A stretch of 64,000 nt of DNA from Hyphomicrobiales bacterium (GTDB taxonomy: Bacteria > Pseudomonadota > Alphaproteobacteria > Rhizobiales > Rhizobiaceae), in assembly GCA_900466575.1 (NCBI GenBank), contig UBMP01000011.1:186001-250000 (forward strand), given 5' to 3'. Position 1 is the stretch's first letter, and every line of letters begins with the position of its first letter. Below, piece after piece: positions 1 to 64,000 of this stretch. The notes below the pieces were generated by a model that saw only the letters and a list, made by a program, of their open reading frames with translations, searched no databases and had not been told where the DNA came from. A program made the translations under genes and the position numbers.

Positions 1-457
1 CCTTCTTTCCGGTCTCATGGAAGCGCTGGCGGCCGAGCCCTATAACGGCGAGGCCGACCTGCCGGACATTGCCGGCGAATTGCAGATGGAGGTGGACGAA
101 CTCTTCCCCATTGCAGAAACGCTGCAATTGCTGCGCTTTGCCGAGCTTGAGGCGGGTGACGTGCGCCTGACCGAAGTCGGGAAGCATTTCGTCCAGAGCG
201 ACGTCGACATGCGCAAGCGTCTCTTCGCGGAGCATCTGGTGAGCTATGTGCCGCTGGCGGCACTCATCAAGCGCGTCTTAGACGAACGACCGACGCATAT
301 GGCGCCCTATACGCGCTTCTGCGAGGAGCTTGAGGACTATCTGTCGGAGGACATGGCGAAGGAAACCATGTCAGCCGTGATTTCCTGGGGACGTTATGCC
401 GAGCTGTTCAGCTATGATGGTCACGCCCGGGCCTTCAGCCTTGAGAACCCGAGCTGA
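1..457 (+). CDS. ABC transporter ATP-binding protein, C-terminal AAA-associated domain (5' truncated)
   Basis: The reading frame is open from the first bases of the window, so only the end of the gene is seen. The visible ~150 residues match the AAA-associated C-terminal domain (PF09821 type), with features such as ELQMEVDELFPI near the front and a late AISWGRYAELFSYD-like segment. In this family the domain follows a nitrate/sulfonate/taurine-type ABC ATPase, so the missing upstream part should be the nucleotide-binding domain. The substrate cannot be told from this piece. An internal ATG at 17 would give a free-standing domain, which I consider less likely than a truncated full-length gene. 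Confidence 0.8.
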   Translation, partial: LLSGLMEALAAEPYNGEADLPDIAGELQMEVDELFPIAETLQLLRFAELEAGDVRLTEVGKHFVQSDVDMRKRLFAEHLVSYVPLAALIKRVLDERPTHMAPYTRFCEELEDYLSEDMAKETMSAVISWGRYAELFSYDGHARAFSLENPS

Positions 458-481
458 TCAATAAAATGGTTGGCGGGAGCC

Positions 482-964
482 CTATGAGGTTCCCGCTGCC
501 TTCTCGTTTTTGCGCTTCAGGGCGCGGAGCAGCAGCGTGGCCAACGGGCCGATAAGGCCGAGCATCGAGGTGTCGAAGCGGCCGCGCAGGAGATTGCCTG
601 CCAGGGTGATGTCGCCTGTGGCCGATTTGGCTTCCGTGATCAGCGCGTCGAGCGCCGTGGCGTGGAGTTCCTGGGCGAGTTGCAATTCCTTGCCCGGCTT
701 ACGCGTGTCGGCGATCAGTACGAGCAAAAGGGTCAGCACGAAGCTGGCGCCGGCGATGGCGAGCGCCGCAAGAACCGGTCCCCAAAGAACCTTCAGGAAC
801 TCGTACCCGGCCACGCCCAGCATGATCAGCCCGAAGGCGCCGACGACGAGAGCCACCGTCAGAAACGCAACTTGCGACATGCGAGCCCGAAATGTCAGGT
901 CGGCGATGACGGAATCGACGCGGATCAGCACTTTCAGTGATTGGATGAGACTGTCTATACGCAT
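482..964 (-). CDS. phage-holin-family-like small membrane protein
   Basis: This 160-residue protein has two strongly hydrophobic segments at about residues 30-55 and 60-85, then a basic, amphipathic C-terminal half ending in RALKRKNEKAAGTS. It resembles the holin-superfamily/YqjE-like proteins encoded next to DUF883 proteins in many proteobacteria; in that setting they are chromosomal envelope proteins, not lysis genes. Its start is 11 bp downstream of the DUF883 gene stop, on the same strand, so the two are probably one transcript from the FNR-type promoter upstream. The biochemical role is unknown. The family call comes from topology and neighbourhood. Confidence 0.65.
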   Translation of the reverse strand: MRIDSLIQSLKVLIRVDSVIADLTFRARMSQVAFLTVALVVGAFGLIMLGVAGYEFLKVLWGPVLAALAIAGASFVLTLLLVLIADTRKPGKELQLAQELHATALDALITEAKSATGDITLAGNLLRGRFDTSMLGLIGPLATLLLRALKRKNEKAAGTS

Positions 965-975
965 GATGGAAAATC

Positions 976-1263
976 CTATCTGAAGGCAATGGCACCCGCC
1001 ACGAGCCCGAGAATGAAGGCGGCAGCAACCGCGACAAGGGGGTGTTCTTCGAGCGCTTCCTCGGCCTCGCCGGCCTTGCTCGTGAAATAGGTCTGCAATT
1101 CACTGAGGGCGTCGGAGGCTTCATCGGTCTGAGCATCCGCAGGGGCTGGCTCGGCTGCCGCTGCCGTTTTTGCGTCGGCGGGTTCGACTGCCTTCGCCTG
1201 AAGGTTCTTGACCTCTTTCAACAGCGTTTCCAGTTCCTTGCGGATCGTATCCAACTCGGCCAT
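976..1263 (-). CDS. DUF883 family (ElaB/YqjD-like) membrane-anchored protein
   Basis: The 95-residue product begins MAELDTIRKELETLLKEV, a predicted coiled coil. An Ala/Pro-rich linker follows, then the family's characteristic end: EEHPLVAVAAAFILGLVAGAI and a terminal Arg, a single C-terminal transmembrane helix with a glycine motif. E. coli ElaB/YqjD are inner-membrane-anchored ribosome-associated stress proteins; the same role here is inference. I chose the ATG at 1263 because GGGAG lies just upstream of it. An in-frame ATG 13 codons earlier lacks such a site. First gene of a two-gene unit with the holin-like gene. Confidence 0.8.
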   Translation of the reverse strand: MAELDTIRKELETLLKEVKNLQAKAVEPADAKTAAAAEPAPADAQTDEASDALSELQTYFTSKAGEAEEALEEHPLVAVAAAFILGLVAGAIAFR

Positions 1264-1300
1264 CGGTGTTCTCCCGGCTCCGGTTTCATCGCTCAAGGAC

Positions 1301-1343
1301 ATTTTACGCGCGGACGAATTGCCGCTTCGTTGACATGTATCAA
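1301..1343 (-). promoter_or_regulatory. FNR/FixK-type box with -10 element (class II arrangement)
   Basis: Positions 1330-1343 read TTGACATGTATCAA, a close match to the FNR/FixK consensus TTGAT-N4-ATCAA. On the minus strand, TAAAAT at 1306-1301 is a good -10 hexamer. If transcription starts about seven bases beyond it, near 1295, the box centre lies about 41.5 bp upstream, the classic class II activator position. The DUF883 start codon would then be about 30 bases downstream. The motif and spacing are seen directly; oxygen control is inferred. Confidence 0.55.
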
Positions 1344-1511
1344 ATCAATGTCGTGGCAATCGAATATAGCTTGTACTATGGAAGTATAGCTTAGGCTAAG
1401 TCACGGAGATTAAAAGATAATTTCTGTATTTACGCGAAATTTTCCTTGCGCTTTCGGGCCTGGGCGGATATGTCGCCGCGAACTCAACACCTTATGGAAA
1501 GGGGCGAAGCC

Positions 1512-2444
1512 ATGGATGCCGCGACTTCCAAGCTGATCCGCCGCATCGCGTTTTGGGGCATACCGCTCTCCCTTTTCGTCATGGGGTTGAAGGCGCTCGC
1601 CTGGTATGTGACGGGTTCCGTGGCGCTGCTCTCCGATGCGCTGGAATCCACCGTCAATGTGATTGCGGCAGCGATTGCCTACGGTGTGATCAGCTATGCG
1701 CAGAAGCCCGCTGATGACGATCACCAGTTCGGCCATCACAAGGCGGAATATCTCTCAGCCGTCGTCGAGGGCATGCTGATCATTGTCGCGGCGATCCTGA
1801 TCGTCTGGGAAGCGGCGGGGCATCTCTCGAAGCCCGAACCTATCGATGCGCCGATCCTCGGCCTTGTCATCAACGCGGTGGCGGCTGTCATCAACGCGGT
1901 CTGGGCATGGCTGTTGATCAAGGTCGGCACGCAGCATCATTCGCCGGCGCTGAAAGCCGATGGCCGACATGTGCTCTCCGACGTGGTGACGTCGGGCGGG
2001 GTGATCGTCGGCCTGATCGCGGCGACCCTGACAGGCTATACAATTCTCGACCCGCTGATGGCGATCGGGGTCGCGATCAACATCCTGTTCGAAGGCTGGA
2101 AGGTCGTCTCGCAGTCGGTGAACGGTCTGCTCGACCGCGCGGTGACGGCGGAAGAGGACGAGGCGATCAAAAGAGCGATTGCGGAGAATGCCGCCGGGTC
2201 GCTCGGTGTGCACGATCTGCGCAACCGCCGCGCGGGCCCCGCCGTCTTCATCGATTTTCATCTCGTCGTGCCGGAAAGCATGCCGGTCGGTCAGGCACAT
2301 GATATCTGCGACCGGATCGAGAATGCGCTGCACCAGGTGATTTCTGGCGCCAGCATTGCTATTCATGTCGAGCCGGAAGGCGAGAAGCCGCATGGCGTGC
2401 GCGTCAATCTGGCTGCGCACAAGTCGACGAAGAAGCGGGCCTGA
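1512..2444 (+). CDS. cation diffusion facilitator family metal transporter
   Basis: The 310-residue membrane protein has the CDF layout: about six transmembrane helices and a soluble C-terminal domain. Helix 2 carries LLSDALEST, the loop after helix 2 has [10 protein letters not shown], and helix 5 has HVLSD, together the metal-site pattern of this family. The C-terminal domain ([21 protein letters not shown]) is the usual cytoplasmic regulatory domain. It exports a divalent metal such as Zn, Fe or Mn from cytoplasm to periplasm by proton antiport; the specificity cannot be settled by eye. I chose the ATG at 1512 (AAAGGGGCGAAG upstream) over earlier in-frame starts. queF follows 17 bp downstream, probably in the same operon. 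Confidence 0.88.
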
Positions 2445-2461
2445 CGAAAGGAAGAAGAACA

Positions 2462-2926
2462 ATGAGCAAGACCGATGTTTCGGGCCTGACGCAACTGGGC
2501 GCGTCCGTGGATGCGCCGAAGACGCCGGAAGAGGCTGTGCTGGAGCGCGTGCCGAACGGGAACGAGGGAACCAAGTATGTGGTGCGCTTCACCGCGCCCG
2601 AGTTCACCTCGCTCTGCCCTATGACGGGCCAGCCGGATTTCGCGCATATCGTGATCGACTATGTGCCGGGGAAATGGCTCGTGGAGTCGAAATCGCTGAA
2701 GCTCTTCCTCTTCGCCTTCCGCAATCACGGGGCGTTTCACGAGGATTGCTCGGTCTATATCGCCAAGCGGATCATCGACCTGCTGGAGCCGGAGTGGCTG
2801 CGTATCGGCGCCTACTGGTATCCGCGCGGCGGCATTCCGATCGATGTCTTCTGGCAGACCGGCGAGCCGCCGAAGGGCGTGTGGCTGCCTGATCAGGGTG
2901 TTCCGACCTATCGCGGGAGAGGGTGA
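2462..2926 (+). CDS. queF: NADPH-dependent 7-cyano-7-deazaguanine reductase
   Basis: This reduces preQ0 to preQ1 in the queuosine pathway for tRNA modification. The 154-residue length is that of the short, unimodular QueF class. The catalytic cysteine is C52 in [11 protein letters not shown], with D59 as the proton donor. The QueF signature E75-S76-K-S-L-K-L-F follows, then H93-E94, which helps bind substrate. AAGGAAGAAGAAC before the ATG is a good ribosome-binding site. Its position 17 bp behind the CDF exporter suggests co-transcription, but no functional link is evident. I see no preQ1 riboswitch upstream. Confidence 0.95.
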
Positions 2927-2953
2927 GGGCGGTATGACCGCCCTCATAAACGA

Positions 2954-3778
2954 TCAGGCATAATTGCTGTCGTCGAAGCCGCCGTCATCGTAGCTCGACG
3001 TGTCGTAATCGTCGTCATTGCCGCCATCGGTGTCCTGGGTTGCGTTGCTCATGTCGGCAAGCGCCGACCGCTCGGTGTCATTGCCGTTCTGCCAATCGTT
3101 CGATTGGCCCGTCGGATCACCGTTGCCGTAGAAATTGTTGACCACGGTTTCCTCGACAACCGGTGCGCCTGCCACGCCGCCGGCACCGAACAGGCCACCC
3201 AAACCGAAATGCGGGGCAAACAGCGAGCGCACGGCGTCGGCCATCAGCATGCCGCCTGCAACGCCGGCCGCCGTGGTCATGGCACCAGCGAGAAAGCCGC
3301 CGCCCCGCGAGGGCTGCTGAGGGGCTGCATAGGAGGCTTGCGGGGCTTGCGACCATGGACCCGGCTGCGGCGCGCCGCGGGTGTATCCGCCGTCATAGGC
3401 GGGGCCTTGAGGCCCGGAGCGGCCCCACGGACCGGCGGGCGGCTGCTGGCCGGGCGCGGACTGGCCCTGCGGATTGCCGCCGAAGAGCGAGGAGAGGCCG
3501 GAGAGGAAGCCACCCTGCTGACCCTGTTGACCTTGCTGGGCGGTTGCGCCTTGCTCCAACTCCTTCACCTGCGCTTCCAACTGACCGATGCGGGCAGCAG
3601 ATGCTTCCAGACCCTTTTCCTGCAGAATGACCGCCTGGGCGAGGTAATAGGCCGCATAGGGATGTCGGGCCAGTTCATCGCGGATCAGCGCTTCGGCTTC
3701 GGCATCGCGGGGTGTCGATGCGGCTTGACCGACGCGGGTAAAAAGCTCGTTGAGTAACTGGCGTTCCTCGGGAGACAT
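2954..3778 (-). CDS. DUF2076 domain-containing protein
   Basis: The N-terminal ~80 residues (MSPEERQLLNELFTRV, then ALIRDELARHPYAAYYLAQAV) match the DUF2076 helical domain, including the coiled-coil stretch that follows. The middle is Gln/Gly/Pro-rich low complexity, then a hydrophobic glycine-rich segment (GGGFLAGAMTTAAGVAGG). The last ~45 residues are very acidic with many Asp, Asn and Ser. The function of the family is unknown; similar proteins are often annotated as periplasmic or envelope proteins. I start it at the ATG at 3778, which has AAGGA seven bases upstream; a start five codons earlier would place that site inside the gene. Confidence 0.8.
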   Translation of the reverse strand: MSPEERQLLNELFTRVGQAASTPRDAEAEALIRDELARHPYAAYYLAQAVILQEKGLEASAARIGQLEAQVKELEQGATAQQGQQGQQGGFLSGLSSLFGGNPQGQSAPGQQPPAGPWGRSGPQGPAYDGGYTRGAPQPGPWSQAPQASYAAPQQPSRGGGFLAGAMTTAAGVAGGMLMADAVRSLFAPHFGLGGLFGAGGVAGAPVVEETVVNNFYGNGDPTGQSNDWQNGNDTERSALADMSNATQDTDGGNDDDYDTSSYDDGGFDDSNYA

Positions 3779-4131
3779 GATCGGGTCCTTCAATTGTTGG
3801 CGAAAACATCGCGGTACTGCTGAATTAAGATCGGGATTTGGAAGTTTCGAGGCGGACCGCGATTAAATATCTGTAATCTTTCCGAAAGTTTCTTTCGCTT
3901 GCGGTGGCCGAATGATCTTCATCGCATCGCGGACGGTGCGTCACGCGTATGTAAAGCGTTTGGCGGATGCTCGGTATTCAATAGAAAACCTATATGAATC
4001 AAATTGTTCCCCAAAAATATGACAGCCTTTTCGCGGAACCTCGCTCGTTCTCATGACTTATTTGGTCAGGGACACCAAACGCGCCCTGTTACGAATCCGT
4101 AAGGAAACCAAACCCCAAGGAAGGTAAGATC
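3779..4131. other. intergenic region between divergent DUF2076 and small secreted protein genes
   Basis: About 350 bp, noticeably more AT-rich than its surroundings, with no credible reading frame. It should hold both divergent promoters. A short palindrome with arms CGAAAG and CTTTCG lies at 3883-3897. GGAAC at 4035-4039 resembles the -35 of an EcfG general-stress promoter, but the downstream element at the right distance is not CGTT, so I do not call it. Nothing else definite. Confidence 0.4.
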
Positions 4132-4470
4132 ATGATGAATAAGATTGCCGTGGCGATGATTGTCGCATCCATGTCCGCCCTGCCGATGGCATCCGCAGCT
4201 TTTGCCCAGAACGCTGCGACCGGCGCGAACAGCCAGTCCGGCCAGAAGCCGGTTGACACCAAGACCGGCATGCCGACCGACTGCCGAGAAGGCGACACGG
4301 CGTGCAACAAGACTGATTCCAGCATGCCCGCTACCAACTCCACAGGCACCACAGGTACCACGGAGACCATGGGCACCACCAACGGCGCAACCAGCACGCA
4401 GGCTCCTGACGCTTCGCCCAAGTGCACCCCCGGTGACAAGGCATGCGATCCGAATGCACCGAAGAACTAA
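4132..4470 (+). CDS. small secreted protein with duplicated C-x2-GD-x-AC motif
   Basis: The 112-residue protein starts with a clear Sec signal peptide: MMNKIAVAMIVASMS, a hydrophobic core, then ASAAFAQ with cleavage expected after AFA. The mature part is Thr/Gly/Asn-rich low complexity flanked by two copies of a short motif, DCREGDTACN (about residues 50-59) and KCTPGDKACDPN near the C-terminus. The four cysteines probably form two disulphides in the periplasm. I do not recognise the family. AAGGAAGGTAAGATC precedes the start; the adjacent ATG at 4135 is an equally possible start. A strong terminator follows, so the gene appears monocistronic. Confidence 0.7.
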   Translation: MMNKIAVAMIVASMSALPMASAAFAQNAATGANSQSGQKPVDTKTGMPTDCREGDTACNKTDSSMPATNSTGTTGTTETMGTTNGATSTQAPDASPKCTPGDKACDPNAPKN

Positions 4471-4493
4471 CGGTTGCTTTCAGCGAAAGACCG

Positions 4494-4525
4494 AAAGGGG
4501 TGGGATCTTTCCCACCCCTTTCTTC
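4494..4525 (+). terminator. Rho-independent terminator after the small secreted protein
   Basis: A perfect 12-bp stem: AAAGGGGTGGGA at 4494-4505 pairs with 4510-4521 around a TCTT loop. The arm ends in CCCCTTTCTTC, so a short U-rich tail follows, and reverse reading gives an A/T-edged hairpin too. Confidence 0.8.
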
Positions 4526-4634
4526 ATGCGCCAACTCATTTACCATTCAGCCGGCCCAAGAAAGCTTTCTCCCACTCGGCCATTGTCTTCAAACAGCGAA
4601 GCGATTACCTGTGAGTGAATCAGTTTAGGACAGG

Positions 4635-5231
4635 ATGGTGCCCATGAACGAAGAAGACGACGACGACAAGAAGACAGAAAAGCCGCTTGGCAAGGACGCG
4701 GAGGCGAATCTATTCAAGTCGCGGTCCATCTTCATCTATGGCGGTATTACGCAGGAACTGGCCCAGCGCGTTTGCGCGCAGCTCGTGGCGCTTGCTGCCG
4801 CCAGCGACGAAGACATCAAGATCTTCGTCAATTCTCCGGGCGGCCATGTCGAGTCGGGCGACTCGATCCACGACATGATCAAGTTCATCAAGCCGAAGGT
4901 CTGGATCATCGGCACGGGCTGGGTCGCTTCCGCCGGTGCGCTAATCTATGTGTCGGTGCCGAAGGAACAGCGCCTTTGCCTGCCCAACACCCGCTTCCTG
5001 CTGCACCAACCGTCGGGCGGCACGCGCGGCATGGCTTCGGATATCGAAATCCAGGCCCGCGAAATCATCAAGATGAACGAGCGCCTGAACAAGATCTTCG
5101 CGGCAGCCACCGGCCAGCCGGTCGAAAAGATCGCCAAGGACACGGATCGCGACTACTGGCTCTCGGCTGAAGACGCCCAGAGCTACGGTCTCGTTTCCAA
5201 GATCATCACCAGCCAGTCCGAAATCGGCTGA
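4635..5231 (+). CDS. ATP-dependent Clp protease proteolytic subunit family protein
   Basis: This ClpP-fold serine peptidase of 198 residues carries the complete catalytic triad: S99 in [10 protein letters not shown]124 in LLHQPSGG and D173 in [12 protein letters not shown]. The oxyanion-loop [12 protein letters not shown] and the head-domain helix are also present. The N-terminus is unusual: about 20 highly charged residues ([15 protein letters not shown]) replace the axial-loop sequence of housekeeping ClpP. It is therefore likely a ClpP paralogue that may not dock with ClpX/ClpA in the usual way (inference). The start could be the ATG at 4635 or three codons later. It stands alone between two terminators, with no clpX nearby. 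Confidence 0.88.
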
Positions 5232-5251
5232 TCGGGTCGATCTGAAGAATC

Positions 5252-5285
5252 AAAAGGCCTCGTGCTAACCGGCGCGGGGCCTTTT
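5252..5285. terminator. bidirectional terminator between convergent clpP-like and pseudouridine synthase genes
   Basis: AAAAGGCC at 5252-5259 pairs with GGCCTTTT at 5278-5285, with further CG pairs inside. The A-rich left edge and T-rich right edge suit termination from both sides. The right arm overlaps the last codons of the minus-strand pseudouridine synthase gene. Confidence 0.8.
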
Positions 5286-6089
5286 CTGTTTTGATGCGAT
5301 GGCGTTGCGCAGCATTTGCACTTCATCTGTGCTCAGCGCACGGACCTCGCCCTTGCCGAGATCGCCTAACGGCAGATCGCCGATGGCGACGCGCACCAGC
5401 CGCAGTACCTCGATCTCCAGCGTTTCCAGCATGCGGCGGATCTGGCGGTTCTTTCCTTCGTCCAGCTCGATCTCCAGCCAGGCTTTCTTGTCGCCCTCGC
5501 GCAGCACGTCCGCGCGGCGGGCTTGAAGTACGTCGCCGTCGTGTGTGACGCCGGTGATGAAAGCGGCGAGCCTCTCGGGCGGCACGAGCTGGTCGATCTG
5601 GACATGATAGGTCTTCGGAACATGCGTTTCGGGATCGAGAAGCGCCTGCGCGAATTCCGTGTCGTTGGTGAAGAGCAGCAGGCCTTCGCTGGCCTTGTCG
5701 AGCCGCCCCACCGGGGAGAGATGGGCGTGGTCGAGATGTTTCAGGCAATCGTAGACGGTGGGGCGTCCCTGCGGATCATCGCGGGTGGTGACGAGGCCGC
5801 GCGGCTTGTTCAGCATGTAGTAAACGAAGGCCTCGGCAGCGATGGGCTTGCCGTCCACGGCGATCTTTGATGCCGAAAGGTCAACCCATGTTTCGAGCTG
5901 CGTCGTCTTCTTCCCATCGACCGCCACGCGACCGGCCAGAACCAGCGCCTCGGCCTGTGTGCGCGAACAGAAGCCGAGCTTGGACAGCGCGCGCGCCACC
6001 GTCACGCGCTTGCCCCCTTCTGCGGCCCCCGGGCGCGGGTCAGGTGCCCGGCGTGGGGCAGGCGGCTTTCTATGGTTGGGCCTTCGCAT
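5265..6089 (-). CDS. RsuA/RluB/RluE/RluF-family pseudouridine synthase
   Basis: This RNA-modifying enzyme isomerises a specific uridine, probably in rRNA, to pseudouridine. It has a basic N-terminal tail and an S4 RNA-binding domain ([31 protein letters not shown]). The catalytic domain carries the family motif [16 protein letters not shown], whose Asp is the catalytic residue, and the [11 protein letters not shown] motif near the end. Length (274 residues) fits RluB or RsuA-type enzymes; the target position cannot be assigned by eye. I chose the ATG at 6089, which has GAAGGACGTA just upstream; a GTG four codons earlier would overlap that site. Confidence 0.9.
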
Positions 6090-6185
6090 TACGTCCTTCA
6101 CAAAGTCATGCCACGGTTGACCCGTTTCCAGCGCTCACTTAAAGCCTGAAGCACCTTGCAGCCAAGCCCGGCCGGAGCAAAGACC

Positions 6186-7106
6186 ATGCAGAATTTCGAC
6201 GACATCACCCGCGACCTTGTCACGCTTCGCGATTACTGGCGCTATGCGATCTCGCGCTTCAATGCCGCTGACCTGAGCTACGGGCATGGGACAACGACGG
6301 CGGCGGACGATGCGGCGTTCCTGCTGCTCGATTCGCTCGACCTGCCGATCGACGTGCTCGATCCGTTTCTCGATGCCCGGCTGCTACCCGATGAACGCCG
6401 GCTGCTCGCCGAGCGGATCGAGGAGCGCGTGACCAGCCGCAAGCCGTCCGCCTATCTGACCGGTCGTTCCTATATCCAGGGCGTGCGCTTCCATGTCGAT
6501 GAGCGCGTGATCGTGCCGCGCTCGCATATCGGCGAAATCCTCTTTACCGAATATGGCAGCGAAGAGGGCTCGTCTTTCCTGCCGGACCCGGAACTGGTGG
6601 AAAGCGCCGTCGATATCTGCACCGGCTCGGGCTGCCTCGCCGTACTGGCAGCCAAGTTCTTTCCGTTCGCCTCGGTCGATGCGGTCGATCTTTCGGAGGA
6701 TGCGCTGGAAGTCGCGAAGATCAATATCGATGAGCACGATGTCGAGGATCAGGTGACCCTGCACCACGGCGATCTCTTCGAGCCGCTCGCCGGCCGCACC
6801 TACGACCTCATCATCACCAACCCGCCTTACGTGGATGCCGAGACGTTTGCGGCCTATCCGCCGGAATATCAGGCGGAACCGGAAATGGCGCATACGGGCG
6901 GCGAGGACGGGTTGGACCTCGTTCGTGTCATTCTCGCGGAAGCGCCCAAGCACCTGAACCCGGGCGGCGGGCTGCTCTGCGAGATTGGCTCGGGTCGCGA
7001 TATCCTTGAGGCGGAATTCCCCCATCTCGAGTTTCTATGGATCGAGACGGAGAATGCACCGGATTCGGTGTTCTGGATTTCGGCGGAAGCGCTTGGGGTG
7101 GAGTGA
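6186..7106 (+). CDS. prmB: ribosomal protein L3 N5-glutamine methyltransferase
   Basis: PrmB methylates a glutamine side chain on ribosomal protein L3 during 50S assembly. The 306-residue product has the PrmB-specific N-terminal helical domain with SYGHGTTTAADDAAFLLL, the SAM-binding motif DICTGSGCLA at 143-152 and the glutamine-methyltransferase motif NPPY at 212-215. The GHGT segment separates it from PrmC/HemK. The start at 6186 is preceded by CCGGAGCAAAGACC; a TTG ten codons earlier has no such site. It is divergent from the pseudouridine synthase, so both neighbours act on ribosome components. Confidence 0.92.
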   Translation: MQNFDDITRDLVTLRDYWRYAISRFNAADLSYGHGTTTAADDAAFLLLDSLDLPIDVLDPFLDARLLPDERRLLAERIEERVTSRKPSAYLTGRSYIQGVRFHVDERVIVPRSHIGEILFTEYGSEEGSSFLPDPELVESAVDICTGSGCLAVLAAKFFPFASVDAVDLSEDALEVAKINIDEHDVEDQVTLHHGDLFEPLAGRTYDLIITNPPYVDAETFAAYPPEYQAEPEMAHTGGEDGLDLVRVILAEAPKHLNPGGGLLCEIGSGRDILEAEFPHLEFLWIETENAPDSVFWISAEALGVE

Positions 7107-7505
7107 AACCGCAGCTCTCATGCTGAGGTGCTGCCCGCAGCGCAGCCTCGAAGCAACGCTGGCGTTGAGCTTAGGGCGTCGCTCGGACCCCTCCCCACCC
7201 TCCCTACAAGGGGGAGGGAGGCCGTGTGGCACCGGTTTCCCGCCTCTGAGTCTCGATGCCCTTAGTTACCCAACTTGTGTTTCGCAGTGAGAAGATTTGC
7301 GGATTGCCGCAGTGGGCGCGTCTTTCCGTCTCCCCCCTTGTGGGGGAGATGGCGGCAGCCAGAGGGGGAAGCGGCAGTCGCTGAAACCATCGGCAGCGCC
7401 GTTATTTCAACCCTGCCGTACCACCTTTCCGCCCACTCGACTTGCCAAGCCTCGCCCACTCTGGTCTGTCTCCCTGCTCAAACAGACCAACACCCGGCCC
7501 ACATC
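7107..7505. other. intergenic region with GC-rich palindromic repeats before benE
   Basis: About 400 bp without a convincing gene. A frame is open into the downstream transporter from 7275, but it runs through repeat sequence and lacks a ribosome-binding site, so I treat it as non-coding. The two short palindromes in it are listed separately. No clear promoter could be picked out for the transporter. Confidence 0.5.
7198..7348. repeat. two short GC-rich palindromes (rhizobial intergenic repeat type)
   Basis: At 7198-7218 CCCTCCC and GGGAGGG flank a TACAAG-containing loop. At 7330-7348 CTCCCCC and GGGGGAG flank TTGT. The CTCCCC/TTGT/GGGGAG design recurs in the repeat islands near 37.8 kb and 44.6 kb, so these look like degraded copies of one dispersed element. 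Confidence 0.6.
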
Positions 7506-8678
7506 ATGCTTAAAGACTTCTCCCCCCAAGCCTTCACCATGGGCCTGCTTGCCGCTTTCGTCGGCTTTGCCAGTTCCTTTGCCGTCATCCTGCACGGATT
7601 GACCGTCGTGGGCGCGACGCCGGGGCAGGCGGCTTCGGGGCTGGCGGCGCTTTCTGTGGCGATGGGCGTTCTCGGGATCATCCTGTCGGGCTGGACGCGG
7701 ATGCCGGTGTCGGTCGCGTGGTCGACGCCGGGGGCGGCGCTGCTGGCTGGCACGGGGGCGGTGGCCGGCGGGTTCGGCGTGGCGGTCGGGGCGTTTCTGG
7801 CGGCGAATGTTCTGGTGGTGCTTGCCGGGCTGGTGCGGCCGGTCGGGAATGCGGTGACGAAGATCCCGCAGGCCGTGGCGAGCGCCATGTTGGCCGGTGT
7901 GCTCATGGAACTTTGCTTTGCGCCGGTGAAGGCTGTTGCGGCGTTTCCGGCGGCGGGGCTGATCATCTTTGCGGCCTGGGCGATTGCGGGCGCGTGGAAC
8001 CGGCTGATGGCCGTGCCTGCGGCGCTTGTCGCCTTTGCGGCGATCACCGTCTATCAGTTTCCCGCTGGCGCACTCGCCAGCCTCCCGGCAACGAGCCTGC
8101 CGTTCGAATGGGTGACGCCCGGCTTCACCTGGCAGTCGATGATTTCCATCGCCGTGCCGCTCTTCTTCGTGACCATGGCGTCGCAGAACATTCCGGGCAT
8201 CACCGTGCTCAAGGTCAATGGCTTCGAGCCGCCGCCGGGACCATTGCTGGCCGGAACGGGGATACTCTCGATCCTCGCTGCACCCTTTGGCGGGCATGGC
8301 GTGTGCCTCGCGGCGATCACGGCCTCCATGTGCGCGGGACCTGATGCGCATCCGGAGCCGCGCCGGCGTTACTGGTCGGCGATCATGGCCGGCATTTTCT
8401 ACGTTCTCTTCGGCCTCTTCACCGGTTTCATCACCTGGTTCGTGGCGCAGGCGCAGCCAATCCTGATTGAAGCGGTGGCGGGCCTCGCGCTCTTCGGCGC
8501 CTTTTCTGCCTCGGCGAGCGCCGCCTTCAAGGACCCGGATACGCGCGAGGCTGCGGCCGTCACCTTCATGGTCACGGCCTCGGGCCAGAGCTTTGCGGGG
8601 GTCTCCGGCGCGTTCTGGGGATTGCTGGCCGGGATTGCTGTTTATGCCCTCGGGAAAGGCATCAAGCGGAAAATTTGA
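7506..8678 (+). CDS. BenE family benzoate/H+ symporter-type transporter
   Basis: The 390-residue inner-membrane protein has about 12 hydrophobic helices and the BenE family pattern: an N-terminal FTMGLLAAFVGFASSFAVILHGL, SVAWSTPGAALL, PQAVASAMLAGVLM, and a conserved MASQNIPGITVLKVNGFEPPPGPL followed by APFGGHGVCLAAITA. E. coli YdcO and Acinetobacter BenE are the reference members. Benzoate is only the family default; no aromatic catabolism genes are nearby, so the substrate is unknown. The ATG at 7506 gives a normal family N-terminus. Its stop lies about 40 bp before the leuL leader. Confidence 0.88.
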   Translation: MLKDFSPQAFTMGLLAAFVGFASSFAVILHGLTVVGATPGQAASGLAALSVAMGVLGIILSGWTRMPVSVAWSTPGAALLAGTGAVAGGFGVAVGAFLAANVLVVLAGLVRPVGNAVTKIPQAVASAMLAGVLMELCFAPVKAVAAFPAAGLIIFAAWAIAGAWNRLMAVPAALVAFAAITVYQFPAGALASLPATSLPFEWVTPGFTWQSMISIAVPLFFVTMASQNIPGITVLKVNGFEPPPGPLLAGTGILSILAAPFGGHGVCLAAITASMCAGPDAHPEPRRRYWSAIMAGIFYVLFGLFTGFITWFVAQAQPILIEAVAGLALFGAFSASASAAFKDPDTREAAAVTFMVTASGQSFAGVSGAFWGLLAGIAVYALGKGIKRKI

Positions 8679-8686
8679 TCAACCCC

Positions 8687-8714
8687 TTGCCAATTTTGCA
8701 AGCAGCGGTTATAC
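8687..8714 (+). promoter_or_regulatory. putative promoter of leuL-leuA
   Basis: TTGCCA at 8687-8692 and TTATAC at 8709-8714, 16 bp apart, make a plausible sigma-70 promoter. The start of transcription would fall at about 8720-8722, that is, at or just before the leuL ATG at 8723, and no Shine-Dalgarno sequence precedes that ATG. Both points suggest a leaderless leader-peptide transcript. Confidence 0.45.
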
Positions 8715-8722
8715 GCAGCCCC

Positions 8723-8848
8723 ATGACGCAGACATTGAAGAAATTTTCGAACGATATCGCCCGCGGCCACCGTGCCATGCGGAGCCGTTCGGCTGCCGTC
8801 AAATCGCTTCTTCTTCTCGGCCTTACGCGCGGTTGCCGGGTCCTCTGA
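8723..8848 (+). CDS. leuL: leucine-rich leader peptide of the leuA attenuator
   Basis: This 41-residue reading frame ends in KSLLLLGLTRGCRVL, with codons CTT CTT CTT CTC GGC CTT in a row. A run of leucine codons just before a set of competing RNA hairpins and ahead of leuA is the hallmark of a ribosome-mediated attenuator: stalling at Leu codons when charged leucyl-tRNA is scarce changes the folding and allows leuA transcription. Leader peptides of this kind are known before amino acid genes in alphaproteobacteria, such as trpL before trpE(G) in Sinorhizobium. There is no Shine-Dalgarno sequence, which fits translation from the very 5' end. Confidence 0.75.
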   Translation: MTQTLKKFSNDIARGHRAMRSRSAAVKSLLLLGLTRGCRVL

Positions 8849-8899
8849 AGAAGCGCCCGGCGGCCGAAAGACCGCCTCGGGCTCTTAAAGCGCTTCTTC
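8831..8899 (+). promoter_or_regulatory. leuA attenuator with mutually exclusive hairpins
   Basis: Three pairings are visible. Positions 8831-8840 can pair with 8856-8865 (10 bp, two G-U). GGCGG near 8859-8863 can instead pair with CCGCC near 8871-8876, extended by GCCC/GGGC. GAAGAAGCGC at 8847-8856 pairs perfectly with 8890-8899, and its first nine bases also match 8805-8813, inside the Leu codons. These cannot all form together. Which one terminates is not resolved by eye. Confidence 0.6.
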
Positions 8900-9009
8900 G
8901 CAATCACCCCATGAACTGAATTTCGGGCCGTTTCGCCCGCATTCGTGTATCGCCAAACCTGCGCCCGTGCGCTAAGAGCGATCGCGACTGAAAGTTTCGA
9001 GAAGAAGCG

Positions 9010-10710
9010 ATGATCAAGCAGACCTACCATCCCCAGGACGGCATGCCCAACGCGGCCGTGAAGTATCAGTCCTATCCGCAGATTGCCTTGCCGGACCGCA
9101 CGTGGCCATCCAAGACCATCGTGACGCCGCCGATCTGGTGCTCGGTCGACCTGCGCGACGGCAATCAGGCGCTCATCAATCCGATGGGCCATGATCGCAA
9201 GGCGCGGATGTTCCAGCTGCTGCTCGACATGGGCTTCAAGGAAATCGAGATCGGTTTCCCCTCCGCCTCGCAGACCGATTTCGACTTCGCCCGCTGGTGC
9301 GTGGAAGAGGGCGGCGTGCCGGAGGATGTGTCGCTGCAGGTGCTGGTGCAGTGCCGGCCCGAGCTGATCACGCGGACTTTCGAGGCGCTGGAAGGCGCGA
9401 CCAAGCCGATCGTGCATTTCTATAACTCCACGTCCGAGCTGCAGCGCCGCGTGGTGTTCGGCAAGGATGTAGCCGGCATCAAGCAGATTGCCGTCGATGC
9501 GGCCAAGATGATCCGCGACATGGCCGAGAAGGCCGGCGGCGGTTTCCGCTTCGAATATTCGCCGGAGAGCTTCACGGGTACGGAACTCGAAGTGGCGCTG
9601 GAAATCTCCAATGCCGTCATCGAGGTCATGCAGCCGACGCCGGATAACAAGCTGATCCTGAACCTGCCGGCGACTGTCGAGATGGCGACGCCGAACATCT
9701 ATGCCGACCAGATCGAGTGGATGTGCCGCAACATCCAGGATCGCGGCAATGTCATCGTTTCGCTGCATCCGCATAACGACCGCGGCACGGGCATTGCCGC
9801 GACCGAACTCGGCCTGATGGCCGGTGCGGACCGCGTCGAAGGCACGCTGTTCGGCAATGGCGAGCGCACGGGCAATGTCGACATCGTCACGCTGGCGCTG
9901 AACATGTTCACGCAAGGGGTCGATCCGAAGCTCGACTGCTCGGACATCGAGCGGATCAAGGCCGTCTACGAATATTCCAACGAGCTGAAGATCCCGGAAC
10001 GCCATCCTTACGTTGGCGAACTGGTCTACACGGCCTTTTCCGGCTCGCACCAGGATGCGATCAACAAGGGCATGAAGGCGATCAAGGTTGCCAACAAGCC
10101 GCTCTGGGAAGTGCCTTACCTGCCGATCGATCCGCAGGATGTGGGACGCTCCTATGAGGCGATCATCCGCATCAACTCGCAGTCGGGCAAGGGCGGCATC
10201 GCCTATATCATGCAGGAAGACTACGGCATCAACCTGCCGCGCAACCTGCAGGTCGAGTACCGCGACGAGATCCAGCGGATCACTGACGAAGAGGGCGTGG
10301 AAGTTCAGCCGAAGCGCATCTACGAGCACTTCATCGAGCGCTACGTGTCGCAGCCCGGCGCACGTCTCAAGTTCGTAGACCATCATTCCTATGTCGATCC
10401 GGCACATCCTGGCCTGCGCATCGTTGCGGCGGAAATTACCGACAAGGGTGAGAAGAAGCGGATCGAGGGCAGGGGAACCGGCCCGATCGATGGGTTCGTC
10501 AACGCGCTCTCGACCTATCTCGGGTTCGACATGACGGTGAACGACTATTCCGAGCATTCGCTGCAGCACGGTTCGAATGCTTCGGCGATCTCCTATGTCG
10601 AAGTGTCCGCCAAGGGTAAGAAACTCTATGGCGCCGGCATCAACACGAACATCGTGACGTCCTCGCTCGAGGCGATCGTTTCGGCGGCCAACCGGTTCCT
10701 GGCTGAGTGA
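9010..10710 (+). CDS. leuA: 2-isopropylmalate synthase
   Basis: This is the first committed enzyme of leucine biosynthesis, condensing acetyl-CoA with 2-oxoisovalerate. The 566-residue length and the start KYQSYPQIALPDRTWPSK mark the long LeuA form. The TIM-barrel catalytic domain has R49-D50 in SVDLRDGNQAL and the metal-binding HxH at H253/H255 in SLHPHNDRGTG. A linker leads to the C-terminal leucine-binding regulatory domain (HPGLRIVAAEITDKG onward), which normally gives feedback inhibition. Expression is probably set by the leuL attenuator just upstream. GAGAAGAAGCG before the ATG is the ribosome-binding site. Confidence 0.95.
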   Translation: MIKQTYHPQDGMPNAAVKYQSYPQIALPDRTWPSKTIVTPPIWCSVDLRDGNQALINPMGHDRKARMFQLLLDMGFKEIEIGFPSASQTDFDFARWCVEEGGVPEDVSLQVLVQCRPELITRTFEALEGATKPIVHFYNSTSELQRRVVFGKDVAGIKQIAVDAAKMIRDMAEKAGGGFRFEYSPESFTGTELEVALEISNAVIEVMQPTPDNKLILNLPATVEMATPNIYADQIEWMCRNIQDRGNVIVSLHPHNDRGTGIAATELGLMAGADRVEGTLFGNGERTGNVDIVTLALNMFTQGVDPKLDCSDIERIKAVYEYSNELKIPERHPYVGELVYTAFSGSHQDAINKGMKAIKVANKPLWEVPYLPIDPQDVGRSYEAIIRINSQSGKGGIAYIMQEDYGINLPRNLQVEYRDEIQRITDEEGVEVQPKRIYEHFIERYVSQPGARLKFVDHHSYVDPAHPGLRIVAAEITDKGEKKRIEGRGTGPIDGFVNALSTYLGFDMTVNDYSEHSLQHGSNASAISYVEVSAKGKKLYGAGINTNIVTSSLEAIVSAANRFLAE

Positions 10711-10752
10711 TAATCGGGTTGCGCCGTGTCCCTGCGGGCGCGGCGCTCCCTG

Positions 10753-10941
10753 CTATCGCAACCAGGTCATGACGATATCGAAAAGCGTCGCGCCGCCGAT
10801 GGGCGCGACGAGGAGCAGGATGAGGTTCAGGCCTGCGATCCAGAAGAGCGCCTTCTGCTCATTCAGCGAAAGCTGAGGCCGCGGGCTCCGTTCCGGCTCG
10901 GGTTTGCCGCCCGGCCCATGGCCGTTCGTGTCCAGATACAT
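10753..10941 (-). CDS. small single-span membrane protein, conserved hypothetical
   Basis: The 62-residue product has a hydrophilic Gly/Pro-rich N-terminus (GHGPGGKPEPERSPRPQLS) followed by one hydrophobic segment, ALFWIAGLNLILLLVAPIGG, and a short amphipathic tail. AAGGAG stands eight bases before the ATG, strong support for translation. The protein is probably inserted N-in or N-out in the inner membrane with no enzymatic motif. I do not recognise a named family. It is convergent with leuA and may share a weak terminator with it. Confidence 0.65.
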   Translation of the reverse strand: MYLDTNGHGPGGKPEPERSPRPQLSLNEQKALFWIAGLNLILLLVAPIGGATLFDIVMTWLR

Positions 10942-11038
10942 CGGCGCTTCTCCTTTTGACCTCCATGCCTACGCATAAAGGCAAACGCTGGATTTGTAGC
11001 AACGATCCGCCTCGTGCCGCGCCGCGTAATGCTCGTTC

Positions 11039-11230
11039 ATGAAAACCGCAAAACGTAGGAACAAGAGCGCGCTGCCGCAGAAGGTTTGCCCGGCCTGCGG
11101 ACGACCTTTTTCGTGGCGTAAGAAATGGACGCGCGACTGGGACAGCGTGCGCTATTGCTCGGAGCGTTGCCGGCGCGAAAGGCGTGGCCGCACTATCGAG
11201 AAAGGCTCGTCAGGCGCGCTGATTGGTTGA
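11039..11230 (+). CDS. DUF2256 family zinc-ribbon-like protein
   Basis: The 63-residue basic protein carries the DUF2256 pattern: [15 protein letters not shown], then [15 protein letters not shown]. Two CxxC-type pairs (C-P-A-C and C-S-E-R-C) probably hold one zinc ion. The function is unknown; in other genomes these genes often sit beside photolyase/cryptochrome-like genes, but none is here. The reading frame overlaps the end of the convergent GGDEF-EAL gene by 21 bp. No good Shine-Dalgarno sequence precedes the ATG. Confidence 0.8.
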
Positions 11231-13192
11231 GTGATGCGCGAGTACGTCAGCGAGCGAGGCCGGGCGGCCTAGATAATAGCCCTGCATCGTATTGACGCCG
11301 AGACGTTTTAGCAGATCGACCTGCTGCTTGGTTTCCACGCCTTCCACCAGAACGTGGACACCGCGGTTGCGCAACAGGCGGACCATGTCCTGCAACATGC
11401 TGGAACCGCGCAGCGATTCACAATCATGCAGGAAGGCGCGGTCGATTTTCACGACGTCGAAGTCGAAGCGACGTAGCCAGGCAAGACCAGCAAAGCCGGT
11501 GCCGAAGTCGTCCAGCCAGACTTGCACGCCGAAAGCGCGAAGCTGCTCAATATTCTTCTGCGCCTGCGTTTCGAGTGCGATGTCAATGCCTTCGGTGACT
11601 TCCAGTGCAAGCTTGCGCGGCGAAATGCCGAACTGGCCGATGATCTCCGTCACCTGCAACGGGAAGCCCGGGGTTTTGAGCTGCATGGCCGAAACGTTGA
11701 CAGAGACGACGTCGCCCATGCCATGGTTGGCGATGTCGCGGCAGGCCTGTTCTATGGCCCAGCGTCCCAGCATGTGGATCGCGCCCGTCTGCTCGGCAAC
11801 CGGAATGAAAACGGCCGGGCTGATGAGGCTGCCATCGAAGTCGCGCAGGCGCATCAGGGTTTCGTAACCAATGATCTTGCCTGTCCGGGTATCGATGAAG
11901 GGCTGATAGACAACCGAAACAAGCCCGCGCGTGATCGCGAGCTTCAGCAATTCCGCCAGGTTTTCTCCCGATGCGTCGCGCGAGGCTTCGGCGGGATCGT
12001 AGATCGTGTACGTCGCTCGACCGGTAAATTTTGAAGAGTAGAGGGCGCGGTCTGCTTGTTGCAGCAGGATGGTGAGTTCCAGGCTGCCGTCATTGCGCGT
12101 CATCGTCGCGCCGGCGCTGATGGTAACGAAGTGCCGATCATCGCCGCGGTCGGGATGGGGGATGGCCAGTGCTTCCACGGACTTGCAGAAGATTTCGGTC
12201 AGTTCGCGCAGCCGCTCCTGTGAGTCGACCTTTGTGAGGATCACGAATTCCTCGCCGCCATGGCGACCGGCAACCGCGCCCAGTTCTTCAGCTTTCTGCG
12301 AAAACAGGCGGGCCAGCGCAATAAGGCATTCGTCCCCGGCGTGATGGCCGAGGCTGTCGTTGAAACGCTTGAAATAATCGACGTCGATGAGGATCAGGCC
12401 GATCTGTTCATTTTCGGAAAGACCGTTGCGTGTCAGGTTCAGGAAGTCCTGGCTGATCGCGCGGCGATTGCGCAGCCCCGTCAGCGGGTCTGTTTCGGCA
12501 ATCTTTTCAAGCTGCTGGCCTTTTTCGATCGCGACCTTTTCCTGGATCTGCGCCTGTAGCGAATGCAGGAACGAGAAGTAGCGTTCTTCGCTCAAACGCC
12601 ACGAGAGATACAGCGAAAGGGCAAGGCAGTTGATGAAGAAAGCCGACAGGACGACGCGCTGCACGATGTCCGTATTGATCTTGAACATCAGTGCATAGAC
12701 GAATGCGATCGTCACGATGGCCGATGTAACCGCCGAAAGCCAGAACCGGAAATTGAAAAACAGATTGGCGCCCAGAACGAAGACTGTCCCGAATACCATG
12801 AATTCCGACAGAGGTTCGGTGTACTGGGTCGCCATCGCGAACACGAGCCAGCCGACGCCGCCGCAGAGGATAGACAGCGCCGCCACCACATGAAGGACTT
12901 TCAGCGACCTCATGCCACGAGCGACGGTCTCAAGCGATACCAGGAAAACGATGCTGAAACAGAAGCGAATGGCGACGAGCTGGTAGGAGATATCCGGGAA
13001 CAGATAAAGGTCAAACAGGCCGTAGCACATGTAGCTTAGTACAGCCGCCCACATGCCCCAGCGAAGTATCTTTCGGTCCTGTCGTTCGTTTCGATGATGC
13101 AACATGGACAGCAACAACGGGTCACCCGCCTGCCACCATCTTTTACGCATGGCGACACGAGCGCGTTTAGCGATGTCATCGTTCAGCTGCAT
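11210..13192 (-). CDS. membrane-bound diguanylate cyclase/phosphodiesterase (GGDEF-EAL)
   Basis: This 660-residue c-di-GMP enzyme has an N-terminal membrane region with about six helices (residues ~45-205) and a short coiled coil. A GGDEF domain follows with an intact active loop GRHGGEEF and LTGLRNRRA, then an EAL domain. In the EAL domain the signature is ETL ([10 protein letters not shown]), but the catalytic Glu, the DDFGTG loop and the later VEGVET motif remain. No RxxD inhibitory site stands before GGEEF. Both activities are therefore possible. The chosen ATG follows CAGGACGCC; a GTG 17 codons upstream is an alternative start. Confidence 0.92.
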
Positions 13193-13468
13193 TTGGCTGG
13201 CGTCCTGTTCTATTAGCGCCTTTGCATAGTATAAAGGTTGCACAACTTTAAGTGGTCTAATTTAGACCTGCGTGATACTTTGGTACAATAGAGCAGGATA
13301 CTGCTAATTCTACGTAAACAGTAAATCTCGAATGCCGCCCGCTTGATAGAGAATTCCGTTCATAAACGTCGAAATTAACCAAAAATTTATTAAAAACTTC
13401 CTGATCTCGAAACCTGCGCTATCATGCTCCTCGTCAACAGCCAGTTGGGGGGCCAACGAGGAGCTACC

Positions 13469-14512
13469 ATGATGCAGTCGCATGATCTAAGACTTGACGA
13501 ACAAAGCCTCATCACCCCAGCGCTCGTGAAGCGCCACGGCAAGACCACACACGAAATTGACGACGGCATGCTCCGCCAGAAGATCGCAGAGCTTGCCCTG
13601 GTTCTCGAACTGGCCCGTCAGGGCTTCGCCAATCACCAGCCTGCTGCCAAGGTTGTCGAGCAACTGGCCGGCAAGCTGCACGTTCTTCGTCATCAATCCG
13701 GCAACGATATCTGGCAGAAGCTGATCCCGTTGGCTCAGGCGCATCCGGTCTCGGAATATCTGTTGCAGGACCCGTTCACCAAGTGGTCCTTCGAAAAACC
13801 CCGCGGCTATTCCGGCGACGCAAGCCTTCTCGATATCTACTACAAGCATCCGGCCGCCAACGACTTCATCGCTTCCTGCACCGAACTCGGCCGCGAGATT
13901 TATGCCTATACGAGCGACGCAGCGAGCTCGGTCGCAGGCCGCGAGCGCCGCGACATTCTGGCCCGCATCGTCGATGAAACGGCGGCGCGCAAGGAAAAGG
14001 CGGAGGTTCTGGCAGTTGCCTGCGGACACCTGCGTGAATCGGAGAAGTCGGAAGCGCTCAAGGCGGGCACACTCGGCCGCTGGGTCACGCTTGACCAGGA
14101 CCCGACCAGCGTGGAAATCGTTCGTGCCGCCAATGCCGGTACCGCCGTCCAGCCGGTTATCGGCAATGTCGCCGGTCTGATGCGCCGCTCCTATGAACTC
14201 GGCACGTTCGACCTCGTCTATGCCTCCGGCCTCTATGATTACCTGCCGCGGGCTGTCGCAATCCGCCTGACACAGCGCCTGATGGAACTGGTCAAGGATG
14301 GGGGCGAGTTCCTCTTCGCCAACTTCAGCGACGAGATCACGACCGACGGCTACATGGAAACCTTCATGGATTGGCCGCTCATCCTGCGTTCCGGCGCCGA
14401 CATGTGGGATATTGTGAATGCCGCAGTCGATCGCAACAAGGTTGAGGTCGATGTCTTCTACGGCGAGAACCGCAACATCGTTTACTCGCGCGTTCGCAAG
14501 AAGGCCGCCTGA
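13469..14512 (+). CDS. class I SAM-dependent methyltransferase-like protein
   Basis: The 347-residue protein has an N-terminal helical region and a middle segment KWSFEKPRGYSGDASLLDIYY, typical of a methyltransferase group often annotated as extracellular-factor (3-hydroxypalmitate methyl ester) biosynthesis proteins. The C-terminal Rossmann part has VLAVACGHLRESE in the place of SAM motif I, then WVTLDQDP, FDLVYASGLYDYLP and GGEFLFANFSDE. The substrate is unknown; a quorum-signal methyltransferase role is only a possibility. GAGGAG five bases before the ATG sets the start. The upstream 270 bp, shared with the divergent GGDEF-EAL gene, is AT-rich and should hold both promoters. Confidence 0.7.
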   Translation: MMQSHDLRLDEQSLITPALVKRHGKTTHEIDDGMLRQKIAELALVLELARQGFANHQPAAKVVEQLAGKLHVLRHQSGNDIWQKLIPLAQAHPVSEYLLQDPFTKWSFEKPRGYSGDASLLDIYYKHPAANDFIASCTELGREIYAYTSDAASSVAGRERRDILARIVDETAARKEKAEVLAVACGHLRESEKSEALKAGTLGRWVTLDQDPTSVEIVRAANAGTAVQPVIGNVAGLMRRSYELGTFDLVYASGLYDYLPRAVAIRLTQRLMELVKDGGEFLFANFSDEITTDGYMETFMDWPLILRSGADMWDIVNAAVDRNKVEVDVFYGENRNIVYSRVRKKAA

Positions 14513-14521
14513 TCTGTCTCC

Positions 14522-14544
14522 GTCGCCCGGCTCGTCCGGGCGAC
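14522..14544. terminator. hairpin after the methyltransferase gene
   Basis: GTCGCCCGG at 14522-14530 pairs perfectly with CCGGGCGAC at 14536-14544 around CTCGT. There is no long T-tract on either side, so termination is likely but may depend on other factors. It lies between convergent genes. Confidence 0.5.
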
Positions 14545-14616
14545 ATCTCGCATCACATTTTCAGTCGATTTTGCCCGGCCATGTGACCCCCATCGCCGGG
14601 CATCTTTCCGTGCCGG

Positions 14617-16416
14617 TCAAAGCTGTTCGAGGTAGGCGCGCCAGCCGCCGAAACGGGTGATGTCTTCCGCGCCTGCAATTCCCGCTGTTTCGCAGATGAA
14701 ACCTTTCACGGTCGCCCCGCCTTCCAGCTGGATCGTACCGATGCCAAGCGGGGAGGGAATGCCTTCCATGAATTCGCCAAAACGGGTCAAAGGCATGGCC
14801 CAGACTTCGAGCGCGATGGATGCGCCATCGTCCGAACGCACAAGGCCGGGGCGTTTGGGCGGGCCACCGGCCAGCGTATAGAGGCGATATTGCGGTGCCG
14901 TGCGGCCTGCAAAGAGGAAGCGTCCGCCGCGGCCAGCGACTTCATGATTGAGCGGCAGGCCCGTCATATGCGCGCCGACCAGGGCGACGGCCATTTCGTT
15001 CGCGCCGAGGCCGGGAACGGCAGAGCGCTCGGCCACCAGCGGCCAACCGGTTGCGCCGAGCTTGACCCCGGCTCTCTCGTGCAGGCTCTTTGCGATGCCG
15101 GCGAGCAGGCCATCAGCACCGCTCGCCCCCAGAAGCGTGACGCTTCCCGGGCGGCCGTCATTGCGGGTGGCAACGGGAACTGCGATGCCGGCCATGTCGA
15201 GCAGGTTGACGAAATTCGTGTAGGTGCCGAATTTCGAATTGGGGCCGATCGGATCGGCCTCCAGATCCTTGACGGTGAAGAAGCAGGGGATGGTGGGGAC
15301 GCAAAGGCAGTCCACCGTCTCAAGCATGGGCTCGGCCTTTCGCTTGAGGTCCGCCAGGCGGTAGATGCCCTTGAACGCATCGGCGGCGGAGAGTTTTTCC
15401 GCACCGCCGATGATCTGGCGCGTGACGGGATGCATGATCTCCGGCCGCTCCTTCATGATCGTCTCGGTCGCTGCATAGCGTTCAGCCACCCATGCACCCT
15501 CGTAGAGCATGGCGGCGACCTGGTAGAGCGGCGTGAAATCGAGTTCGACGATCTCGTGACCGAGCTTTTTCAACGCCACGCAGGTGGCGGCAAAGGAATC
15601 CGCCTGCGCGTTGTCGCCGAAGAAGATGCGTGTCTTCTCGTCCGGAACGCCGATGGTCAGCCCCTTGGCAGGCGTGGTCAGCTTCATGGGCGCGAAGCGC
15701 TTAGAATAGGCGTCTGCCGCATCATAGCCGCCGGCAGCCGAATAGGCCGCAAAGGCGTCGTCCACCGTCAGGGCGAAGACCGAGATCGTGTCGAGCGTGC
15801 GGCAGGCCGGAACCATGCCGCTCGCCGAGAGGCTGCCGAGGGAAGGTTTCAGCCCGACAATGTTGTTGAGCGCTGCCGGGACGCGGCCGGAACCGGCTGT
15901 GTCGGTCCCCAGCGAAAAGCTGACGATACCGCGTGCGACCACCACGCCCGATCCGCCGCTCGACCCGCCGGGGACGATTTCCGGATCAATCGCGTTCCTC
16001 GGCACCGGGTAGGGGGTCCGGACACCGACCAGGCCGGTGGCAAACTGGTCGAGATTGGTCTTGCCGATGACGATCGCGCCGGCCTCCTTCAGCCTTGCCA
16101 CGACGAAGGCGTCATCCGCGGTCTCGTAGGCGAATTCGGGGCAGGCGCAGGTCGTCGGCATGCCCGCGACATCGATATTGTCCTTGACCGCGAAGGGGAT
16201 GCCCCAGAGCGGCTTGGCCGGATCATAGGCACCCAGAGCGGCTGCGGCCTCTGCCGTTTCAGCCTCTCCGGGCAGATGGATGAAAATGCCTGGGTCGTCA
16301 GCAAGCCCGATGCGGCGATAGACTTCGGCGACGACAGCTGCGGGCTTCAGGCCCGCCGCATAGGCAGCACGCAGCGATGAGAGGGTGAAGGGCAGGCGTT
16401 CGATATTCACTGGCAT
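14617..16416 (-). CDS. atzF: allophanate hydrolase
   Basis: AtzF hydrolyses allophanate to ammonia and CO2, the last step of biuret, urea-amidolyase and s-triazine degradation. The 599-residue length fits the two-domain enzyme. The amidase-signature domain shows K78 (AVKDNIDVAG), the GGSSGGSG loop at 151-158 and S176 in GTDTAGSGRVPA, forming the Ser-cisSer-Lys triad. The C-terminal domain (LGANEMAVALVGAHMTGLPLN onward) is the AtzF-type domain. It is the last gene of the biuret operon, directly after the cupin gene, which explains its role: it consumes the allophanate produced by BiuH. Confidence 0.93.
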   Translation of the reverse strand: MPVNIERLPFTLSSLRAAYAAGLKPAAVVAEVYRRIGLADDPGIFIHLPGEAETAEAAAALGAYDPAKPLWGIPFAVKDNIDVAGMPTTCACPEFAYETADDAFVVARLKEAGAIVIGKTNLDQFATGLVGVRTPYPVPRNAIDPEIVPGGSSGGSGVVVARGIVSFSLGTDTAGSGRVPAALNNIVGLKPSLGSLSASGMVPACRTLDTISVFALTVDDAFAAYSAAGGYDAADAYSKRFAPMKLTTPAKGLTIGVPDEKTRIFFGDNAQADSFAATCVALKKLGHEIVELDFTPLYQVAAMLYEGAWVAERYAATETIMKERPEIMHPVTRQIIGGAEKLSAADAFKGIYRLADLKRKAEPMLETVDCLCVPTIPCFFTVKDLEADPIGPNSKFGTYTNFVNLLDMAGIAVPVATRNDGRPGSVTLLGASGADGLLAGIAKSLHERAGVKLGATGWPLVAERSAVPGLGANEMAVALVGAHMTGLPLNHEVAGRGGRFLFAGRTAPQYRLYTLAGGPPKRPGLVRSDDGASIALEVWAMPLTRFGEFMEGIPSPLGIGTIQLEGGATVKGFICETAGIAGAEDITRFGGWRAYLEQL

Positions 16417-16423
16417 TCTCTTT

Positions 16424-16759
16424 TCATTCGAGGATTTTCACGGGCTTGGCCCATTGAATCAGCACCACGCAGCCTTGCTGAGACTGTACGGAATGTACGG
16501 TTCCTTCCGGATTTGTGACAAGCGTCCCCGTTTCGTAAAGGCCATTTTCGTCGCTTTGCGAGCCTTCCAGGACGAGGATCGTTTCCAGCCCTTCATGCAA
16601 GTGCGGCGGCACCTGGGCCCCCGGCTGGTAGCGCAGAAGGGCGATTTCGGGCTCACCACGCACGAGGCGGCAGATTTCGACGCCATCGCGGAAGTATTCG
16701 AACTGGCATTCGCGCCAGCCGCCCTGCAGGAATTCGGGCATGTTGATCGCAGTTGTCAT
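16424..16759 (-). CDS. cupin domain protein
   Basis: This 111-residue single-cupin protein has the motif [16 protein letters not shown] (cupin motif 1, metal ligands His-His-Glu) and a weaker motif 2 with NPEGTVHSV. It overlaps the upstream cysteine hydrolase gene by 4 bp and ends 7 bp before atzF, so it is translated as part of the biuret operon. Its role is unknown. Small cupins of this anti-ECFsigma/ChrR-like shape can be sensors or minor enzymes. A regulatory or accessory role in ureide metabolism is inference from position only. Confidence 0.8.
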
Positions 16760-17418
16760 GACAGGGCCTCCACGATGTTGGAAACGGGGGCCACCCAGCC
16801 GACAATCGCGCCCTGCGCGGTCATCATGTCGATGGCGGCCTTCTTGAATTCAGGGAAATAACTTTCGGTCGCATCCTCGGCGAGCAGGCATTCATAACCC
16901 CGGTCATTCGCCTCGCGCATGGTCGTCTGCACGCAGACTTCCGTCGTCACGCCAGCAAAGACGAGCTGGGTGATGCCGCGCTCCTTCAGCATGTCGCCGA
17001 GAGGGGTGGCGTAGAACGCGCCCTTGCCGGGCTTGTCGAGGACGATCTCTCCTTCGACGGGATAGAGCTCCGGCACGATATCCGCGCCGGGTTCGCCGGA
17101 AATCAGGATGCGGCCCATCGGTCCCGGATCGCCGATGCGGAGTTTCGGATTGCCGCGATCCTTCTTTGCGGGCGGGCAGTCGGCAAGGTCCGGTCGGTGG
17201 CATTCGCGCGTGTGGACGATGGTCAGCCCGGCCTTGCGGAAGCCGGCAATCAGCGCGGCTGTCGCCGGGATGATCGCCTGGAGGCGGGTCACATCATTGC
17301 CGAGCGTTTCGCCGAAGCCGCCGGGCTCGACGAAATCGCGCTGCATGTCGATGACGATCAGCGCAGTCTTCTTTGGGTCGAGCTGGAAGTCGAAGGGTCG
17401 TGCCTTGATCGTCGCCAT
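16756..17418 (-). CDS. isochorismatase-fold cysteine hydrolase, candidate triuret/ureide hydrolase
   Basis: The 220-residue protein is a paralogue of the neighbouring BiuH and keeps the catalytic set of that family: D24 (VIDMQRDF), K129 (LDKPGKGAF) and C162 (TTEVCVQTT), plus Q202 in AQGAIVG. Long stretches are shared with BiuH, for example [10 protein letters not shown] and HRPDLAD. Enzymes of this type hydrolyse biuret, triuret, ureidoacrylate or N-carbamoyl compounds. Because the operon already has a clear BiuH, this one may act on triuret (TrtA-like) or another carbamoylated substrate and feed biuret to BiuH; that is inference. It overlaps the ATPase gene stop by one base and the cupin gene by 4 bp. 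Confidence 0.8.
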
Positions 17419-18959
17419 CAGTGATGTCCTGCCATGTATTTGCCGATCTCGCCGATTTCGGCGCTGGCGGCCGGGGTCTCGTAGGCGATGTGTCCCTCCG
17501 ACATGACCAGGATTCTGTCAGACAGTTCAAGAATCTCGTCGAGATCTTCGCTGATCAGCAGCACGGCCGTCCCGGCGTTGCGGGCAGCCATGATACGGGC
17601 GCGGATTTCGGCGACGGCCGAGAAGTCGAGGCCAAAGCAGGGGTTGGCGATGACCAGCAGATCGACCTCACCGGTGAGTTCGCGGGCGAGCACGGCGCGC
17701 TGCACATTGCCGCCCGAGAGCGAGGCGATCTGCGATGCGAGCGACGCCGTCTTGACCTTGTATTCACCGACAAGACGTGCAGCCTCCGCCATCATGCGAC
17801 GGCCGTCGAGCCAGAACTGGTTCTTGCCGCCCTTGGCGTCGAAATCGCGGAAAAAGATGTTTTCGGCGACCGTCATCTTCGGCGCACAGGCATTCTTCAG
17901 CGGCTCTTCCGGCAGGTAGCGGACATTGAACTTGCGGGCCTCGCTGCGTGTTGCCTTGTAGGGCGTGTTCTTGACGCGAATTTCGCCTTCCTCCAGCGGG
18001 CGCTGGCCGGCGAGCATCTGCATGAGCTCCATCTGGCCGTTACCCGAGATGCCGGCAATGCCGACGATCTCTCCCGCTTTCACCTTCAGGTCGCCGATTT
18101 CGATCGTCTTGAAGCCGGAGCGGTCGGGAGCTTTCGCGCCCTTCACTTCAAGGATGACATTGCCGCTCGTTGCGACGCGCTTTGCGGAGCGGACGAGTTC
18201 CTTCTCGCCGATCATCATAGCGGCCATGTCGGCGGTCGAGAGATCGGAGACCTTGCCGCCGCCAGCATATTCGCCGCGCCGCAAAACCGAGACTTCGTCG
18301 GCAAAGGCGGTGACTTCGCGGAACTTGTGGCTGATCATCAGGCAGGTCAGGTCCCCGGCGCTGGTCAGTCCCCGTACCATGCCCAGGAGTTCGTCGGCCT
18401 CCGTGGGTGTGAGCACCGAGGTCGGCTCGTCGAGGATCAGGAACTTGCGGCCGAGATAGAGCTGCTTCAGCAGTTCGAGTTTCTGCTTCTCGCCCGCAGC
18501 CAACCGACCGACAGGGACATCGAGCGGCACCTGGAAAGGCATCTTAGACATGAAGGCGGCCAGCGCTTCGCGCTCGTGAGCCCAGTTGATCTTCGCCGGG
18601 ACGTCGGCGCGGCTAATGACGAGATTTTCTGCTGCCGTGAGCGAAGGGACCAAGGTAAAATGTTGGTAGACCATGCCGAGGCCCAGATCATGGGCGGCAC
18701 GTGGATGGGCGACCTCGACCTCGCGGCCATCGACCGTCAACTGGCCGGCGGTTGGCTGGTAGAAGCCCATGATGCATTTGACCAGCGTCGACTTGCCGGC
18801 CCCGTTCTCGCCGAGGAGAACGTGGAAGGAGCCGGCAGGCACCTTGATCGAGACATCGCGCAGCGCGGTGAAATTGCCGAAGCGCATGGTCATGCCGAGC
18901 GTTTCGAGAGACAGCGCCCGGGTCGGGACGTGAGGGGTGCGTTCGAGGACGTGGTTCAT
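17418..18959 (-). CDS. BMP-type ABC transporter, double ATP-binding protein
   Basis: This 513-residue protein has two tandem nucleotide-binding domains, the layout used by sugar and nucleoside (BmpA/YufNOPQ) importers. Domain 1 has a full Walker A (GENGAGKST, 50-58), signature [11 protein letters not shown] and Walker B FLILDEPT. Domain 2 is degenerate: the Walker A position reads GISGNGQME, the signature [15 protein letters not shown] is good, and the Walker B end is [12 protein letters not shown], lacking the catalytic Glu. That asymmetry is normal in this family. It powers the importer formed with the two permeases and binding protein upstream. Its ATG overlaps the biuH stop by four bases. 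Confidence 0.92.
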
Positions 18960-19648
18960 GGCAGCGCGCTCACCAGTTTTTCGCTGTCGGAAACGGAGCC
19001 GAAGACGCCGCCCTGCATCTTGACCATCTTGATCGCGGCGGCATGGTTGCCGGGATCGGTCGCGCCGCAGCAGTCTTCAAGGATCAGGCATTCGAAGCCG
19101 CGGTCGTTCGCCTCGCGCATCGTGGTCGAGACGCAGACGTCGGTGGTAATGCCGGTCAGGATGATGTTCTCGATGCCTTTGGTGCGCAGGATCAATTCGA
19201 GATCGGTGGCGCAGAAGGAGCCCTTGCCGGGTTTGTCGATGATGATCTCGCCGGCGATGGGGTAGAGCTCATCGATGATGTCCCAGCCCGGCTCGCCGCG
19301 CACGAGGATGCGGCCGCAGGGGCCGATATCGCCGATGCCGGCGCCGATCTGCTGCGAGCGCCAGCGCTTGTTGGGTGGCAGGTCGGAAAGGTCTGGGCGA
19401 TGGCCTTCGCGGGTGTGAATGATGTGGTAGTCCTTTTCGCGCATAGCGGTCAGAACCTTCTTGATCGGCTCGATGGGCGCGCGGGTCAGCGACAGGTCAT
19501 AGCCCATCTTGTCGACATAGCCGCCTTTCCCGCAGAAATCGGTCTGCATGTCGATGATGATCAACGCGGTATTTTCGGGGCGGAGGTCGCCGTTATAGGG
19601 CCAGAGATAGGGGTCTGCCTTTACGGTGGTCATCGTTGCGGTCTCCAA
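18956..19648 (-). CDS. biuH: biuret amidohydrolase
   Basis: BiuH hydrolyses biuret to allophanate and ammonia. The sequence is very close to the characterised Rhizobium leguminosarum enzyme as I remember it: [51 protein letters not shown] and [14 protein letters not shown]. Catalytic residues D33, K139 and C172, and the substrate-contacting Q212, have the same spacing as D36, K142, C175 and Q215 of that enzyme. At 230 residues it has the family length. It sits between the second permease gene (3 bp away) and the ATPase gene (4-bp overlap), a direct tie between import and hydrolysis. A second ATG five codons in is an alternative start. Confidence 0.93.
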
Positions 19649-19651
19649 TCG

Positions 19652-20575
19652 TTATTTGGTGATGCTGAGTTCGCCGGGGGCGGCGGTCATGGCCCGCGTG
19701 GTCGAACTGGTGGCAATCAGAAGGCCGAGCGTCAGGACATAGGGTGCGGCGTAGAAGAGGTAGTAGCCTTGGGTGACGCCGACCGATTGCAGAGCGGGGC
19801 CGAGTGCACCGGCGCCGCCGAAGAGAAGCGAGGCATAGGCGCAGTTGATGGGGCTCCAGCGGGCGAAGATGACGAGGGCGACGGCCATCAGGCCTTGCCC
19901 GGACGAGATGCCTTCGTTCCAACTGCCGGGATAGTAGAGCGAGAGATAGGCCCCCCCGATGCCGGCGAGCGCGCCGCCGGCGGCGGTCGACCAGAGACGA
20001 ACGCGGTTGACGTCGATGCCGAGCGCACGGGCGGCGTCGGCGCTGTCGCCGGCAACGCGGATGGTGAGTCCGACCTTGGTGTTCTTCAGCATCCAGGAGG
20101 CCGCAATGGCGAGCGCAATGCCGGCGATGAAGAGGACGTTGACGCGAAGTGCCGCCTGCACCTGCGGCACATCCGACCACCAGCCCAGCGAGATGGCCGG
20201 CAGATGCGGCGCGACCGGCTGGATGTAGGGCTTGCCGAAGAAGAAGGCGAGGCCGGAGCCGAAGATCATCAGCGCAATGCCGAGCGCGATGTCGTTCACC
20301 TTGGGCAGCTTGCAGATATAGCCGTGGAAAAGGCCGAAGAGCATGCCGAAGAAGGCCGCGGCAAGAAGTCCGATCCAGGCGGAATTGGTCTGGTAGGCAA
20401 CCGCATAGCCGCTCATCGCGCCGAAGACGAGGGTGCCTTCGAGGCCGAGATTGACGCGGCCCGAGCGTTCCGTCAGCGCCTCGCCGACGGAGACGAAGAT
20501 GAAGGGGGTGGAGACGCGGATCGCGCCGCCGAGAATGGCAAGGGGTACGCCCCAGAGGCCGATATCGGTCGTCAT
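19652..20575 (-). CDS. BMP-type ABC transporter permease (second)
   Basis: The 307-residue hydrophobic protein has about eight to nine helices and belongs to the BPD_transp_2 permease family used with BMP/ribose-type importers. Recognisable stretches are GEALTERSGRVNLGLEGTL near the N-terminus, KVNDIALGIALMIFG, and GGALAGIGGAYLSLYYPGSW late in the chain. It pairs with the 370-residue permease to form the membrane channel. Its start overlaps the stop of that gene by four bases, and biuH follows after 3 bp. The substrate is inferred from the operon: biuret or a related ureide. Confidence 0.9.
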   Translation of the reverse strand: MTTDIGLWGVPLAILGGAIRVSTPFIFVSVGEALTERSGRVNLGLEGTLVFGAMSGYAVAYQTNSAWIGLLAAAFFGMLFGLFHGYICKLPKVNDIALGIALMIFGSGLAFFFGKPYIQPVAPHLPAISLGWWSDVPQVQAALRVNVLFIAGIALAIAASWMLKNTKVGLTIRVAGDSADAARALGIDVNRVRLWSTAAGGALAGIGGAYLSLYYPGSWNEGISSGQGLMAVALVIFARWSPINCAYASLLFGGAGALGPALQSVGVTQGYYLFYAAPYVLTLGLLIATSSTTRAMTAAPGELSITK

Positions 20576-21684
20576 GTGCGGTCTCCCTTCAAAAGCTTGA
20601 CGATGCTGACCTTGTCCTGCAGCGCGTCGGAGAGAAGGATGGTGATGAAGACGATGCCTTCGAGCACGAGGATCGTGGCGTCGGGAAGGTCGAGGCGGCG
20701 CTGGATCAGGCCGCTGGAGGCCTCGAAGCCGGCAAAGACGACGGCCGCCGGGATGATGGCCAGACCGTTATGACGGGCGAGGAAGGCGATGAGGATACCG
20801 GTGTAGCCGTAGCCGGCGGCGAGCGAGGCGTTTGCGGAGCCATGCACGGCGGCAACCTCGAACATACCGGCGAGCCCTGCAAAGGCACCGCCGAGGGCGG
20901 TGAAGCCGATAATCAAAAGACCCGCCGGAAGACCTTGAATTTGTGCGGCTTTCACGTTGCCACCGACGATGCGGGCGGCGAAGCCCCAGGTGGTGCGCTC
21001 GATCAGCAGCCAGCAGACGATGCAGCCGACGATGCCGACAGCGAGGCCCCAATGGACGCCGACGCCGGGAATTTCGCCGATGCGCCAGGCATCCGGGAGC
21101 GGCGCTGTCGAGGGTTTGTTAAGGCTTGCCGGATCACGAAGCGGTCCCTCGACGAGATGGTTCATCAGCGCGATGGCAATATACGCCATGAGCAGGGAAG
21201 AAATGGTTTCGTTGACGCCGCGGAGATGCCTCAACGCTCCGATTGCACCGATCCAGGCGCCCCCGACTATGGCGGCGGCGATGCCCATGAGGATGATGCC
21301 GAGAAAGCCAGGAAGACCGGGGGCGAACGTGGCGACCGCGCCGGCCGCCACGCCGCCGAGCACGATTGCGCCTTCACCGCCGATGATGACGAGGCCGAGG
21401 CGGGCAGGGAGGGCGACGCAAAGCGCGGCCAGAAGGAGAGGGGCGGCGCGAGCCAGCGTATTGGTCCAGGAAAACGGTGTGCCGAAGCCGGCCTTGTAGA
21501 CGATCTGGAAGAATTCGATCGGCGACTTGCCGAGGAAGAGAAGGAAGATCGAGAAGATCAGCATGCCGACGATGAGTGCTACAAGCGGCAGCAGGATCGC
21601 GTCCAGCTTGCGGCCTAGTGTTTCGGCTGTCTCGGCTTTGATTGTCCCCGCCGCGGGGCCTGCCAGTCCTGCTTCCGTGGTCAT
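20572..21684 (-). CDS. BMP-type ABC transporter permease (first)
   Basis: This 370-residue permease partner has an N-terminal extension ahead of roughly nine to ten helices. The family motif GLVIIGGEGAIVLGGVAAG and the later GANVKAAQ-like NVKAAQIQGLPAGLL and GGAFAGLAGMFEVAAVHGS mark the BPD_transp_2 fold. Together with the following permease it forms the heterodimeric channel of the importer. It is the first intact gene after the broken small frame that follows the binding-protein gene, from which it is separated by about 320 bp, so a processing or re-initiation site may lie between. Confidence 0.9.
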   Translation of the reverse strand: MTTEAGLAGPAAGTIKAETAETLGRKLDAILLPLVALIVGMLIFSIFLLFLGKSPIEFFQIVYKAGFGTPFSWTNTLARAAPLLLAALCVALPARLGLVIIGGEGAIVLGGVAAGAVATFAPGLPGFLGIILMGIAAAIVGGAWIGAIGALRHLRGVNETISSLLMAYIAIALMNHLVEGPLRDPASLNKPSTAPLPDAWRIGEIPGVGVHWGLAVGIVGCIVCWLLIERTTWGFAARIVGGNVKAAQIQGLPAGLLIIGFTALGGAFAGLAGMFEVAAVHGSANASLAAGYGYTGILIAFLARHNGLAIIPAAVVFAGFEASSGLIQRRLDLPDATILVLEGIVFITILLSDALQDKVSIVKLLKGDRT

Positions 21685-22004
21685 GGCTATTGGTCCTTCT
21701 GGTCTTGGGAGATGCCGCGCGCCGGACGGCGTGCAGCAAGGTCGTTCTGTTCAGGTCTGCAGGTCGAGAGATAGGTGCAGCTCGGTGAGACTTCGCACCC
21801 AACCCGTCTCTCCGGCCCTTGCCTCCTCGACCCGCCTGAAGTAGCCGTCCAGGGAGCCGAGTGGCGCAGACATCGCGTCTTGCGTCCGGTCTTCCATGAT
21901 GAAGCTCTTCGCCGCGATGGAGGCGGGTGGGGTGAGAGAGGCCCAGGATGCGAAGCTGGACGTTGCCGCCCGGCGCCGCGATCCCGGAGCCTTCGAAAAC
22001 AAAC
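21685..22004 (-). other. 320-bp spacer inside the biuret operon
   Basis: No intact gene of recognised family lies here. It holds the apparently frameshifted small gene described separately, then about 65 bp of leader before the first permease. I see no terminator hairpin with a T-tract, so transcription probably continues through. Confidence 0.5.
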
Positions 22005-22024
22005 TCATGAAGTTGAACCGACAA
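21751..22024 (-). pseudogene. small unidentified gene, apparently frameshifted
   Basis: Between the binding-protein and first permease genes two overlapping minus-strand frames each look coding over half their length. The first (TTG near 22024) reads LHEFVFEGSGIAAPGGNV and then turns to nonsense. The second, offset by one base, ends FIMEDRTQDAMSAP, then GSLDGYFRRVEEARAGETGW. Codon third positions are GC-rich in the first frame before, and in the second after, a C-rich run at about 21925-21945. Joined there by removing one base, they give one protein of about 90 residues. I do not recognise it. It may be a real mutation or a sequencing error; a short intact gene from the ATG at 22008 (ATGA overlap with the binding-protein stop) is the alternative. 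Confidence 0.45.
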
Positions 22025-23129
22025 CGCCTTCGACGAGGTAGTTCATGCTTTCGAGCTTCACATCGGTCTCGGCGAAGGCCTCGCCGTCCTTGGCGACGAC
22101 ATTGCCCTTGTTGTCCTTCAGCGGTCCCTTGATGACGGAGAAGCCGCCCTTGAGGATGGTCGCCTGCGTGGACTCGAACTGCTTGCGTGCCGCTTCGCTG
22201 ACGGCCGGGCCGAGCGGGCTCATCTTGATGAAGCCTTCGGAGAGGCCGCCGCGCACGAAGTTGGGGATGGTTTCGCCCTTGAGCGTGGCGTTGACCATGT
22301 CGGTATAGACCTTGCCCCAGTTCCATTCCGCGCCCGTCAGATACTTTTCAGGGGCGAGCTTCGACTGGTTGGCGTGGTAGCCGCAGAGATACATGCCGCG
22401 GCCGGCACCCGTTTCCATGACGACCTTCGGACCGTCGACATGGCAGGTGATGACATCGACGCCCTGGTCAGCGAGCGCGTTCGTGGCTTCGGCTTCCTTC
22501 ACAGCCAGCGACCATTCGCCGGTGAAGATGACCTGGCAGGTGATGGTCGGGTCGACGGCGCGTGCGCCGAGCAGGAAGGAGTTGATGTTCAGGAGGACCT
22601 GCGGGATCGGCTTGGCTGCAACGAAACCGATCTTCTTCGACTTGGTGGCATGGCCGGCCGCGATGCCGTTCAGATACTGGCCCATGCCGATATAGCCGAA
22701 ATAGGAGCCGACATTCTTCGGGTTCTTTTCGGTCCAGAGGCCGCCGCAGTGCTCGAAGCGGACGTCTTTGTATTTCGGCGCCAGCGCCAGGATGTGGGGG
22801 TCGAAATAGCCAAAGGAGGTCGGGAAGAGGAGCGTTGCGCCATCGAAGTTGATCATCGATTCCATCGTCTTCTGGACATCGACCGTTTCGGGAACCCGCT
22901 CTTCCTCGACGACCTTCACGCCGGGGATCTTCTTGACGACGGCTGCACCTTCGGCATGCGACTGGTTATAGCCATAGTCGTCCTTCGGGCCGACATAGAT
23001 GAAACCGACCGTGAGGCCTGCAGCGCGGGCAATGCCGCCCGGCAGGATGCTGGAGGCGGCTGCAAGGCCGGCAACGCCGGCTGTGCTTTTCAGGAACTGG
23101 CGGCGATTGGGTGTCCAGATTTTCGTCAT
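22005..23129 (-). CDS. BMP family ABC transporter substrate-binding protein (Tat-exported)
   Basis: The 374-residue periplasmic protein begins with a twin-arginine signal, NRRQFLKSTAGVAGLAAASS, cleaved near ARAAG. The mature protein has the BMP (basic membrane protein/Med) fold: GFIYVGPKDDYGYNQSHAEGA, LLFPTSFGYFDP and GQYLNGIAAGHATKSKKIGFV. Other members bind nucleosides, purines or similar ring compounds. Here it heads an operon for biuret/allophanate hydrolysis, so it probably captures biuret, triuret or a related ureide; that is inference. Use of Tat export suggests it folds in the cytoplasm before secretion. The promoter region is shared with the divergent lysR gene. Confidence 0.9.
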   Translation of the reverse strand: MTKIWTPNRRQFLKSTAGVAGLAAASSILPGGIARAAGLTVGFIYVGPKDDYGYNQSHAEGAAVVKKIPGVKVVEEERVPETVDVQKTMESMINFDGATLLFPTSFGYFDPHILALAPKYKDVRFEHCGGLWTEKNPKNVGSYFGYIGMGQYLNGIAAGHATKSKKIGFVAAKPIPQVLLNINSFLLGARAVDPTITCQVIFTGEWSLAVKEAEATNALADQGVDVITCHVDGPKVVMETGAGRGMYLCGYHANQSKLAPEKYLTGAEWNWGKVYTDMVNATLKGETIPNFVRGGLSEGFIKMSPLGPAVSEAARKQFESTQATILKGGFSVIKGPLKDNKGNVVAKDGEAFAETDVKLESMNYLVEGVVGSTS

Positions 23130-23276
23130 TGCAATGCTCCCCGGTGCGGTTTTCGAAATTGAAAGAAATCATCTCACTTTGCGCGCCTGAGCCTTTGAAG
23201 GAGGCCGTCGCGCTGAATTGCAGGGACACGTTATTCGGATGGACGTGCAAATGTCTTGTGCTATGTTTTGGCTAGG

Positions 23277-23297
23277 CTGCTGCAAAAAATGCAGCAG
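23277..23297. promoter_or_regulatory. LysR-type operator (T-N11-A palindrome)
   Basis: CTGCTGC at 23277-23283 and GCAGCAG at 23291-23297 flank an A-rich 7-base centre. The palindrome contains T-N11-A with TGC/GCA arms, the standard LTTR half-site design. It ends 14 bp before the lysR ATG, abutting the AGGAG ribosome-binding site, so binding there should repress lysR while activating or holding the divergent biuret operon promoter. Confidence 0.6.
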
Positions 23298-23311
23298 CAG
23301 GAGATTGAGCG

Positions 23312-24220
23312 ATGCGCCATCTGACCACGTTCCGCTACATTGATGCCGTAGTGAAAGCCGGCTCGATTCGAGGTGCGGCGGAAAGCCTTGCCATCACGTC
23401 CACGGCGCTCAACCGGCGCATACTGGCGATCGAGGACGAACTGGGTGTTCCGATATTCGAGCGGTTGCCCCATGGGGTGCGGCTGTCGAGTGCGGGCGAG
23501 CTGCTGATCCATCATATTCGCAATCAGATGTCGGACATGGAACGCGTGCGCTCGCAGATCGCCGATCTTTCCGGCGTGCGGCGCGGTCATGTGGCGATTG
23601 CCTGCAGTCAGGCACTCTTGCCCTATTTCCTGCCGATGGAGATTTCGCTCTATCGCAAGGAGCATCCCAACGTCACCTTTGGCGTACATGTGCGCGACCG
23701 CGAGGCGGCGGAACGGGCGCTGGTGGACCACACCGCTGACATAGCGATCGTCTTCGAACCGGTGCGACTTGCCGATTTCATGACCTTGATGCGGGTTTTT
23801 CAGCCGGTTCATGCGGTGATGGGACACGGACATCCGCTTGCGGCAAAGGAGATCCTTCGTTTGAGCGATTGTCTTTCCTATCCTCTGGCGCTGCCGACTG
23901 CGCCCTACGGCGTGCGCCATCTCATCGACATGGCCATGCTGACGGCGTCTGCGCGGGTGGAGCCGGTGATCGAATCCGATAGTTTCGAATTCCTCCGCAA
24001 CCATGCCGTGGCGGAAAATATCCTGACCTTCCAGATTCCCATCGGTCTGTCGCAACAGACGAGCACCGGGGAGCTTGTCGCGCGCCCGCTCGACCGCCGC
24101 GACGTACCCGCGGGGGTCCTTTACATGGGGCAGTTGAAGGGGCGCACCTTGCCGGTGGCGGCTGCGCGTTTTGCTGCACAGCTATCGGCGTCCCTCGCGG
24201 CGAAGTTCGAGGTTTCCTGA
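23312..24220 (+). CDS. LysR family transcriptional regulator of the biuret operon
   Basis: The 302-residue protein has the LysR N-terminal winged helix-turn-helix (FRYIDAVVKAGSIRGAAESLAITSTALNRR split across helices 2 and 3) and a linker helix. The periplasmic-binding-like effector domain starts near GHVAIACSQALLP. It is transcribed divergently from the BMP binding-protein gene with a 182-bp shared promoter containing a T-N11-A palindrome. Regulation of that operon in response to a ureide or nitrogen signal is inferred from the arrangement, which is typical of LTTRs. A bidirectional terminator follows the gene. Confidence 0.9.
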   Translation: MRHLTTFRYIDAVVKAGSIRGAAESLAITSTALNRRILAIEDELGVPIFERLPHGVRLSSAGELLIHHIRNQMSDMERVRSQIADLSGVRRGHVAIACSQALLPYFLPMEISLYRKEHPNVTFGVHVRDREAAERALVDHTADIAIVFEPVRLADFMTLMRVFQPVHAVMGHGHPLAAKEILRLSDCLSYPLALPTAPYGVRHLIDMAMLTASARVEPVIESDSFEFLRNHAVAENILTFQIPIGLSQQTSTGELVARPLDRRDVPAGVLYMGQLKGRTLPVAAARFAAQLSASLAAKFEVS

Positions 24221-24227
24221 AATGCGA

Positions 24228-24252
24228 AACGGCGCCCCGAAAGGCGCCGTTC
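24228..24252. terminator. bidirectional terminator between lysR and the MFS gene
   Basis: AACGGCGCC at 24228-24236 pairs perfectly with GGCGCCGTT at 24243-24251 around CCGAAA. A-rich sequence on the left and TTCCTCTGTGT on the right give short U-tails in both directions between two convergent genes. Confidence 0.75.
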
Positions 24253-24278
24253 CTCTGTGTCCGGACTGGAGGTTCGGA

Positions 24279-25631
24279 TCAGTCGTCCATCGTATCCAGC
24301 TTGCGGCTGAAGGCGATGGCGCCGAGCGTGCAAACCGCGCCCGACAGAAGATACATGCCGACATAGGCGACACCAAAGGATGTGGCGAGGCCAAGCGCGA
24401 CGAGCGGGGCAAAGCCTGCACCGATGAGCCAAGCCATGTTCGACGTCAGCGCAGCACCCGAGTAGCGGTAGACCTTGCCGAAGCGCGAAGCCACGGCTCC
24501 GGCAGCCTGGCCGAAGGACAGGCCGAGCAGGGCGAAGCCGATGATCACAAAGGCATCAAGGCCGCGCGAACCCCAGGAGAGCAGGACCGGCGCAACGATG
24601 CTGAAGACGGCGATCAGCACCGCAGCGACCGAGAGCTGGCCACGACGGCCAATCCTGTCGGCCAGCACGCCCGAGAGAATGATCGTGCCGGTGCCGACGA
24701 TCGCGCCGACCAGCTCGACCAGCAGGAAGCTGGAAATGTCGTGGTCGGTGTTCAGTGTCACCCAGCTCAGCGAGAAGATGGTGACAAGGTGGAACATGGC
24801 GAAGCTGGCGAGCGGCGTGAACGTGCCGATCATCAGATCGATGCCATGGTTCTTCACGAGGTCGACGGTGCGGACCGGGGCCAGTTCTGCGCGGTCCAGC
24901 AGGGCGCCGAATTCAGTGGTGGCTACGAGGCGGAGCCGGGCGAACAGGGCGACGACGTTGATCGCGAAGGCCACGAAGAACGGGAAGCGCCAGCCCCATT
25001 CCAGGAAGTCGGCCTGGCTGATCGCAGAGTGGAAGTAGGCGAAGAGGCCGGCGGCAAAGATGAAGCCGATCGGTGCGCCGAGCTGCGGCATCATTGCGTA
25101 CCAGCCACGGCGGTTCTGCGGCGCGTTGAGTGCCAGCAGCGAGGCCAGACCATCCCAGGCGCCGCCCAGCGCGAATCCCTGGCCCAACCGGAAGATGATC
25201 AGAAGCGCGATCGCCCAGTTGCCGATGTCCTTGTATCCCGGCAGGAAGGCCATGGAGGCGGTCGAGCCGCCGAGAATCAGGAGCGCGGCGACCAGCTTGG
25301 TTCCGCGGCCATAGGCGCGGTCGATGGCGGTGAAGAACACCGTGCCCACGGGACGGGCAAGGAAGGCGAGGGAGAAGACCGCGAACGACAGGAGGGTGCC
25401 CGTCAGGCGGTCCGTGAAGGGAAAGAAAAACTGTGGGAAAACAAGGACCGAAGCGATCCCGTAAACAAAGAAGTCGAAGAATTCCGACGACCGCCCGATA
25501 ATCACGCCCAGCGCGATATTGCCGGGATCGGCTTTGGCGTCTGCATTGATATGCCGCGCATCACGCTCGCTCGATGATGAACTGGGCGCGTATGCACGGG
25601 GCTGGTCTACTGATGCACTGTATGAGTTCAT
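24279..25631 (-). CDS. MFS transporter, metabolite:H+ symporter type
   Basis: The 450-residue protein has about 12 helices and the pattern of the metabolite:H+ symporter group (citrate, alpha-ketoglutarate, shikimate carriers): SSEFFDFFVYGIASVLVFPQFFF split over helix 1-2, FLARPVGTVFF and RLGQGFALGGAWDGL. The usual loop motif here reads DRAYGRG. A ~35-residue Ser/Ala-rich cytoplasmic N-terminus precedes helix 1. The substrate is unknown, probably a small carboxylate. GGAGGAG eight bases before the ATG fixes the start; an open extension further upstream crosses the operator-like palindromes and is not coding. Divergent from cyoABCD. Confidence 0.9.
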   Translation of the reverse strand: MNSYSASVDQPRAYAPSSSSSERDARHINADAKADPGNIALGVIIGRSSEFFDFFVYGIASVLVFPQFFFPFTDRLTGTLLSFAVFSLAFLARPVGTVFFTAIDRAYGRGTKLVAALLILGGSTASMAFLPGYKDIGNWAIALLIIFRLGQGFALGGAWDGLASLLALNAPQNRRGWYAMMPQLGAPIGFIFAAGLFAYFHSAISQADFLEWGWRFPFFVAFAINVVALFARLRLVATTEFGALLDRAELAPVRTVDLVKNHGIDLMIGTFTPLASFAMFHLVTIFSLSWVTLNTDHDISSFLLVELVGAIVGTGTIILSGVLADRIGRRGQLSVAAVLIAVFSIVAPVLLSWGSRGLDAFVIIGFALLGLSFGQAAGAVASRFGKVYRYSGAALTSNMAWLIGAGFAPLVALGLATSFGVAYVGMYLLSGAVCTLGAIAFSRKLDTMDD

Positions 25632-25949
25632 AGGCTGCTCCTCCTGCAGAAAACGCGGCTCCGGGGATTTTGTTCGAACCAAATTCTCCCAAATTGGTTC
25701 GACCCACGAAACAGCGCCCTGAACATCACTATGCGCCTGCAAATTTGCTGCGTCAAATGGCCTCATGAGCAAATGCAACACAAATCGTGATTGTATATTG
25801 AAAACAATATTTTAAAGCGTTCGCGAACGCACAAGGCCTAAATCTGCCACAATTTTTCTTGCGTTGCGGCAAATCGGCCTATGGTGTTCTTGATCCATAT
25901 CATTTACCTGCCGTTTTCGGGAGGGAGAGGACGAAGCTGGAATCGGAAA
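25632..25949. promoter_or_regulatory. shared promoter region of the MFS gene and cyoABCD, rich in palindromes
   Basis: About 320 bp with no gene. Four inverted repeats stand out: TCGAACCAAATT (25674-25685) facing AAATTGGTTCGA (25691-25702) with one mismatch; GCAAATTTGC at 25739-25748; ATATTG/CAATAT at 25795-25810; and GCGTTCGCGAACGC at 25817-25830. The first is close to the MFS start and may be its operator; the last two are nearer cyoA. No FNR box was found. The regulators are unknown. Confidence 0.5.
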
Positions 25950-26930
25950 ATGCGACCTGAAACAAAGATGTTATCAAGGGCGGGCCTTATCGCGGCACTC
26001 GCCTTGCCTCTTGCTTCCTGCAACATGGTAGTCATGTCGCCTTCGGGCGATATTGCGACACAGCAACGCGATCTGATCGTGATCTCGACCATTCTCATGC
26101 TCCTGATCGTCGTGCCGGTCATTTTCCTGACCCTTCTCTTCGCCTGGCGCTACCGCCAGACCAACAAGACCGCAAAATATGATCCCGAATGGCATCATTC
26201 GACCCGGCTTGAAGTCGTTATCTGGTCGGCGCCGCTCGCCATCATCATCGCGCTTGGCTCGATCACCTGGATCAGCACCCATACGCTCGATCCGTATCGT
26301 CCGCTCGATCGCATTTCCGCCGAGCAGCCGCTCGCCGCAGACCACAAGCCGTTGACGGTTGAAGTCGTCGCGCTCGACTGGAAGTGGCTCTTCATCTATC
26401 CAGAGCTGGGCATTGCCTCGGTGAACGAACTGGCGGCGCCGGTCGATACGCCGATTCGCTTCAAGATCACCTCCGCTTCGGTGATGAACTCCTTCTACAT
26501 TCCGGCACTTGCCGGTCAGATCTACGCCATGGCCGGCATGGAGACGAAGCTTCACGCCGTCATCAACAAGCCCGGCGAATACGAAGGCTTCTCCGCCAAC
26601 TATTCCGGCGCCGGCTTCTCCCACATGCGCTTCAAGTTCCATGGTCTCGACCAGGCAGGCTTCGACAAGTGGGTTGCCGACGTGAAGGGGAGCGGTCAGG
26701 CGCTCGACAAGGCGACCTACATGCAGCTCGAAAAGCCGAGCATCAAGGAACCCGTCCATCACTACGCCACGACCGACTCGTCCCTCTACAGCGCGATCGT
26801 CGATATGTGCGTCGAGCCCGGCAAGATGTGCATGAGCGAGATGATGGCCATGGACAAGGGCCTGATCTGCCGCATCCCCGAGCCGACAACGGCCGCGCGC
26901 GAGGAAAAGGCCATCCGCCCGGCCACCTGA
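25950..26930 (+). CDS. cyoA: cytochrome bo3 ubiquinol oxidase subunit II
   Basis: This is subunit II of the quinol oxidase. The 326-residue precursor has a lipoprotein signal ending LALPLASC, so C24 should be lipidated. Two transmembrane helices follow (VISTILMLLIVVPVIFL and VVIWSAPLAIIIALGS), then a periplasmic cupredoxin domain. The domain lacks the CuA cysteines, as expected for quinol rather than cytochrome c oxidases; VVALDWKWLFIYPELGIASVN and FYIPALAGQIYAMAGM are typical CyoA stretches. GGAATCGGAAA precedes the ATG at 25950. First gene of cyoABCD. Confidence 0.95.
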   Translation: MRPETKMLSRAGLIAALALPLASCNMVVMSPSGDIATQQRDLIVISTILMLLIVVPVIFLTLLFAWRYRQTNKTAKYDPEWHHSTRLEVVIWSAPLAIIIALGSITWISTHTLDPYRPLDRISAEQPLAADHKPLTVEVVALDWKWLFIYPELGIASVNELAAPVDTPIRFKITSASVMNSFYIPALAGQIYAMAGMETKLHAVINKPGEYEGFSANYSGAGFSHMRFKFHGLDQAGFDKWVADVKGSGQALDKATYMQLEKPSIKEPVHHYATTDSSLYSAIVDMCVEPGKMCMSEMMAMDKGLICRIPEPTTAAREEKAIRPAT

Positions 26931-26951
26931 TCCGTACTACTCGATATGATC

Positions 26952-26992
26952 CCGGCCGCTTTCCTTCGCGTCTTCACGCTGTCAGCGGCCGG
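26952..26992 (+). other. intercistronic stem-loop between cyoA and cyoB
   Basis: CCGGCCGCT at 26952-26960 pairs perfectly with AGCGGCCGG at 26984-26992, enclosing 23 bases. There is no T-tract behind it, so it is more likely an mRNA processing or stability element than a terminator. It could set different amounts of CyoA and CyoB. Confidence 0.45.
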
Positions 26993-27035
26993 TTGAAAAC
27001 CGTTTCATTTGCAAGAACAAAGTTGAGGTAATCCG

Positions 27036-29030
27036 ATGACTGCGGATTGGACATCATTGCTGTTCGGGAAGCTCACTCTCGAAGCCATTCCCTATCATGA
27101 GCCCATCCTGGTCGTGACCTTTATCGGGGTCGCGATCGGCGGGCTGGCCGTGCTGGGCGCGCTCACCTATTTCCGTCTCTGGGGCTATCTCTGGAAGGAG
27201 TGGTTCACCTCGATCGACCACAAGAAGATCGGGATCATGTATATCGTCTTCGCCATCATCATGCTTCTGCGCGGCTTTGCCGACGCGCTCATGATGCGCT
27301 TCCAGCAGGCGATTGCCTTCAACGGGCATGAGGGATATTTCCCGCCGCACCACTACGACCAGATCTTTACGGCGCATGGCGTGATCATGATCTTCTTCGT
27401 GGCGATGCCGTTCGTCACGGGTCTCATGAACTTCGTGGTCCCGCTGCAGATCGGCGCCCGCGACGTGTCCTTCCCCTTCCTCAACAACTTCTCCTTCTGG
27501 ATGACGGTGGCCGGCGGCATCATCGTGATGATCTCGCTCTTCGTCGGCGAGTTCGCGAAGACCGGCTGGTTGGCCTATCCGCCGCTCTCCGACATCGCCT
27601 ACAGCCCTGACGTCGGGGTGGATTATTACATCTGGGGCCTGCAGGTCGCGGGTATCGGGACCCTGCTGTCAGGTGTGAACCTGATTGCAACCATCCTCAA
27701 GATGCGCGCACCGGGCATGTCGATGATGAAGATGCCGGTCTTTACCTGGACCGCATTCTGCACCAACATCCTGATCGTTGCTTCCTTCCCGGTTCTGACG
27801 GCCGTGCTCGCGCTGCTGACGCTGGATCGTTACGTCGGCACGCATTTCTTCACGAATACGGATGGCGGCAGCGCCATGCTCTACGTGAACCTGATCTGGA
27901 TCTGGGGCCACCCGGAAGTTTACATCCTGGTCCTGCCGGTCTTCGGCGTGTTCTCTGAAGTCGTCTCGACCTTCTCGGCCAAGCGCCTCTTCGGCTACAC
28001 GTCGATGGTCTATGCGACCTGCGTCATCACCATCCTGTCCTACATCGTGTGGCTGCACCACTTCTTCACGATGGGCTCGGGCGCCAGCGTGAACTCCTTC
28101 TTCGGCATCACGACGATGATCATCTCGATCCCGACGGGCGCGAAGATGTTCAACTGGCTGTTCACGATGTATCACGGGCGCATCAGGTACGAAGTCTCGA
28201 TGCTGTGGACGATCGGCTTCATGGTGACCTTCGTTATCGGTGGCATGACCGGCGTTCTGCTTGCCGTTCCGCCGGCTGACTTCGTGCTGCATAACTCGCT
28301 GTTCCTGATCGCACACTTCCACAACGTGATCATCGGTGGCGTGGTGTTCGGCGTCTTCGCCGGCATCAATTTCTGGTTTCCGAAGGCCTTCGGCTTCCGT
28401 CTCAATGCCTTCTGGGGCAAGATGTCCTTCTGGTTCTGGCTGATTGGCTTCTACTTCGCCTTCATGCCGCTCTACGTGCTCGGCCTGATGGGCGTGACCC
28501 GCCGCATGAGCCAGTTCGAGGATCCGTCGCTGCAGATCTGGTTCATCATTGCCGCCTTCGGCGCCTTCCTGATCCTGCTCGGCATCGGCTCGTTCATCAT
28601 CCAGATCGGGTATTCCATCTGGAAGCGTGACGAGCTGCGCGACGAGACAGGCGATCCCTGGAACGGCCGCACGCTGGAATGGTCGACCTCGTCGCCGCCG
28701 CCGGCCTATAACTTCGCCTTCACGCCGGTCGTTCATGAAGTCGACCAGTGGTGGTTCATGAAGTCCAACGGCTATCGTCGTCCGCTTTCGGGCTTCATTC
28801 CGATCCACATGCCGAAGAACACCGGCACCGGTGCGATACTCGGAGCCTTGAGCGTTGTCTTCGGTTTCGCCATGGTCTGGCATATCTGGTGGCTGGCGAT
28901 CGTTTCCTTCGTGGCGATTATCGCAACGACGATCCACCACACCTTCAACTATAACCGCGACTTCTACATCCCGGCCGACGAGGTCGCTGCCGTAGAAGCC
29001 CGCCGTACGCAAATGCTGCCCGCGGAGTGA
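27036..29030 (+). CDS. cyoB: cytochrome bo3 ubiquinol oxidase subunit I
   Basis: This is the catalytic haem-copper subunit that reduces O2 to water and pumps protons. The 664 residues form about 15 helices. Visible signatures are [20 protein letters not shown] (haem b ligand His), [15 protein letters not shown] (CuB His and the cross-linked Tyr), the LHHFFTMG His pair, and [13 protein letters not shown] (haem o3 and b ligands). The N-terminus [13 protein letters not shown]-like stretch ([12 protein letters not shown]) is also typical. Ribosome-binding site GTTGAGGTAATCCG. It is followed 4 bp later by cyoC. Confidence 0.97.
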
Positions 29031-29034
29031 ACCG

Positions 29035-29661
29035 ATGAGCGCCAACACCTCGCATAATGCGCAACCGTCCGGTGAGCTCACCTTCTATCTGAGGGAAGAG
29101 CACCATCCCGAGCAAAGCACGATGCTCGGCTTCTGGATCTACCTGATGAGCGACTGCCTCATCTTCGCGATCCTGTTTGCCACCTACGCCGTGCTCGGCC
29201 ACTCCTTCGCGGGTGGTCCGGATGCCAAGGAACTGTTCGACCTGAAGCTCGTGGCGATCAACACCGCCATGCTGCTCTTCTCCTCCATCACCTATGGCTT
29301 CGCCATGCTGGAGATGGAAAAGGGCAACAAGGGGCTGATGCTCAGCTGGATGGTCGTCACCTTCTTCTTCGGCGCCTGCTTCCTCGGCATCGAACTCTAT
29401 GAGTTCCACCACCTGATCGGCGAAGGCGCCGGCCCCTGGCGCAGCGCCTTCCTGTCGTCCTTCTTCACGCTGGTCGGCACGCACGGTCTGCACGTGACCT
29501 GCGGTCTCGTCTGGATGGCGGTTCTCATGGTGCAGATGAACAAGCTCGGCATCACGGCTGCCAACAAGCGCCGCATGATGACGCTCAGCATGTTCTGGCA
29601 CTTCCTGGACGTCATCTGGATCGGCGTCTTCTCCTTCGTCTATCTCATGGGAGTGCTCTGA
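29035..29661 (+). CDS. cyoC: cytochrome bo3 ubiquinol oxidase subunit III
   Basis: The 208-residue membrane protein has the five helices of CyoC. Characteristic stretches are [19 protein letters not shown] at helix 1 and [17 protein letters not shown] and [17 protein letters not shown]-like sequence ([17 protein letters not shown]) at the end. Subunit III stabilises the complex and supports proton uptake. It lies between cyoB and cyoD with 1-4 bp gaps, so translation is probably coupled. Confidence 0.96.
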
Positions 29662-29662
29662 T

Positions 29663-30070
29663 ATGGCTTCTCACGCTGACAGCCACGCACACGGCGACCA
29701 CGGTCATCACGACCATCACCATGGCGACCATGCCAACCATGGCACGTTCGGCTCCTACATGACCGGCTTCGTGCTGTCGGTCATACTGACGGCGATCCCG
29801 TTCTGGCTGGTCATGGGCAATGTCATTGCCGACAAGCAGGTCACCGCGGTTCTCGTCATGGGGCTCGGCCTCGTGCAGATCATCGTGCACATGATCTTCT
29901 TCCTCCACATGGACACCAAGTCCGAAGGCGGCTGGAACATGCTGGCGCTGCTCTTTACGGTCGTTCTCGTGCTGATCACGCTGTCCGGCTCGCTCTGGGT
30001 GATGCATAACCTCAACACCTACATGATGCCGATGCAGATGACCCCGGAAGCTGCCAAGCAGCTTCCCTGA
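29663..30070 (+). CDS. cyoD: cytochrome bo3 ubiquinol oxidase subunit IV
   Basis: The 135-residue protein has the three helices of CyoD: SYMTGFVLSVILTAIPFWLV, VLVMGLGLVQIIVHMIFFLHM and LLFTVVLVLITLSGSLWVMHN. This subunit assists CuB assembly in subunit I. Unusually, the first 30 residues carry 11 histidines (SHAHGDHGHHDHHHGDHANH), giving a cytoplasmic His-rich tail that could bind copper or other metal; ordinary CyoD has a shorter, His-poor tail. A strong terminator follows. Confidence 0.95.
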   Translation: MASHADSHAHGDHGHHDHHHGDHANHGTFGSYMTGFVLSVILTAIPFWLVMGNVIADKQVTAVLVMGLGLVQIIVHMIFFLHMDTKSEGGWNMLALLFTVVLVLITLSGSLWVMHNLNTYMMPMQMTPEAAKQLP

Positions 30071-30081
30071 TAAGATCGAAG

Positions 30082-30118
30082 GCGGCCCGTCCTATAGGCG
30101 GGCCGCATTTGTTTTTTT
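30082..30118 (+). terminator. Rho-independent terminator after cyoD
   Basis: GCGGCCCG at 30082-30089 pairs with CGGGCCGC at 30099-30106, with two more GC pairs inside, followed by ATTTGTTTTTTT. This is the most classical terminator in the window. The SURF1 gene begins 25 bp later, so its expression may rely on read-through or its own promoter. Confidence 0.9.
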
Positions 30119-30142
30119 GCCGGGGAGGGGAGGTTCGAATCC

Positions 30143-30895
30143 ATGAACGATATGCCCAACTCCGAAGTTCAAGTACCGAAAGCCCCGCGCACATCGCGCC
30201 TGATCGGCATCGGCCTTCTCACTCTGTTCTTTTTCTTGGTCTTCATCGCGCTCGGCGTCTGGCAGGTGGAACGACTTTCCTGGAAGCTCGACCTGATTGC
30301 GCGCGTCGACGCGCGCGTGCATGCAGCGGCTGTCGCCGTGCCGAACGAGGCCTCCTGGGCTGCCGTGACCGCGGGCAACGACGAATATCGCCATGTCACG
30401 GCCTCAGGCCGTTTTATCCATGACAAGAGCGCATTGGTTTATGCATCGACCGAGCGTGGCCCCGGCTTCTGGGTGCTGACGCCGCTGCAAATCGACACCG
30501 GTGCCATTGTCTATATCAATCGCGGCTGGGTTCCGACCGACCGCAAGGATGCCGCAGGCCGCGCCGAGGGTAATCCGGAAGGCACGGTTCAGGTCACGGG
30601 GCTGCTGCGCATGACGGAGCCCGGCGGCACGCTGCTCCGCTCCAACGATCCTGCCGATGGACGCTGGTATTCCCGCGATGTCGAGGCGATGGGCAAGACG
30701 GCGGGCCTCTCCCGGATAGCGCCCTTCTTCATTGATGCGGACGATACGCCCAATCCCGGCGGACTGCCGGTTGGCGGGCTGACGATCGTTCGCTTCCCCA
30801 ATTCGCACCTCTCCTATGCGCTCACGTGGTTCGCGATGGCGGTGCTGTCGCTGGTCGGCGGGGCGATCCTGATCCGGGCCGAGCGGCGGCGGTAA
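30143..30895 (+). CDS. SURF1 family oxidase assembly protein
   Basis: SURF1 proteins help insert haem a/o into subunit I of terminal oxidases. The 250-residue protein has the family design: an N-terminal helix (LLTLFFFLVFIALGVWQVERL), a long periplasmic domain, and a C-terminal helix (SYALTWFAMAVLSLVGGAILI) next to the conserved HLSYALTWF. Also visible are GVWQxxRxxWK and YINRGWVP. It directly follows cyoABCD, as usual for quinol oxidase-linked SURF1. A GGGGAGGTTCG ribosome-binding site lies just upstream. Confidence 0.93.
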   Translation: MNDMPNSEVQVPKAPRTSRLIGIGLLTLFFFLVFIALGVWQVERLSWKLDLIARVDARVHAAAVAVPNEASWAAVTAGNDEYRHVTASGRFIHDKSALVYASTERGPGFWVLTPLQIDTGAIVYINRGWVPTDRKDAAGRAEGNPEGTVQVTGLLRMTEPGGTLLRSNDPADGRWYSRDVEAMGKTAGLSRIAPFFIDADDTPNPGGLPVGGLTIVRFPNSHLSYALTWFAMAVLSLVGGAILIRAERRR

Positions 30896-30948
30896 AAACT
30901 TTATGACATCCCACAATTTCGCCTGAAACAACCTGTCCTCTCGTGAGT

Positions 30949-30964
30949 TCCAAAGCGCTTTGGA
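30949..30964. promoter_or_regulatory. LacI-type operator palindrome before thuA-like gene
   Basis: TCCAAAGCGCTTTGGA is a perfect 16-bp palindrome with the central CG typical of LacI/GalR-family operators. It lies about 80 bp before the ThuA-like start. No LacI regulator is encoded in the window, so the cognate repressor must be elsewhere. Confidence 0.6.
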
Positions 30965-31042
30965 TTTTCCTTGTGCCGCGTCGTTTCTCTTGGCACAGTC
31001 AGCCCAACACCATTCAGGCCCAATCATAGCAGGGAGGAAGTC

Positions 31043-31828
31043 ATGACCATCCGCGTCACAGTCTGGGGCGAGAACGTCCACGAACAGAAGAGCGAAGTCG
31101 TCCGCGGGATCTATCCGGACGGGATGCACAATTGCATCGCGTCGGCGCTGAACAGACAAGAGGGCATTCAGGCCTCGTCTGTCGTGCTGCAGGATGCCGA
31201 GCATGGCATGACCGAGGCGCGGCTGGCGGAGACCGACGTGCTCGTCTGGTGGGGCCACGCGGCGCATGGCCAGGTCGACGACAAGATCGTCGAGCGCGTA
31301 TGCGACGCTGTCTGGTCCGGCATGGGCATGATCTTCCTGCATTCGGCGCATTTTTCGAAGCCGTTCAAGCGGCTGATGGGCGCGCCGTGCAATCTGACCT
31401 GGCGCGAGGCAGGCGAGCGCGAGCGGCTTTGGGTGACGTCCCGGAACCATCCGATCACCGCTGGCCTGCCGGATCATTTCGAGCTTGAGAACGAGGAAAT
31501 GTATGGCGAGCCCTTCGGCGTGCCGGAGCCGCTGGAAACCGTGTTCGTCAGCTGGTTCCAGGGCGGCGAAGTGTTCCGCTCGGGTCTGACCTACAAGCGC
31601 GGCGCGGGCAATGTCTTCTATTTCCGCCCCGGCCACGAGACCTATCCGACCTATCACGACGCCAATGTGCAGACCGTGATCCGCAACGCGGTGAAGTGGG
31701 CCTATAACCCCATGGCGCGCGTCGCGAAGCCGACCGATGCACCGAACGTGCCTGTCGACAAGGCGCCGGAGAAGATCGAGGAGCGCGGCCCGAAGCTGCA
31801 CATGGCCGGCCAGCAGGGCCTGCGGTGA
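31043..31828 (+). CDS. ThuA domain protein (trehalose utilisation family)
   Basis: The 261-residue protein has the ThuA fold, related to class I glutamine amidotransferases but without the catalytic cysteine: VTVWGENVHEQ at the start, then YPDGMHNCIASAL, DVLVWWGHAAHG and NVFYFRPGHETYPTYHD. Rhizobial ThuA/ThuB act in trehalose or disaccharide (3-keto-sugar) catabolism. It is followed 12 bp later by a Gfo/Idh/MocA dehydrogenase, the ThuB equivalent. AGGGAGGAAGTC before the ATG fixes the start. No sugar transporter genes are nearby, unlike the full thu operon, so this may be a dispersed second copy with a different sugar. Confidence 0.9.
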   Translation: MTIRVTVWGENVHEQKSEVVRGIYPDGMHNCIASALNRQEGIQASSVVLQDAEHGMTEARLAETDVLVWWGHAAHGQVDDKIVERVCDAVWSGMGMIFLHSAHFSKPFKRLMGAPCNLTWREAGERERLWVTSRNHPITAGLPDHFELENEEMYGEPFGVPEPLETVFVSWFQGGEVFRSGLTYKRGAGNVFYFRPGHETYPTYHDANVQTVIRNAVKWAYNPMARVAKPTDAPNVPVDKAPEKIEERGPKLHMAGQQGLR

Positions 31829-31840
31829 GGAGTGCCTGAG

Positions 31841-32908
31841 ATGACGATCAGACTGCTCATTCTCGGCACCGGCGGCATGGCCAACAACCACGCCGAGGCC
31901 TTCAAGGCTATCGAAGGTGTGGAGGTCGTGGCCGGCGTGGATACCCGCCCGGTTCAGCTCGAAGCGTTCTGCGAAAAGCACCAGATCCCGAACCGCTTCG
32001 CCACGCTCGACGAGGCCATCGCCTGGGGCGAATTCGACGCCGCAACGAACGTGACGCCGGACTCGGCGCATTACGCGACGACCATGGCGCTCCTGAAGGC
32101 CGGCAAGCATGTACTTTGCGAAAAGCCGCTGTCGACCGATTATGCCAAGGCGAAAGAGATGGCGGATGCGGCGAAGGCCGCCGGCGTCGTCAACATGGTC
32201 AACCTGTCCTACCGCAACGGCGCAGCGCTTCAGCGCGCCGCCGAGATGGTGGCGAAAGGCATGATTGGCCCGGTCCGCCACTTCGAGGCGCAGTATCTGC
32301 AGAGCTGGCTGACCCAGGCCGCCTGGGGTGACTGGCGCACCGAGCCGCAATGGCTCTGGCGGCTGTCCTCCAAGCATGGCTCGAAGGGCGTGCTGGGCGA
32401 TGTCGGCATTCACATTCTCGACTATGCGACCTTCGTCGCCGGAAGCTTCCCGACTTCGATTTCCGGCCGTCTCAAGACCTTCGAAAAGGCGGAGGGCAAC
32501 CGGATTGGCGAGTATGACCTTGATGTGAACGACAGCTTCGTCTGCCATCTGGAGCTTGCTAGCGGCGCGATGGGAACGATCACCGCGACGCGCTTCGCCT
32601 CGGGTCACCACAATGACCTCAAGCTCTCCATCTATGGCGATGGGGGCGGGCTGGAGGTGCGCTACATCCAGCACGAGAGCAAGCTTCTCGCCTGCCTCGG
32701 CTCGCAGGACATGGCGACACAGACCTGGCGCGAGATCGAAACGCCCGAGGTCAAGAAGGTCTATGAGGTCTTCATCGATGCCATCAATGGCGTGGGGCCG
32801 ATGATCCCCGATTTCGAGCGGGGCGCGGCGCTGCAGTTCCTGCTGGATGCGGCGGAAGAGTCGGACCGGCAGAAGGGCGCGAGTGTGGATGTGAATTTGG
32901 GGGCGTAG
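31841..32908 (+). CDS. Gfo/Idh/MocA family oxidoreductase (ThuB-like)
   Basis: The 355-residue NAD(P)-dependent oxidoreductase has an N-terminal Rossmann motif (LLILGTGGMANNHAEAF), the family signature GKHVLCEKPLSTD with catalytic Lys of the EKP motif, and the C-terminal alpha/beta domain including GDVGIHILDYATFV. It probably oxidises a sugar, consistent with ThuB forming or removing 3-keto-disaccharides with ThuA. Same operon as the ThuA-like gene under the LacI-type palindrome. I use the ATG at 31841, since a GTG three codons before is poorly placed relative to GAGGAG. Confidence 0.9.
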   Translation: MTIRLLILGTGGMANNHAEAFKAIEGVEVVAGVDTRPVQLEAFCEKHQIPNRFATLDEAIAWGEFDAATNVTPDSAHYATTMALLKAGKHVLCEKPLSTDYAKAKEMADAAKAAGVVNMVNLSYRNGAALQRAAEMVAKGMIGPVRHFEAQYLQSWLTQAAWGDWRTEPQWLWRLSSKHGSKGVLGDVGIHILDYATFVAGSFPTSISGRLKTFEKAEGNRIGEYDLDVNDSFVCHLELASGAMGTITATRFASGHHNDLKLSIYGDGGGLEVRYIQHESKLLACLGSQDMATQTWREIETPEVKKVYEVFIDAINGVGPMIPDFERGAALQFLLDAAEESDRQKGASVDVNLGA

Positions 32909-32914
32909 TTGCTT

Positions 32915-32930
32915 CGGCCCTTTCGGGCCG
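32915..32930. terminator. short GC hairpin after thuB-like gene
   Basis: CGGCCC and GGGCCG flank TTTC immediately after the stop codon. There is no T-tract on the plus strand, so it is a weak terminator candidate that merges with the repeat island downstream. Confidence 0.4.
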
Positions 32931-32955
32931 CCCCCTCATCTGTCCTACGGACATC

Positions 32956-33050
32956 TTCTCCCCGCTGGGGAGAAGGCGGAGTTTGCCGCAGCCTCGCTAT
33001 TCCTCCTCTCCCCACCGGGGAGAGGTCCGCCGAGCGAAGCGGAGGCGGGG
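32956..33050. repeat. intergenic palindromic repeat island A
   Basis: Consecutive palindromes are packed together: TTCTCCCC-GCT-GGGGAGAA (32956-32974), CTCTCCCC-ACC-GGGGAGAG (33006-33024), then a GCGG/CCGC-rich hairpin, ending in a GGTGAGGGGG edge. It is related in style to the other islands but lacks their CTTAGCT hairpin. It lies between convergent genes. Confidence 0.6.
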
Positions 33051-33076
33051 TGAGGGGGTTCTTGCCCCCTCGTTTC

Positions 33077-34108
33077 TCACAACACGATCTGCAGCTTCAC
33101 ATCCGTCGGCCGTGCTTCCACCGCGCGATCAAACGCGGCAACTGAATCCCTGAAAGCGAATGTCTCCGTGATCAGCGGCTTGAGGTCGATCTTGCCCGAG
33201 GCGATCAGTGCGATCGCGCGGTCATAGACATTGGCATAGCGGAAGATCGTCTTTAGCGTGGCTTCCTTGGCCTGAAGCCCGACGATATCGACCGGGACCG
33301 GATCGACGGGCATGCCGACCATGACGCAGGTGCCGCCCGGCGCCACGACATTGGCGACGTCGAGCACGGCAGGCGCTGCACCTGAGGCTTCGAAGACGAT
33401 ATCCGCGCCCCAGCCTTCGGTCGTGTGGCGGACGTAATCGACAAGCTTGGTGTTGCGGACATTGACCGTCTCGACGCCCGGATACTGTCCGATGATGTCG
33501 AGCTTCGGCTGGGCGACATCGGAAACGATGACGCGCGAGCAGCCGCCGGCGAGCGCCGAAAGCGCCGTGATCATGCCGATCGGGCCCGCGCCCATGACGA
33601 CGGCGGTGTCGCCCGGCTTGATTCCGGCCTTCAGAGCCGCCTGAATGCCGACGGCCAAGGGTTCGACCATGGCGCCTTCGGCAAAGCTGACATTCTCGGG
33701 CAGCTTGAAGGTGAAGGCGGCGGGATGCACGACTTCAGGCGTCAGGCAGCCATGCACCGGTGGCGTCGCCCAGAAGCGGACGGCGGGGTCGACATTGTAC
33801 ATGCCGAGCCGCACGGCCTTGGAATTCAGGTCCGGAATGCCCGGCTCCATGCAGACCCGGTCGCCCACCTTCAGGTTCGCGACCTCGGCGCCGACAGCGG
33901 TAATCGTTCCTGCCGCCTCGTGGCCGAGAATCATCGGCTCCTTGACCACAAAAGGGCCAATCTTGCCATGGGTGTAGTAATGCACGTCCGAGCCGCAGAT
34001 GCCGACCGTGTGGATTGCGATCCGGACGTCATGGGGGCCCACCTCGAGGCTCATGGGGTAATCCCTGAGGCTCAATCGGCCTTTTTCTTCCAATACCAGT
34101 GCCTGCAC
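33077..34108 (-). CDS. zinc-dependent polyol dehydrogenase (xylitol/sorbitol dehydrogenase-like)
   Basis: The 343-residue MDR enzyme is closest in pattern to xylitol/sorbitol dehydrogenases. Catalytic zinc ligands are C38 ([10 protein letters not shown]), H63-E64 (LGHEAAG) and E149 (MVEPLAVG). The structural-zinc cysteine loop is missing: the region reads [19 protein letters not shown], as in other sorbitol dehydrogenases. The NAD site is GAGPIG at 173-178, with D in VSDVAQ favouring NAD+ over NADP+. It oxidises a polyol to a ketose; the exact substrate is open. It starts directly next to the acyl-CoA dehydrogenase gene stop and could be co-transcribed. Confidence 0.88.
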
Positions 34109-35248
34109 TTAAGCTGCTTCCTTCGAGAGAGCCACATACCGGGCGACATGATAGTCCACGTCGCCGAACATGTGGTCTATCATCACCAGGCGCTTTGCAA
34201 AATGCCCGACGGCATATTCCCAGGTCATGGCGATGCCGCCATGCATCTGGATGGCCTCTTCGGCGACGAGACGGCCGATCTTGCCAGCCAGCGTCTTTGC
34301 GGCGGAGACGGCCATTTCGCGCTCGACGCGGGAACCGTCGAAGCGACCGGCGGCGTTGATGACGGACGAGCGGGCCTGTTCGATTTCCAGAAGCACGGTC
34401 GCCATGCGATGCTGCAGCGCCTGGAACTTGCCGATGACGACGCCAAACTGCTTGCGGGTCTTGAGGTATTCGATGGTCATGTCGCGGGCGACTTCCATCG
34501 CGCCGATGGCCTCCGAGGCCAGCGCCAGATTGGCCCGCGCGATGACCTTCTCGACGGCCGGCCACGCCTTGCCTTCGCCGCCCAGAAGCGCATCCGCCCC
34601 CACCGTCACATTGTCGAGACGGATTTCGGCGGCGTGGAGGCCGTCGATGGAGGGATAGGCGGTGCGGGAGAGGCCGGCGGCGTCGGCGGGCACGAGGAAG
34701 AGCGAGAGGCCGTCTTCGTCCCAGGCGGCACCCGAGGAGCGGGCGGAAACGACGAGCAGATCGGCCGCGCCGCCGTTGAGCACGATCGCCTTTGCGCCGT
34801 TGAGCACATAGCCCTCGCCGGATTTCTTCGCCGTCGTCTCGACATGGCTTGCGTCATAGCGGCTCTTCGGTTCGCCATGGGCGAAGGCGAACTGTTTCGT
34901 GCCGGCGATGATCTCTTCGATGACGGCCTTCTGGTCGGTATTGCCGAGTTCGGCAATCAGGCCGCCGCCGAGGATGGCGGTGGCGAGGAAGGGTTCGTTG
35001 ACGAGGCCGCGGCCGAGTTCCTCGAAAAGAACCGTGACGTCAAACGGTGCGCCGCCGAAGCCGCCGTCGTCTTCCGAAAATAGCGCGCCGATGGCGCCGA
35101 GTTCGGCGAATTGCGCCCATTTTTCCGCGCTGAAACCGAGATCGGTTTCGGCGGCCTTGTTCCGGGCGTCCAGCGTATAGGTGTCGGCGATGAGGCGCGC
35201 GACGCTGTCCTTGAAGAGCTGGCGTTCTTCCGTGTGGGTGAAGTTCAT
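34109..35248 (-). CDS. acyl-CoA dehydrogenase, small-subunit type (PimD-like)
   Basis: The 379-residue flavoprotein matches the diverged subunit of two-gene acyl-CoA dehydrogenases. Recognisable are MNFTHTEERQLFKDSVARLI, LFSEDDGGFGG, the FAD/ETF part TRKQFGVVIGKFQALQHRMA, and the C-terminal IQMHGGIAMTWEYAVGH. Paired genes of this sort (pimCD) work as heterodimers in pimeloyl- or long acyl-CoA oxidation. It follows the large-subunit gene with a 13-bp gap. The start at 35248 is set by GGGAGCAAGGCAC. Confidence 0.88.
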   Translation of the reverse strand: MNFTHTEERQLFKDSVARLIADTYTLDARNKAAETDLGFSAEKWAQFAELGAIGALFSEDDGGFGGAPFDVTVLFEELGRGLVNEPFLATAILGGGLIAELGNTDQKAVIEEIIAGTKQFAFAHGEPKSRYDASHVETTAKKSGEGYVLNGAKAIVLNGGAADLLVVSARSSGAAWDEDGLSLFLVPADAAGLSRTAYPSIDGLHAAEIRLDNVTVGADALLGGEGKAWPAVEKVIARANLALASEAIGAMEVARDMTIEYLKTRKQFGVVIGKFQALQHRMATVLLEIEQARSSVINAAGRFDGSRVEREMAVSAAKTLAGKIGRLVAEEAIQMHGGIAMTWEYAVGHFAKRLVMIDHMFGDVDYHVARYVALSKEAA

Positions 35249-35261
35249 GTGCCTTGCTCCC

Positions 35262-36458
35262 TTACAGTCCCATGACCATTTTCGAGATGATGCCGCGCTG
35301 GATTTCGTTCGAGCCGCCGAAGATGCTGATCTTGCGGTTGTTGAAATAATCCGGCGCGACGCCGAGGGCATATTCGGGGCCGACAGGGTCGCCGTTATAG
35401 CCTTCTTCAAGCGCCTCGGAGACGAAGGGCATGGCGTAGGGGCCGATGGCGCGGCGGGCGAGATCATTGATCGACTGGCGGATTTCCGTGCCCTTGATCT
35501 TCAGCATGGAGGAGATGGAACCGGCGGACGCCGCCGCATCCGGCGAGGAGAGGACGCGCAGGTTGGTGGTCGAGAGCGCGTCGAGTTCCATTTCCACCTG
35601 GGCGACGCGGGCGGCGAAATAGGGGTCGTCCGAAAGAGGCACGCCGCGCACCGTCTCGGCCTTGGCGATGCGCTTCACCTCGGCGAGCGCCGCCTTGGAG
35701 GCGCCGACGCCCGCGATGTTGGTGCGCTCGTGGGTGAGGAGATACTTGGCGTAGGTCCAGCCCTTGTTCTCCTCGCCGATCAGGTTTTCGGCGGGAACGC
35801 GGACATTGTCGAAGAAGACTTCGTTGACCTCGTGCGTGCCTTCCAGAAGGATGATCGGGCGCACGGTGATGCCGGGGCTCTTCATGTCGACCAGAATGAA
35901 GGAAATACCTTCCTGTGGCTTGCCTTCGGTGCCGGTGCGGACGAGGCAGAAGATCATGTCGGCATATTGCGCGAGCGTCGTCCAGGTCTTCTGGCCGTTG
36001 ATGACATAATGGTCGCCATCGCGCACGGCGCGGGTCTTCAGTGAGGCGAGGTCGGAGCCGGCGCCCGGTTCCGAATAGCCCTGGCACCACCAGTCGGTGC
36101 CATCGAGAATGCGGGGAAGGTAATGCGCCTTCTGCTCCTCGGTGCCGAATTTCATCAGCACGGGGGCAAGCATTTTCAGCCCGAAGGGGATGATGCGCGG
36201 CGCGTTCGCCATGGATGCTTCGTCATCGAAGATCTGCTGCTGGACGGGTGTCCAGTCGGCCCCGCCATACTGTTTCGGCCAATCCTGCGCCAGCCAGCCG
36301 CGCTTGTTGAGCGTGGCGTGCCAGCCGACCATGTCTTCCTTGGTCAGCTTCTTGTTGTGGCGCACCTTGTCGGCAAGAGCCGGCGACAGCTCGGCCTTGA
36401 GGAAGGCGCGGACCTCGGCCTGAAAGGCAAGGTCTTCGGGGGAAAAGCTCAGGTCCAT
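35262..36458 (-). CDS. acyl-CoA dehydrogenase, large-subunit type (PimC-like)
   Basis: The 398-residue enzyme has the ACAD fold: MDLSFSPEDLAFQAEVRAFL, WCQGYSEPGAGSDLASLKT (substrate/FAD region), DHYVINGQKTWTT, and the C-terminal NNRKISIFGGSNEIQRGII. The late RKISIFGGSNEIQ supplies FAD adenine contacts. It introduces a double bond alpha-beta in an acyl-CoA and passes electrons to ETF. With the adjacent small-subunit gene it probably forms a heterodimer. Lies just after the thiolase gene, all on the minus strand. Confidence 0.92.
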   Translation of the reverse strand: MDLSFSPEDLAFQAEVRAFLKAELSPALADKVRHNKKLTKEDMVGWHATLNKRGWLAQDWPKQYGGADWTPVQQQIFDDEASMANAPRIIPFGLKMLAPVLMKFGTEEQKAHYLPRILDGTDWWCQGYSEPGAGSDLASLKTRAVRDGDHYVINGQKTWTTLAQYADMIFCLVRTGTEGKPQEGISFILVDMKSPGITVRPIILLEGTHEVNEVFFDNVRVPAENLIGEENKGWTYAKYLLTHERTNIAGVGASKAALAEVKRIAKAETVRGVPLSDDPYFAARVAQVEMELDALSTTNLRVLSSPDAAASAGSISSMLKIKGTEIRQSINDLARRAIGPYAMPFVSEALEEGYNGDPVGPEYALGVAPDYFNNRKISIFGGSNEIQRGIISKMVMGL

Positions 36459-36470
36459 GATTGCCTCCGA

Positions 36471-37652
36471 TCAGTAGATTTCAATCAGCCCGGCAGCGCC
36501 CTGGCCGCCGGCGATGCACATGGTGACGACGGCGTATTTCACGCCACGGCGCTTGCCTTCGTAGAGAACATGGCCGACCTGGCGGGCACCCGTCATGCCA
36601 TACGGATGACCGATGGAGATGGATCCGCCGTTGACGTTGTAGATGGCCGGGTCGATGCCGAGGCGGTCGCGGCAATAGAGTGCCTGGGAGGCGAAGGCTT
36701 CGTTGAGTTCCCAGAGGCCGATGTCGGAGACCTTGAGGCCGGCGCGTTCCAGCAGCTTCGGCACTGCGAAGACGGGGCCGATGCCCATTTCGTCGGGCTC
36801 GCAGCCGGCGGTGACGAAACCGCGGAAGGCGCCCATCGGTTCCAGACCGCGCTTCTCGGCTTCCTTGGCTTCCATGAGCACGGAAGCGGATGCGCCGTCG
36901 GAAAGCTGCGAGGCATTGCCGGCGGTGACGAACTGGCCGGGGCCGCGCACGGGTTCGAGCGAACGCAGGCCTTCGAGCGTGGTGGAGGGGCGGTTGCAGC
37001 CGTCCTTGTCGAAGGTGACTTCGTGGTAGCTGATCGCCTTGGTTTCCTTATCCTGCACGGCCATCTTCGTGGTCATGGCGATGATCTCGTCGGCATAGCG
37101 GCCGGCCTTCTGGGCGTCCGCCGTGCGCATCTGGCTCTGATAGGAATATTCATCCTGCGCTTCGCGGGAGACGTTGTAGCGGGCGGCAACGATGTCGGCG
37201 GTCTCGATCATCGGCATGTACATGGCCGGCTTGTGTTCCAGCATCCAGTCGTTCTGGTACATGAACATGTTCAGATGGCTCTGGACGATGGAGATCGATT
37301 CCAGACCGCCCGCCAGCATGGCCGGGGCACCATACTGAGTGATCTGCGAGGCGGCCTGCGCAATCGCGAAGAGGCCGGAGCCGCAATGGCGCGAGACCGT
37401 TCCGCCGGTCATGGAGAGCGGGAGGCCGGCGCGGACGCCGATATGGCGGGCAATGTTGCCGCCGGTGGCACTCTCCGGCATGCCGCAGCCGAAGATCGCG
37501 TCTTCCAGCAGGTTCGGGTCGATGCCCGAGCGTTCGACGGCAGCCTTTGCGGCGGCGGCACCGAAGTCGGCGCCATGGGTGGCGTTGAGTTCGCCCCGGA
37601 AGGCTTTCGTGATGCCCGTGCGGGCGGTGGAGAGAATGACGGCTTCGCGCAT
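36471..37652 (-). CDS. acetyl-CoA acyltransferase (thiolase)
   Basis: The 393-residue thiolase cleaves 3-ketoacyl-CoA. All three catalytic residues are present: C90 in SRHCGSGLFAI (nucleophile), H349 in GHPYGMTGAR, and C379 in CIAGGQGAA. The motifs depart slightly from the usual NRFCGSG, GHPLGATG and CxGGGQG, as in degradative thiolases acting on unusual acyl chains. It lies between FadJ-like and acyl-CoA dehydrogenase genes. AAAGGAACC before the ATG at 37652 sets the start. Confidence 0.93.
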   Translation of the reverse strand: MREAVILSTARTGITKAFRGELNATHGADFGAAAAKAAVERSGIDPNLLEDAIFGCGMPESATGGNIARHIGVRAGLPLSMTGGTVSRHCGSGLFAIAQAASQITQYGAPAMLAGGLESISIVQSHLNMFMYQNDWMLEHKPAMYMPMIETADIVAARYNVSREAQDEYSYQSQMRTADAQKAGRYADEIIAMTTKMAVQDKETKAISYHEVTFDKDGCNRPSTTLEGLRSLEPVRGPGQFVTAGNASQLSDGASASVLMEAKEAEKRGLEPMGAFRGFVTAGCEPDEMGIGPVFAVPKLLERAGLKVSDIGLWELNEAFASQALYCRDRLGIDPAIYNVNGGSISIGHPYGMTGARQVGHVLYEGKRRGVKYAVVTMCIAGGQGAAGLIEIY

Positions 37653-37741
37653 GGTTTGGTTCCTTTGAATGTGTCTGTTTGCAGCTGACCCCCTCACCAA
37701 GTCTGCCTAGCCAATCGCCTACGGCTCTTGGGGCAGACTAT

Positions 37742-37841
37742 CCTCTCCCACAAGGGGAGAGGAGGGGTGGAGGTCGCCTCTCCCCTTGTGGGAGAGGAAG
37801 CGATTTCAACATCTTAGCTTCAGCTAAGTGTTAGAAATCGC
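37742..37841. repeat. intergenic palindromic repeat island B (RIME-like)
   Basis: Two copies of a 21-bp palindrome lie in inverted orientation at 37742-37762 and 37777-37797 (arms CCTCTCCC and GGGAGAGG with a CACAAG or CTTGTG centre). A second palindrome follows at 37800-37841: GCGATTTC and GAAATCGC outside, CTTAGCT and AGCTAAG inside. The same two modules recur at 44.5-44.6 kb. This matches the mosaic architecture of rhizobial RIME-type elements. Confidence 0.75.
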
Positions 37842-37868
37842 AGGTGAGGGGGCTCGCCCCTAATTGCT

Positions 37869-39983
37869 TCATTCACCCCCATTGAGGCTCGAAAAATTCT
37901 GGCCCTTCGCCACAAGATCCTCGATCAGCCTGGCCGGAGCCCAGAAATCCGGGTCTTCCTTCCCGAATTCGCGGATGTCGGCGAGCACCTTGTCCAGCCC
38001 GCGCATGTCTGCATATTTCATCGGGCCGCCGCGATAGCGGGGCGAGCCGTAGCCGGCGAGCATGACGACATCGACGTCGAGCGGGCGAAGGGCGATGCCT
38101 TCCTCGACCACCTTCGCGCCCTCGTTGATCATGGCGGCCATGTAGCGGCGCATGATCTCGTCGGCCGAAAGTTCCGGCTTCTGGGGGATGCCCTTCTTCT
38201 TCCGAATGTCGTCGATGGCGGCGAGGAATTCCGGGTCTTCGATGCCCTTGCGCGCCCCGGCGGGGTAGATGTAGCAGCCGCGGCCGGTCTTCTGGCCGAA
38301 GCGGCCCTGTTCTGCGAGCCAGTCGAGGTATTCAAAGGCATAGCGACCCGTGTAGCCTTCGGCGATGCGGCGCTTGCGGGCCATGTAGCCGATGTCGAGG
38401 CCGGCGAGGTCGCCCATCTGGTGCGGACCCATCGGGTAGCCGAAATCGACCACGGCACGGTCGATGGCGTAGGGGCTCGTGCCTTCCTCGACCATGTGGG
38501 CGGCGATGCGCAGATAGTGCTCCAGGATCCGGTTGCCGATGAAGCCGTCGCAGACGCCGGCGCGGACGCCGGTCTTGCCGAGTTTCTTGGCGAGCGCGAA
38601 GCCGGTGGCCAGCGCATCGGCGGACGTCTTGTCGGCGACGACGATTTCCAGAAGCTTCATGATATGGGCGGGCGAGAAGAAGTGCAGGCCGAGCACGCTT
38701 TCCGGCCGGCTGGTCATCGCGGCGATCTGGTTGATGTCGAGATAGGAGGTGTTGGAGGCGAGGATCGCGCCGGGCTTGGCGACCTTGTCGAGCGTCGTGA
38801 AGACGCCCTTCTTGACCTCCATGTCCTCGAAGGCCGCCTCGATGATCAGGTCGCAATCGGCCAGCGCGTTGAAGTCGGTCGTCACGGAGTAGAGTTCGTT
38901 GGCGAGGCGATCGCGATACGCGTGGTCATATTTGCCGCGGGAAACGCCGTCGTTCAGAACCTTCTCGACATTGGCGCGTCCGCGCGCGGCCTGTTCCTCA
39001 TCGCGCTCGACCATGGTCACCGGCAGGCCGGCGAAGAGCATGGAGAGCGTGATGCCGGAGCCCATCGTGCCACCGCCGATGACGCCGGCCTTCTTGATCT
39101 CTTTTGGCTTGCCCGCTTCAAGGCCCGGCACCTTCGAGACGGCGCGCTCGGCGAAGAAGGCGTGGACGAGGGCTTCGCGCTGCGGATCGGCGAGCAACTT
39201 CATGAAGATGGCGCGCTCGCCCTTCATACCTTCCGCGAAGGAAACGTTGGCGGCGAGTTCCAGCGCGTCGATGCAGGCGACGGGCGAGATCTGGCCGCGT
39301 GCCTTGCCGGCCACGGCCGCGCGCAGGCCGTCGAAGAAGGCCTTGTCGCCCTTGCGGCTCGCGACCTTCTCGTCGTTCCGGCTGAGGCGGCGGGGCTGGA
39401 TGCCCTCATCGATCATCTTCCGCGCAAAGGCGAGACCGGCCGCCTTCGGATCTGCGCCTTCGTCCAGCAGGTCGAAAATGCCGAGCTTCAGCGCTTCGCC
39501 AGCGGAAACCTGACGGCCCGAGGTGGCGATGTCGGCTGCGGCTTCGAAGCCGATCAGGCGGGGCAGGCGCTGGGTGCCGCCGGCGCCGGGGATCAGGCCG
39601 ATATGGACTTCCGGCAGGCCGATCTTCGCGCCCTTCATGCCGACGCGGTAATGACTGCCGAGCGCGAGTTCGAGGCCGCCGCCGAGGGCGGTGCCGTGAA
39701 CGATCGCAACGAGGGGCTTGGAGGCGTCTTCAACCTTCTGGATGACATCCGGCAGGAAGGGCTCGAGCGCGGCCTTGCCGAATTCCTTGATGTCGGCGCC
39801 GGCGACGAAGGTGCGTCCTGAGCAATAAAGAACGGCGGCTTTTGCGTTGGCTTCTGCCTCGAAGGCTGCGATGGCGTCGACCACACCGGTGCGCACGGCA
39901 ACAGATGCCGCGTTGACGGGGGGATTGTCGATCTCAATCAGGAAAATATCGCCTTCAAGATTCGTCTTGACCGCCTGGCTCAT
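37869..39983 (-). CDS. fused enoyl-CoA hydratase/3-hydroxyacyl-CoA dehydrogenase (FadJ/FadB-like)
   Basis: This 704-residue bifunctional beta-oxidation enzyme has an N-terminal crotonase domain with ALGGGLELALGSHYRVG and GLPEVHIGLIPGAGGTQRLP (the second supplies a catalytic Glu). Next comes a Rossmann domain (VIGGGTMGSGI) with SNTSYLDINQIAAM and LGLHFFSPAHIMKLLEIV containing the dehydrogenase catalytic His. Two C-terminal 3HCDH domains end the chain. It hydrates enoyl-CoA and oxidises the 3-hydroxyacyl-CoA. It is the first structural gene after tetR in the minus-strand set with thiolase and two acyl-CoA dehydrogenases. GAGAGGAACCC fixes the ATG at 39983. Confidence 0.94.
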   Translation of the reverse strand: MSQAVKTNLEGDIFLIEIDNPPVNAASVAVRTGVVDAIAAFEAEANAKAAVLYCSGRTFVAGADIKEFGKAALEPFLPDVIQKVEDASKPLVAIVHGTALGGGLELALGSHYRVGMKGAKIGLPEVHIGLIPGAGGTQRLPRLIGFEAAADIATSGRQVSAGEALKLGIFDLLDEGADPKAAGLAFARKMIDEGIQPRRLSRNDEKVASRKGDKAFFDGLRAAVAGKARGQISPVACIDALELAANVSFAEGMKGERAIFMKLLADPQREALVHAFFAERAVSKVPGLEAGKPKEIKKAGVIGGGTMGSGITLSMLFAGLPVTMVERDEEQAARGRANVEKVLNDGVSRGKYDHAYRDRLANELYSVTTDFNALADCDLIIEAAFEDMEVKKGVFTTLDKVAKPGAILASNTSYLDINQIAAMTSRPESVLGLHFFSPAHIMKLLEIVVADKTSADALATGFALAKKLGKTGVRAGVCDGFIGNRILEHYLRIAAHMVEEGTSPYAIDRAVVDFGYPMGPHQMGDLAGLDIGYMARKRRIAEGYTGRYAFEYLDWLAEQGRFGQKTGRGCYIYPAGARKGIEDPEFLAAIDDIRKKKGIPQKPELSADEIMRRYMAAMINEGAKVVEEGIALRPLDVDVVMLAGYGSPRYRGGPMKYADMRGLDKVLADIREFGKEDPDFWAPARLIEDLVAKGQNFSSLNGGE

Positions 39984-40083
39984 GCCGGGTTCCTCTCTCA
40001 ATGTCGGACTGCTGCGGACGTTGCAGCATTCGGGGGCGCCGGCGCGAAGCCGGCATATCGTGGGTCAGAGCGGAGAAATGGTG

Positions 40084-40100
40084 AAAGCGCCTGTGGCGCT
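40084..40100 (-). terminator. terminator-like hairpin after tetR
   Basis: On the minus strand AGCGCC-ACA-GGCGCT is followed by TTTC, a compact terminator between tetR and the FadJ-like gene. A second hairpin with GCCGGC arms lies further downstream at 40038-40054. They suggest tetR is largely a separate transcript. Confidence 0.45.
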
Positions 40101-40235
40101 CGGCCAAAGGTCGCTCTCGGGTGACATGATGCTCGGGGCAAAACCTGCCTGCATGGTCCATACTCCTCCAAGATATCGGTCCGGTGGTGCCTCTCCTCAG
40201 GCGTTCAGGGCCGGGCCGTCAGTCGATTGCCAGTC

Positions 40236-40940
40236 TCAGGTCCGGGATCCGGCGTGCAGACCCGCGAGCACGAAGTCGGTGCATTGCCGGGCAATCTTCC
40301 GGCGGTCCTCGGCCGTTTCGCCGGGGCGAGGCTTGTACCAGAAGATCGGCGAATTCAGTGTCATGAACATGAGCTGGCGGGCGATACCGAGATCGTCGTA
40401 GCGAATGGCCCCATCGGCGGCGGCCTCTTCCATGACGCGGCGAAACAGCTCCGAATAATGATCGCGGGACACGATCAGCGCATTCAGCCGTTCCCGCTGT
40501 TCCGGCGTCGTTGATCCCCGCAGATGGATTTCGACACCCTGCCAGACAGAATGCTGGTAGGGCTGCGTCTCGATCATCGACAGGCAATGGGCAAAGGCCA
40601 TGTCGGTGAGGCGCTCCACCGCCGGTGCGCCGCTCTTCAGGCTCTCATCGATGGCCGCATAGTTGAACTGCATGCCAACTTCGGCGACGGCGAAGAAGAG
40701 ATCGGCCTTGGATGCGAAGAAATGGTAGATGCGCCCCTTGGTGGAGCCGAGCCTGCGGGCGACATCGTCAATGCTGGTCGAGGCAAAACCGCGCGTCATG
40801 AAGCACTGCGCCGCCATGTCCAGAATATCGACATGGCCCTCCTCAACGAGACCTGCGGGGAGGGCGCCCGCTGCCAGAAAACCGGTCCTGTCGGTGCGGA
40901 TCGTCTCGGCGTTGCCGTCTGTGGGCGCCTCTGCGCTCAT
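40236..40940 (-). CDS. TetR family transcriptional regulator
   Basis: The 234-residue regulator has a TetR DNA-binding domain after an unusually long ~35-residue tail: ILDMAAQCFMTRGFASTSIDDVARRLGSTKGRIYHFFASKADLF in helices 1-4, given here in its usual order. The remaining ~140 residues are a helical ligand domain of the type seen in fatty-acyl-CoA-responsive regulators (inference). It precedes the acyl-CoA degradation genes on the same strand and is divergent from the carrier-protein operon, so it could control either. An 18-bp palindrome lies in the divergent promoter. I use the ATG at 40940; a longer frame would run into that palindrome. Confidence 0.9.
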   Translation of the reverse strand: MSAEAPTDGNAETIRTDRTGFLAAGALPAGLVEEGHVDILDMAAQCFMTRGFASTSIDDVARRLGSTKGRIYHFFASKADLFFAVAEVGMQFNYAAIDESLKSGAPAVERLTDMAFAHCLSMIETQPYQHSVWQGVEIHLRGSTTPEQRERLNALIVSRDHYSELFRRVMEEAAADGAIRYDDLGIARQLMFMTLNSPIFWYKPRPGETAEDRRKIARQCTDFVLAGLHAGSRT

Positions 40941-40987
40941 GCGGGTCCGTCCTCCTCGTCTTCCGCCATTACAATAGGACAAACTAG

Positions 40988-41005
40988 ACATACTACCGAG
41001 TATGT
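40988..41005. promoter_or_regulatory. TetR-type operator palindrome
   Basis: ACATACT at 40988-40994 and AGTATGT at 40999-41005 are perfect inverted arms around ACCG, an 18-bp site of TetR operator size. It lies 48 bp before the tetR start and 144 bp before the carrier-protein start. No second copy was found before the FadJ-like gene, so the carrier-protein operon and tetR itself are the more likely targets. Confidence 0.6.
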
Positions 41006-41148
41006 TGTCAAGCGGTCCTGTTTTGGGACACAGCCTGAGGTTAAGGATTTTTTGTCCATATTCTTTAGGTCGATCTTATCCCGCCTGTGGTTTTCTTCTC
41101 CCCATCATTAGGGATGCTCTCGCAGTTTGTTCTGACAAGGAGAAGAAG

Positions 41149-41400
41149 ATGAAGGACAAGATCAGGGAACTTTTGGGCAAGCTCGGCGGCCTGCCTGTAG
41201 CGGTTGATACGCTGGCTGACGGCGCGGATCTCTACGCGGCCGGTCTTTCTTCCTTTGCGTCGGTGCAGCTGATGCTGGGCATCGAAGACGCATTCGATAT
41301 TGAATTTCCGGATCACCTGTTGAACCGCAAGTCGTTCGCCTCGATCGACGCGATTGCCGAAACCGTCTCCGCGATCGTCGAAGGCCGGGAGGCTGCGTGA
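41149..41400 (+). CDS. acyl-carrier-protein-like carrier protein
   Basis: The 83-residue protein has the four-helix carrier fold. The phosphopantetheine attachment site is S35 in YAAGLSSFASVQLM; the usual Asp-Ser-Leu is replaced by Ser-Ser-Phe, as in carriers that partner amino acid:[carrier protein] ligases. It is acidic later (IEDAFDIEFPD) like typical ACPs. AAGGAGAAGAAG precedes the ATG, and its TGA shares a base with the next ATG. It should be converted to holo form by a phosphopantetheinyl transferase elsewhere and loaded by the ligase two genes downstream. Confidence 0.9.
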   Translation: MKDKIRELLGKLGGLPVAVDTLADGADLYAAGLSSFASVQLMLGIEDAFDIEFPDHLLNRKSFASIDAIAETVSAIVEGREAA

Positions 41401-42581
41401 TGAACATGATGTCTGAAATTCGCGGCGCCGGGCTCGTCGAGCGCGCCCGCGAAGTCGCCGCCGTTGCCGCCAAACATGCCGATGCCGTCGACAAGGAAGG
41501 CCGCTTCCCGCACGAAGCCGTTGCCGCCATGAAGTCGGCGCGCCTGTTCGGCATCCAGGTTCCGATCCTGCTGGGGGGCGAAGGCGCCACCATTGCCGAG
41601 ATCGCGGAAGTCTGCTCGATCATCGCGCAGGAATGCGCCTCCTCGGCCATGATCTTCGCCATGCATCACATCAAGCTGTCGAGCTGCGTGTCGCACGGCA
41701 TGGGCGATGAATGGCATGAAGCTTTCATGCATCGCATCGTGCGCGAACAGTTGCTGCTCGGTTCGGCCACGACCGAAGCCGGCATCGGCGGCAACCTGCG
41801 CAATTCGATCTGCGCCATCGAGGTTGATGGCGACATCTGCCGCCTGACCAAGGAAGCGACCGTCATTTCCTATGGCAAGCAGGCCGACGCGATCCTCATC
41901 ACGTCCCGTTCGCACAAGGAAGCGGCCTCCACCGACCAGGTCATGACCGTGTTCCTGAAGGACCAGTACACGCTCGAACAGACCCATGTCTGGGATACGC
42001 TCGGCATGCGCGGCACCTGCTCGGATGGCTTCCTGTTCAAGGCGGAAGCGCCGGCGGTTCAAATCCTGCCGAAGCCGTTTGCGGAAATTGCTGCTGAGTC
42101 GATGCTGGCGACCTGCCACCTTCTGTGGTCGGCCACCTGGTATGGCATCGCGCTCAATGCCGTGACCCGCGCTCAGGCCTTCGTTCGTGCTGCTGCCCGC
42201 GCCAACCCGGGCACGACGCCTCCCGGCGCGCTGCGTCTGGCGGAAGCCACCGCCGAACTGCATCTGATCAAGTCCAACGTCATTGCCGGTATCGAGCGTT
42301 TCGAAGCCGCCAAGGAAGATCCGGCGCAGCTCTCCTCCATGGGCTTTGCGGTGGCGATGAACAACGTCAAGATCGCGACCTCGCAGATGATCCTCTCGGT
42401 CATCAACCAGGCGATGATCATCTGCGGCATTGCCGGCTACAAGAACGGCACGCCCTACAGCGTCGGCCGTCATCTGCGCGATGCGCATTCGGCCCAGCTG
42501 ATGATTTCCAACGAACGCATCCTGTCGAACACCGCGACGATGCTGACGGTCCACAAACTCGACACGAGCCTGATGGGATAA
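41400..42581 (+). CDS. acyl-CoA dehydrogenase-like flavoprotein of the carrier-protein operon
   Basis: The 393-residue protein has the acyl-CoA dehydrogenase fold: [20 protein letters not shown] at the front, [18 protein letters not shown] in the substrate/FAD region, then [16 protein letters not shown] and [14 protein letters not shown]. It lacks the usual QMHGG motif near the end (the region reads [21 protein letters not shown]), and no clear catalytic Glu is evident. Members beside carrier proteins often oxidise carrier-tethered amino acids, as prolyl-PCP dehydrogenases do. Here it may oxidise the aminoacyl group put on the carrier; that is inference. Translation is coupled to the carrier gene by TGATG overlap. 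Confidence 0.88.
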
Positions 42582-42585
42582 TGTG

Positions 42586-43494
42586 ATGGATATGCAAGTG
42601 ACTTTCCTCGACCGCCTGTTTGATAGCGGTCTTCTCATCGACACCGGCGTCGAAGGGCTCTATGCGCGCTCCGGCACGTTCGAAGATGTCATTACCGGTT
42701 TTGAGCGCCTGATCGACAAGTTCTCCGGCGAAACCGGTGCCGAAGTCATCCGCTTCCCCCCCGGCATGAACCGCAGCTATTTCGAAGGCTCGGGCTACAT
42801 GAAGAACTTCCCGCAGCTGGCGGGCACGGTTCACTGCTTCTGCGGCGACGATCTGGCGCATGCCGATCTGATCCAGTGCATGGCGGCAGGCGAAGACTGG
42901 ACCGGCGGCCAGAAGGCCTCCGACATCGTTCTGACGCCGGCGGCCTGCTATCCGCTCTATCCGATCGTCGCCAAGCGCGGCAATCTTCAAGCGGGCGGCG
43001 GTCTCTTCAACATCCAGTCCTACTGCTTCCGTCATGAGCCGTCGATGGACCCGGCCCGCATGCAGCTTTTCCGCATGCGCGAGTTCGTCCGCATGGGCAA
43101 GCCGGAAGACGTCATGGCCTTCCGCCAGGAATGGATGGAAAAGGGCAAGGAACTGATGGCGCAGGTGGCGCTGCCGGTCGATATCGACGTCGCCAACGAC
43201 CCCTTCTTCGGCCGCGCCGGCCGTCTGATGAAGAACAACCAGCGCGACCAGAACCTGAAGTTCGAACTGCTCATCCCGATCACCTCCGTCTCCAAGCCGA
43301 CGGCCTGCATGAGCTTCAACTACCATCAGGATCATTTCGGCAAGACCTGGGACCTGAAGACCGTCGACGGCGAAACCGCCCATACGGCCTGCGTCGGCTT
43401 CGGTCTGGAGCGCATTGCGCTCGCGCTCTTCCACCACCATGGGCTCGATCCCAAGCTGTGGCCTCAGCAGGTCCGCGACGCCCTCTTCGGGTGA
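42586..43494 (+). CDS. amino acid:[carrier protein] ligase (seryl-tRNA synthetase-like)
   Basis: The 302-residue protein is a class II aminoacyl-tRNA-synthetase core related to atypical seryl-tRNA synthetase, with no N-terminal tRNA-binding arm. Motif 2 lies around [22 protein letters not shown] and motif 3 is [12 protein letters not shown]. Candidate zinc ligands in the amino acid pocket are C121 ([10 protein letters not shown]), E151 (RHEPS) and C269 (HTACVGFG), the same pattern as in characterised Bradyrhizobium and Agrobacterium ligases. These activate a small amino acid (glycine or alanine) with ATP and transfer it to the phosphopantetheine of a carrier protein. The carrier gene is two genes upstream. 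The amino acid used here is not known. Confidence 0.9.
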
Positions 43495-43498
43495 TCCG

Positions 43499-44458
43499 AT
43501 GACGGGCATCCTGAACGTCACGCCCAACGGTTATCAGCCGCATGCGCTCCATTCCCCGGAGCGCATGTGGCCTGAAACCAATTGCTATACCGATCTTTGG
43601 ATCGAGCTTCTGGCAGCACAGGGGCTCGCGCCGCAATCCATTCTGGCCTTCACGCTGACCCAAGATTTCGAAGGCGACCAGATGACCTTTTTCAAGGTTC
43701 CGCTGGAAGACCTTGAAACGCTTTACGGAATTGTCGTCACCGAGCTTGCGATCTACGACAGGGTCGAGACGCATGTCGCCGAGCAGGCGGCGCGCGGGCG
43801 CATCTGCCTTGTCGAGATGGACTCATTCTACATGCCCGACACGCAGGGCGTTGCCTACAGACAAGAGCACGGCAAGACGACGGTTGCGATCAACCGGATG
43901 GATCTAGAGAACAAAGAGCTCGACTATTTCCACAATGCCGGCTTCTTCCATCTCTCTGGCGAGGATTTCGACGGGCTGTTCCAGATGAATGCGGCCGAAG
44001 GCGCGCTGCCCTTCCTGCCTTATACAGAATTCGTCAAGCTGCCGGATTTCTATCCGGAGGAGCGGGAATTGCGCGAGGAGGCGCTTTCGCTCGGCCAGTA
44101 TCACTACGATCGCCGGCCGGCCGAAAACCCGATAGCCGCCTTTTCCGCGATCTTCCCTGAGGCCGCCGCGAAAGTTGCCGAACGTCCCTTCGGCTTCTTC
44201 CACAAATATGCGTTCAATACGTTGCGGCAGGCGGGGGCCAATTTCGAACTCTGCGGCAGCTATTTCGAATGGCTGGGACCGGATTTCGCGGAGCCGGCTG
44301 CGCATGCGATGCGGATTTCGGAAGTGATGAAATCGGCGCAGTTCCAGCTGGCGCGGGCGGTGACGCGTAAGAAGTTCGAGCCGCTGGCAGGCGCGCTAGA
44401 GCCTGCGGCGGAAGCCTGGGAGAAGCTGATGGAGAGTGCGGGCAGGGCGCTGGGGTGA
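43499..44458 (+). CDS. DUF1839 family protein
   Basis: The 319-residue protein begins GYQPHALHSPERMWPETNCYTDLWIELL, a segment typical of DUF1839. It continues with DFEGDQMTFFKVPLEDLETLYG and CLVEMDSFYMPDT, then GYRQEHGKTTVAIN-like sequence (YRQEHGKTTVAIN). DUF1839 genes are found beside amino acid:[carrier protein] ligase genes. The function is unknown; YxxE and DxFYMPDT-type conserved polar residues suggest an enzyme, perhaps the one accepting the aminoacyl group from the carrier (inference). It starts 4 bp after the ligase stop and ends the tight four-gene block before a repeat island. Confidence 0.88.
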   Translation: MTGILNVTPNGYQPHALHSPERMWPETNCYTDLWIELLAAQGLAPQSILAFTLTQDFEGDQMTFFKVPLEDLETLYGIVVTELAIYDRVETHVAEQAARGRICLVEMDSFYMPDTQGVAYRQEHGKTTVAINRMDLENKELDYFHNAGFFHLSGEDFDGLFQMNAAEGALPFLPYTEFVKLPDFYPEERELREEALSLGQYHYDRRPAENPIAAFSAIFPEAAAKVAERPFGFFHKYAFNTLRQAGANFELCGSYFEWLGPDFAEPAAHAMRISEVMKSAQFQLARAVTRKKFEPLAGALEPAAEAWEKLMESAGRALG

Positions 44459-44470
44459 GGCGTCCTCCAA

Positions 44471-44641
44471 TCTCCCCCCCGTCGTGGGGGAGAAAGCAAA
44501 ATCACGGTCTTAGCTGAAAGCTAAGTCGTAGATTTTGCAAGAGAGGGGGCTTCTCCGCCGCTTACCCCCTCACCTGAAAAATCTAGCACTTAGCCTTCAG
44601 CTAAGATGCTGATTTTTCTTCCTCTCCCACAAGGGGAGAGG
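44471..44641. repeat. intergenic palindromic repeat island C (RIME-like)
   Basis: Two copies of the CTTAGCT/AGCTAAG hairpin lie at 44496-44538 (outer arms GCAAAATC and GATTTTGC) and 44576-44618 (GAAAAATC and GATTTTTC, inner arm slightly changed). The 21-bp CCTCTCCC...GGGAGAGG palindrome lies at 44621-44641, identical in sequence to the copy at 37742. A TCTCCCCC/GGGGGAGA palindrome opens the island near 44472-44493. It separates the carrier-protein block from the GH2-like gene, so transcription may be interrupted or processed here. Confidence 0.75.
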
Positions 44642-44666
44642 GGGAGCCAGTTGCGAAGAGAACGCC

Positions 44667-47099
44667 ATGACCGACTACGCCACCTCGTCCGCCCAGCCCA
44701 CAATCCGCCGTCTCGATGACGGCTGGGTGATGGAATTGACGCGGGCGGGCGCTTGCGCGAGCCCGGACGAAATCGTCGGGATCGAGGACTTCATCCCTGC
44801 CTTCGTGCCCGGCACGGTGGCGCAGGCGCTGGAGGCTGTTGGGCGGTTCGACCGGACCGATCCGATGCCGCTGGACGATCGCGACGCGTGGTATGTGCTG
44901 CGCCTGGACGAGGAGCCGGGCGATGCCATCTTACGCTTCGAGGGGCTCGCGACGGTGGCCGAGGTGTGGCTCAACGGCGACCGGATTCTTTCGAGTCAAA
45001 GCATGTACTTGAGCCACGACGTTACGGTTCACCTTCAGGGCGGTGACCGGCTGGCGATCTGCTTCAGGGCGCTAGGCCCGCTTCTCGGAAAGAAGGGGCC
45101 GCGGGCGCGCTGGCGACCGCAAATGATCACGCCGGCGGGTGTCAGGCTCTTTCGGACAACGACACTGGGGCGCATGCCGGGTTGGTGCCCGGAGGTTCAT
45201 GCCGTTGGGCCGTGGCGACCGGTTTCCTTGATCCGGCAGGTCAAGGACCAGCCGGGCGAGGCGCGGATTTCGGCGCGGCGTGATGCGCAGGGTTGCGGCC
45301 ATCTGGTTGTGCGGATCGACGACGCAGAGGGCGCGACAGTTTCCTGTGCCGGGGCCAGCGCCAAGGTCGTGGACGGTTCCGCGGTGCTGGTGTTGCCGGA
45401 TGTGGAGCCGTGGTGGCCGCGCACCCATGGCAAGCCGGTTCTGCACGATGTGTCGCTCGAATGGAACGGCGAGACCATCGCGCTTGGCCGGACCGGCTTC
45501 CGCCATATCGAGGTGGATCGCGATACGGACGGGCAGGGCTTCGGGCTGAAGATCAACGGCGTTCCGGTCTTCTGCCGGGGCGCGGTCTGGACGACGGCCG
45601 ATATCGTCAGCCTTCCGGGGGAACGCGAGGACTATCGCCCGTGGCTTGAAAAGGCGGCCGCCGCCAACATGAACATGATCCGCATCGGCGGGACCATGGC
45701 CTATGAGAGTGCAGAGTTCTTCAGGCTCTGCGACGAACTCGGCCTGATGGTCTGGCAGGAGCTGATGCTGGCCAATTTCGACTATCCCGCCAGCGATGCG
45801 GCCTGGCTTGCCGAGCTGAAACAGGAGGTCGTGCAATTGCTCGACCGCACGTCGGCCTCGCCGTCGCTCGCGGTTGTCTGCGGCGGCTCTGAAGTCTACC
45901 AGCAGGCGGCCATGCTCGGCTTGCCGGAAAGCGCCTACAAGTCGGATCTGACGGAAAGCATCCTGCCGGAACTCGTGCGTGCGCATCGGCCGGACTGCGT
46001 GTGGGTTTCTAATTCGCCCTCGGGCGGGGCGATGCCGTTTTCGCCCAATGCCGGCGTCACGCATTACTATGGCGTCGGGGCCTATATGCGGCCGCTGGAG
46101 GATGCCCGGCGTGCCAACGTGCGCTTTGCCGCCGAAAGCCTCGCCTTCGCGCATGTGCCGGAGCAGGCGACGCTCGACAAGCATCTGCCCGTCGCTGCCG
46201 TCCACGATCCGCGCTGGAAGGCGCGGGTGCCGCGCGACCGGGGTGCCTCCTGGGATTTCGAGGATGTGCGCGACTTCTATCTGAAGCTTCTCTACGAGGT
46301 CGAGCCCGAGCGGCTGCGGCGGGAAAATCCTGGCCTCTACCTCGATCTGTCGCGCGCCGTCACCGGCGAGGTGATCGAGGCCACGTTTGCCGAATGGCGG
46401 CGGGCGGGCTCGTCATGCCGGGGCGCTCTCACCTGGACGTTTCAGGACCTGCTGCCCGGTCCGGGTTGGGGGCTGGTCGATGCCACTGGCAAGCCCAAGC
46501 CGGTCTGGCATGCCGTCCGCCGCGCCTTCCGTCCCCTGCACGTCATGCTGACCGATGAGGGGACGAACGGGATCGATCTCCATGTCGTCAACGATCTGGG
46601 CGAAGGCCGGGATGTGACGGTCGAACTTGTCTGTTTGCGTGATGGCGCGGTGCCCGTCGTTTCGGGCCGGCGCGACCTGACGCTCGAACCGCACTCGGCT
46701 TCAAGTCTTGCCGCGACCGACCTCTTCGGCGCCTTCTTCGACACGGCTTACTCGTTTCGCTTTGGCCCGCCGTCTCACGATGTGACCGTGGCGCGGCTGA
46801 TTGACCGGGAGAGCGGCGAGGAGATCGCGAGCGCTTTCCATTTCCCGCTCGGCCGTCCGACGGCGCGGCACGATGTATCCTTCACGCTGGAACTTCTTGA
46901 GTCCGATCAGGGCTTTGCGCTCGACATCTCGACCGATCGTTTGGCCCAGAATGTACAGATCGACGCTCTCGGCTTCGAGGTCTCGGACAACTGGTTCCAT
47001 CTCGCGCCGGGCCGGCCACGCAGGATCCTTCTGACCGGCGCGGGAAAGCCTTCCGGCGAGGTTCGCCTTGCCGGCGGACGCAGTGTCTCAAGGTTCTGA
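44667..47099 (+). CDS. glycoside hydrolase family 2-like protein (beta-mannosidase type)
   Basis: The 810-residue protein has the beta-mannosidase-like architecture: a galactose-binding-like sandwich (EDFIPAFVPGTVAQALEA, VWLNGDRI), an immunoglobulin-like domain, a TIM barrel and C-terminal sandwich domains. No signal peptide is seen, so it is probably cytoplasmic. The acid/base candidate is E409 in CGGSEVYQQAA rather than the usual WCGNNE, and the nucleophile candidate is E490 in FAAESLAF. The altered motif suggests either a distinct subfamily or lost glycosidase activity. It opens a second block that continues with two radical SAM genes. Confidence 0.82.
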   Translation: MTDYATSSAQPTIRRLDDGWVMELTRAGACASPDEIVGIEDFIPAFVPGTVAQALEAVGRFDRTDPMPLDDRDAWYVLRLDEEPGDAILRFEGLATVAEVWLNGDRILSSQSMYLSHDVTVHLQGGDRLAICFRALGPLLGKKGPRARWRPQMITPAGVRLFRTTTLGRMPGWCPEVHAVGPWRPVSLIRQVKDQPGEARISARRDAQGCGHLVVRIDDAEGATVSCAGASAKVVDGSAVLVLPDVEPWWPRTHGKPVLHDVSLEWNGETIALGRTGFRHIEVDRDTDGQGFGLKINGVPVFCRGAVWTTADIVSLPGEREDYRPWLEKAAAANMNMIRIGGTMAYESAEFFRLCDELGLMVWQELMLANFDYPASDAAWLAELKQEVVQLLDRTSASPSLAVVCGGSEVYQQAAMLGLPESAYKSDLTESILPELVRAHRPDCVWVSNSPSGGAMPFSPNAGVTHYYGVGAYMRPLEDARRANVRFAAESLAFAHVPEQATLDKHLPVAAVHDPRWKARVPRDRGASWDFEDVRDFYLKLLYEVEPERLRRENPGLYLDLSRAVTGEVIEATFAEWRRAGSSCRGALTWTFQDLLPGPGWGLVDATGKPKPVWHAVRRAFRPLHVMLTDEGTNGIDLHVVNDLGEGRDVTVELVCLRDGAVPVVSGRRDLTLEPHSASSLAATDLFGAFFDTAYSFRFGPPSHDVTVARLIDRESGEEIASAFHFPLGRPTARHDVSFTLELLESDQGFALDISTDRLAQNVQIDALGFEVSDNWFHLAPGRPRRILLTGAGKPSGEVRLAGGRSVSRF

Positions 47100-47242
47100 G
47101 AGTTTGAATCCGTCCTGCAGGGCAAGCTGTTCATATGCCTGCAAAAACGGTCGTCCAGATCCTGATGGTGCCGGCGCAAGCTTTGGGCCAGCCTTTTCTG
47201 CAAAAGTGCTACAATGCACATATGCTGCAAAGGGCAGGGTTC

Positions 47243-48313
47243 ATGCGACTGGAAATCAAAGAGAAAATTCAACCGCGCATCGAATCGGCCCGGACGGTTC
47301 TGGGGGATGTGATCCCGCTGACAACGCCCTATGTGGTGTTCATTGACCCGTCGAGCGCCTGCAATTTCAAATGCACCTTCTGCCCGACGGGCGACCGCGA
47401 GCTGATCAAGTCGACCGGACGCTACCAGGGCAATCTGCATCTCGATCAGTACATGAAGGTGCTGTCCGATATCGGCGAGTTCGACAAGCGGCTCAAGGTT
47501 CTGCGGCTCTACAAGGATGGCGAGCCGCTCCTGAACCGCCATCTGCCGGATATGATCCGCATGGCGCGCGAGGCCGATGTGGCCGATGTTATCGACACGA
47601 CGACGAACGGCTATCTGCTCGGCGGCGAGATGGGCGAGACGCTGGTGAAGGCCGGGCTCAGCCGTATCAATATTTCCATTGATGGGCTGGATGAGGCGCA
47701 GTTCTGGAAGTTTACCAAGGCGAAGGTCGACTTCCCGAAATTCCTCGCCAACCTCAAGGATTTCTATTCCGTCTCCGGGGATTGCGAGGTCGTCATCAAG
47801 ACGACGAAGGAGATCATCGGCGAGGATCGCAAGGACGAGTTTCTCAACACGTTCGGCGATTATTGCGACCGTATCTTCGTTGAAAACACATCGCCCTGCT
47901 GGCCGGACTTCGATGTCGAAGAGCGCATGGGCATCACAATCGAGACCGGGCTTTACGGCAATGAAATTCTCGACGTGAAGACCTGCCCCTATCTCTTCTA
48001 TTCGATCTCGGTGAATTCCGATCTTTCTGTCAGTGCCTGTTTCGTCGACTGGTCTCGCGGCCTGAAGGTCGGCAGCCTCAAGGAGGCGAGCCTGAAGGAT
48101 ATCTGGCTTGGCGCGGAAATGCAGTCGCACCGGTTGGCCCATCTTCAGGGCAAGCGCGATGCGCATTCCATCTGCGGCAAGTGCAGCCAGATCACACATT
48201 GCAAGGCCGACAATATCGATGCGGATGCCGGCAAGCTGCTGGACCTTTACCGGCAGGTGCCGGAAGATCAACTGAGCGCGAAGGTGCTGAAGGCTTATGA
48301 ACGTGAACATTAA
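47243..48313 (+). CDS. radical SAM/SPASM-type protein (first of a tandem pair)
   Basis: The 356-residue protein binds the radical SAM 4Fe-4S cluster through C40, C44 and C47 (SACNFKCTFCPTGD). Further motifs are YKDGEPLLNRH, TTTNGYLL and ISIDGLDEAQ. The C-terminal part has CFVDW and ICGKCSQITHC, spaced cysteines suggesting a SPASM/twitch auxiliary cluster. It is homologous to the next gene, so the two arose by duplication. Such enzymes modify peptides or small molecules; the substrate is unknown. The start is uncertain among in-frame ATGs: 47243 or one seven codons earlier. Confidence 0.85.
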   Translation: MRLEIKEKIQPRIESARTVLGDVIPLTTPYVVFIDPSSACNFKCTFCPTGDRELIKSTGRYQGNLHLDQYMKVLSDIGEFDKRLKVLRLYKDGEPLLNRHLPDMIRMAREADVADVIDTTTNGYLLGGEMGETLVKAGLSRINISIDGLDEAQFWKFTKAKVDFPKFLANLKDFYSVSGDCEVVIKTTKEIIGEDRKDEFLNTFGDYCDRIFVENTSPCWPDFDVEERMGITIETGLYGNEILDVKTCPYLFYSISVNSDLSVSACFVDWSRGLKVGSLKEASLKDIWLGAEMQSHRLAHLQGKRDAHSICGKCSQITHCKADNIDADAGKLLDLYRQVPEDQLSAKVLKAYEREH

Positions 48314-49340
48314 GCCGCAGGCTCAAGCTGTCGAAAACGGCAATGTCTTCATGCTGCCGACGGCCTATGATCGGGCCGAACTGGTCGATCTCGTGCCGCT
48401 CGCTAATCCGATCTCCATGCAGGTCGATCCGGCGTCGCTGTGCAATTTCAAGTGCGCTTTCTGCCCGACCGGCGATCCGCGCCTGATCAAGCAGACGGGC
48501 CGCGGCCAGACCTTCATGAAGATGGAGCTCTACGAAAAGATCCTGGCCGAGATCGCTGCCTTCAAGACGCCGCTGAAGACGCTGAAGCTGTTCAAGGACG
48601 GCGAGCCGATGCTGCATCCGCAGTTCATCGAGATGGTGCGGATGGCCAAGGCGACCAAGAATGTCGCGCGCGTCGAGACGACCTCGAATGGCTCCAAGCT
48701 CTCGCCGGAGTTCAACGAGAAGCTGGTGGCCTCCGGCATCGATCGCGTCGTTCTGTCTATCGAGGGCGTGACGGACGAGAAATACCTGAGCTTTGCGCGG
48801 GTGCGCTTCGACTTTGCGAAGTTCGTCGAGACGGTGCGGCATCTCTATTCCATTCGCGGCAACATGAAGCTGCATGTGAAGACGGTGGCGCAGAACCTCG
48901 ACTATGCGAAGGGTGAGGACCGCATCTTCCTCGACACGTTCGGGCCGATCTCGGATGGCATCTATATCGAGAACACGGTGGCGAGCTGGCCGGATTTTGC
49001 CGTGGCCGATGCCGTGCCCGACGAGGTGGATGCCTATGGCCGCGAGACGGTGAAGAAGGATATCTGCCCCTACGTTCTTTATGCGCTCTCCATCAATGCC
49101 GATGGCGTCGTTAGCCCCTGCTGCGTCGACTGGAACCGCGAACTGGCGATCGGCTCCGTGGCCGAGCAGACGATCCTCGATATCTGGAACGGACCGAAGA
49201 TGGCAGCGCTCCGTCGTGCCCATATCGTGGATGGGCTGTCCTCCATTCCCTCCTGCGCCTCTTGCGGGCAGGTGCATGCCTGCACGCATGACAATGTCGA
49301 TCCGCGGCGCGAAGACCTGATCAAGCGGCTCGGGTTCTGA
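48297..49340 (+). CDS. radical SAM/SPASM-type protein (second of a tandem pair)
   Basis: The 347-residue paralogue of the preceding gene binds its radical SAM cluster with C49, C53 and C56 (SLCNFKCAFCPTGD). Conserved with its neighbour are DPRLIKQTGR versus DRELIKSTGR, FKDGEPMLH, and the late PCCVDWNRELAIGS with CASCGQVHAC, indicating an auxiliary cluster. The gene overlaps the first by 17 bp and has AAGG before its ATG. The two proteins may act as a heterodimer or in sequence on one substrate; both ideas are inference. It is followed by the FkbM gene with TGATG coupling. Confidence 0.87.
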   Translation: MNVNIKPQAQAVENGNVFMLPTAYDRAELVDLVPLANPISMQVDPASLCNFKCAFCPTGDPRLIKQTGRGQTFMKMELYEKILAEIAAFKTPLKTLKLFKDGEPMLHPQFIEMVRMAKATKNVARVETTSNGSKLSPEFNEKLVASGIDRVVLSIEGVTDEKYLSFARVRFDFAKFVETVRHLYSIRGNMKLHVKTVAQNLDYAKGEDRIFLDTFGPISDGIYIENTVASWPDFAVADAVPDEVDAYGRETVKKDICPYVLYALSINADGVVSPCCVDWNRELAIGSVAEQTILDIWNGPKMAALRRAHIVDGLSSIPSCASCGQVHACTHDNVDPRREDLIKRLGF

Positions 49341-50425
49341 TGGAACGAGAGGCAAGGATCAGGCGCATGCTGGCGGGCGGTCCGCTTGCGCTCGTCGGGG
49401 CAGGGCAGCTTGGGCGGATGGCGCTCGATATGTGGCCCGCGAATGCGCCGCGTCCTGCATTCTTTGTCGACAGCACGAAAGAAGGGACGTTCTGCGGTCT
49501 GCCGGTCCATCGGCTGGGGAGCGACCTGCCTGCGGGCGTCACCTATCTGATCAGCGCCTTCAAGATGCCGGCCGAGACGGCGAAGGCGATCTTCCGTCAG
49601 CTCGGGCAGGACGAACTGCTTACGGTCTATGATTATTTTGAGGAGAAAACGCCGCTTGAATTTTCCAATGGTTGGCGGGATCTCAGTGAAGCGCCCGGCC
49701 GAGAGACCCGGATTGCCGCCGCGCGCGGAGCGTATGTCGATGAGACCTCGCGGTTGATCCATGATTGCGCCTGCGCATGGCGCTACGCGCGCGATCTTCG
49801 CGCCGATTACCCGGTGACGCCGGAAGAACGGAAATACGACCTGAGCGAATTCGGCCGCGGCGGTACGTGCTACGATCTGGTCATCGATGGCGGGGCCTAT
49901 GATCTCGGGACGCTTGCGATGCTCAAGGCGGGTGGCGTGACGTTCGACCGTGTTGTCGCGTTCGAAGCCGATCCGGCTCGCCATGCCGATTGCGTGGCGC
50001 GTGCGGCCGACATGCCAGATGTCACGGTTCGGCCGGAAGCGCTTACCGATTTCGATGGCGATGCGGAATTTCTGGCGACCGGACTTTTGTCGGCGCGGCT
50101 CGCCGCGCCGGGCCTTCATGGAGACGCGCGGAACCGGAAGGTCCCTGTCGCGCGGCTCGACTCGATCTTGGCAGATGTCATTCCAGATCAGCCGCGCGTG
50201 CTGCTCAAGCTGCATATCGAAGGTGCTGAACTGCCGGCGCTGAAGGGTGCGGTCAGGCTGCTGGCGGAAGCACGCGTCGATATTCTTCTCAATCTCTCAC
50301 ATGACGAAGCTTCGCTGCTCGACCTGCCGGTCTATCTGCAGAGCTTCGGCCGTTTCGATATCTTTCTCCGGTCCCATGCGCTTTACGGCGAGGGGCTGAC
50401 TTTGTTTGCACGATACAGGGATTAG
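49340..50425 (+). CDS. FkbM family methyltransferase
   Basis: The 361-residue protein has an N-terminal Rossmann-like region (LALVGAGQLGRMALDMWP) resembling a nucleotide-sugar or NAD-binding fold, then a C-terminal FkbM methyltransferase domain: DLVIDGGAYDLGTLAMLK as SAM motif I, VVAFEADPARHADCV as motif II, and LLKLHIEGAELPALKGA, the FkbM signature. FkbM enzymes O-methylate sugars or polyketide/peptide hydroxyls. Its start shares a base with the preceding radical SAM stop. Together with the CmcI-like gene behind it, it suggests methylation of a sugar or carrier-bound intermediate. Confidence 0.85.
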   Translation: MEREARIRRMLAGGPLALVGAGQLGRMALDMWPANAPRPAFFVDSTKEGTFCGLPVHRLGSDLPAGVTYLISAFKMPAETAKAIFRQLGQDELLTVYDYFEEKTPLEFSNGWRDLSEAPGRETRIAAARGAYVDETSRLIHDCACAWRYARDLRADYPVTPEERKYDLSEFGRGGTCYDLVIDGGAYDLGTLAMLKAGGVTFDRVVAFEADPARHADCVARAADMPDVTVRPEALTDFDGDAEFLATGLLSARLAAPGLHGDARNRKVPVARLDSILADVIPDQPRVLLKLHIEGAELPALKGAVRLLAEARVDILLNLSHDEASLLDLPVYLQSFGRFDIFLRSHALYGEGLTLFARYRD

Positions 50426-50429
50426 CCCG

Positions 50430-51191
50430 ATGCCCGATTTCTTCGAAAAGCGCGCTGCCATTGCCGAACGCAACTGGGCCGATGCCCCGCTGCGTCAGGC
50501 CGCCGCCGACTGGCAGGATGCCTCGCGCCGGCGCGATTACCAGTATGTTCTGGAATGGATGGGCCGGCCGATCATCCAGGATCCGCAGGATGTCTGCTAC
50601 ATACAGGAGATCATCTGGCGGACAAGACCCGATGTGATCGTAGAGACCGGCATTGCGCGCGGCGGTTCGCTGGTGCTGTCGGCGTCCATTCTGGCCGCCT
50701 TGTCACAGGGCGAGTGGCTGGAAACCGGCACGATGAAGGCCCGCAAGGTGATCGGCGTCGACATCGACATTCGCCCGCATAACCGCGCGGCGATCGAGGC
50801 GCATCCGCTGGCGAAGATGATCACGCTGGTCCAGGGCTCGTCGATCGATCAGGGCATCGTGGATCAGGTGAAGGCAGAGGTGGGCGCGGCCGAGCGCGTG
50901 CTTGTCTTCCTCGATTCCAATCACACGCGTGATCACGTCTTCGAGGAATTGAAGGCCTATGCGCCGCTGGTGACGCCGGGGTCCGCCATCTTCGTCATGG
51001 ATACTGGCATTGAATATGCCAAGGAAGACAGTTTCCAGACCTCGCGTCCCTGGGGGCCTGGCAATTCACCGCTGACGGCCGTCAACGATTTCCTCGCCCT
51101 TCCCGAGGGCAAGGATTTTGCCAAGGATCTGTCGATCGAGAAGCGTCTGTTGATTACCTGCGCGACCGAGGGGCTTCTGGTGCGGCGCTGA
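50430..51191 (+). CDS. CmcI family cephalosporin hydroxylase/methyltransferase-like protein
   Basis: The 253-residue protein matches the CmcI/rhamnosyl O-methyltransferase family (PF04989): YQYVLEWMGRPIIQDPQDV, then DVIVETGIARGGSLVLSASILAAL with the SAM-binding glycine loop, GVDIDIRPHNR, and LVFLDSNHTRDHVFEELKAYAPLV. Despite the name, family members are largely SAM-dependent O-methyltransferases of sugars or antibiotics. It starts 4 bp past the FkbM stop; a TTG eight codons earlier is a less likely start. It overlaps the convergent hydrolase gene by 38 bp at its 3' end. Confidence 0.87.
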   Translation: MPDFFEKRAAIAERNWADAPLRQAAADWQDASRRRDYQYVLEWMGRPIIQDPQDVCYIQEIIWRTRPDVIVETGIARGGSLVLSASILAALSQGEWLETGTMKARKVIGVDIDIRPHNRAAIEAHPLAKMITLVQGSSIDQGIVDQVKAEVGAAERVLVFLDSNHTRDHVFEELKAYAPLVTPGSAIFVMDTGIEYAKEDSFQTSRPWGPGNSPLTAVNDFLALPEGKDFAKDLSIEKRLLITCATEGLLVRR

Positions 51192-52944
51192 GCGCCACCC
51201 GCGCGATCTCGTCGATGACGATCTTCTGAGCGTCCGGGACCGTCACATTGTGATCGCTTTCGCCCAGCGAAACGAATCGGGTGTTCGCGTAACGCTTCAG
51301 TCCTGCGAAATCGCTGCCGAAGACCATCCGGGCCTGTTCGATGCCCGGATCATGTTTCCCATAGGCCAGCACGACCGGCGCGCCGCGATCGGCCAGCGCC
51401 TTGAAGTCAGCGTGAATCTGCGCCTTCAGCCGGTTGCCGGCGGAGAGATTGCCGAGGGCGGGTTCGATCCTGTTGTAGATCTTGGCGACAATGACACGGA
51501 GGATCGCTCGGCCTGCTGCATTGAGGTCGACTTCGCTGCGCATCAGGCGGCGGAAGGTTTCCGGGTTCATGGCGCGCTTGGAATAATCGCCGAGCGGGCG
51601 AGAGACTTTCTTCAGTGCCTCCTCCACGCTCTGGCTGCCATCCCAGACAAAGGCGTAGGAGTTGACGACAACCACGCCGGCGGCGTTGGGATTGTCAATG
51701 CTCGCATGGAAGGCGTGGTAGCCGCCGCTGCAGCGTCCGGCGAGAATCGCGGCCCTGCCGGTCAGTGTCTTCAGGGTGGCGAGAGCGGCCTCGACATCCC
51801 GGTCGAGGCTTTTCGAATACAGCATCTGCGCCGGGTCATTGGGAGCCGAGGGGCTGTCGCCAATGCCGGCGGCGTCGAAGCGCAGGCTTGGAATGCCCCG
51901 CCGCGCCAGGTCACGCGCCATTGTCGCACCGGAATTGGCCCAGGCGGAGGCTCGATCGTAGCTGGTACTGACGAGAAGGACGGGTGCGCCGCGCGTCTCG
52001 CCCTCCGGCGCGCAGAACGTGCCGATGAGCCGGCCGCTCTCGCCAAAGGCAAGGCCTTTCTCGCTATATCCGTCTCCGACAAGGCTGGATTGCGGTATGG
52101 GTGCAGGCTGTCCGGCAGCGCTTTCGGCAGGCGCCACGCTGCGGACCCAACGGGTCAGTTCGGCCACGATCCGAGGCGGCGTCCTGGAAATGAGAGGGTT
52201 CACCACCAGTTGATCGAAACCGTCATAGGGAAGGCGGGTCACGGTCGCGCCTGCGCTCTGCAGGGCGTCGGCGAGCGCGCCGTCGCTCTCGCGCCCTTGC
52301 CGGCAGACTGCGAGGACAGGAAGCGCGCGGGATAGCTTCAGGTCCGCCTCGCGGATCTTGCGAAGGGTGGACGCAATCGTCTCCGGCATGGTCATGCCGG
52401 CAATGGTCAATGCACCGGTCTCGGTATAGTCCGGACCAAGGCCGAGGTCTGCCGCGATGATCTTCCACCAGAGCGCCGTTTCGCGCGCGTAGATGCGGCC
52501 GGAGGTGACCGGGGCCAGAAGGGCGATGCCCGAGAGGTTCGCGATGCGAGGCTCGGCGAGCATGGACAGCGTGGCACCCAGTCCGTGGCCGATGAGTACG
52601 ATCTTCGAGGCTCCGGAGAGGCGGCCGATTTCGCGGGCAGCCTGGGCGACAGACGTCAACCACGCGTCGAGTGTGATGTCATGATCCGCTTCTCTTGAGT
52701 CACCGGTCCCCGGGAGGTCGAAGCGCAGGTTTGATATCCCTTGGGCAGCCAGAGCCTCGGAAATTTCTCGATAGAACTTGCGCACCGACATGTCCTCGAA
52801 GCCCCATGGGCTGACGAGCAGAGCGGCCGTGTCTGACGGTGAAGCGTGCGGGAGAGCGGGCGTGAAGATGCCCGCCATTGCGTCGAAACGGAGGGGCTCG
52901 CCGGCGCGGGATGAAAATGTCTTCGGCATTGTATGTGCGTTCAT
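51154..52944 (-). CDS. tandem alpha/beta hydrolase with altered nucleophiles
   Basis: The 596-residue protein holds two alpha/beta-hydrolase domains in a row. In the first, the nucleophile elbow is GHGLG at 119-123, with Gly (G121) where Ser should be, so this half is probably inactive. In the second it is GRCSG at 403-407, with Cys405 as candidate nucleophile, D532 in AYGKHDPG and H565 in GESDHN to complete a Cys-Asp-His triad. No signal peptide is seen. It is encoded with the flippase gene (4-bp overlap) in the polysaccharide locus, so it may be an acylase, deacylase or acyltransferase for the glycan; that is inference. Confidence 0.82.
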   Translation of the reverse strand: MNAHTMPKTFSSRAGEPLRFDAMAGIFTPALPHASPSDTAALLVSPWGFEDMSVRKFYREISEALAAQGISNLRFDLPGTGDSREADHDITLDAWLTSVAQAAREIGRLSGASKIVLIGHGLGATLSMLAEPRIANLSGIALLAPVTSGRIYARETALWWKIIAADLGLGPDYTETGALTIAGMTMPETIASTLRKIREADLKLSRALPVLAVCRQGRESDGALADALQSAGATVTRLPYDGFDQLVVNPLISRTPPRIVAELTRWVRSVAPAESAAGQPAPIPQSSLVGDGYSEKGLAFGESGRLIGTFCAPEGETRGAPVLLVSTSYDRASAWANSGATMARDLARRGIPSLRFDAAGIGDSPSAPNDPAQMLYSKSLDRDVEAALATLKTLTGRAAILAGRCSGGYHAFHASIDNPNAAGVVVVNSYAFVWDGSQSVEEALKKVSRPLGDYSKRAMNPETFRRLMRSEVDLNAAGRAILRVIVAKIYNRIEPALGNLSAGNRLKAQIHADFKALADRGAPVVLAYGKHDPGIEQARMVFGSDFAGLKRYANTRFVSLGESDHNVTVPDAQKIVIDEIARVALSAAPEAPRSRR

Positions 52945-54473
52945 GGCAATCCGACCTCGCCCGCAGGGGGCGCTGCAATATTGATGAGACGAATATAAAG
53001 GGGACGCAGGCGATGCGGGACCCGTGCGGCAAGCCCGGCAAGCGTGCTCCGGTCGACCGGATCAATGGCCCGCATGATGCGAAGAGCGGGGACATAGCCC
53101 AGCGCGCCGGCGATGATGCCGACGACCACCCCGGCTATTCCGGGCAGCAGCCGCGTTGCGGCATAGGCCAGCGCCGCGGTGACCAGTGCTGCGGCAGCGA
53201 TGCGCAGAATGCGCAGCACGATGCCGCTGCTCTGTCCGGTTTTCGGGATGTAGCGCAAGATGAATGCGCCCATGGCGATAAGCGTCAGATTACGCATGAC
53301 CGCAGCGCCTTCGCCGCCCAGAAAGGGAACCGTGGCAAAAAGACCAATGGCCATGACAATCGCGCCGACGACGGTTGTCCGGAGCCGGATGTCCTGCCGG
53401 TCCATCGAGAAGACGTATTGTGTGCACAGTTGCAGGAAGACCGCTGCGGGAACCCCGGCGGCGAGGATGGTGACCATGATGCCGGCCTCGCGGTAGGCGG
53501 GCCCGTAGATGCTTGTGACAAGCGGCTCGGCGACGGCCGCGAGCCCGAAACCCATCGGCAGGGTCAGATAGGCAAAGTTGCGGATGACGGTCACGAGCAG
53601 GTCGGACGAGAGGCTGCCGTTCTTCTCGGAATGGGCGGCGTAGTAAGGGACAAGGCTACCCGTGAGCTGCATGGGGAGCTGCAGCGCGAGATTGGCAAGC
53701 GAGGTGGCAACGGCATAGTAGCCGACCGCTTCCGACGTCCGGAATTCCTGCAGGAAGACAATTTCGGGTCGTGTCAGAAAGACGGCTGCGACGATGAATT
53801 CGATGACGATCAGGAACGAGGTGCTCGCGATCTGTCTCGGCTGCATTCCGCAGCTATCGGGCCGGCTGCGCAGCACGTTCAGCGTGGTCAGGAAGAGCGG
53901 TATCTGCCCGAGTGCATAACCAGCCAGTGCGCCCTCGACGCCCCAGTACCATGCGCCGATGCCAACACCGGCAACCTGCAGGATGGCGCTGACGGCCGAG
54001 ACGCGAAAGAAGAAGCCGAGCTGCTGCTCGCCGATGAGGTAGTTCTTGGCGAACGAGCCGAGCGACTGGACGATGAAGAGCCCGCCGGTCAGCAGCGCAA
54101 TCAGAGGTGTGGAGGGGAGGCCGTGATCCGGTCCCTTGTAAAACAGCCAGACAGTGGCAGCCACGGCGAGCCAGAGCGTCGCGGCGGCAACAGGCCAGGC
54201 AAGGAAGGAGCTGAAACCGCGCCGTGCCTTGCCATCGTAGCCGCGCGCAGCCAACTGGGGCAGGATGCGGAGCATCGAAATGCCCGTCCCAAGCTCGGCG
54301 ATGAGCGAGCCCGTCACGACAACCCAGAGCGAAAAGGCGATCATGCCATTTGCTTCCGGACCAAGGAGGCGCGCGACAACCACCGAGGAGACGAATCCGG
54401 TCAGCAGCAGCGCCAGGCCGGCGGCTGCGTTGAGGACCGAATTCTTTACGATGCCGCTGTTTGCAGGTTTCAT
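52941..54473 (-). CDS. polysaccharide flippase, Wzx/MATE-like
   Basis: The 510-residue protein has about 12-14 hydrophobic helices and the polysaccharide-export flippase pattern: VLNAAAGLALLLTGFVSSVVVARLLGPEANG near the N-terminus, later EAVGYYAVATSLANLALQLPMQL and GFGLAAVAEPLVTSIYGPAY. Such proteins flip lipid-linked sugar repeat units across the inner membrane for polymerisation by a Wzy-type enzyme. Here that fits the Wzy-like and GumC-like genes nearby. I use the ATG at 54473, 11 codons inside the longest open frame. It overlaps the tandem hydrolase start by four bases. Confidence 0.9.
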   Translation of the reverse strand: MKPANSGIVKNSVLNAAAGLALLLTGFVSSVVVARLLGPEANGMIAFSLWVVVTGSLIAELGTGISMLRILPQLAARGYDGKARRGFSSFLAWPVAAATLWLAVAATVWLFYKGPDHGLPSTPLIALLTGGLFIVQSLGSFAKNYLIGEQQLGFFFRVSAVSAILQVAGVGIGAWYWGVEGALAGYALGQIPLFLTTLNVLRSRPDSCGMQPRQIASTSFLIVIEFIVAAVFLTRPEIVFLQEFRTSEAVGYYAVATSLANLALQLPMQLTGSLVPYYAAHSEKNGSLSSDLLVTVIRNFAYLTLPMGFGLAAVAEPLVTSIYGPAYREAGIMVTILAAGVPAAVFLQLCTQYVFSMDRQDIRLRTTVVGAIVMAIGLFATVPFLGGEGAAVMRNLTLIAMGAFILRYIPKTGQSSGIVLRILRIAAAALVTAALAYAATRLLPGIAGVVVGIIAGALGYVPALRIMRAIDPVDRSTLAGLAARVPHRLRPLYIRLINIAAPPAGEVGLP

Positions 54474-54586
54474 CTCATGTCCATGGGCGACACGGAACCG
54501 TGCCATATCGGGATCGGAGCCTAGCCGTGAAAGTTTAAGACAAACGAACAGGCGTCTGCACGGAGTCCGCGACTTCGGGCCATGGT

Positions 54587-55471
54587 TTATCGCGCCTTAA
54601 AATTGCGCCAGCCATAGAGGCGGCCGCGCAACATGGCGAGCGAGCGGCGTGCAAGCGTCGGCTTGCGGGTGATGGTGTAGACGACGAAACCGGCCGCGGG
54701 CCTGAGCAGTTCGGGCAGGAACTCCAGGAACGAATAGCGATGGCGGCGCATCACAAAGCCCTTGCCACGGCTATAGCCGTACATCTTGGCGATATGGGCA
54801 TCGGGATTGGCATTCGGTTGTTCTTCAGGATGGTAGCCGTAGAGGGCGCGGCGGAACAAACCCTTCGCACCCTGTGAAAGGCAGCGCAGAACAAGATCCT
54901 GTCCCTCTCCGGAGTTCCAGGGCGTACCGGAGCCCGCACCCAGTTCGTCGTCGAAGCCTCCTGCCTTGCGATAGGTCTCGGCACGAAAGACGATCACCCA
55001 CTCGATGAGCACGTGCCAGATGTTCTGCCGAGAGATGTCCGTATCCTGAGGTACAAAGGAGACCATGATCTCCTTGCCGTCCTTGTTGAGCGACCTGCCG
55101 GAATAGATGTCTGCAGGTTCCGTTGCGATGAGATGGCGCAGTGTCTTGAGAAATTCCGGCGGATACCAGCTGTCGTCATCGGGAAAGAGGAGCCATTCGC
55201 CCGCTGCGTGGCGCGCGCCGAGATTGCGGCCGCGATCGAGGCCTTTCTCGGCCGACTTGATGTGCCGGATCGGGAAGCGGCCTTCAAAATCCGCCAGGAT
55301 GGGCAGGAGCCGGTCGTCAGGGTTCTGGTCCACCACGATCAGTTCGAAACGATCGTCCTGCTGCTTGCAGAGGCTGTCGAGGAGCAGTCGCATTTCGACA
55401 TCACGCCCGAGCGTCGAGGCTATCATCGAGATGAGGGGAGGGGTTGTGTTCAAGGATGGTTCTTCCGGCAT
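54587..55471 (-). CDS. family 2 glycosyltransferase
   Basis: The 294-residue GT-A enzyme has the GT2 nucleotide-sugar fold: PPLISMIASTLGRDVEMRLLLDSL, FELIVVDQNPDD, GLDRGRNLGARHAAGEWLLFPDDD with the DDD (DxD) metal motif, then FDDELGAGSGTPWNSGEGQDLVLR carrying the acceptor-side Glu-Asp of the family. A C-terminal basic amphipathic end could attach it to the membrane. It adds a sugar to a lipid-linked repeat unit in the polysaccharide locus; specificity is unknown. It shares a ~190-bp divergent promoter with the GumC-like gene, where GATTA-T-TAATC at 55586-55596 is a small palindrome. Confidence 0.88.
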   Translation of the reverse strand: MPEEPSLNTTPPLISMIASTLGRDVEMRLLLDSLCKQQDDRFELIVVDQNPDDRLLPILADFEGRFPIRHIKSAEKGLDRGRNLGARHAAGEWLLFPDDDSWYPPEFLKTLRHLIATEPADIYSGRSLNKDGKEIMVSFVPQDTDISRQNIWHVLIEWVIVFRAETYRKAGGFDDELGAGSGTPWNSGEGQDLVLRCLSQGAKGLFRRALYGYHPEEQPNANPDAHIAKMYGYSRGKGFVMRRHRYSFLEFLPELLRPAAGFVVYTITRKPTLARRSLAMLRGRLYGWRNFKAR

Positions 55472-55663
55472 GTTCCGATCCGTATCGACGTCATGGGCCG
55501 CAGGATACGCAACTGCCGTTAATGATTGGCTGCGTCCGCGTTGCAACCGCAGAACATGGTGAATCGCGTCACACCCCGATTGACCGATTATTAATCATAC
55601 TCTGGCAGTTTTGATGTCCGAAGTCTCGTTTTGGTTGTTCAGTTTTTCGGGAATGTATTGCGT

Positions 55664-57682
55664 ATGGATATCGACATTTTTCAACTGCCGGGCATCTTGC
55701 GTCGCCGTTGGGTCTATCCGGCCGCTTCAACGGCGCTGTGCGGGGTGCTGGCGCTCGGCGTCGCCTTTGTTCAGACGCCGACCTACAAGGCCACCACGGC
55801 GCTGATCCTTGATCCCGCCGCCTTGCAGACGCCGGCAAGCGATCCAATTGCTGCGGGTTCCGCTGGCCTCGCCGCGCAGGCGACCACGGATAGCCAGCTC
55901 TACGTCATGCAGTCAGCCGAGGTTCTGGGCGCTGTCGTCGACAAGCTGAACCTGCAGAACGACCCATGGATAGCGCCGCCGCGCTCCGGCGGGCTGCTCT
56001 CCCATATCTTCGGCGCCAAGGTTCTGACCGAGGCGGAGCGCCGGCGCGAGGCGATGGATGCGCTCGGTGACGATCTGCTCGTCCAGCGGGCGGACCAGTC
56101 CCTGGTCTTTGCCATCACCGCCAAGCATCCGAATGCCAAGATCGCCGCCGACATCGCCAATGCGACAGCGGATGCCTATCTCGGCCAGATCGACAAGAGC
56201 CGCTCCGGCAGCGCGCAGCGCATTGGCAGCTCGCTCAAGGATCAGGCCGACGCGCTCGCTGCGAAGCTGCAGAAGGCCCAATCCGATGTCGAGGCCTACA
56301 AGGCCGCGCATGGGCTCTATTCCACCCCCACCGGCGGTCTCGTTGCGGACCAGCAGCTCGAGGCGCTTAACCAGCAGCTTGCGGCGGCAAAGACCCGTGT
56401 CGAACAACAGAAGACGATCTACGACCAGGCCCAGAAGATCACCATGGCCGATATCCAGGTCGGCGCGATCCCGGAAGCCCTGCAGTCGAACGCGCTGGTC
56501 AGCCTGCGCACGCGCTATGCCCAGCTTCTCGATTCCGAAGCACAGCTTTCCGCCAATCTCGGGGAGCAGCACCCTCAATTGAAGGCGGCTCGCGCACAGG
56601 CCGCCAGCATGCGCGCGTCGATCACGGCGGAGCTCGATCGCATTCGCGCCTCGCTGAAGAACAATTACCAGCGCGCCACCGGCGACCGTGACGCGTTGCA
56701 GGCGCGTTACAACGACATGCAGAAGGCGATGGCGCAGACCAGCGATGCACGCACGACGCTTGCCCAGCTGCAGAACGAAGCGCAGGCCCTGAAGGAAATG
56801 TATCAGAGCACGCTCGCTCGCGCAGAGGCGCTCGGCGGCAAGGCTTCCACCGATCCGACAACGGCGCGCGTCATTTCGGCAGCCGTTCCGCCTGCCAAGC
56901 CCTCGGGTGCGCCCAAGATACTCATCCTGCTTGCCGGCCTGCTGTTCGGCGCTGCCGCCGGCTCGGCGCTGGCCGTTCTTCGGGAACTGATCAGCCGGGC
57001 GGGCACGCCGGGCGGGCCAAACCGCCGACGCTCGCAGACGGACGTGGTCGCCAATACCTCGGAGCCTCCGACAACGCCGTCGGAAACGGTCGCGTTCAGC
57101 CCGGTGGTCAGCAAGGCGCGGGCGGGTGGCCCCGTCATACGCACGTCGCCGGCCGCGAAGGCTCAGCAGACAGAAATACAGCGCGTAGCCGAAAGCATCC
57201 GCAGAAGCTTCGGCGAAAGCGGCGCGGCGAAGGCGGAAATCCTGTTTTACCCTGCCAGCGGTGTCGATAATGTCGATGAGGTCATCCGCGAGGTCGCCGC
57301 TACACTGATCGACATGGGCTCCATCGTGCTTCTGTCGGACGGAATGGAGGCGGTAGCCGAAGCGCGCGCCCGCCTCGTTCGGCGCGGCCCGCGCGTGGCG
57401 CTTGCCGCTCCGTCCGATCCCACGGATGCCTCATTGCGCTACCGCGCGGCAGCTGGCACGTCGCTGATCCGCCAGGCGGACAACGGGCCTATCCTGCACC
57501 TCGCCAACGGAGCCGGAGACGCGGCGATCGCCATGCTTCCCTCGATCATCGACCGTGCTGATGCCACTTTCATGGTGATTGGCGCTGACACGCCCGCGGA
57601 CGAGATCGAGAGCCTTCTGGATAGCCTTTCTCAATGGGATGGCAAGTTCCTGGGTGCGGTCGTGACGGAAGGGCGAGCCTGA
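55664..57682 (+). CDS. GumC/Wzz-type polysaccharide co-polymerase
   Basis: The 672-residue protein has an N-terminal Wzz domain (LRRRWVYPAASTALCGVLALGVAFV helix, then TYKATTALILDPAAL), a long coiled-coil region of about residues 180-400, and a second transmembrane helix near residue 430 (ILILLAGLLFGAAAGSALAV). The following ~240 cytoplasmic residues lack Walker A and B motifs and a tyrosine cluster, so it is not a complete BY-kinase. It probably sets chain length and links to the outer-membrane exporter. The cytoplasmic domain is of unknown role. The start at 55664 gives a normal N-terminus. wzy follows 1 bp later. Confidence 0.88.
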   Translation: MDIDIFQLPGILRRRWVYPAASTALCGVLALGVAFVQTPTYKATTALILDPAALQTPASDPIAAGSAGLAAQATTDSQLYVMQSAEVLGAVVDKLNLQNDPWIAPPRSGGLLSHIFGAKVLTEAERRREAMDALGDDLLVQRADQSLVFAITAKHPNAKIAADIANATADAYLGQIDKSRSGSAQRIGSSLKDQADALAAKLQKAQSDVEAYKAAHGLYSTPTGGLVADQQLEALNQQLAAAKTRVEQQKTIYDQAQKITMADIQVGAIPEALQSNALVSLRTRYAQLLDSEAQLSANLGEQHPQLKAARAQAASMRASITAELDRIRASLKNNYQRATGDRDALQARYNDMQKAMAQTSDARTTLAQLQNEAQALKEMYQSTLARAEALGGKASTDPTTARVISAAVPPAKPSGAPKILILLAGLLFGAAAGSALAVLRELISRAGTPGGPNRRRSQTDVVANTSEPPTTPSETVAFSPVVSKARAGGPVIRTSPAAKAQQTEIQRVAESIRRSFGESGAAKAEILFYPASGVDNVDEVIREVAATLIDMGSIVLLSDGMEAVAEARARLVRRGPRVALAAPSDPTDASLRYRAAAGTSLIRQADNGPILHLANGAGDAAIAMLPSIIDRADATFMVIGADTPADEIESLLDSLSQWDGKFLGAVVTEGRA

Positions 57683-57683
57683 G

Positions 57684-58991
57684 ATGGCGAGCCTGACGGG
57701 GACAGTTCCGCCTCTGCCGGTCGGCGGGCGTACGCCCGTCACGGCCGAAGATCGCGGGACAAACCTCGCCCGCTCCTTATACATGCTGGCGATCATCGCC
57801 GTCTTCGGCAGCCTGCTCAACAACACGTTCCTCTGCTTCGTGAACACGCGGATGTTTGCCGTGCGCGACAGCACCGTCATGCTGGGCGAACTGATCTGCA
57901 TCGCCTGCGCGCTGATCGTGGCGCTGGACCGCAAGGTCGGGCTCTACCTGAGCTTCGGTGTCTTTTTCGGCTACATGCTGATCCTGTTCGCATTCCGGCA
58001 GGTCTTCGACCCGAAGCCGGTGCGCGACATTCTCGTGCCGTTCGCCTTCTATTTTGCGGGGCTGCGCATCGCGAGCCCGCGTCTGGCCGACTTTCTCGTC
58101 GCCTCGTCGGCGATTTTCGTCGTTGCCTTCGGGCTGTTCGAGTATTTTGCGGTCGATACGTATCTCAACTATTTCAACGTGCTCGGTTACTATCTGGCGC
58201 GCGGCTCGTTGACGCTCACCGACACGTTTGGCCATACGAAGGGGCTCTTCATCAGCGGTGTTCGCGCCGAGCCACGAACGATCTTTCCGTTCCTTGGTTT
58301 GCATCGCGTGTCGTCGATCTTCCTGGAGCCGGTCTCCACCGGCAACTTCGGGGTCATCGTCTATGCCTGGGCGCTGTTCCGGAAAGAGATGCGGCTTCGC
58401 TGGATCACCTTTGCCTGCGCGTTGACGATCATCTGTCTGGCGGATGCCCGTTTCGGGCTCTATTCCTGCATCGTCATGACGTTGCTCAGACCCTTCTTCC
58501 AGATCATCCCGCGAACCGTCTGGCTCGTCTTGCCATTCCTGTTTCTCGCTCTCCTGACCATCTACGGTCTCGTGAGCGGCACGCATGGCGGCCCGAACGA
58601 TATCAGCGGCCGCATGAACGTCACCGCGCATCTCATTACGCAGCTCGGGCTTCCCGTTGTGCTCGGCATTGAAATGACCGACAAGTTTACCGCCGATTCA
58701 GGGCTTGCCTACTCGTTGACGCAATTCGGAATCGTCGGCTTTGTCGGGCTGTGGGCGCTGTTTGTCTTTGCGCCGGGCAGGACGGCAAAGGCGTGGAATT
58801 TCCATTCCATGGCCATCATCTACTTCCTGCTGCTGATGCTCATCTCCAATTCCGGCTTTTCGCTGAAAACCGGGGGGCTCCTGTGGTTCATCTTCGGCGT
58901 CGCCAATGGCGTCAGGTCCTGGGATGAGGCCGGTCAGAAGCCGGCGCAGGACTTGTCGTCTAGCCCGGCGCCGAGAAGACTTGCCAGCTGA
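57684..58991 (+). CDS. Wzy-type polysaccharide polymerase
   Basis: The 435-residue protein has about 10-12 hydrophobic helices with a large periplasmic loop around residues 160-240 (GYYLARGSLTLTDTFGHTKG, FLGLHRVSSIFLEPVSTGN), typical of O-antigen/exopolysaccharide polymerases. It should join lipid-linked repeat units on the periplasmic side. Its gene starts one base after the GumC-like stop and overlaps the convergent GH5 gene by 58 bp at the end. Repeat structure and linkage are unknown. Confidence 0.8.
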   Translation: MASLTGTVPPLPVGGRTPVTAEDRGTNLARSLYMLAIIAVFGSLLNNTFLCFVNTRMFAVRDSTVMLGELICIACALIVALDRKVGLYLSFGVFFGYMLILFAFRQVFDPKPVRDILVPFAFYFAGLRIASPRLADFLVASSAIFVVAFGLFEYFAVDTYLNYFNVLGYYLARGSLTLTDTFGHTKGLFISGVRAEPRTIFPFLGLHRVSSIFLEPVSTGNFGVIVYAWALFRKEMRLRWITFACALTIICLADARFGLYSCIVMTLLRPFFQIIPRTVWLVLPFLFLALLTIYGLVSGTHGGPNDISGRMNVTAHLITQLGLPVVLGIEMTDKFTADSGLAYSLTQFGIVGFVGLWALFVFAPGRTAKAWNFHSMAIIYFLLLMLISNSGFSLKTGGLLWFIFGVANGVRSWDEAGQKPAQDLSSSPAPRRLAS

Positions 58992-59932
58992 GGCCGGTCG
59001 CCGTCCTTTGTGGGGGTGATATTGTTGATCTCCGTTGCCGGCCACCAGTCGCCCGCCACCCAGTAGGTCCAGCCGATCCAGACATCCCTGGCGCTGTTCA
59101 TCTTCGCGACCATGTCGGCGATGCCCTTCAGGCACGCTGCGTCGCCGCTGCCGCCGAATTCGCCCAGAAAGCCGCGGCGCTTGTTGGTGCGCATCCACGC
59201 GGTCACGTCATCCAGCGCGGTGAGCGCATCCGCCGCGCGGGGGCAGGCGGCATGCGTCCCGGAGAAGTCTTCGTCGAGATACTGATGGAACTCGTAGGCG
59301 TAATTGTCGCCCGGATCGGTGATCTTGATCATCTCGGCAGCGCTCGCCTTGGCCCATTCGCGCGCCGAGGTCCACTGGACACCAGGCACGAGGATGAGGT
59401 TCTTCGCGCCCGTTTCGCGGATGGCGTCGATCGCTGCCTGGGCGCCCGGCAACCATTGTGCGGCCGGCATGTGGAAGGGTTCGTTCATCAGGCCGAAATA
59501 GATGCCCTCGCGATTGCCGAATTCGACCGCGACACGCCGCCAGAAATCTGCGAAGTCGGCGTAGGAGACGATCCGCGTACCGATCTGGATGTCGTTATAG
59601 GTGGCGAAATTGTGCGGATCGATGATGACGCCGAGGCCGGCCTTGCGCATTTGGTCGACCGAGGTTTTCAGAAGCGCAAGCTCGTTCGGATCGAGCGGCT
59701 GGTTGAGCACGGGTTGCAGGCGCTCCCACAGGATCGGCAGGCGCACGGTATTGAGTTTCTTGGCCGCGAAATAGTCGATGATCTTCTGCGAGGGGTAGGT
59801 GTAATCGGTGTTCACCTTGGCACCGCGTCCGTTGAACTCCGCGCCGGAAAGGTTGACGCCGCGAAAACAGGTCGCGCCGGCCGGTGTTGCGATGGCCGCG
59901 GAGACCAGAAGGGCGAGCAGGCGTCTCATCAT
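58934..59932 (-). CDS. secreted glycoside hydrolase family 5 (endoglucanase-like)
   Basis: The 332-residue enzyme starts with a Sec signal peptide (LLALLVSAAIATPAGA), then the GH5 TIM barrel: FRGVNLSGAEFNG, DPHNFATY, the acid/base E151 in FGLMNEPFH, and the nucleophile E258 in FLGEFGGSG. Position in the polysaccharide locus suggests it trims or releases the locus's own polymer in the periplasm, as in other EPS clusters, rather than foraging on plant cellulose. The overlap with the end of the Wzy-like gene is 58 bp. Ends in DKSCAGF. Confidence 0.9.
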   Translation of the reverse strand: MMRRLLALLVSAAIATPAGATCFRGVNLSGAEFNGRGAKVNTDYTYPSQKIIDYFAAKKLNTVRLPILWERLQPVLNQPLDPNELALLKTSVDQMRKAGLGVIIDPHNFATYNDIQIGTRIVSYADFADFWRRVAVEFGNREGIYFGLMNEPFHMPAAQWLPGAQAAIDAIRETGAKNLILVPGVQWTSAREWAKASAAEMIKITDPGDNYAYEFHQYLDEDFSGTHAACPRAADALTALDDVTAWMRTNKRRGFLGEFGGSGDAACLKGIADMVAKMNSARDVWIGWTYWVAGDWWPATEINNITPTKDGDRPQLASLLGAGLDDKSCAGF

Positions 59933-59944
59933 CGTCGGTGTCCG

Positions 59945-61069
59945 TCAGCGTTTCAGAATCTGATCGTAGAGGTCCGCATAGCGTCGGGCAACGGCCGGCC
60001 ATGCATAGTCGGCGGCCGAGGCCATGGCGATGCTTCGTGCGGCTGGATTCGCGGTGAGTGCCTCGAAACTCGTCTGGATTTCGGCGGCCGCCGCCTGTGG
60101 TTCGGCGAAATCGGCGAGGCGGATCGTGTCATGCCGTGCGGCAAGAGCCTTGTAGGCGTCGTTCGGCTGCAGAACCGGGATGAGGCCGGCGCTCATCGCC
60201 TCGATGGCGACAAGGCCGAAGCCCTCGTAGTCGGAGGCCGAGACGAAGAGGCTGGCCTGTTCCATGAACCTGGCGATGTCCTCGTTGGACGCGCCGACGA
60301 CGAGGTTGACAGCGTGCTCAAGGCGATGGGCGGCAATCGCCTGCCGCAGATCCGTCTCGCTGAGGTCTGACGCGACGCCGGCAATGGTCAGCCGCCAGTC
60401 CGGATCGCGATCGACAAGCGCGCGCATGGTGGCGATCAGCCGCGGCAATTGCTTGTTGGTGGAGAAGCGGCCGATGGTGATCAGGCCCTTGACCGGTCTC
60501 AGGCTCGCGCGGTCGGCGAACTTGTCCGTGTCCGCGCCGTTCTCGATCAGCGTTGCTTGGCTGCCGGCGATCGGTTTGAACGTCTCCAGATCCGACAGGC
60601 TGCAGCATACGACATCGCGATAGGCGGAGGCCGAGACGCGCGTCAGCGTGTTGAACCAGACCTTCTTGATGGCCGCAAATTTCTGCGTGTGGAAGAAGCC
60701 GCCATGGGTGGTGGCGATCATCGGCTTGCCGTGCAGCATCCGGCCCCAGGCGAGCGCATCGAAGAAGAAATCGACGGCGTGGACGTGAACGATGTCGGCG
60801 TCGGCGAGATGGCGGAAAACCTGCGGTGCGAGCGGATAGCGGTTCGAGCCCTTCCACGGGATGCGCACCACGTCGATGCCGGCAATCGTCTCATGTGCCG
60901 GAAGCAGCTTGTCCGGGTCGACAAACAACCGGTCGAGCGTGACGACGCGGGCGCGATAGCCGAGCGAAGGCAATTGCTTGCAGAGATTGGCCACGACATC
61001 TTCCAGCCCGCCGCGATTGGGCAGGAATTGCCTGACGACATGGGTGACGAGCGGCTGCGAATTGGGCAT
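59945..61069 (-). CDS. family 4 glycosyltransferase
   Basis: The 374-residue GT-B enzyme has the GT4 pattern: LVTHVVRQFLPNRGGLEDVVANL at the N-terminal acceptor domain, IVHVHAVDFFFDALAWGRML, then GLITIGRFSTNKQLPRLI and the C-terminal E-x7-E motif in SDYEGFGLVAIEAMSAGLIPV. It transfers a sugar from a nucleotide donor with retention. It lies directly upstream of the GH5 gene on the same strand with a 12-bp gap, so both are probably co-transcribed. Donor and acceptor are unknown. Confidence 0.9.
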   Translation of the reverse strand: MPNSQPLVTHVVRQFLPNRGGLEDVVANLCKQLPSLGYRARVVTLDRLFVDPDKLLPAHETIAGIDVVRIPWKGSNRYPLAPQVFRHLADADIVHVHAVDFFFDALAWGRMLHGKPMIATTHGGFFHTQKFAAIKKVWFNTLTRVSASAYRDVVCCSLSDLETFKPIAGSQATLIENGADTDKFADRASLRPVKGLITIGRFSTNKQLPRLIATMRALVDRDPDWRLTIAGVASDLSETDLRQAIAAHRLEHAVNLVVGASNEDIARFMEQASLFVSASDYEGFGLVAIEAMSAGLIPVLQPNDAYKALAARHDTIRLADFAEPQAAAAEIQTSFEALTANPAARSIAMASAADYAWPAVARRYADLYDQILKR

Positions 61070-61252
61070 GCGGGGCAGGGTCTCCGGGCTTTGCGCGGGA
61101 TCATGGCGGCCAAGCGTGTCAATTCCTTTAAGTGCCAGCGAACTGTGCGGACAAACGTACCGGAATGGTGAATATCGGCTTTACCCGCGGCCTCAATCGA
61201 TTAAAAGCAAACTAGTAAGGTTGCCTTGGGAGGGCAGCTCGGGAGATTTCGG

Positions 61253-62026
61253 GTGGAACTGCTGCACAATCCGGCCTTCGTGGTCGCTGCCATCATTGCC
61301 GTGGGCATAGCGGGCCTTTCCAAGGGCGGGTTTGCGGGGGCGGGGATTATCGCCACGCCGATCCTGGCGCTGGTGATGCCGCCTGTCGAGGCCGCTGCTC
61401 TCATGCTGCCGATCCTGCTCGTGCAGGATGCCTATAGTCTGTGGACCTATCGCGGCACGATCGACCGGCGCAACATCATCATTCTGCTGCCAGCGGCCGT
61501 TGTCGGGATTGCGGCCGGATATTTTCTGGCCGCCTACATGTCGGAATTCATCATCAGCGCGATTGTCGGCGTGATTTCCACCGTCTTCGCCATCCGCAGC
61601 CTGTTCTTCGCCAAGGCCGAGCTTGCGCCGGCCAAGAAGGCGGATGTGCCGGCGGGGATTTTCTGGGGCGTGATTGCGGGCTTCACCAGCATGATCCTGC
61701 ATGCCGGCGGTCCGCCTTTCCAGATCTATGTCCAGCCGCAGAAGCTGGAGCGCGATCTTTTCATCGGCACGAGCACGCTGTTCTTCGCAGCCGTCAACTG
61801 GATCAAGGTGCCGCCCTATCTGATGCTGGGCGAACTCAATCTCGAGATCCTGAAAGTGTCGCTGGTGCTGGCTCCACTTGCGCTGATCACCACCTATTTC
61901 GGTGTGAAGCTGGTCCGCCGGTTCTCGACGGAGAGCTTCTACAAGATCATCAATGTGTTGCTTCTGCTCGTGGGCCTGAAGATGATGTGGTCGGCGGGCG
62001 TCGATATCGTGCGCTTCTATGCCTGA
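61253..62026 (+). CDS. TauE/SafE family sulfite/anion exporter
   Basis: The 257-residue membrane protein has about eight helices and the TauE/SafE pattern: GIAGLSKGGFAGAGIIATPILAL near the N-terminus, and GFTSMILHAGGPPFQIYV with the second half-repeat. Such proteins export sulfite, sulfoacetate or related organic anions. No sulfonate catabolism genes are nearby, so the substrate is unknown. I use the GTG at 61253 because GGGAG precedes it; a TTG nine codons earlier is less likely. A short CTGAAC/GTTCAG hairpin overlaps its stop codon. Confidence 0.85.
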   Translation: MELLHNPAFVVAAIIAVGIAGLSKGGFAGAGIIATPILALVMPPVEAAALMLPILLVQDAYSLWTYRGTIDRRNIIILLPAAVVGIAAGYFLAAYMSEFIISAIVGVISTVFAIRSLFFAKAELAPAKKADVPAGIFWGVIAGFTSMILHAGGPPFQIYVQPQKLERDLFIGTSTLFFAAVNWIKVPPYLMLGELNLEILKVSLVLAPLALITTYFGVKLVRRFSTESFYKIINVLLLLVGLKMMWSAGVDIVRFYA

Positions 62027-62035
62027 ACTCTTTGT

Positions 62036-63070
62036 TCAGAGCAGGCGCAGGCTGAGTTCGTAGGCACTGGGTCCGGTCTGCAGCGAAAGCGGGCCGCCGG
62101 CGACCAGCGCCACCGCGTCGCCCGAGGCGAGCGACAGCATTCCGGACAGGCCGGCAGTCATCATGGGTGAAGTCGCCGCGCCAGCGCTCCAGCGCAGGCT
62201 CGATGCCGCGCCGTTGACGACAACGGCGAGCGAGGCGGCGGCGGCGGCCTGAAGGCCGACGCGCATCGAGACTGCGTAAAGGCCGGCGGCGGGGACGATC
62301 AGCGCCTTGCCACGACCGCCGGTCAATGTCGTGCCAAGCGCGAAGCCGCCCTGTTGCAGTGTCAGCGTATCCACGCCAAGCAGGTCATTTGCCGCGAGTG
62401 AGACGCTTGCGGTCGTCAGGGTTGCCGATACGACCGGACGGCTGGGCAGGCGTATGATGCCGTCGCCCCCGAGTTCCAGCCCGACCTTCCATGCGCTGCC
62501 ATCGGCGCTCGCCTTGAATTGCAGCGTATCAGTGCCGAGAAGTCCGATCTCGGCGCGGGCGGACCAGTTTGACTGGAAGAGTAGCGAAGCCGTGTCGGCG
62601 GTGGCCTGCTTGTTCAGCTTCATGCGGTGACTGTGGCCCGCATGGGTAAAAAGGCTCGCCTCGGAGGAGAGGGCAAAGCGGTTCGTGGCATCGGGTGTCG
62701 CAGAGACGCCGAGGCGATCGACAAGGGGGCTTGCGAGCGGATCGGTCCAGGCGCTGCCATCGTAGATGCGGGTGCGACCGTCTGCTGCAAACCAGGCCCG
62801 CCAGCCGGTGCGTGGAACGAGAAAGATCCACGCACCGTCGATGAAGAAGGCCAATCGTCCGTCCTTGCCTGCAAAGGCGCCCGTAGCCGGTGCGCCGACG
62901 AGATAAAGCGCGCCTTCCGCCGGCGCGGCAGGCGGGGCGGACAGTGTGGACACGATCACGGTATTCGTCGCCGCATCAAGGATCTGGAGGGCCTCATTGT
63001 GGGTGATGTGCTTCATGGCCTGCGAAGGCAGGATATAGGGCAGGTTCAGGTTCGGCGTCGTATCGGTCAT
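62036..63070 (-). CDS. DUF2793 domain-containing protein
   Basis: The 344-residue protein has the DUF2793 domain at residues ~1-110: TPNLNLPYILPSQAMKHITHNEALQILDAA, later APPAAPAEGALYLVG and GAWIFLVPRTGWRAWFA. The second half (from ~210) resembles a C1q/TNF-like jelly-roll end (GLYAVSMRVGLQAAA, ALVAGGPLSLQT), as in some tail-fibre or surface-protein tips. DUF2793 is usual in phage and gene transfer agent structural genes, but no others are here. It may be an orphan host-recognition or surface protein. Convergent with the TauE gene. Confidence 0.85.
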   Translation of the reverse strand: MTDTTPNLNLPYILPSQAMKHITHNEALQILDAATNTVIVSTLSAPPAAPAEGALYLVGAPATGAFAGKDGRLAFFIDGAWIFLVPRTGWRAWFAADGRTRIYDGSAWTDPLASPLVDRLGVSATPDATNRFALSSEASLFTHAGHSHRMKLNKQATADTASLLFQSNWSARAEIGLLGTDTLQFKASADGSAWKVGLELGGDGIIRLPSRPVVSATLTTASVSLAANDLLGVDTLTLQQGGFALGTTLTGGRGKALIVPAAGLYAVSMRVGLQAAAAASLAVVVNGAASSLRWSAGAATSPMMTAGLSGMLSLASGDAVALVAGGPLSLQTGPSAYELSLRLL

Positions 63071-63220
63071 GGCGGGCCTCGTCAGCAGGTGATGCGAACA
63101 AGGCTAGAGCCGGCGGGCGAACTGGGGATGATTGTGCGCATGGACCATGAAATCTCTAGGATTTCGGCTCGGGACGTCCCCGCGGTTTCCGCGGCAAAGG
63201 AAAGCGAGGTCATTCACTGC

Positions 63221-63238
63221 TTACGTCGTTTAACGTAA
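63221..63238. promoter_or_regulatory. palindrome before the NCS1-like gene
   Basis: TTACGT at 63221-63226 and ACGTAA at 63233-63238 flank CGTTTA. It lies 75 bp before the permease start, in a 240-bp region with no gene, and could be an operator for it. No regulator is identified. A second small palindrome, GAAATC/GATTTC, is at about 63149-63165. Confidence 0.35.
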
Positions 63239-63313
63239 CCTCGACCCGCCGCCTGCGCTTGAATGCATGCGCTGCCCGTGCTTTTGATAGACCATGCCAG
63301 CGAAGCAGATCAC

Positions 63314-64000
63314 ATGACGGCCAGACAGCGCATCATACCCGTTCGGCGGGACTATAACCGCTGGGTGGCGAACCAGACGCTGGAAGATTATGCGCTTCGC
63401 TTCACCGCCAAGAGCGCGCGGCAATATTCGCCGCAGCGCATTTCGCAGACGGCGATCGGGGCGATCTCGTTTCTGGCGCTGGAAGCGGTGGGCGGTGCGA
63501 TCACGCTTTCCTATGGCACGACGAATGCGATCTTTGCGACCGTCGCAGCCTGCCTGCTTCTGCTTCTAATCGGCGTTCCGATCAGCCGCTATGCGATCCG
63601 GCATGGGGTGGATATCGATCTGCTGACGCGCGGCGCGGGCTTCGGCTATATCGGTTCCACGTTCACCTCGCTGATCTATGCGAGCTTCACCTTCATTCTT
63701 TTCGCCATCGAGGCGTCGATCATGACCGGGGCGCTGGAACTGGCCTTCGGTATTCCGCCGTGGGTGGGCTATGTCATCTCGGCGCTCGTCGTCATTCCGC
63801 TGGTCATGTATGGGGTGCGGCTGATCTCGCGCTTCCAGTTGCTCACGCAGCCGGTCTGGATCGTGCTCAACATTCTGCCCTTCATCTTCATCGCCTTTGC
63901 CGACTGGCAGAAGGTGATCCTCTGGCTCGGCTTTTCGGGCGTGGGGAATGCGCCCGCCGCCTCCGGGCAGTTTGCGCCGTTTCATCTGGCCGAATTCGGC
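63314..64000 (+). CDS. NCS1-type purine/cytosine permease-like protein (3' truncated)
   Basis: The gene runs off the window end after 229 codons. The visible part starts MTARQRIIPVRRDYNRWVANQ and continues with LEDYALRFTAKSAR. It then has about six helices: ISQTAIGAISFLALEAVGGA and GVPISRYAIRHGVDIDLLTRGAGFGYIG are of the NCS1/cytosine-permease type, with the conserved GAGFGYIGS stretch. In rhizobia similar N-terminal halves are, as I recall, sometimes fused to histidine kinase domains, making a transporter-like sensor; this cannot be tested here as the rest is missing. GC-rich codon use fits the neighbours. Confidence 0.8.
   Translation, partial: MTARQRIIPVRRDYNRWVANQTLEDYALRFTAKSARQYSPQRISQTAIGAISFLALEAVGGAITLSYGTTNAIFATVAACLLLLLIGVPISRYAIRHGVDIDLLTRGAGFGYIGSTFTSLIYASFTFILFAIEASIMTGALELAFGIPPWVGYVISALVVIPLVMYGVRLISRFQLLTQPVWIVLNILPFIFIAFADWQKVILWLGFSGVGNAPAASGQFAPFHLAEFG

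Follow-up and report, generated by a model that had tools for sequence, protein, structure and literature searches.

Bll0957 and Atu2573 are said, from work by Mocibob in 2010 and 2013, to be amino acid:[carrier protein] ligases. The locus analysed here, which lies in a 64,000-nt stretch of DNA (hereafter the window, meaning the whole stretch), encodes a ligase of the same family, and as in those systems a carrier protein and a flavoprotein adjoin it. A 2022 review, in the text available, calls the biological role of carrier-loading ligases unknown, their chemistry and structure being known (PMC9437257). Iyer and co-workers, in a note that they appended in proof to their 2010 paper, predicted that Atu2574, an uncharacterised ORF in tight linkage, joins an amino acid to the amine of a cell-surface sugar as an amide, with a redox enzyme modifying the aminoacyl group, and mentioned a glycosidase (PMC2922099). 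From the Agrobacterium loci among our named loci, we infer that Atu2574 is a DUF1839 protein. The outline of the pathway was already the same in that prediction as here; the available part of the 2010 paper holds no fold evidence, survey counts or clade split (PMC2922099). What is new beyond that outline is the fold kinship of DUF1839, a GH2 protein as fifth gene, the clade split and the genome survey. In the portions of text available, a literature search on Atu2571-Atu2579 and on the role of the ligase turned up nothing experimental about the pathway.

In Dlt D-alanylation, too, an activated amino acid is placed on a small carrier, bound for a surface polymer. The Dlt ligase has another fold, and no MBOAT protein stands beside the window operon (no match among 17 window proteins scanned with Pfam). 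A parallel for one step is CcbD, a ping-pong enzyme that works through Cys-His-Glu and couples an amino acid held on a carrier with an amino sugar (PMC12945683, in the text available). The lincosamide amide synthases CcbD and LmbD share with DUF1839 the predicted whole-length fold and the proposed carrier-bound amino acid, and CcbD also the proposed amino sugar acceptor; no sequence similarity between them and DUF1839 was found, and they differ in having Cys-His-Glu where DUF1839 probably has C-T-H, and in serving a pathway of A domain activation and antibiotic production rather than a SerRS-like ligase in a polysaccharide context. CtaG, of closthioamide, is alike in predicted fold and in having its catalytic Cys near the N-terminus (PDB titles name C11A, H128A and D144N), with a C-H-D order and an acceptor other than the one argued for here. 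The paper describing DUF1839 as a papain-like family agrees with our analysis in fold class and in the C(T/S)H triad, and in the available text suggests acyl-CoA-dependent glycan processing, whereas we argue for a carrier protein as the donor (PMC10318531).

Gene order, genome survey and ligase clades

The window covers positions 186,001-250,000 of contig UBMP01000011.1 (GCA_900466575.1, Hyphomicrobiales bacterium), and coordinates are window-based (Table 1). The four genes that the initial annotation placed head to tail are present, each identified by Pfam or NCBI profile matches. Intergenic distances along carrier, flavoprotein, ligase and DUF1839 are -1, +4 and +4 bp; the gaps of 0-4 bp read earlier hold for the later two pairs, and carrier and flavoprotein genes share a single base. 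The same annotation saw a four-gene unit and overlooked a fifth member, the GH2 gene, which adjoins the unit in 39 of 40 DUF1839-carrier loci, on the same strand in 39/39. In the one other locus (L089) GH2 is absent from the 20 kb examined.

Table 1. Features of the window, with the matches or analyses on which each assignment is based
Feature	Position	Strand	Basis
Carrier protein, 83 aa, phosphopantetheine site S35	41149-41400	+	PF00550 (29 bits), NF005480
Acyl-CoA-dehydrogenase-fold flavoprotein, 393 aa	41400-42581	+	PF02771, PF00441
SerRS-like amino acid:[carrier protein] ligase, 302 aa	42586-43494	+	NF005479; PDB 4h2w/3mey
DUF1839, papain-like fold, predicted carrier-protein-dependent amide synthase, 319 aa	43499-44458	+	PF08893
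Repeated intergenic palindrome between DUF1839 and GH2	44462-44660	+	Genome repeat count, fold z-score
GH2 beta-mannosidase-like protein, 810 aa, fifth unit member	44667-47099	+	Pfam, alignments, locus survey
Radical SAM/SPASM protein 1, accessory	47135-48313	+	PF04055, PF13186
Radical SAM/SPASM protein 2, accessory	48297-49340	+	PF04055, PF13186
FkbM-type methyltransferase, accessory	49340-50425	+	PF05050
CmcI/rhamnosyl O-methyltransferase-type methyltransferase, accessory	50430-51191	+	PF04989
Alpha/beta hydrolase pair, surface-polysaccharide context	51154-52944	-	PF12697/PF12146
Wzx-type flippase, surface-polysaccharide context	52941-54506	-	PF13440
GT2 glycosyltransferase, surface-polysaccharide context	54587-55471	-	PF00535
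Wzz/GumC-type chain-length protein, surface-polysaccharide context	55664-57682	+	PF02706, PF13807
Putative polymerase, surface-polysaccharide context	57684-58991	+	No Pfam match
GH5, surface-polysaccharide context	58934-59932	-	PF00150
GT4 glycosyltransferase, surface-polysaccharide context	59945-61069	-	PF00534/PF13439

DUF1839, which marks the unit, was found in 49 of 297 sampled genomes of the window's order and in 25 of 121 of its family. Rhizobia, bacteria for which surface polysaccharides are important in contact with plants, are among the latter; Rhizobium leguminosarum 3841 has such a locus (L191). The co-occurrence check on which the four-gene proposal had been staked did not refute it, with the ligase directly upstream and on the same strand in 49/49 DUF1839 genomes of the order sample (the window's own included). 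(Fisher's test of co-occurrence gives p about 4e-43; it assumes independence among genomes that are related, and we do not count it as evidence.) The complete five-gene unit is present in 39 of 40 DUF1839-carrier loci examined, and also in 4/4 DUF1839-carrier genomes outside the window's class. The 80 named loci used below are the best 80 of 580 matches, and close relatives; they overlap with the order sample (at least two apparently shared, L205/G212 and L146/G482), and counts from the two are not independent cases.

The ligase tree separates a DUF1839-linked clade (41 rows plus L126; 96/92), in which the window ligase is placed, from a clade without DUF1839 (16 rows; 95/92); three distant rows form very long branches, about which the program gave a warning. 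Ligases of the other clade are 47-52% identical to that of the window and include the L115 ligase, nearly identical to the Bll0957 chain, and at the loci of that clade neither DUF1839 nor GH2 lies within the 20 kb examined. The DUF1839 label requires two changes on the tree, because L126, a long branch without DUF1839, falls inside the linked clade. A general carrier-ligase system with a single fate was rejected: the tree splits by DUF1839, and the neighbours of the two clades are unlike.

Carrier protein, ligase and flavoprotein

The carrier protein scores 120.9 bits against NF005480 (cut-off 72), and S35, annotated from the outset as the attachment site, is Ser in 135/135 loci having a carrier-protein match. 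The ligase scores 500.7 bits against NF005479 (curated cut-off 357). Its residues 8-300 of 302 align with solved amino acid:[carrier protein] ligases (E about 1e-93, collinear with 3mey and 4h2w), and there is no room for a tRNA-binding domain, whose absence had been claimed. Residues C121, C269, E151 and E166 are all conserved across loci. The residues C131/E176/C279 of Bll0957, which we take to be its zinc ligands, map by alignment onto C121/E166/C269; these are probably the zinc ligands of the window ligase, and E151 would therefore be the motif-2 glutamate. Of the earlier set C121/E151/C269, the two cysteines are thus retained, and E151 probably gives way to E166.

The flavoprotein (predicted model pLDDT 92.7) matches PF02771 and PF00441 above cut-off and PF02770 below it. 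Its QMHGG motif is indeed missing, the corresponding place reading ICGIAGY. The glutamate of acyl-CoA dehydrogenases is absent at both known positions, presumably catalytic in those enzymes and placed here by the alignment with 8i4p, one of five profile alignments. The window has I369 and C239. Across 139 loci, position 369 is I in 138 and V in the other, and position 239 holds C, S, A or T in 138, with one locus not covered. (The best-scoring chain, 7p98, itself has T where the YEGT glutamate is expected.) Both positions being replaced, we set aside a role as a standard acyl-CoA dehydrogenase. Fold searches rank dehydrogenases and monooxygenases together at the top, the two not being separable. 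Sequence libraries favour dehydrogenases, which counts against an N-oxygenase, and that step is accordingly given little weight. The C-terminal domain of Group D flavin monooxygenases, PF08028, is not matched by the window protein, which matches PF00441 instead; among its relatives (49 plus the window protein), 9 match PF08028 and 40 match PF00441. No flavin reductase was found among the five unit genes, and Flavin_Reduct occurs in 2 of 126 neighbour proteins of the other ligase clade. Oxidation of the carrier-bound amino acid by the flavoprotein, as first annotated, is plausible, whether as an oxygenase or as an oxidase.

DUF1839 as a predicted amide synthase

DUF1839 scores 416.8 bits against PF08893 (gathering cut-off 22.5), and its predicted model has a pLDDT of 93.7 and a pTM of 0.91. 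A Foldseek search of the PDB with this model gave 19 matches at E<=0.001, to chains of AziU2-U3 (3), CtaG (8) and CcbD (8), with TM scores by query length of 0.51-0.60 over 319-362 columns, which is the whole length. The CcbD and CtaG matches have E values of 2.5e-7 to 8.4e-4, and the fit is loose (rmsd 5.7-7.7 A). Next in rank is phytochelatin synthase (E 0.027). AziU2-U3 is the top fold match, and a match to it is no proof of amide synthesis. Searched by profile against the PDB up to E 10, DUF1839 showed no sequence kinship with the solved amide synthases. For BtrH_N (PF14399), the DUF1839 protein matches only PF08893 at E up to 0.1, PF14399 has no match anywhere in the window's own genome, and HHalign of DUF1839 against a BtrH_N alignment of 9 loci showed at most a very weak kinship, of no practical use (probability 2.6%; one pair at E 0.017).

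Conservation across loci (best copy per locus) gives C29 in 124/125, T128 in 124/125 and H145 in 125/125, which fits the C(T/S)H triad printed for the family (PMC10318531); H124 is equally invariant and a rival for the catalytic histidine. R286, in a conserved basic C-terminal helix, is kept in 125/125; it is a candidate counterpart of the carrier-binding arginines of CcbD, as C29 may be of CcbD C19. With the C-T-H fit, the order is permuted relative to Cys-His-Asp/Glu of CcbD and CtaG. In two genomes the operon copy has lost C29 and carries T128 to C as well, and both have a second copy with the residues intact. On the predicted fold, DUF1839 would be a carrier-protein-dependent amide synthase of the CcbD/CtaG type. 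The initial annotation had DUF1839 take the product off the carrier; removal of the acyl group is supported by the predicted fold, and in place of release we prefer transfer to an amine, most likely that of an amino sugar.

Polysaccharide context and proposed pathway

Within the 20 kb examined, 23 of 40 DUF1839-carrier loci encode a relative of at least one of the window proteins Wzx, Wzc, Wzy, GT2, GT4 and GH5; in the other clade, 3 of 16 loci do. The remaining 17 of 40 have no such relative in that span, and 12 of 40 lack every polysaccharide-type gene of the window, the alpha/beta hydrolase included. The polysaccharide genes near the unit vary from one DUF1839-carrier locus to another; the acceptor sugar may differ between loci. 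Among the named loci (best 80 of 580), relatives of the window GT4 and GT2 occur once each within 6 kb. This neighbourhood would narrow the "small-molecule or modification pathway" of the initial annotation towards a polysaccharide-linked modification, a narrowing that the 12 loci without such genes do not share.

The best reading, to which we give a slightly less than even chance, is a cytoplasmic, carrier-based route in which an aminoacyl group, possibly oxidised, is amide-linked to an amino sugar bound for a surface polysaccharide. Adenylation and carrier loading are established chemistry for the ligase family, and the window ligase would likewise adenylate a small amino acid, probably glycine, and load it on the phosphopantetheine at S35. 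The flavoprotein might then oxidise the tethered group, in what is the weakest step of the scheme, by N-oxygenation or oxidation of the C-alpha/N bond and not by alpha,beta-dehydrogenation, since glycyl offers no beta carbon and the protein has neither of the dehydrogenase glutamates. If the predicted fold is a guide, the acyl group would move onto C29 of DUF1839 and from there, in a CcbD-like ping-pong, to an amine, most likely that of a nucleotide- or lipid-linked amino sugar. The context suggests that the modified sugar would enter a polysaccharide built by the neighbouring genes, and that the GH2 protein would act on the same glycan in the cytoplasm; its catalytic glutamates E409 and E490 are kept in all 121 loci that cover them (of 123), its beta-mannosidase signature is lost (PGWC where 5n6u has WDWG), and no signal peptide was seen by eye. 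A more specific version, in which a rhizobial surface polysaccharide carries an oxidised aminoacyl group (for example N-hydroxyglycyl, or a product of C-alpha/N oxidation) amide-linked to one of its amino sugars, is unlikely. To our knowledge, such a sugar substituent has not been described. If real, its pathway would tie polysaccharide assembly to three enzymes: a ligase resembling tRNA synthetases, a redox enzyme, and an amide synthase that resembles lincosamide synthetase and has its triad permuted. The ligase clade, the five-gene unit, the CcbD-like predicted synthase and the polysaccharide genes together make directly testable which amino acid, sugar and oxidation are involved.

The same chemistry could yield a diffusible small molecule, such as an amino-sugar conjugate or other amide, comparable to the lincosamides or closthioamide, with the polysaccharide genes as mere neighbours. 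The nearest solved folds of DUF1839 do come from small-molecule pathways (CcbD, and presumably AziU2-U3 and CtaG), and the polysaccharide genes are as variable as noted above. Yet among the named loci (best 80 of 580) a window-type alpha/beta hydrolase lies within 6 kb in 49 of 80 and a flippase in 22 of 80; the 113 neighbour proteins of 11 DUF1839-carrier loci include nine matches to a GT1-type family, three to GT2 and three to polysaccharide deacetylase; GH2 belongs to the unit, and neither an exporter nor an NRPS is among the five conserved genes. We regard a diffusible product as rather unlikely. Those three deacetylases, which free amines, also count against an O-aminoacylation like that of teichoic acids by Dlt, in which DUF1839 would esterify a sugar hydroxyl. 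In its favour, other nucleophiles are open to papain-like acyltransferases, and a more distant group of ligases adjoins an MBOAT protein and a carrier protein in a dlt-like order; CcbD, by contrast, makes an amide, as does CtaG, and an ester seems quite improbable.

Hydrolysis is a further way to empty the carrier, with DUF1839 as a thioesterase-like enzyme freeing the oxidised amino acid. The papain-like superfamily consists mainly of peptidases, according to the available text of PMC10318531, but the whole-length fold matches include synthases and plain papain-like proteases fall behind them (E >0.02), which leaves this very improbable. A separate question, compatible with any of these outcomes, is whether the flavoprotein has a different substrate within the locus or is inactive altogether. 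The loss of both glutamate positions would suit either, as would locus L126, where carrier protein and ligase are present without it; against this, it adjoins the ligase in 40/40 DUF1839-carrier loci and 16/16 loci of the other clade, and therefore follows the ligase even where DUF1839 is missing. We consider such a role unlikely.

The genes just downstream of GH2 are accessory. The radical SAM/SPASM pair is found in 2 of the 80 named loci (best 80 of 580) and in 0/40 DUF1839-carrier loci, outside the conserved unit, and the FkbM-type and CmcI-type methyltransferases likewise in 0/40. The palindrome, which occupies the 208 bp gap between DUF1839 and GH2, has 78 matching pieces in its own genome (itself and both strands counted) and a fold z-score of -8.5.

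The five-gene unit and its spread

In the window the first four genes of the unit follow one another with gaps of -1, 4 and 4 bp, and the genome (5.14 Mb in 44 contigs) contains one match to DUF1839 and one to the ligase model. It also contains two matches to the phosphopantetheinyl transferase domain, so holo-carrier can be expected.

Location and domain assignment of the genes of the unit, the intergenic repeat and additional DUF1839 copies
Feature	Location	Strand	Models or remarks
Carrier protein	window 41149-41400	+	PF00550, NF005480
Acyl-CoA-dehydrogenase-fold flavoprotein	window 41400-42581	+	PF02771, PF00441
SerRS-like ligase	window 42586-43494	+	NF005479, 500.7 bits (cut-off 357)
DUF1839 protein	window 43499-44458	+	PF08893, 416.8 bits
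Palindromic intergenic repeat	window 44462-44660		between DUF1839 and GH2
GH2 beta-mannosidase-like protein	window 44667-47099		downstream of DUF1839, fifth gene
DUF1839 copies in two out-of-class genomes	L216 6949-7830, 11762-12685; L217 8477-9373; L218 112-1047

Residues 8-300 of the ligase align with the solved amino acid:[carrier protein] ligases 4h2w and 3mey, and in this alignment C121, E166 and C269 face C131, E176 and C279, which we take to be the zinc ligands of Bll0957. The initial annotation had named E151 as the candidate glutamate ligand; that residue is conserved, yet it lies within an FRHE motif, and it is E166 that aligns with the Bll0957 ligand.

An even sample of the order, 297 genomes with that of the window among them, contains 49 genomes with DUF1839 and 64 with a ligase that scores over the cut-off; in all 49 DUF1839 genomes the ligase lies directly upstream of DUF1839 on the same contig and strand, the two profile matches being 30-454 bp apart. 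Carrier, flavoprotein, ligase and DUF1839 are all present in each of the 40 DUF1839-encoding loci that were read, hereafter carrier loci (39 of the 48 non-window carriers of the order plus genome G186), and GH2 is present in 39, being absent from L089. Among the best 80 named loci, which overlap the order sample and come from Rhizobium, Agrobacterium, Neorhizobium, Shinella and their kin, plus one Brucella pseudintermedia record, all 80 have the ligase, 79 the flavoprotein, and 78 each the carrier and GH2; the missing members fall on short or cut contigs (L134, L185, L187). DUF1839 occurs in 25 of 121 genomes of the window's own family, in 2 of 190 in the class sample (the window's genome and G186, with the ligase above its cut-off in 5), and in 15 of 349 in the phylum sample. 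Four of those 15 lie outside the class, in a single family (f234), and in all four the unit is complete, with its gene order unchanged. At one locus (L087, G397:C1:2515620-2516545) DUF1839 runs across two frames, a frameshift or sequence error.

GH2 lies 3' of DUF1839 on the same strand in all 39 relatives' loci that have both genes, with a gap of at most 50 bp in 29 of them. The 208-bp gap in the window is occupied by the palindromic repeat and looks like a late insertion. The fold of the repeat is much more stable than those of shuffled sequences (z = -8.5), and it has 78 matching pieces genome-wide, a number that includes the repeat itself and counts both strands, so that true copies are fewer. 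Residues E409 and E490 of the GH2 protein align with the catalytic glutamates of solved beta-mannosidases, and both are kept in 121 of the 121 loci that cover both sites (123 loci in total). The protein has PGWC in place of the mannosidase signature WDWG, and inspection of its N-terminus by eye finds no signal peptide.

DUF1839 as a probable amide synthase

The predicted model of DUF1839, made from 41 sequences (mean pLDDT 93.7, pTM 0.91), yields 19 Foldseek matches in the PDB at E <=0.001: three chains of AziU2-U3, eight of CtaG (closthioamide) and eight of the lincosamide amide synthase CcbD. These extend over 319-362 columns, with TM by query of 0.51-0.60 and rmsd of 5.7-7.7 A. Sequence profiles of DUF1839 find no AziU2-U3, CtaG or CcbD structure in the PDB, which is why DUF1839 is not filed in the CcbD, CtaG or BtrH families; it probably works like them. 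According to a review (PMC12945683), CcbD and LmbD join a proline-type amino acid, held on its carrier, to the amino group of a thiooctose; the amide forms by ping-pong catalysis through Cys-His-Glu, and arginines 312-324 contact the carrier.

DUF1839 has been described as papain-like in fold, with a C(T/S)H triad (PMC10318531). Taking the best-scoring copy per locus, C29 and T128 are each conserved in 124 of 125 loci and H145 in all 125. Position 29 is R or Q and position 128 is C, with H124 and H145 retained, in the operon copies of two related genomes from outside the class (G693 and G757), each of which has a second copy elsewhere with both positions intact; the 125-locus count takes G757 by its second copy, and operon copies lacking C29 number two. 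The joint loss, with both histidines kept, favours C29 and T128 as putative partners, as far as the sequences of two related genomes go.

The flavoprotein and the proposed pathway

The predicted flavoprotein model (pLDDT 92.7) fits acyl-CoA dehydrogenases and flavin monooxygenases (TdsC, DszC, KijD3) about equally. When it is aligned with 8i4p, I369 stands opposite the YEGT glutamate and residue 239 opposite the alternative glutamate position, the two places that are catalytic in dehydrogenases. Of 139 loci, 138 have I at residue 369 and one has V; residue 239 is S, A, C or T, one of the 139 loci not being covered; H240 and H89 are kept wherever covered (138/139). Two observations speak against oxygenase activity: in 40 of 49 sequences Pfam places the C-terminal domain with the dehydrogenases and in 9 with the oxygenases, and the five-gene unit contains no flavin reductase. 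The Atu2573 ligase reportedly loads glycine; if the ligase here does so too, the flavoprotein reaction must be other than alpha,beta-dehydrogenation, which is impossible on a glycyl group. For what such ligases load, a published table gives Gly, Ala and Ser (PMC9437257).

In the pathway we propose, the ligase would activate an amino acid and load it onto the carrier, as is known for its family, and DUF1839 would pass the aminoacyl group to an amine, as its predicted fold and conservation suggest. The acceptor amine may belong to an amino sugar of a surface polysaccharide, to which the CcbD acceptor, the GH2 gene and the neighbourhood point. Oxidation ahead of transfer, as the initial annotation had it, is a guess from the constant company of the genes. 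Iyer and co-workers had drawn nearly the same outline from gene neighbourhoods in a 2010 note added in proof, with Atu2574 as the amide-forming ligase and with mention of a glycosidase (PMC2922099); the pathway idea thus has a precedent, and the findings here make a stronger, independent case for it. Already known are that prediction, the ligase family with its structures, and the fold class of DUF1839, and a 2022 review describes the biological role of the ligase family as unknown (PMC9437257). As far as searches of the open-licence literature show, the new points are the kinship of DUF1839 to an amino-sugar amide synthase, the five-gene unit and the counts for it, the occurrence of this unit outside the class, and the division of the ligases into two clades.

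Two ligase clades and their neighbourhoods

A maximum-likelihood tree of 61 ligase sequences places 41 DUF1839-linked rows together with L126 in one clade (support 96/92) and 16 rows without DUF1839 in another (95/92), with three distant rows on very long branches outside both. Locus L126 (genome G131) has carrier and ligase, and neither flavoprotein nor DUF1839; nearby are an alpha/beta hydrolase and proteins that match no Pfam family. The L115 ligase, nearly identical to the Bll0957 chain, belongs to the DUF1839-less clade. In that clade tblastn finds the carrier in 13 of 16 loci, on the strand opposite the flavoprotein in all 13; the two share a strand in 40 of 40 carrier loci. In Bradyrhizobium, a published table lists a 3.0-fold change for both bll0957 and bll0958 in a phaR mutant at low oxygen (PMC10888616), a hint at regulation of the DUF1839-less clade.

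After the unit, the window encodes two radical SAM proteins, two methyltransferases, an alpha/beta hydrolase, a Wzx-type flippase, GT2, Wzz-type, GH5 and GT4 proteins. Kin of the window's own Wzx, Wzc, Wzy, GT2, GT4 or GH5 proteins occur in the 20 kb read at 23 of 40 carrier loci versus 3 of 16 DUF1839-less loci (28 of 40 versus 3 of 16 with the alpha/beta hydrolase added), and 12 carrier loci have no such kin, hydrolase included, in that range. A Pfam census is broader: 113 proteins from 11 carrier loci include the glycosyltransferase families PF13692 (9) and PF00534 (8), with PF00535 (3) and PF01522 (3), and 126 proteins from 9 DUF1839-less loci include AMP-binding (12), short-chain dehydrogenase (7), TPP enzyme (5), Cys/Met PLP enzyme (5) and homoserine succinyltransferase (4). 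Among the 25 most frequent of the 112 families in the latter census, down to those with two members, GINT1_N (2) is the sole glycosyltransferase-type entry, and rarer ones may be present. Apparently, the DUF1839-less clade represents a separate, uncharacterised pathway. AMP-binding enzymes, short-chain dehydrogenase, TPP enzyme, GNAT, homoserine succinyltransferase and Cys/Met PLP enzyme are seen near its loci L111-L125 and L127, and a flavin reductase near L111.

The two radical SAM/SPASM and two methyltransferase genes of the window (47135-51191) lie between GH2 and the flippase, and not one of the four occurs in the 40 carrier loci. In Rhizobium sp. C1 and C4 (L131, L132; DUF1839 95-96% identical) the methyltransferases are encoded on the other strand and are ordered differently. 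Three distant ligase relatives (L128, L129 and L130, in G226, G444 and G467; 28-30% identity, frames of 403-405 aa) follow an unknown protein and an MBOAT-type protein, with a small carrier next in L128 and L130; MBOAT and carrier are assigned by Pfam in L130 and by sequence clustering in the remaining loci. The layout is like that of the dlt operon, with a SerRS-like ligase in place of DltA.
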